35,191 nucleotides of DNA. Source: an uncultured Clostridia bacterium. Its GTDB lineage: Bacteria > Bacillota > Clostridia > Christensenellales > UBA3700. The position numbers and the translations under genes are program-made. Positions within the stretch are counted from its first letter, which is position 1. Every line of letters begins with the position of its first letter. The notes beneath the pieces were generated by a model. It saw only the letters and a program-made list of their open reading frames with translations. It was not told the DNA's origin and searched no databases. Location: positions 1 through 35,191 of the forward strand of contig CAMFVQ010000008.1 of NCBI GenBank assembly GCA_945992255.1, read 5' to 3'. Of this stretch, positions 1 through 35,191 are shown in pieces.

Positions 1-1952
1 CATACGAGAACAATTCTTTGGGTTTGTTGCCACCAGAGATAAATGATACATACTTCGCTGGTTGGTCTTTCGTTGAGAACGGTAGCTACTCTAATCTCAT
101 CACCAACAAAATCTTGCAAGTAGAACATGCAGGCAAACATGTTTATGCTACATACTTAACATATACACACTATACACTGAGTGTTGACATTGTTGATAAA
201 ATCAAGAACACAACAAACACAAAAATTGTGGGCACAAGTGACGGCAAATATGAAAACAACAATCAAATATATTTTGTGAAGAACAATGAGGAATTTTATT
301 GGAAACAAGGAGAACATACTAGCAGTGATTTTTACATGGTTTTCAGGACTTTTCTAGATTCCCATAGGTCACTCGGCGGTAACTACACAGTCAAAAAAAT
401 GATTGCATTGATTGGCACTAGCACTACTGAGCTATACAATTCTGACTTGTCACTCAATGAAAAATATAATCCTATCATTGCTACGACTACCCCTGTCAAT
501 ATCAAAATGGAAGTCTGGCTTAATGATTATATAATCATCACTGCCGATGGAACTGACTACACAGCATACTTTAGCTCTGATACGATTGACCTAAACAATA
601 TCAACTCAATATGTCAACTACCAACAAAAGTGACAAGAAAAAATAGTGTTGGAAAGGATATCGAGTTGCCATTTGTGGGAATATGCAATCGTCAAGACGG
701 AACACAGGTAGACGTAGATCATACAAATAAAATCGTCACAAGAGCTGACAAAGGTCGAAAGTTTTATGCAGCATACAGTACACCGGGCGCAATACCTGTA
801 CGAGTATATGTCGATGATTCGCTATCTGATATGGCAAAGGTTTGGAATCCAAATGCTGAAATAAAACAAAATACTGAGCTGGTAGACTCTTCTTTGCTCA
901 GCTCGAGCAACCTCGGCTTTCCACATGATGCATACAACACAACTCTCGATATGACTATAGATGAAGCATTCAATGTTCAAAGAGAACACTGGATCAAGTA
1001 TGATATCAATGCTGACGGCAAAGCTGACACAATATATAAATCAAGATATGACTACATATATGAGGGACTAGCCGAACTATATATGCATGCATTTTATCCT
1101 GATGACAAGATTGGCACTGATAAATGGAAAGTCCACTATCCGGAAAACAAGCGTTTTAAGCTAACGTTCTATAATTATGATTTTCTTGCAGCTGTTGGAC
1201 ATGACACAAAGCTCGAAGATCTGCAAGACAAAATCATCAACATTGTAGTGTCTAAACGAGACGGCTATACCGTCAAATTCCTAGCGATTGAGCCAGATGA
1301 CAGACAAATTGTTGGCAAAGTTATTGACCAACAAAAAGAAGTATTTAGTTATTTTGCAGAGCCTGGCAGCATAATTCAGTTTCCGCAAACCGACTACACA
1401 AATAAGCGCATGTCGATATATCTCAACGGCAAATATTATTATTGCGACTTCCAAAATTGGACACTTGATCGTTGTAGCTGGAAACACTGGATCGAAAATA
1501 AAACACCGCTTTACAAAAGCGAATGCACCAGCGATACGCACGCACCAGTTCCAGCCGATTATGTAATCAACGAAGATACCGTAGTATATGCTTCTTGCAA
1601 CTGCACTAGCACGTCTATCATACCTGATGACAATGAGGGTGGCAACCGTTGGGAAGACATACCAGAATGTACTTGCGGTTGGTGTAGAATACTTGACAAG
1701 CTAAATATCAACGCACCAACATTCCGCAAGTTTGTTCATCTGAAAGACTGGTCGCTATCTAATATCATCAAGACATTTGGCAAAGAGCCTTGGTTCATTA
1801 TTGGCGCAAGTATTATCTGCATCATCTTGTTGGCTATCTTCGGACCATTCATCAAGATAATCATCTCGCTGCTACTGCTGCCGCTCAGAGCAATGTACAA
1901 CGCCACGAAAAAAGCGTCCAACAAAGTAAAAAAGGCAGGTAAACGGAAATGA
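1..1952 (+). CDS. Large membrane-anchored InlB-repeat surface protein (5' end outside window)
   Basis: The reading frame is open to the left edge, so the TTG at 18 is probably not the true start and the protein begins upstream. The first residues (PPEI..FAGWS) look like the end of an InlB-type (Listeria-Bacteroides) repeat. A long region that I do not recognise follows. Near the C-terminus are a cysteine-rich patch (CNC and CTCGWC), one strong hydrophobic segment (WFIIGASIICIILLAIFG, with a second hydrophobic stretch right after it), and a lysine-rich tail. The expected topology is a large outside domain with a C-terminal membrane anchor. Its stop overlaps the next ATG (ATGA), so it heads a tight operon of small and surface proteins. 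The role could be adhesion, or an adsorption-type protein of an unrecognised element; the sequence does not decide. It is surely coding; the function is uncertain. Confidence 0.8.
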   Translation, partial: YENNSLGLLPPEINDTYFAGWSFVENGSYSNLITNKILQVEHAGKHVYATYLTYTHYTLSVDIVDKIKNTTNTKIVGTSDGKYENNNQIYFVKNNEEFYWKQGEHTSSDFYMVFRTFLDSHRSLGGNYTVKKMIALIGTSTTELYNSDLSLNEKYNPIIATTTPVNIKMEVWLNDYIIITADGTDYTAYFSSDTIDLNNINSICQLPTKVTRKNSVGKDIELPFVGICNRQDGTQVDVDHTNKIVTRADKGRKFYAAYSTPGAIPVRVYVDDSLSDMAKVWNPNAEIKQNTELVDSSLLSSSNLGFPHDAYNTTLDMTIDEAFNVQREHWIKYDINADGKADTIYKSRYDYIYEGLAELYMHAFYPDDKIGTDKWKVHYPENKRFKLTFYNYDFLAAVGHDTKLEDLQDKIINIVVSKRDGYTVKFLAIEPDDRQIVGKVIDQQKEVFSYFAEPGSIIQFPQTDYTNKRMSIYLNGKYYYCDFQNWTLDRCSWKHWIENKTPLYKSECTSDTHAPVPADYVINEDTVVYASCNCTSTSIIPDDNEGGNRWEDIPECTCGWCRILDKLNINAPTFRKFVHLKDWSLSNIIKTFGKEPWFIIGASIICIILLAIFGPFIKIIISLLLLPLRAMYNATKKASNKVKKAGKRK

Positions 1953-2206
1953 CAGACTTCATAGATATGAACGACTCAACGCTTGATGACATCAACGACG
2001 TGGAAGATACCACGAGCGTTGAACCCAACACTGTTCCCCCAAAGACTTCGAGCTCCAACGCTATATCTGCAGAAAGACTGCACTATCTAGCAATCGAGCT
2101 CGAAGATCTAACAAAACACCTCGGATATAAAAGCGACGGCTACTCTATCATCGTGGCAGCAGTCACATATATAAAAAAATTACAAGGAGATATTGACAAT
2201 GGTTAA
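1949..2206 (+). CDS. Small acidic protein of the InlB-repeat cluster
   Basis: An 85-residue protein that I do not recognise. It starts at an ATG overlapping the stop of the upstream surface protein by 4 bases, which suggests translational coupling. The N-terminal half is acidic, Asp/Thr/Ser/Pro-rich and probably disordered. The C-terminal half (about residues 45-80, ERLHYLAIELEDLTKH...) looks like two amphipathic helices. There is no signal peptide and no membrane segment, so it is probably cytosolic. Its place between two membrane-anchored proteins suggests a small accessory or regulatory partner, but that is inference from position only. Confidence 0.6.
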   Translation: MTDFIDMNDSTLDDINDVEDTTSVEPNTVPPKTSSSNAISAERLHYLAIELEDLTKHLGYKSDGYSIIVAAVTYIKKLQGDIDNG

Positions 2207-2399
2207 TTACTGGCAAGCTCTTGGATACCTAAAAAATAAAGGCTATGTGAACTTCATTACGTACAAAGGCGAAACACTCACCTATGACGAACTGCGCACA
2301 CGACCGATCGTGTCATATCCCAAAAAGCCGTACCGTCCCACATCGAGTGGCGAGCTACGCACATTGGACGGCTTCGTCCTGCTCAAAGCGATAAAATAA
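2199..2399 (+). CDS. Small protein of unknown function, InlB-repeat cluster
   Basis: A 66-residue protein. The ORF track starts it at a TTG (2193), but the ATG at 2199 has an AAGGAGA ribosome binding site 8 bases upstream and is the better start. It overlaps the end of the previous gene by 8 bases, so it belongs to the same operon. The sequence is rich in Tyr, Lys and Pro, with a YPKKPYRPTSSGELRTLDGF stretch. No signal peptide, TM segment or known motif is visible. Function unknown. Confidence 0.55.
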   Translation: MVNYWQALGYLKNKGYVNFITYKGETLTYDELRTRPIVSYPKKPYRPTSSGELRTLDGFVLLKAIK

Positions 2400-2409
2400 G
2401 GAGATATAT

Positions 2410-3285
2410 ATGCAAAATAACATAGTAGCTAAAAACTTGATAATGCTTACGCTCGTTGTGATGCTGTTGATTGTCTTGTCCACTTCGCTGGTCTGCTCTG
2501 CTCAAAAAATGCCATCAGACAGCTCCACGTGGACAAAAATTGACGTCAACGTCATCAACAATATTGATGACACAACATTCAAAATCAAGGGCGAATACTT
2601 TATAAATATGCAAAAAGGCGCTTTCGACGTGCGTATTGCGACGGCTGATATACAAGACAAGATACACTACTTCAACATATCAGGATATACCTTGTCTGGC
2701 TTCGATGGCTGGACAGAGTCTGGCAACTACATTATCAAAACTCTCAAATCCGTGACAAAAGTCGACTTGCTCGCACAATACACCGCCAACACTCTGACCG
2801 TTATCTTTATGGACGGACACAAAGGCTCTGAGATCACCAGATATAGTGTGTCGCTCAATGCATCAGTCAAAGCACCAAGTCCAACAGACTATACTGCTGA
2901 TGGCTATGTTTTTGTGGGCTGGCAAGGTGGCGATTATGAGAACGTCACCAACAATATGACAGTGTACTCTGTCTATGCTCCTGCTCGTTATGTCAAAGTC
3001 ACAATGCCAGACGGCAACACCACAACAATTGCGGTGGCAAAAGGTAGCAAGGTATCAGACATTACCCCACCAGCGTTTGGCAAGAAAAAGTTCAAAGCCT
3101 GGCACAATGCCAACGATGAAAGCATTGACAGCAATTATGTTATCAACGAAGATATCGAGCTAAAAGCTGTGTATGGTGCGTTCATAATGCCACAGTGGGC
3201 AAAAACAACCTTGATTGTTCTCGGTTGTCTTGCAGCATCGGCAGTGATTGTGTTTATTACAATGAAGTTCATAACGAAAAAATAA
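2410..3285 (+). CDS. Signal-peptide InlB-repeat protein with C-terminal membrane anchor
   Basis: A 291-residue protein starting behind AAGGAGATATAT. Residues about 10-30 form a signal peptide or N-terminal TM (LIMLTLVVMLLIVLSTSLVCS); the Cys near its end might be a lipobox-like residue but the fit is poor. Two InlB-type repeat units are visible (around PTDYTADGYVFVGWQGG...MTVYSVY, and KKFKAWHNAND...IELKAVYG). A hydrophobic segment (TLIVLGCLAASAVIVFITM) and a short KFITKK tail end the protein. It is expected to be anchored at the cell surface. It lies 10 bases after the previous gene and 10 bases before the basic protein, in one operon with the 644-codon surface protein that ends at 1952. InlB repeats are common in surface proteins of gut Firmicutes; the ligand is unknown. 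Confidence 0.75.
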   Translation: MQNNIVAKNLIMLTLVVMLLIVLSTSLVCSAQKMPSDSSTWTKIDVNVINNIDDTTFKIKGEYFINMQKGAFDVRIATADIQDKIHYFNISGYTLSGFDGWTESGNYIIKTLKSVTKVDLLAQYTANTLTVIFMDGHKGSEITRYSVSLNASVKAPSPTDYTADGYVFVGWQGGDYENVTNNMTVYSVYAPARYVKVTMPDGNTTTIAVAKGSKVSDITPPAFGKKKFKAWHNANDESIDSNYVINEDIELKAVYGAFIMPQWAKTTLIVLGCLAASAVIVFITMKFITKK

Positions 3286-3295
3286 GGAGGTATGC

Positions 3296-3769
3296 ATGCC
3301 AAAGAAGAAAGAAACAAAACAACAAAAGAAGCAAGCAAAAAAACCAGCGACAACTCAGGAAAAGCAAAACACCAGCCCTCGAGCACAAAAAGCCAAGAAA
3401 TCTAAAAGCAAAGTTTATCCCAAGGACACGGAGCGAGGCGCAAACATTAAAGTCAAGATGAAATGGCACAAAGATAAACAAGGTGGACATCATCACATTA
3501 TTGGAGATAGCATTGATGACAAATATGTATCGGTTGGTCTAACAAGTAAAAGTCGCCCAGGAAAAAGCAAACATAAAAATACCCAACTGGAAGCTAGAAT
3601 ATTAGACAAAGAAACCACTTCTTATTTAAGAAGAGAGGCACAGGTAATTCGCAAAGATTTATACACCGGAAATTATGTCGGATATGTTACAAGCAATGAT
3701 AAAAAACAAATTGATAATCAAATAGAAAAAGCGAAAGAAAAATATAAAAACAATAAAAAAAAGAAGTAA
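3296..3769 (+). CDS. Very basic small protein, unknown
   Basis: A 157-residue protein starting behind a perfect AAGGAGG, five bases before the ATG. Residues 1-55 are a Lys/Gln/Ala/Thr tail with extreme positive charge and are likely disordered. Residues 55-145 look folded (MKWHKDKQGGHHHIIGD, then KYVSVGLTSK and YTGNYVGYV). The C-terminus returns to Lys-rich sequence. It is the fifth gene of the surface-protein operon. A nucleic-acid binding role or a secreted basic effector are both conceivable; neither is shown, and I recognise no family. Confidence 0.6.
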   Translation: MPKKKETKQQKKQAKKPATTQEKQNTSPRAQKAKKSKSKVYPKDTERGANIKVKMKWHKDKQGGHHHIIGDSIDDKYVSVGLTSKSRPGKSKHKNTQLEARILDKETTSYLRREAQVIRKDLYTGNYVGYVTSNDKKQIDNQIEKAKEKYKNNKKKK

Positions 3770-3838
3770 CTATTAGGTGCCAATGAATGATATCTCTATC
3801 AAACTAAGCCAAACTCGAAAGAGCTGTAATAGTTACTT
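3764..3838 (+). other. Long-span 12-bp inverted repeat after the surface-protein operon
   Basis: AAGTAACTATTA (3764-3775) pairs perfectly with TAATAGTTACTT (3827-3838) across a 51-base loop. It starts inside the stop region of the basic-protein gene. It could fold the end of the operon transcript into a stable 3' stem, or mark a processed small RNA. A shorter AT-rich palindrome (ATATATCA-CTT-TGATATAT) lies just downstream, before the next small ORF, and could be an operator. Confidence 0.4.
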
Positions 3839-3912
3839 CCCCTACATAATATATCACTTTGATATATTTGTCAACTAAAAAAACTAAATTTTATAAAATA
3901 AGGAGAAAAAAG

Positions 3913-4035
3913 ATGACAAAAACAAACAAAATGAAGTATGCAATCATCACAACACTACTCTGTCTGATGCTGCTTCCAATCATTATGTGCGGTGTAACAT
4001 TCTGCGCACCGGTAGAAGCTGAACAGCCAATATGA
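3913..4035 (+). CDS. 40-residue secreted or membrane micropeptide
   Basis: This ORF is absent from the track. An ATG at 3913 follows AAGGAGAAAAAAG, a strong ribosome binding site. The 40-residue product has a Lys-bearing N-terminus (MTKTNKMK), a hydrophobic core (YAIITTLLCLMLLPIIMCGVTF) and an AxxxA-type end (CAPVEA|EQPI) resembling a signal peptidase I site. If cleaved, the mature part would be only four residues, so a retained micropeptide or a truncated secreted-protein gene is more likely. It is the last unit before the terminator at 4084. Moderately sure that it is translated; function unknown. Confidence 0.45.
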   Translation: MTKTNKMKYAIITTLLCLMLLPIIMCGVTFCAPVEAEQPI

Positions 4036-4083
4036 GAAACAATAAATATCCACTGTATACATATGGTTTTCTGCATACAACAA

Positions 4084-4110
4084 AAGCACCTATAGCTAGG
4101 TGCTTGTATT
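4084..4110. terminator. Bidirectional rho-independent terminator
   Basis: A 9-bp perfect stem (AAGCACCTA / TAGGTGCTT) with a TAGC loop. Read on the minus strand it is followed by TTTTGTTG. It separates the plus-strand surface cluster from convergent purC and probably serves both. Confidence 0.75.
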
Positions 4111-4129
4111 GTTGTGTTGTTGTTTTCAA

Positions 4130-4813
4130 TTATTTTGCAAGGATGAGTTTTGTAAGCTCTACTGGCTCTACAATCTTGCCGTCCTTGTAAACTCTCATAT
4201 TGCCAGAAGCAATTTCATCGATAAGGATAACTTCGCCGTTGTTGTAGCCAAACTCGAATTTGATATCCCATAGGTCAAGACCTTTCTTAGCAAGCTCATC
4301 AGCAACAATCTTGGTGATTGCAAGAGTTTGAGCTTTCATAGAATCGAACATCTCTCTGTTCATTACGCCAAGCACTTCAAGACCTTCGCTGGTCACAAGT
4401 GGGTCGCCCTTTTCATCGTTCTTGAATGTGGTTTCTACATATCCGTTTGGTATGCGAGTGCCATCGGCAATATAATCACCATAACGGCGAACAAAGCTAC
4501 CGGTAGCTACAAGTCTGCAAATAACTTCCAAGCCTTTGCCGAATACTGTCGCTGGCAAAACTTCCATTGTTGCATCTTCTAGATTTGCACTTACATAATG
4601 GGTTTTGATTCCTGCTTTTTTCAAAATCTCAAAAAACATTATGGATACTTCAAGATTAGCTCTTCCGATACCTTCGATAGTAAGTCCTACTGTATTTTCA
4701 CCTGGGTCGAACACACCATCTTTGCCTGTGCAATCATCTTTGAATTTCAAAAGCACATTGCCATTTTCCAAAGCATATACATCTTTTGTTTTGCCTTGAT
4801 ACATCAATTTCAT
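4130..4813 (-). CDS. purC: Phosphoribosylaminoimidazole-succinocarboxamide synthase (PurC)
   Basis: SAICAR synthetase of de novo purine synthesis: it joins CAIR and aspartate with ATP in the cytosol. The ORF track gives 246 codons, but the ATG at 4813 ([13 protein letters not shown]) lies 8 bases after GGAGG and gives 227 residues, close to the usual clostridial length. Visible family hallmarks are the N-terminal YQGKTKDVY, the KDDCTGKDG segment, the [15 protein letters not shown] region, the [10 protein letters not shown] segment, and the metal/substrate stretch [11 protein letters not shown]. It stands alone: no other pur gene adjoins it. A probable promoter lies just upstream. It is a normal chromosomal gene outside the island. 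Confidence 0.95.
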
Positions 4814-4858
4814 TGTCATATCCTCCACTATGTAAAATGTCATTTGTTTGACAAGTAT

Positions 4859-4888
4859 TTTATACCACAAAAGCTATGCCTTTGGCAA
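4859..4888 (-). promoter_or_regulatory. Probable purC promoter
   Basis: On the minus strand TTGCCA (4888-4883) and TATAAA (4864-4859) are 18 bases apart, leaving a short leader before the purC ribosome binding site. No purine riboswitch fits in this leader. Confidence 0.5.
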
Positions 4889-4921
4889 ATTTTTGAGTAT
4901 ATTTTTTCAAAATTTATACAT

Positions 4922-5836
4922 TTAGGCTGTTTTTTCGCTCTTTTCTTGCTTGGCACTTGGGTTGACATGCACAGTACAATGTTTGACTTCTTCCCACTCT
5001 TTTTCTAACTTGTCATGCACGTTTTCTGCAATAGCGTGTGCCTTTTCCAAACTCATCGTGCCGTCGACAGCAATCTCGATTTCGACATAAATGCGGTTGC
5101 CGAACATTCTTGTTTTGAGCATATCCACACCGCATACGCCCTCCACTTCGCAAATTGTCTTTTGCATTTTGTCCTCGATTTTTTGGTCGCAAGACTCGTC
5201 TGTCATCTTCTTGATTGCATCTTTGAATATATCAATCGCCGCTATCAAAATAAGCAAAGCAATCACGATACTTGCCACATTGTCCAGCACCAACACGCCC
5301 ATCATTGCACCCAAAATACCTATAAAGCTGCCTATGGAGCTGAGTGCATCTGTGCGGTGATGCCAAGCATCTGCACGCAAAGCATCTGAATTGATTTTGA
5401 CTGCATAGTGGCGAGTGTACCAAAACATTGCTTCCTTGACCACGATAGACACCACTGCCGCCACAATCGCCAACGTGCCCGGCTTTGCCATGTCTTTGTA
5501 AGAGCCATCTATGATGACAGCTATGCCTTTGTAGCCAATGCCAATGCCAGTAAATGCCAACACCATTGCCAACACAATGGCTGCCACGCTCTCATATCTC
5601 TCGTGTCCATATCGGTGTTTTGCATCTTCTTGTTTGGCGGCAAGCTTTACACCAAGCATAACTATAAATGTGCTGAAAACATCTGATGCCGAATGAATTG
5701 CATCGGACACCATTGCCATAGAATGGGCAAAAATACCTGCAAAAAGTTTGAATAGGGTCAAAACAATATTGACTACCAAGCTGATGATAGATACTTTGAT
5801 TGCGATAGAATAATCTATTTGTTTTTTATCTAGCAT
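4922..5836 (-). CDS. Cation diffusion facilitator (CDF) metal efflux transporter
   Basis: A 304-residue membrane antiporter that exports divalent metals (Zn, Co, Ni, Cd or Mn class) against protons. The start is the ATG at 5836, behind AAGGAG, not the longer track start. The N-terminal half has about six TM segments. TM2 holds MVSDAIHSASD and TM5 holds ADAWHHRTDAL; these match the Asp/His metal site of the YiiP/CzcD family. The C-terminal soluble domain (about residues 210-290, CEVEGVCGVDMLKTRMFGN) is the CDF dimerisation ferredoxin-like fold and ends in a His-containing HCTVHVNP strand. The leader carries features of a NiCo (czcD) riboswitch, so Ni/Co is the likely substrate. The tail after VNPS is charged and short. 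Confidence 0.93.
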   Translation of the reverse strand: MLDKKQIDYSIAIKVSIISLVVNIVLTLFKLFAGIFAHSMAMVSDAIHSASDVFSTFIVMLGVKLAAKQEDAKHRYGHERYESVAAIVLAMVLAFTGIGIGYKGIAVIIDGSYKDMAKPGTLAIVAAVVSIVVKEAMFWYTRHYAVKINSDALRADAWHHRTDALSSIGSFIGILGAMMGVLVLDNVASIVIALLILIAAIDIFKDAIKKMTDESCDQKIEDKMQKTICEVEGVCGVDMLKTRMFGNRIYVEIEIAVDGTMSLEKAHAIAENVHDKLEKEWEEVKHCTVHVNPSAKQEKSEKTA

Positions 5837-5856
5837 ATTTCTCCTTGTAGGTTTGT

Positions 5857-5893
5857 ATAAAAACGCACCTACGAAACTCAGTCCCATAAGTGC
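5857..5893 (-). terminator. Conditional terminator of the CDF leader (riboswitch expression platform)
   Basis: On the minus strand GCACTTA pairs with TAGGTGC (7 bp) and is followed by a T-run (GTTTTTAT). The left arm includes the CTTA that forms the last aptamer helix. Metal binding would therefore block terminator formation and turn the efflux gene on. This mutual exclusion is visible in the sequence; the ligand is inferred. Confidence 0.6.
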
Positions 5894-5945
5894 TACCTTA
5901 CTGCCATACGGCCCGCCAACAAATGTTGCTTGATCATATTGTTCT
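5872..5945 (-). ncRNA. Probable NiCo (czcD) riboswitch aptamer upstream of the CDF gene
   Basis: The transcript leader between the promoter and the CDF start has, in order, GATCAAGCAA, a hairpin (CAACA-TT-TGTTG), a second hairpin (GCC-GTAT-GGC), then GGCA, a hairpin (TAAG-GTAGCA-CTTA) and TGGGACTGA. This order matches what I recall of the NiCo riboswitch, where the GAGCAGGCAA-like start and the GGCA/GGGAC segments are conserved. The helix closing the aptamer (P1) is only weakly visible. Aptamer identity is from memory of the family, so a covariance search is needed. Confidence 0.6.
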
Positions 5946-5951
5946 AGCTAT

Positions 5952-5980
5952 ATTATATGTTTTTGTCGCCCAAAAGTCAA
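5952..5980 (-). promoter_or_regulatory. Promoter of the CDF transporter
   Basis: TTGACT (5980-5975) and TATAAT (5957-5952) on the minus strand with a 17-base spacer. The predicted start leaves a leader of about 110 bases, which holds the candidate riboswitch. Confidence 0.75.
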
Positions 5981-6052
5981 CATTTATGACATTTTTATGC
6001 CTATTCGCTCACTTTTCGACTATCTTGCACGACCCACAACCGCCAACTTTGC

Positions 6053-6235
6053 TCACCAAAAGTTATTTTTGTCACCCATACTTGATATTTTCCCTGCCTT
6101 TACCTTTGTTAAAACTCTGTAATAGCGTTTAACTTTGGTCAAGGGCGTGCTTGGGTTATTTCCCTTTGGAGCCTTCGCTGCCATATCCGCCAAAGCAATC
6201 GCTTTTGCTATTTGCTCAACGTAATCATCACTCAA
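6053..6235 (-). CDS. Possible small protein, 60 residues
   Basis: A weak gene call in the space between the CDF promoter and the desulfoferrodoxin. The frame starts at a TTG with AAAGGT a few bases upstream. The product has a helix-like N-terminus (YVEQIAKAIALADMAAKAPK) and a basic middle (LTKVKRYYRVLTKVKAGK). The composition is protein-like and unlike the shadow frames nearby. No family recognised. It could equally be a decayed gene. Confidence 0.3.
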   Translation of the reverse strand: MSDDYVEQIAKAIALADMAAKAPKGNNPSTPLTKVKRYYRVLTKVKAGKISSMGDKNNFW

Positions 6236-6328
6236 TGTTACCTTTGTATTGTCTTTCCTTTGTCACACTTTTTTGTTTCTTTTGTCCATTTTTCTGTCCG
6301 ACACAAGCATATTTGGGGATATTTTGTT

Positions 6329-6356
6329 CAAAAAAAGCCCACAAAAACACAGGCTC
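6329..6356 (-). terminator. Weak terminator after desulfoferrodoxin
   Basis: On the minus strand AGCC...GGCT closes a short stem followed by seven Ts, just downstream of the dfx stop. The stem is short, so this is a modest call. Confidence 0.4.
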
Positions 6357-6375
6357 TTGATTGTGAAGGGATTTT

Positions 6376-6744
6376 TTAGAGTTTGGTCACCCACAAACCA
6401 TGCAAGTTGCAATAAGCATACACTGCGACTGGTCGGTCATCTACAAGCTTGAATTCCACTTGTGGATAAGCTCCGCATTTTTTGCGTTGTCCGCCCTTGG
6501 CTGTTTCGAGGTATACCCATTGAATAAAATGCTCTGGGGTCATTGGGTGAAGTTGGGCGCCAATCGAAACTTTGACAGTGCCGCCATCAATCTCCACTGA
6601 TGGAAGATGCTTTTCTGCGCCACTCTCTTCCCTAGAAGTAACAAGCTCAGTCATTGGTTGACCACAACATTGCATAGGAATGCCTGAGTTGCTCAGCATG
6701 CCTGCAAAATTGCCACATTTTTTGCACAAAAAATATTTTTTCAT
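6376..6744 (-). CDS. dfx: Desulfoferrodoxin / superoxide reductase (chromosomal copy)
   Basis: A 122-residue superoxide reductase, which reduces superoxide to peroxide without making oxygen and is typical of anaerobes. The ATG at 6744 follows GGGGGAT; the track start five codons earlier has no ribosome binding site. Residues 1-36 are a desulforedoxin-type domain (CKKCGN...CCGQPM). The rest is the SOR domain with the Fe ligands in EKHLP, HPMTPEH and CNLHGLW. The electron donor would be a rubredoxin. It is monocistronic behind a near-consensus promoter. A second, clearly different copy lies inside the island at 29860; this one is outside the island and probably native. Confidence 0.95.
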   Translation of the reverse strand: MKKYFLCKKCGNFAGMLSNSGIPMQCCGQPMTELVTSREESGAEKHLPSVEIDGGTVKVSIGAQLHPMTPEHFIQWVYLETAKGGQRKKCGAYPQVEFKLVDDRPVAVYAYCNLHGLWVTKL

Positions 6745-6773
6745 AAACCTATCCCCCATACGTTTATATTTTT

Positions 6774-6801
6774 ATTATAACATAATTATCAATATTGTCA
6801 A
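6774..6801 (-). promoter_or_regulatory. dfx promoter
   Basis: Consensus TTGACA (6801-6796) and TATAAT (6779-6774) on the minus strand, spacer 16 bases, about 30 bases ahead of the start codon. The region is strongly AT-rich; no clear operator is visible. Confidence 0.8.
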
Positions 6802-7215
6802 TTATGATATTTTTTGGCTCGCTTTATGATGATATGTTTTACAATTCCGACATATACCATTTCCATCACCAAAATCTTGTTGCTTTTGTTCTACATTCCG
6901 CTACTTTTCACACCGCTATTCTTTTCTTGCTACTTTTTTCATGCCGCTACTCCTATTGCATATCAATATTTTGCTTGCGTGGTCAAACAACAAGGCTTTG
7001 TGGTGGCTTTATGTTCTAAGCCTTTGATTATGATTTTATATTTGCTTTCGCCACACATACAGCATAAGCACACTGCCCCCCCAAACGCATACAGCACCAA
7101 TCAGCACTTTGCCACCATACTTCGTCGCTCTTTTTGCCGTTTTATTCAACTTTGGGCAATCTCCAACAAGCGCCTGCCGAAAATTTGCTTTTCTTTACAA
7201 AATATGTCAAAACTA
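6802..7215. other. Gene-free stretch before the tRNA site
   Basis: The plus-strand frames here (for example 6814-7257) give Phe/Leu/Tyr-rich products without a usable ribosome binding site, and they run into the tRNA half. I see no gene, RNA or repeat in this stretch. Confidence 0.5.
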
Positions 7216-7244
7216 TGTACAAAATCACCTTTTCGTTGTATAAT
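7216..7244 (+). promoter_or_regulatory. Promoter of the interrupted tRNA-Arg
   Basis: TGTACA (7216-7221) and TATAAT (7239-7244) with a 17-base spacer, ending 11 bases before the tRNA 5' half. It would still fire into the left end of the island. Confidence 0.6.
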
Positions 7245-7255
7245 ACTATTGCTAT

Positions 7256-7296
7256 GATTCCTTAGTTAAATGGATATAACAAGCCCCTCCTAAGGG
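7256..7296 (+). pseudogene. 5' half of tRNA-Arg(CCT): left island junction
   Basis: The sequence has a normal acceptor 5' strand (GATTCCT), D-arm (GTTA..TAAC), anticodon stem strand AGCCC and loop CTCCTAA with anticodon CCT, then GGG. After that it stops being a tRNA: the next bases cannot form the rest of the anticodon stem, variable loop or T-arm. The match to a standard tRNA-Arg(CCT) ends in the anticodon loop/stem. The AGCCC strand pairs perfectly with GGGCT in the tRNA 3' half at 30628. I read it as the left attachment site of an insertion in the anticodon loop. Confidence 0.75.
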
Positions 7297-7475
7297 TGCG
7301 CTATTCCTAAAATGAACCCGTAAAAACGGGGCAAAACTATGTGAAAACTGCCCAAAATCGTGCGTTTTGGCGATAAGGTAGACGGCTAAAATAAAATTTG
7401 GTGACCTATTTGGTTGCCACGATAGAAATTTTTGTAATAAGTGGGTATTGCTATATCCTGTAAAATTGAATATAA

Positions 7476-7550
7476 CTTTCCGTAGTTAAATGGATATAAC
7501 GGGTCCCTCCTAAGGATCAATTGTGAGTTCGATTCTCGCCGGGAAGACCA
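7476..7550 (+). tRNA. tRNA-Arg(CCT), complete, inside the island
   Basis: A full cloverleaf with encoded CCA. The acceptor CTTTCCG pairs with CGGGAAG; the D-arm is GTTA/TAAC; the anticodon stem is GGTCC/GGATC with loop CTCCTAA (anticodon CCT, reads AGG); the T-arm is GTGAG-TTCGATT-CTCGC; the discriminator is A. It differs from the split tRNA in acceptor, anticodon stem and T-arm, so it is not a simple duplicate. It sits about 180 bases inside the left junction and may replace the split tRNA. It is followed directly by a strong terminator. Its own promoter is not clear (a TAAAAT at 7461 is possible). Confidence 0.9.
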
Positions 7551-7579
7551 AAAAACGACCGATTTCTCGGTCGTTTTTG
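7551..7579. terminator. Terminator after tRNA-Arg, shared with the convergent gene
   Basis: A 12-bp perfect stem (AAAAACGACCGA / TCGGTCGTTTTT) with a TTTC loop. It works in both directions, for the tRNA and for the minus-strand gene ending at 7596. An almost identical hairpin lies at 8077, after thsA. Confidence 0.85.
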
Positions 7580-7595
7580 CATTGCAGTGCGTTCG

Positions 7596-7997
7596 TTATT
7601 CTTCCTTGAATTTGGTCAGCATACGCAGATGCGCTTGATTGTAGTATTTTCTAAAGGTTGCCCACGGTAGGCTCGTATCCTGTGAGAACGCGATTATCAC
7701 GCCTATCAGTTCACCTTTGTCTTTTGCCTCAATAATTGCCTTTTCATAGTCTTTGCTTTGTTGTGGCTTATCGAAGTGTTCGACAAGTTCTTTGACCCGT
7801 TGCTTGGCTTTGGGCGTTGTGGGTGTCTTATTCCAGCGACGGTCGTAGTTTGCCGTGCCGTCTATCCATAGTCTGCTTATCCTGCCGTCGTTGATGCCGT
7901 AGCCACTCGGTTCATCAAATACCTGTACATAGAATTTTATTCCGCCTATCGTTCCGAATTGCCAGTTTCCTTCCGTATGGGTGATTTTGATCTTCAT
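7596..7997 (-). CDS. Small conserved element protein (DUF7678-like)
   Basis: A 133-residue cytosolic protein with start ATG behind GGAGGTGTAAT. The pattern WQFGTIGGIKFYVQVFDEPS.YGINDGRISRLWI followed by YDRRW resembles a small family that I recall from mobile elements of Firmicutes (DUF7678); this name is from memory. The C-terminal half is helical and charged. It stands alone between two near-identical terminators. Its leader shares a motif (TTTACGGTAT) with the leader of the 156-residue gene at 21125, on the far side of the same element, so the two may be co-regulated. Function unknown. Confidence 0.65.
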   Translation of the reverse strand: MKIKITHTEGNWQFGTIGGIKFYVQVFDEPSGYGINDGRISRLWIDGTANYDRRWNKTPTTPKAKQRVKELVEHFDKPQQSKDYEKAIIEAKDKGELIGVIIAFSQDTSLPWATFRKYYNQAHLRMLTKFKEE

Positions 7998-8012
7998 ATT
8001 ACACCTCCGTAT

Positions 8013-8056
8013 CGTTAAACAAACGATACCGTAAACGGCAATTAAAGTCCAGCATA
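8013..8056 (-). repeat. Leader repeat, copy 1 (GCTGGACTTT...TTTACGG)
   Basis: Upstream of the DUF7678-like gene the minus strand reads GCTGGACTTT, then CCGTTTACGGTATCGTTTG. Related blocks precede the gene at 21125 (near 21617-21660) and int (near 18110-18140). See the finding on this shared leader. Confidence 0.45.
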
Positions 8057-8076
8057 ACGAGCCGAGAACAGCAAAG

Positions 8077-8103
8077 AAAAACGACCGATTTCTCGGCCGT
8101 TTT
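8077..8103. terminator. Terminator after thsA
   Basis: AAAACGaCCGA / TCGGcCGTTTT with a TTTC loop and one mismatch, directly after the thsA stop. It is nearly identical to the hairpin at 7551 and closes the ten-gene defence operon. Confidence 0.75.
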
Positions 8104-8107
8104 AGTG

Positions 8108-9553
8108 TTATTTTGACTCAGGTCTAAATGACAAAATATCGATTATACTTAATATAATATCTATTATTTCTTCTTTGGACAATTTAGGGGTATTAAGCTT
8201 TTCGAGTTTTTTCTTTATGTTTGGCATATTTCCGTTATACTTTTCAAAATCAGACAAAACTAATTCCGCTAGTTCTTTTGCTTTATAACCAGTAGTGCCA
8301 ACAGGGAAAACATATTTCTTTTTGTTAACAGCGATATCAAATTCTTTTTTTACGCCGTCAGCATTTATAATTTTTCCATTTTTATCTTTTTTATTACCGA
8401 ATAAGAAAAAGACTGCACCACATTGTTCAATCATTTTTTCACGATACGGAATATATATTTTTTCCATAAAGTCTGGCTTTTCATATAATGAATAGTACTT
8501 TTTAGGGAATGGGTATAACTTTAAATAATCAGCCATATCCAAATCATTTAAAGCTGTTGCCTCAGCTATTCCTTCATATAGACTAGGGCCAACACCGAAA
8601 CCATTTCCATTGATTACTTTTAAACCGTATCCTTGGTCTTTTTGTACTAAATTATAGCCGAGGTCATATATTAATTCTTTTGCCTCTTCTTCTGTACCAT
8701 ATTCTGAGTAGTCGTGTGCACTACCCGATATTAGTATTTTATATGACATATACTGCTTATATATTGCCTCCAATATTTCTTCTATTTCATTATATTCGTC
8801 AATTATAAGCGAGAATATACCATATTTTTCTATATCTTGCAAAAATAATAGTTGTTCTTTTTGTGCAGCTCGTTTAGTTGCTCTTTTAACAATGAAAAAA
8901 TGATTAGGTCCAATTGAGTTATTTTTTGCTTTTAACTTTTTAAGTATATTTTTAATGTCTGGATCGTTAAAACTATAACCAATGAATAGCATATTATTTA
9001 AAGCCAATTCATTTTCAAGCGCTGTATAAAAATTGGGATGAGTTGACTCATAACCGTCATAATCATCTTGCGTCAAAACGATATGTTCAGGGGCATCAAT
9101 GTCACCATGCACTTTAAAAACAAGTGTCTGACGTTCCGTTTCAATTTTAGCAAACTCACTATTAGAGTTCTTTTTTTCGAATTTCTTTTTTACAAATTTT
9201 AATGCATTTTCAATTATTGGATCATAATTAGTGGTCCAATAGTTTCGTATGGGCATTTTTGCCAATAATTTGTGCTTATACTGGAATTTATCCGTATGGA
9301 AGGCTTGTGACACTTCTTGCTTAAAAGCTGTCACTTCGGTTTTCGATTCATTGAGATAATATTGAGCTATCGTAGGATTATCTATAATAGTTCTTTTTGT
9401 TAATCCTAATTTTTTACGGAAGGGCTCAATTAATTTATTCCAGTCAAAATGTACTAAATCACAAGAAAATCCTGCGCCTACAAAAACAGAGGCCGTATTA
9501 CTCCTTAAAGCCTTCACGTATTCATTAATTAAAACTTGCTTTGATTCTATCAT
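8108..9553 (-). CDS. thsA: ThsA: SIR2-SLOG NADase effector of Thoeris
   Basis: Thoeris effector: once it binds the cyclic ADP-ribose-type signal made by ThsB, the SIR2 domain destroys NAD+ and stops the infected cell. It has 481 residues, close to the Bacillus ThsA length. The N-terminal SIR2 domain (about 10-260) shows GAGFS (26-30), TTNYDP with Asn109 and KVHGD with His149; in Bacillus cereus ThsA the catalytic residues are Asn112 and His152, so spacing agrees. From about 271 the sequence KILISGSAHDYSEYG opens the SLOG ligand-binding domain. Its ATG overlaps the thsB stop (TAATG), so the two are translationally coupled. It is the last gene of the operon and is followed by a terminator. The domain pairing plus the TIR partner make the call firm. 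Confidence 0.92.
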   Translation of the reverse strand: MIESKQVLINEYVKALRSNTASVFVGAGFSCDLVHFDWNKLIEPFRKKLGLTKRTIIDNPTIAQYYLNESKTEVTAFKQEVSQAFHTDKFQYKHKLLAKMPIRNYWTTNYDPIIENALKFVKKKFEKKNSNSEFAKIETERQTLVFKVHGDIDAPEHIVLTQDDYDGYESTHPNFYTALENELALNNMLFIGYSFNDPDIKNILKKLKAKNNSIGPNHFFIVKRATKRAAQKEQLLFLQDIEKYGIFSLIIDEYNEIEEILEAIYKQYMSYKILISGSAHDYSEYGTEEEAKELIYDLGYNLVQKDQGYGLKVINGNGFGVGPSLYEGIAEATALNDLDMADYLKLYPFPKKYYSLYEKPDFMEKIYIPYREKMIEQCGAVFFLFGNKKDKNGKIINADGVKKEFDIAVNKKKYVFPVGTTGYKAKELAELVLSDFEKYNGNMPNIKKKLEKLNTPKLSKEEIIDIILSIIDILSFRPESK

Positions 9554-10197
9554 TATGAATTTTTCCTTCGCAATGGTTCTGAATGATCATAGTTATTGCT
9601 TTTTCGTCTATTAAAAGCATTATCAATAAGTTCTTTGAGTTTATCTGTATCTTGGGAAATAACATCCCAATTTACGACCGATATTGCTACATCGCTTCTT
9701 TGCAAATTTGTAATTATTCTGTCGGGTAGATAAGGATATCGTTGTTTTAAAGAACTTTCTGTTTGAACCAATGGTGTCCATGTAGAATAGGGCCCCATTA
9801 TCGCTTTTTCACGTTCACTATTTGAAATCATACTTTGTTGTGAAGAAATAGACGGTAAATTGATTATTAAAATTCCCATTTTGGGGTTTACGTCGCTATC
9901 ATACATAGCAGCGTGTATTTCCCAATCGATAAATTTTCTTCTTTTGGTATTTTGACCACATAATAATATTAAAACGGTAGCGTCTTTAATGTAATTATCT
10001 CTAATCTCTCTTCGGATTTGCTCATCGGTCATGTATGTATCATCTATTTCGTCTTGATGAACGGAGCAATCCTCAAAAATGCTTTGAGTTCGCATGGTTG
10101 ACCAATCGAATTCTTTCATGTGAATTAAAACATCTTTATAGTCTTGGTCATCGTGGTGATAGTAACTTATAAATACTCTATGTCTGTCAATACTCAT
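9553..10197 (-). CDS. thsB: ThsB: TIR-domain sensor of Thoeris
   Basis: A 214-residue TIR protein that detects phage and makes a cyclic ADP-ribose isomer that switches on ThsA. The TIR fold starts at RHRVFISYYHHDDQDY (about 6-20); the likely catalytic glutamate is Glu93 in KFIDWEIHAAMY; the strand GILIINLP (about 107-114) follows. The start has a strong AAGGAGGATAAC site, 14 bases after the stop of the membrane-protein gene. It is coupled to thsA by a TAATG overlap. Only one TIR gene is present, although many Thoeris loci carry several. The last 60 residues (SVVNWDVISQDTDKLKELID) match the usual ThsB tail. Confidence 0.9.
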   Translation of the reverse strand: MSIDRHRVFISYYHHDDQDYKDVLIHMKEFDWSTMRTQSIFEDCSVHQDEIDDTYMTDEQIRREIRDNYIKDATVLILLCGQNTKRRKFIDWEIHAAMYDSDVNPKMGILIINLPSISSQQSMISNSEREKAIMGPYSTWTPLVQTESSLKQRYPYLPDRIITNLQRSDVAISVVNWDVISQDTDKLKELIDNAFNRRKSNNYDHSEPLRRKNS

Positions 10198-10211
10198 GTT
10201 ATCCTCCTTAG

Positions 10212-11414
10212 TTATTCTCCTTTTGTTTGTGATAAATAGTCTTTTTCCGAAATTTCCTTAAAACTCAATAAGTTTCTGTACAAGTTAAAATCTTGTTCTG
10301 TATTTTTTAAAAGGTCGGTATATAGCAATTCATAATAAAAAAGTCTTCCAAATATATCTTCAAGAGCCAAGAGAATAACTTTATCCTCATGAGCATTATC
10401 TGAATTTATTAAAATTTTGAAACGTTGATTTTTAAGCACTACATTATTTGTTGTAGGTATTAATAAGCCAAAGGACTGTGAGTAAACACTTTTAACGTAG
10501 AAACTTGAAGTATCTGAGTTTATAAATAAACTAATGTAACGTACATCATTTAGAGAAGAATAGTTTGGTATGTAAAATGGTATTGTTGGGTACACGCTAT
10601 TTAATGCTACATAAAAATCCGTCATTAAAGAAAACATCGGTTTTGCTTTGTTTAACTCGTCTTGGCGTTTCTTATTATTGGTGTCTTTAATAGTCCATGC
10701 GACTCCCACAAGGGTAAGCAATCCACCATAAACAGCAGAGATTACGGGAATTATAATATCTCGTAAACTGCAATTTGGAATAATATAAATCAAATATACG
10801 GTTAAGCCTATACCCAAAACAAAATCCGTCAGTAATAGCCATTTGTTAGTTTTGATATCTGACAAAAAGGAAACTGTTAAACCATAAAGCACAATTAGCA
10901 TTGCTAATCCACCAAAAATGAACTGTAATACGAGCCATTGATTAAAGCATGCCATATAGAACAAATCAAGTAGCCAATAAAACATAATATATTTGCCTAG
11001 ACATACGTTAGCGGCTTTTACTTGCTCAGTAGAATATGTATTTTTACTTTCTGCCCACGCTTTGACTGTAGCACATCCGATAGGGGCGCTTAACGCAATA
11101 ATCGTAAAAGCAAACCAATACCAATTGTAGGCTGTATCATAGTAGTTGATTATGAATATGCCACTTATAATAAAAAGCAATTGCAATATTCCACCTGAAG
11201 AAGAAATTTGAACAAATTTAGACTGCTCCTTCATTTTTTTGTTCGGTATAAAGGAATAAACTAAAAATATTGCAAGGGAAGGATACCATATACATTGTCC
11301 AATAGTTTTATTAATAGCATTATGTAAAAATGGCAACGCGATAAAGCCGCAGAAAGCAATTGCGACTAAAACATGCCATATTATATTAAAAATTTTCTTT
11401 AGTCTTTTTTTCAA
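10212..11414 (-). CDS. Multi-pass membrane protein in the Thoeris/RM operon, unknown
   Basis: A 400-residue protein with a TTG start 8 bases after AAAGGAG. About eight TM segments fill residues 8-240 (for example VLVAIAFCGFIALPFL, LLFIISGIFIINYY, VISAVYGGLLTLVGVAWTI). The last TM is followed by a charged linker (KDTNNKKRQDELNK) and a soluble domain of about 150 residues with beta-type sequence. The tail after the TM block resembles membrane-anchored proteins often found in defence islands, but I recognise no family. It lies 11 bases after vsr and 14 bases before thsB, so co-transcription is very likely. It could be a third Thoeris component, a separate abortive-infection effector, or a passenger. 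Confidence 0.85.
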   Translation of the reverse strand: MKKRLKKIFNIIWHVLVAIAFCGFIALPFLHNAINKTIGQCIWYPSLAIFLVYSFIPNKKMKEQSKFVQISSSGGILQLLFIISGIFIINYYDTAYNWYWFAFTIIALSAPIGCATVKAWAESKNTYSTEQVKAANVCLGKYIMFYWLLDLFYMACFNQWLVLQFIFGGLAMLIVLYGLTVSFLSDIKTNKWLLLTDFVLGIGLTVYLIYIIPNCSLRDIIIPVISAVYGGLLTLVGVAWTIKDTNNKKRQDELNKAKPMFSLMTDFYVALNSVYPTIPFYIPNYSSLNDVRYISLFINSDTSSFYVKSVYSQSFGLLIPTTNNVVLKNQRFKILINSDNAHEDKVILLALEDIFGRLFYYELLYTDLLKNTEQDFNLYRNLLSFKEISEKDYLSQTKGE

Positions 11415-11425
11415 TAGGTTCTCCT

Positions 11426-11836
11426 TTATTTAATTATAACACTAATTTTTTCTAATAATTTTTCTCTGTTTTTCTTTTTAAGCTCGCATTCCCAGATTCG
11501 AATAACTGTCCAATTCTTTTTTATAAGGGTTTCCGTTACGATTTGGTCGTGTTTGCGATTATAGTCGCGCTTTGCGTTCCAAAAGTCCGCGTTGGCGCTA
11601 GGGGTAACGTTACGGCAATCGTGACCGTGCCAAAAGCATCCGTCAACGAATACTACGACTCGCTTTTTAGGGAAAACGAAGTCTGGTTTTCCTACGAGGG
11701 GATAAGTTCGCCGCCACCCCTTAATATGGAGTTCTTTGAAAATATCTATCATCTTCAGCTCGGTGGTTTTTGTGTTTTTGCTTTTTATGGCGCGCATTAC
11801 CTCCGAGCGTTTGTTTGTTGAAAAGATATCACTCAT
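11426..11836 (-). CDS. vsr: Very short patch repair endonuclease (Vsr)
   Basis: A 136-residue endonuclease that nicks next to T:G mismatches formed when 5-methylcytosine deaminates; it protects cells that carry cytosine-5 methyltransferases. Signature segments are RSEVMRAIKSKNTKTE-like at the N-terminus (here KNTKTTELKM), the Asp of the active site in VGKPDFVFPKKRVVVFVDGCFWHGHDC, and the RIWECEL end. The start overlaps the upstream nuclease gene by 8 bases. The pairing with two C5 methyltransferases in the same operon fits the known biology. Confidence 0.93.
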   Translation of the reverse strand: MSDIFSTNKRSEVMRAIKSKNTKTTELKMIDIFKELHIKGWRRTYPLVGKPDFVFPKKRVVVFVDGCFWHGHDCRNVTPSANADFWNAKRDYNRKHDQIVTETLIKKNWTVIRIWECELKKKNREKLLEKISVIIK

Positions 11837-12632
11837 CGCTTTTTTCCACAGTAACAGCTAAGGAATCTAAATCAGGAATAGTGTCACCAAAACTATATTT
11901 GAATAAGTTGTCGGCGATGGCTACGGTTTCAACGTCTTCAAATTTTGCATTTGCCGTCCATTTGTCGTTAGGTAGCGAGGCTAAATTAGTTATGTTTATC
12001 ACTGCCAATTTACCATTAAACAAATCAAAATGCAAAACGTAGGTTTTCCAATTATGATTTGCTCTTACTTTTGCGTCTGTAGCTTTAGAACGCTTAATAT
12101 CGTTTTGTCCCGTAAAGCCTGCTTGAATTTCTATATGAATATTCTTTTTAACAATTTGTAAATCAGCAATAGCTTCTCTCTTAAAGGAATCAATATTACC
12201 GTCGCTAATTACTTTTTGCAAATTGTCTTCGCCTAACTGCTCAAGTTCATCGTCGTTTACGCCAAATACAAGAGAAATGGTTTTATGAAAATACAACGCA
12301 ACCATATATCCGCGCATCCAGTTATAATAAACTGCTTCACGTGCACGTCCATTATTATTAAACAGTTTTTCGATTATTTGAAAGCCTTTTAAGGTATTAT
12401 ACGCTTCGGTTGCTTGAGTTTTAAAATCATTAAACTCTTCATCTGTTAGTTTTAAATTAGGATGCATAGTTTTATTGATTTTTGAGAACATATCAATCAA
12501 ACGGGCATTTTCTTTTTCTATTAAATCCCAATTAATGCAGACTATATCCGTGGCTTTGAAGTATTTTTTTAAAATCACTTGATTGGTGAAGCCCAATGCT
12601 TTTCTATAATCCTTAGGTGTTTTGTATTCCAT
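11829..12632 (-). CDS. Putative type II restriction nuclease subunit
   Basis: A 267-residue protein. The track start at 12707 lies inside the previous gene; the ATG at 12632 (MEYKTPKDYRK) is 5 bases after that gene's stop and is preferred. A stretch around residues 165-195 (ADLQIVKKNIHIEIQAGF...DIKRSK) resembles a PD-(D/E)XK core with an ExQ variant; this is a visual judgement. The N-terminal half is helical. Its position between other RM genes and vsr supports a restriction role. With the preceding gene it could form the two different subunits of an asymmetric-site enzyme. Family not recognised. Confidence 0.6.
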   Translation of the reverse strand: MEYKTPKDYRKALGFTNQVILKKYFKATDIVCINWDLIEKENARLIDMFSKINKTMHPNLKLTDEEFNDFKTQATEAYNTLKGFQIIEKLFNNNGRAREAVYYNWMRGYMVALYFHKTISLVFGVNDDELEQLGEDNLQKVISDGNIDSFKREAIADLQIVKKNIHIEIQAGFTGQNDIKRSKATDAKVRANHNWKTYVLHFDLFNGKLAVINITNLASLPNDKWTANAKFEDVETVAIADNLFKYSFGDTIPDLDSLAVTVEKSDE

Positions 12633-12637
12633 ATGCG

Positions 12638-13483
12638 TTACTTGTTTCCTAATAAGAATCGAACTTTTACGTAATTGTGGTGGAACTGAAGTTGTTTCTG
12701 GTGCCATTGAACGAACCCGAAGGGTAATTGTATCGTAGTACCACCGTTGGAAGCTCCGTAGTAAACCTCATCCGACGATGCACGACTTGCCGCCTTGCTG
12801 ATTTCCGCAATGTCAAAAACGGCGTCAACGTCATTTTCGCCAAGCATGTTTTTATACCAAACGAAATCGGACCACTCGTCTTTATCTCGTACGGCTCCAG
12901 TTGCAAAACACAAATAAGTAAGTTCGTACACGTTGTCCTTAAACCATTGTAACAGGGCGTGATATAAGCTCTCATCGTAGCATCTTAAAGTATCTGCGTT
13001 AAGGCTTTTATGGCGAATTTGCATATCGTAGTCAAAAACCTTCGTTCTATCTGCATAGCGTTCAATTATCGATACGGCGTCAGGAGCCGCCGCCCAAAAT
13101 AAGAATATAGCCCTACACACGTTTTCAGGAATTCGCTTGTTAAATTGCGCCTCAAAAACATCAATAAAATTCTTAGCGCGAACGAAGTAGACTTGTCCGC
13201 CAAGACTTTTTTTGATAGAAACGTTTGCGAACGTTTCGTCGTCAAAATATAATTTTAAATCCGTTTTTGATTTCGTTTTCCGACCACAAACGCTGTCCAC
13301 GTTGTGTTCGTGTAAACCACCGATACTGGTTTCAACTAAATTTTTATCGTCAAGATTGATGCGTTGTAAAAATTCTCGTGTGTATTTTTCGTCGTTATCT
13401 AATAATTCTTTTACCAACTCTTCATTTTCGTGACCAGATAATTTTGCGTGTTTCCAACCTTCGGATCTATTTCTTCCGTACAT
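12638..13483 (-). CDS. Putative type II restriction endonuclease (PD-(D/E)XK-like)
   Basis: A 281-residue protein whose ATG at 13483 follows AAGGAGAATAAT and lies one base after the HNH-gene stop. Residues about 70-100 read KTDLKLYFDDETFANVSIKKSLGGQVYFV: an Asp, a beta strand, then SxKK, which looks like a PD-(D/E)XK nuclease core with Ser in the usual Glu place. The remainder is mixed and unrecognised, with tryptophan-rich patches (FLFWAAAP, EWSDFVWYK). Its operon neighbours are two cytosine methyltransferases upstream and a second putative nuclease downstream. Restriction activity is an inference from core and context. Confidence 0.6.
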   Translation of the reverse strand: MYGRNRSEGWKHAKLSGHENEELVKELLDNDEKYTREFLQRINLDDKNLVETSIGGLHEHNVDSVCGRKTKSKTDLKLYFDDETFANVSIKKSLGGQVYFVRAKNFIDVFEAQFNKRIPENVCRAIFLFWAAAPDAVSIIERYADRTKVFDYDMQIRHKSLNADTLRCYDESLYHALLQWFKDNVYELTYLCFATGAVRDKDEWSDFVWYKNMLGENDVDAVFDIAEISKAASRASSDEVYYGASNGGTTIQLPFGFVQWHQKQLQFHHNYVKVRFLLGNK

Positions 13484-13484
13484 A

Positions 13485-14198
13485 TTATTCTCCTTCCGTA
13501 CTTTCAAATTTTTTCTTAAGAATTTCGTAAATTTCTCGTTGTACTTGTACTGACGAATTTTTTACGACGTTAGGATTTGCTATTTTTATTACGCGTCCTT
13601 TTTTATCGTAAACCCAGTTGTTCAAATCTGGTTGATTACATTTTGAGCATTGAGGTATAACGTTTCCTTTTTGGAGGGGTTTAGAAGGGTCCATATGCCC
13701 TTTTTGAAGTTCCGTTATCGTGTTTGGCCAAAGTAAATGTTTTTCTCCTTCTTTTGAGCCACAGCACGCACACCTATAGCCGTAGCGGTTTTTTATGTTT
13801 TTCCATTCGTCTTCGGTTAAATCAGTCGTTCGTTTTTCGGCGTTAAAGCCTGGATACGGTTCTTCTAAGGTTTTTAACTTATATTCGCCAGTTTTTAATC
13901 CGCTGTCCGCGTCACCACGTTTGCCAGATAAAATATACCATCCTTTTTGCGCGGCTAAATGGCGGGCTTGCTGAACGTCGATACTACCCCCGTATCTTTT
14001 TAAGAATTTAGTTAATTCTGCTTTAGTTACTATCGCAGTTTCAGGATAACCTTTTGCAAGGCAAACGAGTACCAAGGCATCCTTAGTATAAGAACCGTCG
14101 CGCTTCAAATTCGGTAAGTGAACGCCGTGTGATTTTAAATATTTTTCGTGATACTCTTTTACCAGTTTATATATTTTTTCAATTTCATTTTTAGTCAT
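13485..14198 (-). CDS. HNH-family nuclease of the RM operon
   Basis: A 237-residue protein. The ATG at 14198 is preferred over the track start because GAGG lies six bases before it; it overlaps the methyltransferase stop. The N-terminal 90 residues are helical (possible DNA-binding). The C-terminal part (about 140-190) is a zinc-held HNH module: CACCGS, then KGHMDPSKPLQKGN, then IPQCSKCNQPDLNNWVYD. Such modules occur in HNH-type restriction enzymes and homing-type nucleases. Placed directly after a C5 methyltransferase, it is likely to be a restriction subunit. Which of the three nuclease-like genes matches which methyltransferase is not clear. Confidence 0.8.
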   Translation of the reverse strand: MTKNEIEKIYKLVKEYHEKYLKSHGVHLPNLKRDGSYTKDALVLVCLAKGYPETAIVTKAELTKFLKRYGGSIDVQQARHLAAQKGWYILSGKRGDADSGLKTGEYKLKTLEEPYPGFNAEKRTTDLTEDEWKNIKNRYGYRCACCGSKEGEKHLLWPNTITELQKGHMDPSKPLQKGNVIPQCSKCNQPDLNNWVYDKKGRVIKIANPNVVKNSSVQVQREIYEILKKKFESTEGE

Positions 14199-15150
14199 TA
14201 ACATCCTCGTACACGACTTTTTTAATATTTAGCGCTATTTCTTTTATAATAGGAACGCAAACGGAGTTCCCGATTTGTTTATATACTTGCTTTGGCGTTT
14301 TTTGTAATGGAAATTCAAAATCCTCGGGAAAACCTTGCAATCTAGCCGCCTCGCGTTGCGTAATTTTTCTAATCGAAAAATCATCCCAAAAGAAAGGAAT
14401 TCTTTCGTACGGGCTACCCATGGCTGCGAGCAACGTAGGACATATACCGTCGCGTCCTTTAGAAAGTCCCCAATCGGTAAAACGATAAATACGATGTCTA
14501 TCAGTCATAAACGCTACCATTTCATCCCACATTTTATGGTTGTCCATATAGTAAGAATCTGGTTGACGTTCTTTATCAAAGAAAGAAAAGGCGTCACGCT
14601 TTAATTCTCGTTCTTCGGGAAACTGAAATCTATCGCATAAATTCTCGTCTAAAAACGCTACGATATATATTCTATTTCGTTGCTGAGGAATGCCGTAATC
14701 ACTAGCGTTCATAACTTTATATCTAACGCTATATCCAAGCTCAGCCATCGTGTTAAAAATCGTTAGGAAAGTTCTTCCTTCGTCGTGTTTAACTAGATTT
14801 GCCACGTTTTCAAAAAATACGACGGACGGTTTTTTTGCCGCTATTACGCGAGCAGTTTCAAAAAACAAGTTTCCACGGGGATCTTCAAATCCTTTTTGTA
14901 AACCAACCGAAGAAAAGGCTTGACATGGGAAACCCGCTACGAGCACGTCGAAATCGGGAATCGTATCCGTTGAGACTTCTTGAATATCGCCTTCAACAAG
15001 AAAATCTTCTCCGAAGTTAAGTCTATAGGTTCTACAAGCGTATTTATCTATTTCGTTTGCCCAGACGATTTTGTATCCCGCTTGCTCAAAGCCAAGGTCG
15101 ATACCACCGATTCCTGCAAACATACTTGCTACTTTTAATTTCTTTCGCAT
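14191..15150 (-). CDS. DNA cytosine-5 methyltransferase 2
   Basis: A 319-residue SAM-dependent enzyme that methylates C5 of cytosine. Motif I is FAGIGGIDLGF (about 11-21), motif IV AGFPCQAFS with the catalytic Cys76, motif VI FFENV (about 110), motif VIII QQRNR, and motif X IGNSVCVPI near the end. The target-recognition region between VIII and IX is short, about 80 residues, which fits a simple type II enzyme. It is 57 bases after methyltransferase 1 and overlaps the HNH gene. Two C5 enzymes in one operon usually mean an asymmetric site with one enzyme per strand. Confidence 0.95.
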   Translation of the reverse strand: MRKKLKVASMFAGIGGIDLGFEQAGYKIVWANEIDKYACRTYRLNFGEDFLVEGDIQEVSTDTIPDFDVLVAGFPCQAFSSVGLQKGFEDPRGNLFFETARVIAAKKPSVVFFENVANLVKHDEGRTFLTIFNTMAELGYSVRYKVMNASDYGIPQQRNRIYIVAFLDENLCDRFQFPEERELKRDAFSFFDKERQPDSYYMDNHKMWDEMVAFMTDRHRIYRFTDWGLSKGRDGICPTLLAAMGSPYERIPFFWDDFSIRKITQREAARLQGFPEDFEFPLQKTPKQVYKQIGNSVCVPIIKEIALNIKKVVYEDVND

Positions 15151-15207
15151 ATTTCACCAAAACGAAAGAAGCCGCACGGTGGCAGCATTGCTTTCGCCTA
15201 AATTATT

Positions 15208-16272
15208 TTAGTCTAACACTTTTTCAATTTCTTTCGCTATGGCGATAGAGAGAAGCGGGGGTACTGCGTTGCCGATTTCCAAGTTCTTAGTAGACCTTGA
15301 ACCGTAGAATTTGTAATCGTCGGGGAAGCTTTGCAATCTAGCACCTTCTCTAGTCGTCATTGCTCTAGAATCCCTAGGGTGTACGCATCTAGACGAAGAC
15401 GGAGTTGCGAAGTTTCTCGTAACCGTAGGCGCGGGCTTTTTCCACCACATTTTCGCGTAAGTGTTGCCGTAACCGCTCTTAGGTCTAATTTCTTCGGGCA
15501 AATCGTCTTTACTGCCGCCGTCGGGTAACGCTTCCATTATGCGAATAAGGTGAGCCCCGTTGGTAGGTGCGATATTTTCAGTTAAACAATCGCTGTTCGT
15601 TCTAAGGTATTTTTGGAACTCGTTTTGGGGTTCGGTTGCATACTGAGTAGATTCTTGACCGCTCTTTAATGCAGGTAAGTCAGAGAAAGCGTCTTCTACG
15701 GTTACGTAGGGCAATAAGCCTTCGCCGTGGGTAGGCGTAGGATATTCGAAGGTGTTTTTACCTTTCATGCCTACGAGAATAACTCTATCTCTATATTGCG
15801 GAACACCGAAATCTACGGCGTTTAAGACTTTGCTTTTTACGTCGTAACCAAGTTCTCTAAATTTTTCCTTAATTACTTCGATGAGCGTACCGCCTTGCAT
15901 GCTGAGAAGCCCGGATACGTTTTCGAACACGAATGCTTTAGGTTGTACGATGGAAAGAACTCTGCAATATTCTTCGAATAAATGAGCTCTATCGTCCATT
16001 TGTCTTTTACCTAAGGTCGAATAGGATTGGCAAGGCGGACCACCAACTATAAGGTCAATTCCGTCGCCAACGTGCTTTTTCAATTCTTCTTCCGTTAAAT
16101 CTCTTATATCGCCTTGTATCATATCAACGGTAGGATGGTTCATTCTATACGCCGTTGCGATATCTTTGTCGTATTCGTTTGCCATAACGATTTGGAAGTT
16201 GTCGTTGTGAGCAAACCCATAACTTAAGCCGCCTACACCTGCAAATAAATCAATTACTTTATATTTTTTCAT
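15208..16272 (-). CDS. DNA cytosine-5 methyltransferase 1
   Basis: A 354-residue C5-methyltransferase. Motif I is DLFAGVGGLSYGF (8-20), motif IV GGPPCQSYS with catalytic Cys81, motif VI FENVSG (about 116), motif VIII QYRDRV, motif IX MTTREGARLQSFP, and motif X IGNAVPP. The target-recognition region between VIII and IX is longer than in methyltransferase 2, so the two probably recognise different strands or sites. It starts two bases after the controller gene's stop and is the second gene of the defence operon. Confidence 0.95.
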   Translation of the reverse strand: MKKYKVIDLFAGVGGLSYGFAHNDNFQIVMANEYDKDIATAYRMNHPTVDMIQGDIRDLTEEELKKHVGDGIDLIVGGPPCQSYSTLGKRQMDDRAHLFEEYCRVLSIVQPKAFVFENVSGLLSMQGGTLIEVIKEKFRELGYDVKSKVLNAVDFGVPQYRDRVILVGMKGKNTFEYPTPTHGEGLLPYVTVEDAFSDLPALKSGQESTQYATEPQNEFQKYLRTNSDCLTENIAPTNGAHLIRIMEALPDGGSKDDLPEEIRPKSGYGNTYAKMWWKKPAPTVTRNFATPSSSRCVHPRDSRAMTTREGARLQSFPDDYKFYGSRSTKNLEIGNAVPPLLSIAIAKEIEKVLD

Positions 16273-16274
16273 AA

Positions 16275-16493
16275 TTATTCCTTTTTGTCGTCCGTTTCGG
16301 TTAATTCCATTATTTCTTCTAAACTACAATTTAGCGCTTTGCATATTCGAACCAGGATATCCGTGTTAACGTTTTCGTTTTTGCCTAGCTTTGCGATAGA
16401 AGAAGAGCTAACGTTTGCGAGCTGTTGTAACTCGCCTTTTTTAATGTTTCTGTCAATTAATAGCTTCCATAGCTTTTTATAACTGATAGCCAC
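16275..16493 (-). CDS. Small XRE/Cro-type controller protein of the defence operon
   Basis: A 72-residue helix-turn-helix protein. The track start is 33 codons too early; the GTG at 16493 has GGAGG seven bases upstream. The fold is YKKLWKLLIDRNIKKGELQQLANVSSSSIAKLGKNENVNTDILVRICKAL in outline, a YozG-like Cro/C1 domain; the recognition helix is near SSSSIAKLG. It lies two bases ahead of methyltransferase 1 and directly behind a near-consensus promoter with a CGTACG palindrome in the spacer. By analogy with C proteins of RM systems, it probably controls its own operon. If so it would also control the Thoeris genes downstream. Confidence 0.85.
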   Translation of the reverse strand: MAISYKKLWKLLIDRNIKKGELQQLANVSSSSIAKLGKNENVNTDILVRICKALNCSLEEIMELTETDDKKE

Positions 16494-16521
16494 GATTTTA
16501 CCTCCAATTTTTATCTTTTTC

Positions 16522-16550
16522 ATTATACCACGTACGAATATTTTTTGCAA
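16522..16550 (-). promoter_or_regulatory. Promoter of the ten-gene defence operon, with a palindromic spacer
   Basis: TTGCAA (16550-16545) and TATAAT (16527-16522) on the minus strand, spacer 17 bases. The spacer contains CGTACG (16531-16536), a perfect palindrome in the place where a C-protein operator would sit. No other convincing promoter is seen between here and thsA, although short gaps (57 bases at 15151) could hide one. Confidence 0.75.
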
Positions 16551-16611
16551 GACTAAACCTTTGCTTTTTCGTAAGTTTTTTTGATATCTCATAAATTTTT
16601 ATTCGATTTCA

Positions 16612-16645
16612 ATAAAATAGGGCCGAGAACTCGTTTTTCTCGACC
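16612..16645 (-). terminator. Terminator after int
   Basis: On the minus strand GGTCGAGAA pairs with TTCTCGGCC, followed by CTATTTTATT. It separates int from the defence operon that starts just downstream on the same strand. Confidence 0.7.
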
Positions 16646-16654
16646 TTATCGTTT

Positions 16655-18049
16655 TCATTCGAATATCTCTTCCAATTTTTGGGCGGCGGAGCGGTCGGCG
16701 GTTTTTAGGAAGTGACTGTATATGTCGGTAGTGGTGCTGGTTCGCGCGTGACCAGCTCGACCTGCGACCGTTACGATAGGTACTCCTGCGGCGATTTGCA
16801 TAGTGATGTTCGTGTGCCTAAGGCTGTGAACGGTTCGTTCTTCAAGTCCTGCCGACTGGCAAATCTTCTTCATCCACATATTTATCGTGCCGGGGTATAT
16901 ATTTCCGCCGTATTCGCCTATGAACAGTCGGTTGCTGTTTTCCCATTTATCGCCGTGCATCGCCTTGTACTCCTCGTACCAAGCCTTGTATTCGGTCAGC
17001 ACCGATAGCAGTTTATCCGATATGGCAATCACGCGTTTGCTGCTTTCCGTTTTTGGTTCTTTCAGCACCAAGCCGACCCTTTGGACTGTCGTAAGCGACC
17101 TTGCAATCGTTATGGTAGCATTTTCAAAATCGATATCTGACCATTCCAGTCCGCACAGCTCGCCACGACGCATACCCGTTAGCAGAAGTGTGAGCATAGC
17201 GGTTTTATAGCGAATATCCGAATATTCGTCCGCTGCCTTATAAAACTTCTTGGCGTCTTCGTCATCCATATAATCTATCTCCCGCGGCGGTCGTTTCGGA
17301 AAGGATATGTAGTCGGCACTAGCGTAATTATCGGCTATTAGCCGCTGTTTTTTCGCCGTAGCAAGGATAGCCCGTATCGTTCGCTTGATTTTACTTATCG
17401 TTTCATAGGCGTATTTTTGCGTTGTATGCGTAATGTTGAATAGGGTTTCCGTTTTCACGCCTAACGTTTCGGCTAGCCGTTTTGCATACTTGTAACTGAT
17501 TTGTTTGCCTGCCAAGGCATTTGCAAGGGAGCAACTGCTGAAGTTCTTTTCGTATCGAAGTTTCATATAGCCGATACCCGTTTGGTTCATTCGTTCCCGT
17601 AAGGCAGGCTTTGCCGTGACTACCGTAACCGTTTTTTCCATACGGTCGAGTTTGTCGTAGTATTGCTGTATGATATTCGGCGTAAGTTCCTTTAGTTTGT
17701 ATCCACCGATATGTTTTTGGGTGAGCCAGATTGCATTTTCACAATTGACGAAATAGCTTGCGGACACTTCGTCTTTGCGCCGATTAAGCCACCAGAGCGC
17801 GTAGTCCGTGAAAGTGGTTTCGGGTGATTGCGTCGGCTCTCCTGACGCTGTTTCCGCCGCTTTGACAGCCGTTTCGTATTCGGCGGCGAAGAGCACGACT
17901 TCTCGTTCCATTTGTTTCGGCGTAAGTCCTACGGGCGGTTTCCAGGTTGTGGAGTGCACCTTGACTTCTCCGCTACCTTTGTCCTTGATTTTGACCTGTA
18001 TTCGGTAGGTCATACCGCTTTTACCCGGTCGTTTGCTTATGCTTGCCAT
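16655..18049 (-). CDS. int: Tyrosine recombinase (integrase) with an internal HTH-like insert
   Basis: A 464-residue integrase. The N-terminal arm-binding part (1-65) is of the AP2-like type (RPGKSGMTYRIQVKIKDKGSGEVK). The core-binding domain starts near 78. The catalytic domain has Arg in TGMRRGELCGLEW (about 294), HSLRHTN (His408, Arg411), GRAGHART and the nucleophile in TDIYSH (Tyr444). Unusually, residues about 160-206 (MKLRYEKNFSSCSLANALAG...LAETLGV) resemble an XRE-type helix-turn-helix placed inside the core-binding domain. It should catalyse insertion at the CTCCTAA core of tRNA-Arg. It sits in the middle of its element, not next to an attachment site, because the defence cargo lies on one side and the replication genes on the other. 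Confidence 0.93.
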   Translation of the reverse strand: MASISKRPGKSGMTYRIQVKIKDKGSGEVKVHSTTWKPPVGLTPKQMEREVVLFAAEYETAVKAAETASGEPTQSPETTFTDYALWWLNRRKDEVSASYFVNCENAIWLTQKHIGGYKLKELTPNIIQQYYDKLDRMEKTVTVVTAKPALRERMNQTGIGYMKLRYEKNFSSCSLANALAGKQISYKYAKRLAETLGVKTETLFNITHTTQKYAYETISKIKRTIRAILATAKKQRLIADNYASADYISFPKRPPREIDYMDDEDAKKFYKAADEYSDIRYKTAMLTLLLTGMRRGELCGLEWSDIDFENATITIARSLTTVQRVGLVLKEPKTESSKRVIAISDKLLSVLTEYKAWYEEYKAMHGDKWENSNRLFIGEYGGNIYPGTINMWMKKICQSAGLEERTVHSLRHTNITMQIAAGVPIVTVAGRAGHARTSTTTDIYSHFLKTADRSAAQKLEEIFE

Positions 18050-18109
18050 TGTATTTACCTCCTACGGTGTTTTGTTTAAGGGGATATAGCAATCCCCCTA
18101 ACAAAAGAA

Positions 18110-18140
18110 AGCCGTAATAATTTAGAAAAGTCCAGCGAAT
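18110..18140 (-). repeat. Leader repeat, copy 3, between xis and int
   Basis: On the minus strand TTCGCTGGACTTTT is followed by TTATTACGGCTTT, matching in outline the leaders at 8013 and 21617. It lies right after the xis stop and before int. Confidence 0.4.
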
Positions 18141-18334
18141 CAGCCTTGCGAACCGCTAAAATATTTGAATAAATCGTCTAAATCCACGAGAAGTTTCTTG
18201 CCCGTGAATACACATCGTATTTTACCGCTTTTACAAAGGGTTCTGATACAGTTAGGGGTTACCGCCGTCATAGGGTCGATTGCTTTTATTTCGGCAATCG
18301 TTTCGGATATCGTTCTCATTCGAGGTATAGTCAT
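18140..18334 (-). CDS. Excisionase-like small HTH protein
   Basis: A 64-residue protein starting behind AAGGAGATTTAG. The second half (TPNCIRTLCKSGKIRCVFTGKKLLVDLDDLFKYF) is the winged MerR/excisionase type of helix-turn-helix. Directly ahead of int on the same strand, it is most likely the directionality factor that bends the attachment sites for excision, as in Tn916-type elements. Confidence 0.8.
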   Translation of the reverse strand: MTIPRMRTISETIAEIKAIDPMTAVTPNCIRTLCKSGKIRCVFTGKKLLVDLDDLFKYFSGSQG

Positions 18335-18721
18335 CTAAATCTCCTTCGTTCTCATTATTTTTCTCCTTTGCTTTGAATCTTTGTTTCTTTGTATCTTCGT
18401 TGCGTCGTATCTTTGAATTCTTTGATTTTTTGAAATTTTTGATTTAATTTTGAAATGTAAAGCAGAAATCAAAACGATATATAATCGTGTTTTCTACGCT
18501 TTTTTTAGTCTTTAGGCGGTAAAAAAAACGCCGTTTTTACAGTTTTGAATATATAGAAATACCGATTTTTTGATTTTGCGTTTTGATTTTTGATTACGCG
18601 AAAATTCACGCGTGACTGCCGCCCCGCCCACGGGTAGAAGCTCGTAGAGATTTGACCTCCCCCTGGGGGGGGGTACGGCGAATTAAATCAAACAGTTATC
18701 GACCAGTAGGGTATCGTCAGC
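18335..18721. other. Gene-free stretch: candidate oriT/ori region
   Basis: About 390 bases without a gene, between xis and the replication cluster. One part is T-rich with repeated CTTTG and TTTTTGATTTT motifs (18360-18600). Then come an ACGCG-rich patch (GATTACGCGAAAATTCACGCGTGAC) in outline and a striking G/C hairpin (CTCCCCC-TGG-GGGGGGG near 18657-18674). GC-rich hairpins of this kind and AT-rich iterons are typical of transfer or replication origins. Which one, if either, cannot be shown here. Confidence 0.4.
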
Positions 18722-19075
18722 CTATTCCTCGTAGGCGCGTAGCCGTGCAAGGTCCTCCCGAATTCGTTTTTGTGCCTCGTCACTTAAAAGGGTAAACAGT
18801 CCGTAGGCATCAGCCTCAACGCTATCTGCATAAGAAAATCCCTCGATATCGGGCCAGCAATCGAATTGTTGTTTACAGTAATTGACCATACTGTACTCCT
18901 TTACGAGCGCAAGCACCTCGTCAATAGGCTTGTCCCTGCATTCGTGTAATTGCTTGTAAAATTCGCCGTCTTTTTCCTTAAGCCAGTCGTAAGGGTAATA
19001 GGCATAGGGTTTAAGTCGTTTTAAGTACGGGTATCGTTTGAGACCCTCTTTTACTAAAGTATCGTGTCGTTTCAT
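18722..19075 (-). CDS. Small protein downstream of dnaC-like gene, unknown
   Basis: A 117-residue, Tyr- and Lys-rich protein not recognised by me. It begins one base after the stop of the DnaC-like gene, with GGAGGGAAATGAT ahead of its ATG, so it is the last gene of the replication operon. The N-terminus is basic (KRYPYLKRLKPYAYYPYDW); the rest is acidic and helical (DEAQKRIREDLARLRAYEE at the end). It is likely to be an accessory factor of the element's replication, by position only. Confidence 0.65.
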   Translation of the reverse strand: MKRHDTLVKEGLKRYPYLKRLKPYAYYPYDWLKEKDGEFYKQLHECRDKPIDEVLALVKEYSMVNYCKQQFDCWPDIEGFSYADSVEADAYGLFTLLSDEAQKRIREDLARLRAYEE

Positions 19076-19076
19076 A

Positions 19077-19901
19077 TCATTTCCCTCCGTTAATAAATTT
19101 CATAAGATTATTTCTGTTTTGGCGCAGAATCAGGTCTCGCATATTTTCACAGTCCAACTGCTGTTCAAACAGGCAAGAACCCCGTATGCGGTGCGCCGTT
19201 CGTTCTTCGTAGTTGCAATTCGCCATTAAGTCGCTGATTCGGTAGTTGCTGGAATAGATGGTCGGCTTTTTGCCGTTGATACGGGTGTTGATAAGGTCGA
19301 AAATTATCGTTTGTAGCCAACCCGTACCTGCCTTGACGTTTTCCGTACCGATATCGTCCAGGAAGAGAAAGTCAACCGTTTCGGCTCTACGGAGCACGGC
19401 GGACTGCGCCGAGTTGTTCCCAAAGCCTTCTTTCAGTTTGCTTTCAATCTCCACGAAACTGGTAAACAGTACGGTGTAGAGTTTGTCCGCAAGTGCGTTG
19501 CCCATACAAGCGGTGAGGTGAGTTTTCCCTACGCCGGGGACACCGTATAGGTAAACGCCGACGCCTGCCTCATACATCTTATCTGCGTGCGCGCAATAGT
19601 TCCGACACATTTGGTAGACGGCTTTATTACTGGGTATAATTTTAGCCGTTTCAAAGGTGCAGTTCCTAAAATGCTTGCCGAGAGCGCTGTTACGGCGGTA
19701 TTCTTCCGCCTTGGCTTTCCGTTCTTGTAGTTTTCGCTCGTATTCGGCTTTCTCATAAGCCTCTTGACGGCACTTGCAGGAGGTGGGCGCAAAACAGTCG
19801 AATTCTTGCATATAAAACGCTCGTGGCGTGTGGCAGTTTTTGCAATACGGCAACCCGTCTTTCCCCAAGTATTCGTCTGCTTGTAATTCTATTTTTTTCA
19901 T
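19077..19901 (-). CDS. DnaC/IstB-type AAA+ helicase loader
   Basis: A 274-residue ATPase that should load the replicative helicase at the element's origin. The N-terminus has a zinc-type Cys cluster (C20, C23, C42, C44: YCKNC...SCKC). A charged helix precedes the AAA+ core, with Walker A GVPGVGKTH (120-128), Walker B FLFLDDIG (178-185), sensor 1 SSNY and an Arg-finger-type segment near TAHRIRG. Its start overlaps the upstream HTH replication gene by 4 bases (ATGA). This Rep plus DnaC pair is common on integrative elements that replicate after excision. Confidence 0.88.
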   Translation of the reverse strand: MKKIELQADEYLGKDGLPYCKNCHTPRAFYMQEFDCFAPTSCKCRQEAYEKAEYERKLQERKAKAEEYRRNSALGKHFRNCTFETAKIIPSNKAVYQMCRNYCAHADKMYEAGVGVYLYGVPGVGKTHLTACMGNALADKLYTVLFTSFVEIESKLKEGFGNNSAQSAVLRRAETVDFLFLDDIGTENVKAGTGWLQTIIFDLINTRINGKKPTIYSSNYRISDLMANCNYEERTAHRIRGSCLFEQQLDCENMRDLILRQNRNNLMKFINGGK

Positions 19902-20329
19902 GAATTATCTTTTCCCCAGTCAATACCATAATTGCTTTCGTAAGAAATATTATTTTTATCTATTCTACTTACTATATTATGGTTCGCATATTTAAGCGTA
20001 GGCTTTTCGCGTTTTTGAGCGTTACCTACGCTTATTTTTGATAACACTATGGAAGAATTCGGTTTGATAATACGCTTACGATAACCGTTGTCATCCGTGG
20101 CACGGGTAACGGTGATTAGGTCGTAACGCTTAAGTATCCCGATCAACCTACTTACCGATTGAATGGAAAGGTTTAATTGTTTTGCAAAATATTTATTCGA
20201 TGCAAAACAGTACCCATCACTCTGCGATAGGGCACAAATCTCTCCATGAAGAATTTTCGCTCTCGGTGGAATAGAGGGGATTGCGTTCACTTTTTCGTCC
20301 AGTTTAATGTAATTTCTACTACTCGTCAT
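19898..20329 (-). CDS. Replication-initiator-like winged-helix protein
   Basis: A 143-residue protein. Residues about 22-80 (SIPPRAKILHGEICALSQSDGYCFASNKYFAKQLNLSIQSVSRLIG...L) form the winged-helix domain found at the N-terminus of phage and plasmid replication proteins (RepA_N / replisome organiser type). The C-terminus is basic and disordered. It is translationally coupled to the DnaC-like gene. It probably binds the element's origin. The full-length family is often longer, so this may be a short variant. Confidence 0.75.
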   Translation of the reverse strand: MTSSRNYIKLDEKVNAIPSIPPRAKILHGEICALSQSDGYCFASNKYFAKQLNLSIQSVSRLIGILKRYDLITVTRATDDNGYRKRIIKPNSSIVLSKISVGNAQKREKPTLKYANHNIVSRIDKNNISYESNYGIDWGKDNS

Positions 20330-20365
20330 TTACTTCCTCCTGAATATAGTATTGTAAGCAATTTT

Positions 20366-20377
20366 GCGAACACATAG
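20366..20377 (+). promoter_or_regulatory. Single XRE-type half-site ahead of the replication operon
   Basis: GCGAACACATAG lies about 37 bases ahead of the initiator-like gene start. It matches the half-sites of the operator at 20922-20951 next to the XRE regulator gene, so the regulator may also repress replication. Confidence 0.4.
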
Positions 20378-20386
20378 TTGAAAATT

Positions 20387-20412
20387 AAAAAGGATCGGCG
20401 GTCCTTTTTAAG
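20387..20412. terminator. Terminator after the XRE regulator
   Basis: An AAAAAGGA / TCCTTTTT stem with a 7-base loop. It has T-runs on both strands and lies just after the regulator stop at 20426. Confidence 0.75.
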
Positions 20413-20425
20413 TTAAAATATATGA

Positions 20426-20908
20426 TCAGTCTTCTACTTCATCGGTAGACGATAATTTCGTTCCCTTTGACAGCAATTCTTCTATGGCGGTTATAACGGC
20501 AAGGCTTTCGTCTTCATGATCTATCACGAGTGCGTCTAAATCATTGACCTGCATCAACTTGCGTACGACAAGCCTTGCAAACTGATTTTTGCGTAAGAAT
20601 TCAGTCATATCGGGGGCAAGCTCCTTTCTGCCAAGACCGATAAGCTCCATTACCTCGTATTCAGTCTCCTCATTCACCTGATAGGTTTTAAGAATATTTG
20701 TGAGCACTTCTCCCACGGGAGGATATCGCCTATCGTTTTCCAGGTCGGAAAGGTATGCCGGGGAAATTCCGATTTTGGCACATGCGCCACGGAGAGAGAG
20801 GTTGCAGCCTTCTCGTAAACCTTTTATCATTTTGCCAAAGGTAACGCCTTTTGCGTTTGCAATTACCGTTCCGTCTTCTCTTCTGGGCATAGCCTTGTAT
20901 TTTGCCAT
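20426..20908 (-). CDS. XRE-family regulator of the element
   Basis: A 160-residue repressor-type protein. The ATG at 20908 follows AAGGAGTACGTT; the track start is 13 codons earlier without a ribosome site. Residues about 20-75 (GKMIKGLREGCNLSLRGACAKIGISPAYLSDLENDRRYPP) form a clear lambda-Cro/C1 helix-turn-helix. The rest is an acidic oligomerisation-type tail. There is no metallopeptidase partner of the ImmA kind next to it. A paired operator lies in its own leader, so it probably represses itself and the replication genes. Confidence 0.88.
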   Translation of the reverse strand: MAKYKAMPRREDGTVIANAKGVTFGKMIKGLREGCNLSLRGACAKIGISPAYLSDLENDRRYPPVGEVLTNILKTYQVNEETEYEVMELIGLGRKELAPDMTEFLRKNQFARLVVRKLMQVNDLDALVIDHEDESLAVITAIEELLSKGTKLSSTDEVED

Positions 20909-20921
20909 AACGTACTCCTTA

Positions 20922-20951
20922 CTATATGTTCGCTTTTTTGCTAACACATAT
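20922..20951. promoter_or_regulatory. Inverted-repeat operator in the XRE gene leader
   Basis: CTATATGTTCGC, a 6-T spacer, then GCTAACACATAT: two near-symmetric half-sites facing each other. They lie just downstream of the -10 box, where a bound repressor would block the promoter. Confidence 0.55.
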
Positions 20952-20979
20952 ATTATACACCATATTTTCTATTTGTCAA
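20952..20979 (-). promoter_or_regulatory. Promoter of the XRE regulator
   Basis: Consensus TTGACA (20979-20974) and TATAAT (20957-20952) on the minus strand, spacer 16 bases. Confidence 0.8.
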
Positions 20980-21124
20980 TCGACTACTGTCATGTTTTTT
21001 TGCTTTTTTAAAATATTTTTATTAAAATTACTAAATGCCCTATAGATAGGGCAGAATTTGCTGTTATCGCTAAAACACTATTGTATTTTGTACGCAAAAT
21101 TATTTATTTTTGCCGATAGCGTAA

Positions 21125-21595
21125 CTATTCTATTATAAAGTCCTTTTCTGAGCGATATATTTTTAGTTCCGTGATTTCCGTGCGATTTTTCATCTTCTCG
21201 GCGGTGTTTTCGTTGCACATCATGCTGTAGGAGAAGTGAGTGTTTGCGTCGGTATACATGGCAAGGCAGGAATAGCCTTTTTTGACGGCTTTTTTATATT
21301 CTTTTTCGTCATCCATCAGTTGCAGGAGCTCTGCCATAAATAAGTCTTCGTCGCCGTCTAACTCTCCGTATTCGGTGATTATCGGTTGTTCCTTGAAGTA
21401 GCGCTTAATCGTTTCTTCCAGGATAGGTGCGTAGTTGTTATCGTAAAATACGATATCGCATGAACCGCCGTTTCCGCAGTCGTTATACCAAGCCACCTTT
21501 TTGCCTTTATAGTGTAGGTCGCCTTGGTTTCCTTGCCAGTCGAGTCCTTGAAATGTCTTTCTGTTCTTTAATGTAAATCTGTATATACTTGCCAT
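21125..21595 (-). CDS. Conserved-looking element protein, unknown
   Basis: A 156-residue acidic cytosolic protein. The ATG at 21595 (MASIYRF) follows ATGGAGGCAAAA and is preferred over the track start. The N-terminal half has beta-type sequence with a Gly/Cys-rich turn (NDCGNGGSCDIVFYDN). The C-terminal half is helical with many Glu and Lys. I do not recognise a family. Its leader shares the TTTACGGTAT block with the DUF7678-like gene at the other end of the same unit. It stands alone between the regulator and the orphan cargo gene. Confidence 0.65.
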   Translation of the reverse strand: MASIYRFTLKNRKTFQGLDWQGNQGDLHYKGKKVAWYNDCGNGGSCDIVFYDNNYAPILEETIKRYFKEQPIITEYGELDGDEDLFMAELLQLMDDEKEYKKAVKKGYSCLAMYTDANTHFSYSMMCNENTAEKMKNRTEITELKIYRSEKDFIIE

Positions 21596-21616
21596 TTTTG
21601 CCTCCATATATTATTG

Positions 21617-21660
21617 TTAAGCAAAGTATACCGTAAAGGTTTTCAAGAGCCCAGCGAAAA
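21617..21660 (-). repeat. Leader repeat, copy 2
   Basis: The minus strand reads TTTTCGCTGGGCTCTTGAAA, then CCTTTACGGTATACTTTGCTT in outline; it matches copy 1 at about two thirds of positions. TATACT inside it could be a -10 box. Confidence 0.45.
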
Positions 21661-21675
21661 CATGGATTAATATAA

Positions 21676-21703
21676 AAAGCTCGCTATTACAGCGAACTTT
21701 TAA
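21676..21703. terminator. Terminator after the orphan cargo gene
   Basis: AAAAGcTCGCT / AGCGAaCTTTT around ATTAC: an 11-position stem with one mismatch and A/T flanks, just after the stop at 21712. Confidence 0.65.
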
Positions 21704-21711
21704 TTAATTAT

Positions 21712-22596
21712 TTAAGTTTTATACCCTAATTGGCTAATAGAGAGCTTAAAATTATTTTTCCACTCAGAATTGTGAATAATTTTGAACAGTACTTTATCTT
21801 CAGCAAATAACTCCTGTTTTGTTTTTTGGCTTAAAATTTCCCAGTCTTCTTTAGGGATAATATAAGTAGCATTACCATATATTGCGGATTCTAAAACACA
21901 AAAAGATTCTTTAAAAACATAAGCATAATACCCGTTGAATCCGTTAGTTCCCTCAATACATTTTTCAACCACAAACTCATCAAGATAGTTTAGTCTATCA
22001 ATATCGTATATGTTTGTCTCAAGTTTTTTGCTTTCTAATTGTCTTCTCAAATGAACCCCGGGTTTTTCACCAGGGGGAAGAATTTCCCAATTACACCTAC
22101 GAGTTTGACTATGAACTTGGATGTCTTTTTCAAAAATATAGCACTCCCCAAATATTTCTAAAATAACATTTATAGCTTCTAATAAAAAGCTTTTCCTAAT
22201 AGTGGGGGTTAAATTTGCAATAATGTATTCTTTTCCATCGACGCCTTGAGATAATAACAATTCTATTTCCGTAGGAGCAACTTCGATTTTAGGATAGCAT
22301 TTTCTGTGGACATCTACGGGAACATAGGAAGCATATTCGTTTCCAAAAGGTTGAATCCAGTTTGTGTAAATATAACGTTTTGCCTTTGCTTTTGTCTTGT
22401 CTGGATACGAATAACCATAAGCGTTTTTATTGCACTTATTTCCAAAATCAGCTGAGGGGATTATCGAATCACCAATTTTACTTAAATTTAACTTTTGAGC
22501 CTCGTTGCTTGTCACAGGAACACCTAGCTGTATTGTGTCTAAATTAAATGCACTTAACCTGTTTAAGTTTATTAGTCGCTTTTGTTTTATTAACAT
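21712..22596 (-). CDS. Orphan cargo protein next to the inner attachment site, unknown
   Basis: A 294-residue soluble protein with its own near-consensus promoter, a usable GGAATACATT leader and its own terminator. No TM or signal peptide is seen. The N-terminal third (TIQLGVPVTSNEAQKLNLSK in part) and the C-terminal third (FNGYYAYVF, YGNATYIIPKEDWEILS, FKIIHNSEW) look well folded, but I do not recognise the family. A single gene with private regulation beside an attachment site is the usual spot for stand-alone defence or superinfection-exclusion cargo. That role is inference. Confidence 0.75.
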   Translation of the reverse strand: MLIKQKRLINLNRLSAFNLDTIQLGVPVTSNEAQKLNLSKIGDSIIPSADFGNKCNKNAYGYSYPDKTKAKAKRYIYTNWIQPFGNEYASYVPVDVHRKCYPKIEVAPTEIELLLSQGVDGKEYIIANLTPTIRKSFLLEAINVILEIFGECYIFEKDIQVHSQTRRCNWEILPPGEKPGVHLRRQLESKKLETNIYDIDRLNYLDEFVVEKCIEGTNGFNGYYAYVFKESFCVLESAIYGNATYIIPKEDWEILSQKTKQELFAEDKVLFKIIHNSEWKNNFKLSISQLGYKT

Positions 22597-22625
22597 AATG
22601 TATTCCTTTTGATATTATTATATTA

Positions 22626-22654
22626 ATTATACCATATATTTACACAAAATTCAA
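22626..22654 (-). promoter_or_regulatory. Promoter of the orphan cargo gene
   Basis: TTGAAT (22654-22649) and TATAAT (22631-22626) on the minus strand, spacer 17 bases. Confidence 0.7.
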
Positions 22655-22681
22655 GAACTCTAAACACATAAAAAGTTTTAT

Positions 22682-22699
22682 GTCACCAAATTTGGTGAC
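22682..22699. repeat. 18-bp perfect palindrome at the inner end of the first unit
   Basis: GTCACCAAATTTGGTGAC is a perfect palindrome. Its right half and following bases (TTTGGTGACCT.TTTGGTT) recur at 7397-7415, inside the left island end. It is a candidate recombinase or Xis arm-binding site. Confidence 0.5.
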
Positions 22700-22845
22700 C
22701 TTTTTGGTTTCCTTGGTTTTTTGAACGCTATAAAAGTTATCAAACGGCGTGAAAATTACGCAAAATACGGCGAGTAAACGGCGAAAATGGTGCAAAATAT
22801 GCATTTTAGGTATTTTGCAAACCCTACATTAGGAGCGGCAATATC

Positions 22846-22892
22846 CTCCTAAGGCGGGTTTGTCGGACGTTCAAATCGTCTCAGGCAGGCCA
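22846..22892 (+). pseudogene. 3' half of a tRNA-Arg(CCT): inner attachment site
   Basis: From CTCCTAA onward the sequence is tRNA-like: GGCGG, a T-arm (GGACG-TTCAAAT-CGTCT), acceptor 3' strand CAGGCAG, discriminator G and CCA. The bases before CTCCTAA cannot form the partner anticodon stem, D-arm or acceptor. This marks the right end of an insertion at the same anticodon-loop core. Neither tRNA 5' half in this window pairs with it, so its donor tRNA was a different one. Confidence 0.7.
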
Positions 22893-22896
22893 TTTT

Positions 22897-22930
22897 CAGT
22901 CACTTCTTGCGTGGAGTGACTGATTTTTTT
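22897..22930. terminator. Terminator after the inner tRNA 3' half
   Basis: CAGTCACT / AGTGACTG stem, then a T-run. It is the natural terminator of the lost tRNA and also covers the stop of the convergent 88-residue gene. Confidence 0.7.
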
Positions 22931-23166
22931 ATACCTAAACGCTTCATATATGCTTTCCAAAATTTACTCTCACGACTATTCATTTTCTTTAGATGAGGCA
23001 AAAGTTTGCTATAGTTTACAATCCATTTATTGCTGTATCTATACTTAAACACTGTCGTGTCTGTTTTCAAAAACTCGCGTATTTCATCGGGATGGATAAA
23101 ATGGTCGTCCGTTTTTCTATTGTTGTTCCATTCTCTCGCACAATCTTCTATACTCGCCGTTTTCAT
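22900..23166 (-). CDS. Small basic protein, unknown
   Basis: An 88-residue Lys/Asn-rich frame. It overlaps the preceding 60-residue gene by 50 bases, which is more than is usual, so one of the two may be altered. The sequence (EDCAREWNNNRKTDDHFIHPDEIREFL, in outline, then KWIVNYSKLLPHLKK) looks like a folded helical protein. There is no clear ribosome site. Probably a remnant or a minor gene at the edge of the second unit. Confidence 0.4.
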   Translation of the reverse strand: MKTASIEDCAREWNNNRKTDDHFIHPDEIREFLKTDTTVFKYRYSNKWIVNYSKLLPHLKKMNSRESKFWKAYMKRLGIKKSVTPRKK

Positions 23167-23299
23167 CTTCGTATAAGTCGTAGGTTAAAACGCTTATTCT
23201 GCCGCGATTCGTAACAGCAAGTTGAACTTCTTTTTCGGTCACATACACGATATTGAAAGTGATGTAAGTTTCGCCGTCAAAATGTTGATATTCAGCCAT
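23117..23299 (-). CDS. Small element protein, 60 residues
   Basis: Starts at ATG behind AAGGAGAAAGAA. Sequence MAEYQHFDGETYITFNIVYV and VQLAVTNRGRISVLTYDLYEDENGEY is beta-rich and typical of small proteins of clostridial mobile elements. The last ten residues (RRLCERMEQQ) seem out of keeping and overlap the 88-residue frame, so the original C-terminus may have been lost by a frameshift. Function unknown. Confidence 0.55.
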   Translation of the reverse strand: MAEYQHFDGETYITFNIVYVTEKEVQLAVTNRGRISVLTYDLYEDENGEYRRLCERMEQQ

Positions 23300-23310
23300 T
23301 TTCTTTCTCC

Positions 23311-23420
23311 TTAAACCGGTTCATACCAAACCGAGTATTCAACCTCGATATCTCTGCCTTCGTATTCGTAATACATAGTCACGTAACCTTTGAATTCGTT
23401 TTCTTTTCCGATTTTTTCAT
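23311..23420 (-). pseudogene. Tiny frameshifted ORF upstream of the 60-residue gene
   Basis: An ATG at 23420 follows GGAGG, but its frame stops after 13 codons. One extra A in the A-run after the ATG would give a 36-residue peptide (KENEFKGYVTMYYEYEGRD.. to YEPV) ending just before the next ribosome site. The length (110 bases) is one short of a whole number of codons. I read it as a decayed gene with a one-base deletion. Confidence 0.4.
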
Positions 23421-23435
23421 TTTTGGATTACCTCC

Positions 23436-23998
23436 ATTTTTTATTTTTGCCTTCTGGCAGGGGCAAAGGAGCATAAGCCGAAACGCAACCATAATGAGAA
23501 TTTTGTTGCAATGGAGAAAATCAACAGCCAAAGGATTTGAGCGAAAAATACTATCGTAAAATAAAAAGAGCCAAACTCTTTATCGAGCTTGACTGCGTTA
23601 TTCAATATGTAAGTTTTAAGTAGTATTTTTCCGAGCTGTTGATTTTTTCGCTGACTTATGCTACAACAGCCACGACAGAAGTCAATAAAATATGGTTTGA
23701 ATCACACTGTTGAATTTTTGTAATTTCACGCAAAGGTGTGGCTAGCCGCGTTGCATAAGTTTTACCCAAAACACGACGAGACCGGCTTTTGGGTTACGGC
23801 GGCGCATATCCGAAAAGAGTTTTAATTCTTCCGGCGTGTGTTGGTTAGGGTGCCTATTTGACTGCTGCGACTATCAGATACCCGACCACATTTTAGGCTT
23901 TATAGACCTTGAACGCTAAGCCGAGAACATGATGTACCTTCTGCCCGATGGGAATGATGACACAAGCAATCTGCAAATTAAGGAACAGAAAAAGAGGT
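23436..23998. other. Degenerate stretch with fragments of former element genes
   Basis: No intact gene in about 560 bases. A minus-strand fragment (23742-23855) reads HTPEELKLFSDMRRRNPKAG and ends in a stop. A plus-strand fragment (23851-24000) reads CDYQIPDHILGFIDLER, stop, then AENMMYLLPDGNDDTSNLQI. Both look like real protein pieces, not random frames. The region seems to be a worn junction between the second unit's edge and its redox cargo. Confidence 0.4.
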
Positions 23999-23999
23999 A

Positions 24000-24014
24000 A
24001 GTGATAATATCACA
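24000..24014. promoter_or_regulatory. CRP-like operator ahead of the thioredoxin operon
   Basis: aGTGATAaTATCACa, a perfect 13-base palindrome. Its centre is 29 bases before the TATAAT at 24036. That places it near -41.5, the class II activator position, with no good -35 box. The same layout occurs at 28020. Confidence 0.7.
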
Positions 24015-24035
24015 GAACCCTGATTTCAAATCGAA

Positions 24036-24041
24036 TATAAT
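24036..24041 (+). promoter_or_regulatory. -10 box of the thioredoxin operon
   Basis: TATAAT about 38 bases before the trxA start, followed by an AAAGGAGG ribosome site. The missing -35 box suggests that transcription depends on the CRP-like site. Confidence 0.6.
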
Positions 24042-24073
24042 AAAAACACAATAAAGCAAAGGAGGACACGAAG

Positions 24074-24379
24074 ATGTCTGTAATTAAAATTAGTAAAGAA
24101 AATTTCGCAAGCGAAGTTTTGAATTCCAATAAACCTGTTCTTCTCGATTTCTATGCTGATTGGTGCGGTCCCTGCCGTATGGTAGGTCCGATCGTATCGG
24201 AAATCGCAAATGAGCGAATCGATGTTAAGGTCGGTAAAATAAATGTGGACGAACAGCCGGAGCTTGCGGCACAGTTTCAGGTAATGAGCATCCCGATGCT
24301 CGCTGTAATCAAAAACGGGAAACTCGAGAATCAGGTCGTGGGCTACAGACCGAAAGAGCAAATTGAAGCAATGCTGTAA
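24074..24379 (+). CDS. trxA: Thioredoxin
   Basis: A 101-residue thioredoxin with the WCGPC redox site at about residues 29-33 and the cis-Pro loop in MSIPML. It reduces disulfides and, in this setting, probably persulfides carried by the rhodaneses. It is the first gene of a three-gene operon; an AAAGGAGG ribosome site lies about ten bases upstream. The distance to the next gene is 11 bases. The gene is normal in length and has all key residues. Confidence 0.95.
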   Translation: MSVIKISKENFASEVLNSNKPVLLDFYADWCGPCRMVGPIVSEIANERIDVKVGKINVDEQPELAAQFQVMSIPMLAVIKNGKLENQVVGYRPKEQIEAML

Positions 24380-24390
24380 GGAGAAAAAAG

Positions 24391-24714
24391 ATGGGACTGT
24401 TTAATTTCTTCCGCAACACCGCCGACATTAACACCGGTGTTGCGGAATACGAAACAAACGACGGCGCTGTATTGCTTGACGTTAGGACGGCAGAGGAATA
24501 CCGTGACGGGCACATTGACGGAAGCGTCAACATACCTCTTGATAGAATTTCTTCCGTTGAGAATACCGTCAATGACAAAAGCACACCGCTTTATGTGTAT
24601 TGTTTAAGCGGTGGTAGAAGCGGACAAGCTGTATCCTATTTGAAGCAAATTGGTTACACAAATGCAAAAAATATCGGTGGCATCAGCAGCTACCGTGGAA
24701 AGGTGGTGAAATAA
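24391..24714 (+). CDS. Single-domain rhodanese
   Basis: A 107-residue sulfur transferase. The hallmarks are DVRTAEEYRDGHIDGSVNIP and the active loop CLSGGRSG, with the cysteine that carries the persulfide. The N-terminal dozen residues (MGLFNFFRN) are a common lead in small rhodaneses. It follows trxA and touches the CoA-disulfide reductase gene (stop then ATG with no gap). It would move sulfane sulfur between thioredoxin and the reductase. Confidence 0.93.
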   Translation: MGLFNFFRNTADINTGVAEYETNDGAVLLDVRTAEEYRDGHIDGSVNIPLDRISSVENTVNDKSTPLYVYCLSGGRSGQAVSYLKQIGYTNAKNIGGISSYRGKVVK

Positions 24715-26406
24715 ATGAAGGTTGTAATTATAGGCGGTGTTGCAGGAGGTGCTACTGCGGCGGCGAGAATACGCAGGCTTGACGAGCAAGCGGAAATAGT
24801 TGTTTTTGAGCGTTCAGGATTTATTTCATATGCCAACTGTGGTCTACCGTACTATATCGGCGGCACCATTGAAGATGAAAATGATCTAACCTTGCAGACG
24901 CCTGAAAGCTTTTGGAGGCGTTTTAGAGTTAAGATGAATGTGCATCATGAAGTTACGGCAATTCATCCTGATACCAAAACCGTTACCGTAAAAAATCTTG
25001 AAAACGGTAAAATCCTTACTGAGAGTTATGATAAGCTCGTGCTCTCACCTGGTGCTAAGCCGATAAAACCAGTGTTTGATGGTATTGACAGCGATAAGAT
25101 ATTTACCTTGCGCACTGTTGAGGATACCTTCTGCATCAAGGATTACATCAATGCAAACCATCCAAAATCCGCTGTACTGGCAGGTGGTGGCTTCATTGGA
25201 TTGGAGCTGGCAGAAAACCTGCGAGAGCTGGGGATGGATGTCACTATTGTCCAGCGTCCAAAACAGCTTATGAATCCCTTTGATGCTGATATGGCTTCTT
25301 TCATCCATAATGAAATGCGCAAGCACGGTATAAAGCTGGCACTTGGTCATACCATAGAAGGGTTTAAGGAAAGGGACGGCGGCGTTGATGTACTGCTGAA
25401 AGACGAACAGCCTCTCCATGCGGATATGGTAATCCTAGCAATCGGCGTCGCTCCCGAAACCACCCTTGCGAAAGATACCGGCATAGAACTTGGCATTAAA
25501 GGCAGTATTGTGGTCAATGACCGAATGGAAACCTCCATTTCCGACATCTATGCCGTGGGCGATGCAGTGCAGGTGAAGCATTTCGTCACCGGGCAGGATG
25601 CTCTGATCTCTCTTGCCGGGCCTGCAAACAAGCAGGGTAGAATTGCCGCCGATAATATCTGCGGCGGTGACAGCCATTATACCGGCGGGCAGGGCTCATC
25701 AGTCATCAAAATATTTGACATGACTGCTGCCGCTACGGGTATCAACGAAAAAACCGCAAAGTCCCTTGGTATTGCTACAGACAAAGTCATTCTTTCGCCG
25801 ATGAGTCATGCAGGATATTATCCCGGCGGTAAAATGATGACTATGAAAGTGCTGTTCGAGAAAGACACATATCGTCTGCTCGGGGCTCAAATTATAGGCT
25901 TTGACGGTGTCGATAAGAGGATTGACGTGCTTGCAACCGCTATCCGTGCCGGAATAAAAGCATATGAACTTACAGAACTTGACCTTGCCTATGCTCCGCC
26001 GTATTCCTCCGCAAAGGACCCTGTGAATATGGCAGGCTATATCATTGAAAACATGAAAAACGGCATTGTAAAGCAATGGTATTATGAGGAAGATGAAACA
26101 CTTCCCCGTGACGGCAGCATAACTCTTCTTGATACACGCACACCAATGGAATACAGTATGGGGCATGCAAAGGGTTTTATCAATATTCCCGTTGATGAAT
26201 TGCGTGAACGAATTGATGAACTTGACAAAAGCAAGCCTGTATATGTTATCTGCCAAAGCGGATTGAGAAGCTATATCGCAAGCAGAATTCTAGTGGGCAA
26301 CGGCTTTGATGCCTATAACTTTGCAGGCGGTTTCCGATTCTATGATGCAGTCCGTAATGATAAAGCGTTAAATAAAAAATCCACTCTCTGCGGAATGGAT
26401 GATTAA
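24715..26406 (+). CDS. CoA-disulfide reductase / rhodanese fusion (CDR-RHD)
   Basis: A 563-residue FAD enzyme. The N-terminal FAD site is VVIIGGVAGGATAAARIRR; the redox Cys42 lies in SYANCGLPYYIGG; a second nucleotide site (NADH) is at AVLAGGGFIGLELAENL; the FAD-binding end is DIYAVGDAV. A dimerisation domain follows, then a C-terminal rhodanese (LLDTRTPMEYSMGHAKG, active loop CQSGLRS). Enzymes of this type reduce CoA disulfide, CoA persulfide or polysulfide with NAD(P)H. Together with trxA and the small rhodanese it forms a persulfide-handling unit. A shared terminator follows. Confidence 0.93.
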   Translation: MKVVIIGGVAGGATAAARIRRLDEQAEIVVFERSGFISYANCGLPYYIGGTIEDENDLTLQTPESFWRRFRVKMNVHHEVTAIHPDTKTVTVKNLENGKILTESYDKLVLSPGAKPIKPVFDGIDSDKIFTLRTVEDTFCIKDYINANHPKSAVLAGGGFIGLELAENLRELGMDVTIVQRPKQLMNPFDADMASFIHNEMRKHGIKLALGHTIEGFKERDGGVDVLLKDEQPLHADMVILAIGVAPETTLAKDTGIELGIKGSIVVNDRMETSISDIYAVGDAVQVKHFVTGQDALISLAGPANKQGRIAADNICGGDSHYTGGQGSSVIKIFDMTAAATGINEKTAKSLGIATDKVILSPMSHAGYYPGGKMMTMKVLFEKDTYRLLGAQIIGFDGVDKRIDVLATAIRAGIKAYELTELDLAYAPPYSSAKDPVNMAGYIIENMKNGIVKQWYYEEDETLPRDGSITLLDTRTPMEYSMGHAKGFINIPVDELRERIDELDKSKPVYVICQSGLRSYIASRILVGNGFDAYNFAGGFRFYDAVRNDKALNKKSTLCGMDD

Positions 26407-26421
26407 AAGGACAGAAAAGAA

Positions 26422-26466
26422 AAAGCGTTGAGAATTCATTTTTTTAAGAAACTCAACGCTTTGTTT
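26422..26466. terminator. Bidirectional terminator between the trx operon and crp
   Basis: AAAGCGTTGAG / CTCAACGCTTT, 11 bp, with a 19-base loop and T- or A-runs on both sides. It stops the trx operon and the convergent crp gene. Confidence 0.8.
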
Positions 26467-26468
26467 TA

Positions 26469-27125
26469 TCAAACTATAATCTTTTCAAGTCCGTCTTTGT
26501 CTATAATCTCAATCGTTCCTCGGGAGAGTGATATAAACCCTTCGTTCACAAAATACTTTAGCATTCGTGTTACCACTTCACGGGGATTACCTAAGTGATT
26601 GCCGATTGTTTCGTGGGTGATTTTAAGAATGTTAGTGTTTTCGATGCTTGCCTCATTCAAAAGAAAATCTGCAAGCCTTTTATCAAAGTTTTTCCACATC
26701 ACCTGGTCTATCAGCCACATTACATCTGAAAATCGACTTGCCATAACTTCGTTGGTGTAATTGGCAAGCGGTGCTGAAACATCCATAATGCTTTTGTAAA
26801 CTTCTGACGGGATGACTAAAACCTCTGTTTCCTTTTCTGCGGTAACGGTTATATCAAACTGAATGCTGTTCATGATGCAGGATGCAGAGAAAAGGCAAAT
26901 ATCACGTTCAAAAAGGCGGTACATCGTAATCTCTCTGCCATCATCAGATATAGTAAAAGCACGAATTTGACCAGAGAGCACAAGGAGCAGTCCCGTACAA
27001 TTCTGCGAACCATTATGCAAGAGTTCACCCTTGCCGAATTTACGAACAAAAGATGAGCTTGTAAGCGTGTCTTGCTGTGATTTCGTCAGTTTATCAAATA
27101 CAGGTAAATACGTTAAGTAATTCAT
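26469..27125 (-). CDS. Crp/Fnr-family transcription regulator
   Basis: A 218-residue regulator. The ATG at 27125 follows AAGGAGACACGGCTT; the track extension upstream runs through the promoter and is not real. Residues about 20-110 are the cyclic-nucleotide-type sensor barrel, and 150-210 the winged helix. The recognition helix NHLGNPREVVTRML has Arg, Glu and Arg spaced as in E. coli CRP (RETVGR), which fits the TGTGA-type sites at 24000 and 28020. No N-terminal FNR iron-sulfur cysteine set is visible; single Cys residues (DICLFSASC) might be redox-active. It is the likely regulator of the redox cargo and diverges from the DUF134 gene. Confidence 0.9.
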   Translation of the reverse strand: MNYLTYLPVFDKLTKSQQDTLTSSSFVRKFGKGELLHNGSQNCTGLLLVLSGQIRAFTISDDGREITMYRLFERDICLFSASCIMNSIQFDITVTAEKETEVLVIPSEVYKSIMDVSAPLANYTNEVMASRFSDVMWLIDQVMWKNFDKRLADFLLNEASIENTNILKITHETIGNHLGNPREVVTRMLKYFVNEGFISLSRGTIEIIDKDGLEKIIV

Positions 27126-27152
27126 AAGCCGTGTCTCCTTCTCAGTATTTTT

Positions 27153-27181
27153 AGTATAGCGTAATTTCGGGCATATGTCAA
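27153..27181 (-). promoter_or_regulatory. crp promoter (mirror copy)
   Basis: Minus-strand TTGACA (27181-27176) and TATACT (27158-27153), spacer 17. Its -35 lies in the left arm of the palindrome at 27170. Confidence 0.75.
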
Positions 27182-27201
27182 TAATGCTGTTGACATATGC
27201 C
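27170..27201. promoter_or_regulatory. Perfect 12-bp inverted-repeat operator between crp and DUF134 gene
   Basis: GGCATATGTCAA, 8 bases, then TTGACATATGCC. Each arm contains the -35 box of the promoter pointing away from it, so one bound protein could control both directions equally. The arms differ from the GTGAT-type sites, so a second regulator (perhaps the DUF134 protein) may bind here. Confidence 0.75.
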
Positions 27202-27218
27202 TGAAACGGCACTATAAT
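27190..27218 (+). promoter_or_regulatory. Promoter of the DUF134/NifX-like gene
   Basis: TTGACA (27190-27195) and TATAAT (27213-27218), spacer 17; both boxes perfect. Confidence 0.85.
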
Positions 27219-27253
27219 ATATGGTGAGGTGATAAAATGCCAAGACCGACGAA

Positions 27254-28015
27254 GTGTCCCGAGTATGTTATTTCCCTGAAGTTCTTGAATTTTCTCCAAC
27301 GGGAGCAGTGAGCGGGGAACCAATTGTTTTAACAATTGATGAACTTGAAACCATACGGCTGATTGACAAAGAAAACTTAAGCCAAGAAGAATGCGGGGCA
27401 CAACTCGGCGTAGGCAGAACAACCGCACAGAAAATCTATGAAACCGCAAGGAAAAAAATAGCAGACGCACTTGTGCTTGGCTTCGCACTGAAAATTGAGG
27501 ACGGCGAGTTTCAGCTTTGTAGCGGCAGTACAGACTTTTGCTATAAAAAAGGCTGCATCAAACGGCAAATTCAAAAAGAATTCAAAAAAGAAAAAGGAGC
27601 AAATATTATGAGAATCGCAGTAACGTACAAAAACGGAAACATCTTTCAGCATTTCGGTCACACCGAGCAATTCAAATTGTACGATATTGAAGACGGCAAG
27701 GTCATTAAAACAGAGCTTATAGATAGCAACGGCTCCGGCCACGGTGCATTGGCCAGCGTACTCTCCGCTGTAAAAGCAGACGTACTAATTTGCGGCGGTA
27801 TTGGCGGCGGCGCACAAATGGCGCTGGCAAAAAACGGAATAAAGCTCTACGGCGGTGTCAGCGGTAATGCCGATGAAGCGGTAAATGCTTTTGTTGCCGG
27901 CAATCTTGCTTTCAATCCCGATGTGCATTGTGAACACCACGATCATGAACATGACGGGGAAACCCATATCTGTGGCGACCACGGTTGCGGTCACGGACAT
28001 TGCGGGAATCATTGA
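27254..28015 (+). CDS. DUF134 DNA-binding protein fused to NifX/NifB-C-like domain, apparent frameshift at the start
   Basis: The expected family start MPRPTKC is encoded from the ATG at 27237 behind GAGGTGATAAA, but one base is missing after TGT. The rest of the domain (VCYFPEVLEF...) continues in another frame, whose only start is the GTG at 27254. The DUF134 part (to about residue 115) holds a sigma-like helix-turn-helix (LSQEECGAQLGVGRTTAQKIYE) and a Cys cluster (CSGSTDFCYKKGC). At residue 119 an ATG with AAAGGAG upstream opens a NifX/NifB-C-type domain (RIAVTYKNGNIFQHFGHTEQF) and a His/Cys tail that could bind metal. No stop separates the parts, so the second domain could be made alone. 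A sequencing error could explain the missing base. Confidence 0.75.
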   Translation: MSRVCYFPEVLEFSPTGAVSGEPIVLTIDELETIRLIDKENLSQEECGAQLGVGRTTAQKIYETARKKIADALVLGFALKIEDGEFQLCSGSTDFCYKKGCIKRQIQKEFKKEKGANIMRIAVTYKNGNIFQHFGHTEQFKLYDIEDGKVIKTELIDSNGSGHGALASVLSAVKADVLICGGIGGGAQMALAKNGIKLYGGVSGNADEAVNAFVAGNLAFNPDVHCEHHDHEHDGETHICGDHGCGHGHCGNH

Positions 28016-28019
28016 AAAA

Positions 28020-28034
28020 TGTGATAACATCACA
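28020..28034. promoter_or_regulatory. CRP-like operator ahead of the rubredoxin operon
   Basis: TGTGAT-AAC-ATCACA, a perfect palindrome. The centre is 29 bases before a TATTAT box at 28056, exactly as in the thioredoxin operon. A following CAGAA is also shared. Confidence 0.75.
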
Positions 28035-28055
28035 GAATTGTAATCTGAAATATGC

Positions 28056-28061
28056 TATTAT
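28056..28061 (+). promoter_or_regulatory. -10 box of the rubredoxin operon
   Basis: TATTAT at the same distance from the CRP-like site as the TATAAT of the trx operon; AAAGGAGG follows. Confidence 0.55.
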
Positions 28062-28082
28062 TCAATTAAAGGAGGCGGAAAT

Positions 28083-28700
28083 ATGAAGCAATATATTTGT
28101 ACAGTCTGCGGATATATCCATAAAACCGAAGGCGAATTGCCCGATGATTTCAAGTGTCCGCTTTGTGGTGCAGGTAAGGATGCTTTTGTGCTGAAAGAGG
28201 AAACTGCTAAAGCAGAAGAAATTCTTGAAAAGCCGCATACAGAAAAAGAATTATCCCCAATGGAGATGAGCATCATTTGCTCCAATCTTGCAAGAGGGTG
28301 CGAAAAGCAGTATATGCCCGAAGAATCCGAGAACTTTAGAAAACTCTCAGAATTCTTCCAACAAAAAGCAGAGCCTGTCAGCAATGCCGGCACAGAGACA
28401 CTGCTTGAATTGATTAATCATGATATTTCGGTAGGATTTCCTTACGGAAAATCAGCTGCGGAAGAGCAGCACGACCGTGGCGGACTTCGCTGTCAGGTGT
28501 GGGCAGAAAAGGTAACGAGAATGTTGCAGTCACTTCTCACCCGATATAAGGTTGAGGGAGACAAGATGCTTGAAAACACAGGTGTGTATGTCTGCACAGT
28601 CTGCGGATTTGTATTCGTTGGCGATGCACCGCCTGCGCTTTGTCCAGTATGCAAAGTCCCTGCGTGGAAGTTTGAAAAAATAGAAGGAGGTGCAAGATAA
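28083..28700 (+). CDS. Double-rubredoxin protein with a helical middle domain
   Basis: A 205-residue protein with one rubredoxin at each end. The N-terminal one has CTVCGY (6-11) and CPLCG; the C-terminal one has CTVCGF and CPVCKVP. The middle (about 45-155) is helical, with Cys and His residues ([26 protein letters not shown]). It should carry electrons to the rubrerythrin and desulfoferrodoxin encoded next. AAAGGAGG precedes its ATG. Its stop overlaps the next ATG by one base. I know of no standard name for this exact architecture. Confidence 0.88.
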
Positions 28701-29845
28701 TGGCAGATAAATATGCAGTACGAAATTTAAGGCTTTGCACAAAAGACTGTCTTTGCCTTTATGTTTGCCCTACCGGAGCGACTGATACAGAGAACAGCAT
28801 TATTGATCCAAATAAGTGTATCGGCTGCGGCGTATGTGCCGGGGCATGTCCTTCAGGTGCTATTTCAATGATGCCGAAGGAATTGCCCCCACAGCAGCCT
28901 AAAACGGATAAAGTAGTCGAGGCGCTGCGTGCTCTCGTTCAAAGCAAAGCGCAGGCTGAAAAAATAGCTTCCCAGCTGCCCGATACACTTTCGGAGGCGG
29001 TATCAAAATCGTCTCGACTTATGGCAGAAGACCTTTGCAGAGAAGCAGGTTTTATGCTTCCGCAAAGCGCCAACACAAAAGAATTTTTAGAGCAGCTAAA
29101 ATCCTATCCCGATATTCCGGTGGATGTGGTGGAAGCATTGCTTCATAACATAAATTTCAATGAAAATATAAAAAAGAAAGAGGTAACGAAAATGGCAAAA
29201 TGGAAATGCACCGTATGCGGTTATATTCACGAGGGAGATACTCCTCCCGAAACCTGTCCTGTCTGCAAACAGCCGAAAGAAAAATTCGTAAGGCTTGAGG
29301 AAGAATCCAAGAATCCTTATGCCGGTACCAAGACCGAAAAGAACCTTTGGGAAGCATTTGCAGGCGAATCTCAGGCAAGAAACAAGTATACATACTTTGC
29401 TTCTGTTGCAAAGAAGGCAGGCTTCGAACAAATAGCAGCACTTTTCTTGCAGACTGCCGAAAATGAAAAGGAACATGCGAAACTGTGGTTTAAGGCGCTC
29501 GGCGAGCTTGGTAACACTGCCGAAAACCTGCTCCATGCAGCGGAAGGCGAAAACACCGAGTGGACTGATATGTATGATCGTATGGCAAGAGAAGCTGATG
29601 AAGAAGGCTTTCACGATTTGGCTGATCAATTCCGTGGTGTTGCCGCTATTGAGAAAGCACATGAGGAAAGATATCGTGCACTTCTTAAAAATGTTGAAAC
29701 CAAAACAGTATTTGAAAAGTCCGGCGTAACGGTTTGGGAATGCCGTAATTGCGGTCATATCGTTGTAGGTACGACGGCTCCCGAAATATGTCCTGTATGT
29801 AAGCATCCGCAAGCTTATTTTGAAGTTCGTAAAGAAAATTATTAA
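28700..29845 (+). CDS. Ferredoxin-rubrerythrin fusion
   Basis: A 381-residue protein. Residues 1-60 are a two-cluster ferredoxin: [12 protein letters not shown] is canonical, but the first set ([12 protein letters not shown]) has unusual spacing. A helical linker runs to about 164. At residue 165 an ATG (29192) with GAGG upstream opens a complete rubrerythrin: N-terminal rubredoxin (CTVCGY...CPVCK), the ferritin-like di-iron domain with the Glu/His ligands ([41 protein letters not shown]), and a C-terminal rubredoxin (CRNCGH...CPVCKHP). It reduces peroxide to water in anaerobes. No stop separates the two parts, so either a true fusion or two products from one frame is possible. Confidence 0.9.
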
Positions 29846-29859
29846 AGGGAGAAAGAAAA

Positions 29860-30240
29860 ATGAAAGAAAAGTTTTATATTTGTCGCCATTGCGGTAACTT
29901 AATTGGTCTTATTCACGATGCGGGCGTCCCTATGATGTGCTGCGGACAAAAGATGGAGGCGCTGGTTCCCAACACCACCGAAGCGGCGGGAGAAAAGCAC
30001 TTGCCGTTTGTTCATAAAGAAGACGCTTCCGTTTATGTAAAAGTCGGCGAAATAACTCATCCCATGACCGAGGAACACCACATCCAATGGGTTTACGTTG
30101 AAACTGAGAATGGCGGTCAGCGCAGAGCTTTTAAACCTGGTGATACACCGGAAGCTACCTTTTGCACTGGCGAAGATAAACCTGTTGCAGTTTATGCTTA
30201 CTGTAACCTCCACGGACTTTGGAAAACTGAAATCAAGTAA
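29860..30240 (+). CDS. dfx: Desulfoferrodoxin / superoxide reductase (island copy)
   Basis: A 126-residue superoxide reductase, last gene of the rubredoxin operon. The desulforedoxin part has CRHCGN...CCGQKM. The SOR site has EKHLP, HPMTEEHHIQW and CNLHGLW. It shares the family residues with the chromosomal copy at 6376 but differs at many other positions, so it was acquired separately and not duplicated recently. It would draw electrons from the two rubredoxin-bearing proteins encoded upstream. A GGGAGAAAG ribosome site precedes it. Confidence 0.95.
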   Translation: MKEKFYICRHCGNLIGLIHDAGVPMMCCGQKMEALVPNTTEAAGEKHLPFVHKEDASVYVKVGEITHPMTEEHHIQWVYVETENGGQRRAFKPGDTPEATFCTGEDKPVAVYAYCNLHGLWKTEIK

Positions 30241-30250
30241 AAGTAAAATT

Positions 30251-30280
30251 GCCTGCCAAAACATCTTGGCAGGCGATTTG
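30251..30280 (+). terminator. Terminator of the rubredoxin/rubrerythrin/dfx operon
   Basis: GCCTGCCAA / TTGGCAGGC, 9 bp, with a 6-base loop, followed by GATTTGT. The T-run is weak. Confidence 0.7.
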
Positions 30281-30627
30281 TCATATCTTTTCAATTATAA
30301 ATAAGTTTAGCGTTTACAAGTTCAGTTGCTCGATTATGGATATTGGCAACGTTCCTTCTTCGTTAAGAAATCCTAGACCGGAAATCTTGTCGTCAGAGTT
30401 GCCTTTGACTTTTTTGATTGAGTAAACAACTTTTTTTCATTTTTTGAAAACGGCTATAAAAAATGGTATTGTTTTTGGTATTATTTTAGTTTGAGAATTA
30501 TTTAGAAATCTAAAATTTGCCGAAAAAACGAAAGAAAATAGCCGATTTTAACGAAAAATATTGCTCAAAACGCCCAAAAATGTGCGAAAATTGCTTATTT
30601 TAATAGGATTTTGAGACTTTTTCAAAA

Positions 30628-30671
30628 CTCCTAAGGGCTAGTTGTGGGTTCGATTCCCGCAGGGAGTGCCA
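30628..30671 (+). pseudogene. 3' half of tRNA-Arg(CCT): right island junction
   Basis: Starts at CTCCTAA, then GGGCT (pairs with AGCCC of the left half), T-arm GTGGG-TTCGATT-CCCGC, acceptor strand AGGGAGT, discriminator G, CCA. The bases before the loop are not tRNA. Joined to the left half it gives a standard tRNA-Arg(CCT), except for one A-G mismatch and two G-T pairs in the acceptor stem. Confidence 0.75.
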
Positions 30672-30673
30672 AT

Positions 30674-30697
30674 GCGACCGCTGGTCGCTTTTTTTAT
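30674..30697 (+). terminator. Terminator after the right tRNA 3' half
   Basis: GCGACC / GGTCGC with a 3-base loop and eight Ts: the original tRNA terminator. Confidence 0.75.
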
Positions 30698-31112
30698 AAA
30701 AAAATCACCTAAAAGCCGTGTTTTGCTGCAAAAAATGCAAATTCAAGCCCTCATTTCGATACTGACGGTGTAAGTAACTATTCAAATTTTTGACATCATG
30801 TTTTAGAATTGGTATTATTTTGGTATTATTTTGCTATTAAAGTTGTTGCTATGTTTTGAAAATTACTCAAACTACCTCCCAAAAAACGTAGCCATTTGGG
30901 CGGAAAAATGCTCCAATCTACCTACAATCTGATCTACTATCCCCATATCTGCGATATATCAACTTGTAATATTTTCGGCAACAAAAATTGGCTTCCTGCC
31001 AACATTGAATTACAAATTAAGTACTTATACTCTTTCTCTTTTACTGCCACCAAGTGTTGGCTTCAAGAACGTTTTATAGTACTCCGCTCTTTTCAAATTT
31101 GTAGATATTAGT

Positions 31113-32129
31113 TTATTTTTTGTCTACAAAGTATCTTTCGCCTTCGAGTATTTCATCGATACTCTCGAGTTCATCTTGGCTAAAACTTGTGTTGTCGAAT
31201 GCTTGTATATTCTCGAGGAGCTGGCTGGTACTGCTCACACCTACCAAAACACTGGTAATGACTGGGTTGTTGGCTATCCAACTGAGTGCCATTTGAGCCA
31301 AAGATTGTCCTCGCTCAAAAGCAATTTTGCTGAGAGCTATGGCTCTCTCGATTTTGCCCTCGCTGAAAATCCTGTCCATAGTGAAGCTTTTGGCTCTGCG
31401 GCTGTCGAATGGCACATTGCCAAAATACTTGTCACTGAGCAAGCCTTGGGCAAGCGGACTGAAAGCAATACAGCCTATACCACGCTCTTCTAGCACATCG
31501 CACAAGCTGACTTCGCCCCTCTCTATCCACCTGTCGAACATATTATATCGAGCTTGGTGAATGATAAATGGCGTACCCATTTGGTCGAATAGGTCATACA
31601 TTTGGAGTGTTTTTTCGGCATCATAGTTGGATATGCCTACATACAAAGCCTTGCCTTGTCTGACAATCAAATCAAGTGCTCGTGCCGTTTCTTCGATAGG
31701 AGTGTTGGGGTCTGGGCGGTGATGATAGAATATGTCCACATAGTCAAGCCCCATGCGTTTCAAGCTCTGGTCGAGCGATGCGACAAGGTATTTTTTACTT
31801 CCCCAATCGCCATAAGGACCTTCCCACATTTTGTAGCCTGCCTTGGTGGATATAACAAGCTCATCTCGATAAGCACTCAGATTGTCTTTCAATATTTTGC
31901 CAAAATTCCTCTCGGCACTGCCTGACATTGGACCATAGTTGTTCGCCAAATCAAAATGTGTGATACCCTTGTCGAAAGCTGTCTTGATGATGTCCGTGCA
32001 TGTGTCAATATTGGCTTCATCTCCAAAGTTTTGCCACAATCCAACCGACAATGAAGGCAACTTCAAACCGCTGTTTCCACAATAGTTGTAGGTCATATTG
32101 GCATATCTGTCATCTCTTGGAAAGCTCAT
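31113..32129 (-). CDS. Aldo/keto reductase (YghZ/Gpr-like)
   Basis: A 338-residue NADPH-dependent reductase. The start follows AAAGGAGGGAGT. The catalytic tetrad is visible: Asp and Tyr in HFDLANNYGP, Lys in ISTKAGY, His in DIFYHHR. The closing NADP-binding segment (SVLVGVSSTSQLLENI) is present. The MTYNYCGNSGLKLPSLSVGLW start and the length are typical of the YghZ branch (L-glyceraldehyde-3-phosphate reductase and relatives). The native substrate is uncertain. It lies 10 bases after radC on the same strand. Confidence 0.9.
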   Translation of the reverse strand: MSFPRDDRYANMTYNYCGNSGLKLPSLSVGLWQNFGDEANIDTCTDIIKTAFDKGITHFDLANNYGPMSGSAERNFGKILKDNLSAYRDELVISTKAGYKMWEGPYGDWGSKKYLVASLDQSLKRMGLDYVDIFYHHRPDPNTPIEETARALDLIVRQGKALYVGISNYDAEKTLQMYDLFDQMGTPFIIHQARYNMFDRWIERGEVSLCDVLEERGIGCIAFSPLAQGLLSDKYFGNVPFDSRRAKSFTMDRIFSEGKIERAIALSKIAFERGQSLAQMALSWIANNPVITSVLVGVSSTSQLLENIQAFDNTSFSQDELESIDEILEGERYFVDKK

Positions 32130-32139
32130 ACTCCCTCCT

Positions 32140-32868
32140 TTATTTTTTATCAGATATTTGCTCTTCTGACATAAATTGGTAATATTTGTCTCTAAAATTG
32201 TCTAGTTTTCCGTTCTGTGCAAAGCTGTAAACATTTTCCCTTGCCACTATGATATGGTCAACCAACCTTACGCCCATCATCTCGAGCGATGCCGCTGCCC
32301 ACTTTGTAAATTCCATATCCCTAAAAGACGGCAAGGCATTTCCGCTTGGGTGATTGTGGGTGATATAAATATTTGGTGCGGACAAATTGTGACACATCAT
32401 AACCATTTTGCGAGTGGCAATGCGACAATCGCTGATACCGCCTTGACCTATCTCGCTCTTTTCGATAAGGCAACCTTTGTTGTCTACCGCCAACATATAC
32501 ACAGCTTCATTGTTGAGGTCGCTGAGCAATGTTTTGCAATAGTCTTTGACCTTAGAATAGGTAGACAAGTTGGGCTTTGGCCCATATTTGCTGAGATTGT
32601 ATTTCTTGAATACTCCCGGCAAGCTCACCAAAAACTCTGCTGCCTTTTGGGTCATATTCGGCACCTGAACCAACATTTGGGGTGTCGAGTCCAACACGCT
32701 AGATAGCGAACCGAACTTGTTGATAAGTTCGTGGGCTATCGGATTGGTATCCTTGCGAGGTATATATGGATAAAGCAAATATTCCAACACTTCGTGTTCT
32801 TGCAAGTTGGTCACCCCCTCCGCAAGTATTCTCTCACGCATTCTATCTCTATGATTCTCGTGTATCAT
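32140..32868 (-). CDS. radC: RadC-family JAB-domain protein
   Basis: A 242-residue protein. The N-terminal half has the UPF0758 helical/HhH part (RERILAEGVTNLQEHEVLEYLL). The C-terminal half is the JAB1/MPN metalloprotease-like domain with the THNHPSGNALPSFRD motif (HxH...D zinc ligands), followed by DHIIVARENVYSFAQNG. The family was named for DNA repair, but its real activity is unsettled. It overlaps the end of the P-type ATPase gene by 20 bases, so the three minus-strand genes here form one operon. The IS30 insertion upstream may have altered its transcription. Confidence 0.9.
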   Translation of the reverse strand: MIHENHRDRMRERILAEGVTNLQEHEVLEYLLYPYIPRKDTNPIAHELINKFGSLSSVLDSTPQMLVQVPNMTQKAAEFLVSLPGVFKKYNLSKYGPKPNLSTYSKVKDYCKTLLSDLNNEAVYMLAVDNKGCLIEKSEIGQGGISDCRIATRKMVMMCHNLSAPNIYITHNHPSGNALPSFRDMEFTKWAAASLEMMGVRLVDHIIVARENVYSFAQNGKLDNFRDKYYQFMSEEQISDKK

Positions 32869-35083
32869 TTACTCTCTTCTTCCTTTGCAATTTCTTCAAA
32901 AATCTTCTGCTGTTTTCGCTCCACTTTTCGCCGTATTTGTCATCTAATATACCCAGCAACTTTTGGGAGCAAGCCGCCACAACTATGCCACAAACAGCAG
33001 CTGCGATGATATAGCCATAGTGCTTGAAGTCGATGATTTCCATACCTAAGAAAAGTTTGTCAAAGCACAATGTATCTACATAAATGCCCACAATACTGAG
33101 TGCTATCATCACCACAATCACACAAGTACGGAGCTTGTTGAGCGGCATAGAAATCATAATGAGTATGCCAAAACCTGCCATAGTCAACGCTAGTGTAAGC
33201 ATAGAATTTTGATAATTGACCACATTGCCGACAGCCTGCAAATCAAGACTGCCATTGATAGCATACATAACGAACACCGCCACTATCAGTCCCAAAGCTC
33301 CCGCAAAGCTCGCTTTGATAATGTTCCGCATAAACTTGCCACTTATCCTTGCGTTGTTGGGCTGGAGTGCATATATGAATGTTGGCGCACCGATGACAAA
33401 AAACTCGATGAGCAACATCTTCTTGGTGTCGAACGGATAGCTTGGCACTTTGGTCACCAGCGTGATAATCGAAAAGATAAATGTCATGAACATAACCATA
33501 ATAGTTTTCATCAAATAAAGCGAAGAAACCTTTTCGATATTGTTGATAACTTTTCTTCCCTCTTGCACTATGCTTGGCATAGATGAAAAATCGTTGTCGA
33601 GTAGCACTATTCGAGAAATGTTGCGAGCTACTTCGTTGGCTTGGGCGAATGAGATAGAACAATCGCTTTCTTTGAGCGCTTGGATATCATTGACTCCGTC
33701 GCCTATCATACCCACGACTCTGCCCTTCTCTTGCAACTTTTCCACAATTTTGCATTTTTGACTTGGAGAAACTCTGCCAAAAATGACCGTATCTTCCACA
33801 TTGTCCAATATAGTTTGGTCATCGACCTTGGAGCAATTGACATACCTGTCCGCTCCCACAACCCCTGCCTTAGAGGCTATGTAACTGACAGTTGCCGGAT
33901 TGTCGCCTGATATGATTTTGATATCCACATCGTTGGAGGCGAACCAGTCAAGCGTTTGTTTGACATTGTCACGCAAAGTGTCTTCAAGTCCAAAAAATGC
34001 CAATGGAATAGACTTAGTTTTGTCAAAATTCTCGATACACCCCTTGCATTTTGCAAGCAAGAGCGTTCTTTTGCCCACCTCAGAATTGACTTTGATATAG
34101 CTCTCCATATCGCTGTCTAGCTCTGCCAAATAGTCTGGCGCTCCAAGAAAATAGCTGTATTCACCTATGGTAATTGAGCTACATTTGCGGATTGATGAAA
34201 AGCTCTGCACGTCCGAACAATCAAGAATTTTGCAATCTTTGAAATACTCGACCAGCGCTATTGCCGTTGGCTTTTTGTCCTTTGTCCAATGGTTGAGTGA
34301 CAACACAATGTCGCCTATATCTAGCTCATCTTGTCCCACTTGGTACATATCCACCACGCTCATTTGTCCACTGGTGATTGTGCCTGTTTTGTCGAGCAAC
34401 AATGTGTCCACTTGAGCTAGCATTTCGATAGAATAAATATCCTTTGGCAAAGCTCCTGTCTTGGACAGCTTCAACACCGATGCCGCAAGGGCTGTCGATG
34501 TCAACATAAACATACCGATAGGGAGCATACCGAGCATCGAACTTGCTACATTGATGATAAGTCCTCGCCAACCATGCGTGTCGCCCATATTCAGTCTTTC
34601 GGCAAGGAATATGAACACCGCCAACACCACCAACACACCGCTCAGCACTTTGATGATGAAGTTTAGAGTGTTGAAAATCATTGATTTTGGCTTGTTGATT
34701 TTCTTTGCTATGCGGACAATGCCCTCGATATAACAATCTTTGCCCACTCTGTCGGCTTGGCAATATGCCTCACCTGCCACAATATTACTGCCTGCTAGGA
34801 GCTTGTCGCCTGCGTTCTTGCGGATAGCTACCGATTCGCCAGTGAGAATGGACTCATCGACTTCGATATAGCCCTCTTCCACAATGGCATCGACTGGCAC
34901 TTGCGCACCTGCTCCCACCACGAAAATATCATCAAGCACAATGTCAGAGGAGGCAATCTCTGCCACTTTTCCCCCTCTCACAACCTTGACACCTGCCGTA
35001 TGCACAATGGTGAGTTTGGACACTGCTTTCTTGGCTTTGACTTCTTGGACAATGCCAATGATAATGTTGAAGTAAATTGTCAA
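32849..35083 (-). pseudogene. CtpE-like P-type cation ATPase, 5' end cut off by IS30
   Basis: The frame (744 codons) contains the actuator motif LTGES (about 80-84), the phosphorylation site DKTGT (Asp231), the hinge MIGDGVND, and a TM4 reading LGMLPIGMF in place of the usual PEGL, as in CtpE-type calcium/cation pumps. Full-length relatives begin with about 80-100 more residues containing the first two TM segments. Here the first five codons lie in the IS30 end, and the native sequence begins only at NIIIGIVQEVKAKK. With TM1-TM2 missing, it is unlikely to work. The C-terminal six-TM part and the RadC overlap are intact, so the insertion is probably recent. Confidence 0.8.
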
Positions 35084-35191
35084 GCGAAGTGCAACACTTT
35101 AGATAATTCTTGATTAAATAAATCTGCTGGTGTTTGATACTTCAATATCTTTCTAGGTCTGGCGTTCATGAGCGCCAGATTCTTTTTTAAT
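35072..35191 (-). mobile_element. IS30-family insertion sequence (right part outside window)
   Basis: The terminal sequence GTAAATTGTCAAGCGAAGTG, bordering the ATPase frame, looks like an IS30-type end that overlaps the transposase stop. Only about 120 bases are in the window. The other end and any target-site duplication lie outside, so the exact border base is approximate. Confidence 0.7.
35080..35191 (-). CDS. IS30-family transposase, C-terminal fragment
   Basis: The minus strand encodes ...LALMNARPRKILKYQTPADLF..LSKVLHFA and a stop. The RPRK-LxYxTP-F pattern near the end is typical of IS30 transposases (the end of the DDE domain). The gene runs off the right edge of the window, so only 36 codons are seen. 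Confidence 0.75.
   Translation of the reverse strand, partial: LKKNLALMNARPRKILKYQTPADLFNQELSKVLHFA

Follow-up and report, generated by a model that had tools for sequence, protein, structure and literature searches.

A probable replacement tRNA-Arg(CCT) gene carried by an integrative element in Clostridia, and arrays of split tRNA-Arg(CCT) genes in related genomes

Regeneration of the target is the usual rule for tRNA-targeting integrases: classical islands have a tyrosine integrase, a tRNA target and a tRNA fragment at one end, and they restore the target with a matching fragment; Islander mapping relies on this match between fragment and restored tRNA and discards any span shorter than 2 kb (PMC4383910). 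A different arrangement, tRNA-dependent lysogeny, has been described for Fionnbharth and other actinobacteriophages, in which a temperate phage cuts a host tRNA gene and supplies an entire tRNA of matching isotype (Guerrero-Bustamante and Hatfull 2024; PMC10865867). The authors of that study asked how common it is elsewhere, and the use of a first plasmid's tRNA as attB by a second plasmid was mentioned as speculation only. Phage-related sequences of Sinorhizobium meliloti also replace the tRNA they inactivate (PMC11476347), and the Lactobacillus johnsonii prophage Lj965 brings an isoacceptor for the tRNA it inactivates (cited in PMC10865867). The element described here likewise supplies an isoacceptor of an inactivated tRNA; the S. 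meliloti sequences and Lj965 differ from it in being prophage-related and, in the parts of these accounts available to us, in having no reported relay of replaced replacements.

The window analyzed here is one whole contig of 35,191 bp from a 1.48-Mb, 98%-complete genome. Its native tRNA-Arg(CCT) gene is present as two halves. The 5' half (7256–7296, + strand), cut in the anticodon loop at attL, is 98% identical to the unsplit native tRNA of relatives G004 and G009 and begins 220 bp upstream of an intact tRNA-Arg(CCT) that we call tRNA A. The 3' half at attR (30628–30671, +) is 98–100% identical to the native tRNA of G004, G009, G011 and G020. Sequence comparison identified a 10-bp core, CTCCTAAGGG, in both halves, with the left copy at 7287–7296 (+) and the second, which opens the 3' half, at 30628–30637; the core consists of the anticodon loop and three stem bases. 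When joined in silico, the halves gave a tRNA of 75 nt that matches the unsplit tRNA of G004 at all but two positions (73 of 75), with one broken pair (A–G at 2–70) resulting from a C2-to-A change in the 5' half. Such a broken acceptor pair is expected for a gene no longer under selection. No functional tRNA is rebuilt at either junction: ARAGORN calls tRNA A alone in the window.

tRNA A occupies 7476–7550 (+), about 180 bp inside the island edge, and is the sole tRNA called by ARAGORN and Rfam, which agree; its Rfam score of 55.7 bits exceeds the gathering score of 29. Its stems have standard pairs throughout, and CCA is encoded in the gene. It shares its D-arm sequence with the split native tRNA, and is identical to the unsplit native tRNA of G004 at 59 of 75 positions, with different acceptor, anticodon-stem and T-stem sequences. 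Immediately 3' lies a terminator-like hairpin with a T-run (7552–7577, +), of which a related copy is found at 8077–8103. The original prediction of a complete cloverleaf with the same CCT anticodon, different stems and its own terminator was therefore confirmed, though the hairpin is absent from the output of a simple terminator scan. The leader of tRNA A (7297–7475, +), conserved in G006, a relative from another genus, forms the left end of an integrative element, E1. It contains TGcTATATc at 7449–7457, in a block conserved in G006, as a possible extended -10; a consensus promoter scan detected no promoter belonging to tRNA A itself. The promoter scan did find a promoter-like site, TGTACA-17-TATAAT (7216–7244, +), upstream of the native 5' half, which could still drive transcription into the island, although this function is inferred.

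To count the tRNA-Arg(CCT) genes, as the original prediction had proposed, we gathered the tRNAs of the genome by Rfam search and ARAGORN. Above the Rfam cut-off, 38 tRNAs were present; the tRNA-Arg genes were TCT, ACG, CCG and CCT, the last represented by tRNA A alone, which is the only intact CCT gene found in this 98%-complete genome. The need for a CCT tRNA is unproven, since the genome also has tRNA-Arg(TCT), which might decode AGG through wobble pairing. We consider it very likely that tRNA A is the replacement gene of E1 for the tRNA cut by integration.

Were the classical rule to apply, E1 would have donated one half, the intact tRNA would be a host/element hybrid, and the fragment would have been displaced. 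Consistent with that rule, a duplicate 3' half lies far from the intact tRNA in G043 and G006, and in some relatives the cut falls in the T-loop and a near-identical intact copy is present. However, the window does not show the restoring attP of classical islands: only 10 bp are shared, fragment and intact tRNA are mismatched, and the native 3' half, displaced to 30628 but intact there, is different in sequence from that of tRNA A, whose own two halves pair perfectly together. A separate native 3' half is also present in G001, G022, G060, G095 and Chakrabartyella. We therefore regard regeneration at this locus as highly improbable.

E1 extends from about 7297 to 22845. Beside tRNA A are a DUF7678 protein (7596–7997, − strand) and a Thoeris-type defence pair, ThsA (SIR2-STALD) and ThsB (TIR) (8108–10197, −). 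These are followed by a restriction-modification-like block of a Vsr endonuclease, two C5-cytosine methyltransferases and unassigned genes (11426–16272, −), by a tyrosine integrase (Phage_integrase, PF00589, E 1.1e-26; 16655–18049, −), and by a DnaC-like helicase loader, an HTH_36/DnaD-like initiator, an HTH regulator and unassigned genes (18722–22596, −). Four ORFs within 10212–14204, by the Vsr and the two cytosine methyltransferases, had no Pfam, PADLOC or NCBIfam match as tested and are candidate restriction or defence genes, their function being inferred. The integrase keeps the conserved catalytic residues R294, H408, R411, H434 and Y444 (alignment A1). Eight integrases, when aligned, proved too divergent to yield a usable search profile. 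The right end of E1 (22682–22853, +) terminates in the core CTCCTAAG and shares 90% identity with the corresponding end of a cassette in G006. Within it (22820–22853), TTAGGAG, the inverse complement of the core CTCCTAA, stands 10 bp before the core, as it does in G006. The right end closes with GCAATATCCTCCTAAG and the left end opens with GGTGCGCTATTCC, and the junction of the two is the predicted attP of a circular form.

No phage structural genes were recognized among the E1 proteins scanned against Pfam, PHROGs and NCBIfam, and no relaxase or conjugation genes were recognized in E1, but several of its proteins have no family assignment. The viral contigs scanned gave no match to the array pattern described below, to two element left ends or to the E1 integrase, and no circular form or attP was seen when they were scanned for element ends. 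In phage records, the E1 integrase has distant relatives only, below 60% identity.

The original prediction had also asked whether the tRNA travels with the element in other hosts, and this was observed in G006, which has the left end of E1 with its leader and tRNA (269 bp, 84%) as well as the right end (173 bp, 90%). Between these ends lies different cargo (DUF4238 and NERD), forming a 2.4-kb cassette without an integrase. Five stem pairs are changed between tRNA A and the G006 copy; four of the five are changed on both sides and still paired, and the fifth, a T-stem pair, is broken in the G006 copy. The cassette is located at a non-tRNA CTCCTAAG site adjoining an intact CCT tRNA, so that its own tRNA would be redundant there and the link between target and cargo is not absolute. 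A reading of G006 as a third element that rebuilds the native tRNA by means of a 409-aa integrase was rejected, because the protein is an AAA/DUF4143 ATPase and the cassette lies at that non-tRNA site.

tRNA genes often cluster, and the D-arm sequence is common to both copies in the window, as would be expected if tRNA A had arisen by an old duplication, or were simply another tRNA-Arg(CCT) of the host, and had stood beside the target before integration. Yet the unsplit native loci of G004, G009, G011 and G020 have one CCT tRNA each, with no second copy; the 180-bp leader and element end of tRNA A are common to G006; and two intact copies occur in only 2 of the 110 arrays described below. There is thus very little room for a pre-existing duplicate. 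The same tRNA at the same place in a genome without the element would have refuted the original prediction; it was not seen in the unsplit relatives, though the window flanks are not syntenic with theirs, with no orthologous genes found, and hence no strictly allelic empty site was available. The predicted role of tRNA A as a replacement is supported by its being the only intact CCT gene found, by the conserved element end shared with G006 and by the four unsplit relatives without a second copy.

The island consists of two nested elements. An additional 3' half-tRNA at 22846–22892 (+), overlooked in the original prediction, reads from CTCCTAAGGCGGG to CAGGCAGGCCA and is the 3' half of a tRNA-Arg(CCT) of a 77-nt type, which we call tRNA B. 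An intact counterpart is found in G001, of the same genus, 203 bp from a split native 5' half, and the DNA from 22881 onward is 90% identical to that downstream of the G001 replacement tRNA. The remnant of an older element, E2, follows (22893–30627, +); over 27525–30449 it shares 95% identity with the right part of the G001 element, and no integrase was detected in the remnant. Oxidative-stress cargo is present in E2 at 24026–30240 (thioredoxin-like, rhodanese, rubredoxin, rubrerythrin and desulfoferrodoxin genes), and the window has another desulfoferrodoxin gene beyond the island, at 6376–6759. The simplest reading of the junctions is the order native, then B, then A: E2 would have replaced the native tRNA with tRNA B, and E1 would then have cut tRNA B and now supply tRNA A. 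The 5' half of tRNA B and the left end of E2 were probably lost via recombination between two cores, a loss that we infer. The alternative offered in the original prediction, that the intact tRNA had been an earlier integration target, does not hold for tRNA A; it does hold for tRNA B, a former replacement that was later targeted.

We then examined how widely this arrangement recurs, and found it in many gut Clostridia. For the order, 396 genomes were searched with a 5'-half pattern, supplemented by targeted reading, and in about 35 of them, from many families, a split 5' half was followed within 70–290 bp by another tRNA-Arg(CCT). When a two-copy pattern was applied in one spacing range, CCT matched in 15 of 396 genomes, whereas the isoacceptor TCT matched in none (0 of 396); the single-copy TCT pattern does match the genome of the window. 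In a species-wide collection with one genome per species, the CCT pattern matched 111 contigs, mostly from Clostridia, including Lachnospiraceae, Oscillospiraceae and Christensenellaceae. Among 110 non-identical arrays, 96 had between one and four split halves ahead of a single intact tRNA in the innermost position. The remaining arrays mostly run up to the end of a contig, and only two look like simple pairs of intact genes; the innermost-intact rule is broken in three arrays (L280, L323 and G008). Because anticodon and strand are both set in the census pattern, it is blind to replacements of other kinds and favours CCT. At loci with enough sequence, a tyrosine integrase often lies downstream of the intact tRNA on the opposite strand. 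The genome of Chakrabartyella piscis has two split copies, then an intact one adjoined by an integrase, and its native 3' half lies at a distance of 30.8 kb; because this genome is finished, an assembly artefact is excluded for its array.

In four arrays (L147 of G039, at 11541–12100, and L332, L298 and L303), the replacement tRNA is itself cut. The element that cut the G039 replacement has the same left end, CGGCAGCCACATCC, indicating that related elements integrate serially. A second class of array (L208, L212, L214, L235, L236, L296 and L322) has a fragment that ends in the T-loop (GGTTCG) and a near-identical intact copy; these relatives may follow the classical rule. In L148 (G043:C5, 73–1797), an intact tRNA-Arg(CCT) is separated by 1.6 kb from a 3' half identical to its own, which we take as a very short element or a remnant of the classical, tRNA-restoring kind.

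That tRNA A serves the element itself, through codon supply or resistance to a tRNA-cutting defence as proposed for phage-borne tRNAs (PMC10865867), and matches the cut tRNA by chance, is very unlikely: AGG is present in E1 genes (12 in 3101 codons), but its use is equal in flanking host genes (13 in 2833 codons), and in 96 of the 110 arrays the element-side tRNA has the anticodon of the split one and is the sole intact copy there, with the caveat that the search pattern favours this anticodon.

The element left ends also contain a candidate recognition motif. TATCC was found exactly at offset 17 from the start of CTCCTAA in 20 of 102 distinct left ends and in 0 of 82 intact tRNA 3' parts; the left ends are partly related by descent. 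TATCC and the GGATA of the tRNA D-arm together make an inverted repeat that has the 7-base anticodon loop at its centre; this arrangement suggests half-sites for core binding on either side of a 7-bp overlap, with binding inferred from sequence alone.

Under replacement by E1, the mechanism would run as follows. The E1 integrase, whose action at this site is inferred, would recombine a short core within the tRNA-Arg(CCT) anticodon loop. Since attP has only about 10 bp in common with the target, the tRNA stays cut after integration, as the sequence demonstrates. The element would compensate with the complete same-anticodon tRNA observed about 180 bp from the crossover point. tRNA A would then be transcribed and charged and would maintain AGG decoding, all of which is inferred in the absence of expression or charging data. 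Since the replacement has the same anticodon loop, it offers a new attachment site.

E1 is thus like tRNA-dependent lysogeny in its tyrosine-family integrase with catalytic residues kept (PF00589), in an attB that lies within a host tRNA gene and has a roughly 10-bp common core (CTCCTAAGGG), in a cut tRNA rebuilt at neither junction, and in carrying a complete tRNA of the same isotype, here tRNA-Arg(CCT) at 7476–7550. Judged by gene content and viral collections, however, E1 has no recognized phage structural genes and the temperate-phage feature is not met; we therefore file it as working like tRNA-dependent lysogeny, not as a member. Unlike the actinobacteriophage system, E1 has a clostridial host, targets tRNA-Arg(CCT) and carries its replacement next to attL, and replacements in Clostridia are themselves cut by later elements. 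In this last respect, the arrays look like natural cases of the speculated integration of a second plasmid into the tRNA of a first. Use by apparently non-phage elements across Clostridia, and a natural relay in which a replacement becomes the next attachment site, appear to be new; we found no paper describing these arrays, in the open-access literature only. Because the split halves are 70–290 bp apart, below the 2-kb limit, and the fragment mismatches the intact tRNA, Islander-type finders probably miss such islands, and these two rules may be why the arrays were overlooked.

Taken together, these findings make it likely, though less firmly than the role of tRNA A itself, that a large and mixed, Clostridia-wide class of integrative elements cuts the anticodon loop of tRNA-Arg(CCT) and brings both a replacement and the attachment site for the next element, so that the host's AGG tRNA is handed between elements and the rows of split 5' halves form an ordered record of occupation; at least part of the class would recognize the D-arm GGATA, with the mirror TATCC carried at exactly the symmetric distance about the 7-base anticodon loop. 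The results indicate that tRNA-dependent integration is common in Clostridia among apparently non-phage elements and runs in series, with a core translation gene repeatedly swapped for a foreign one. This would account for part of the turnover of defence islands and cargo at the locus. It is plausible, by inference, that the islands are costly or hard to lose, and the arrays could act as ordered records of element turnover.
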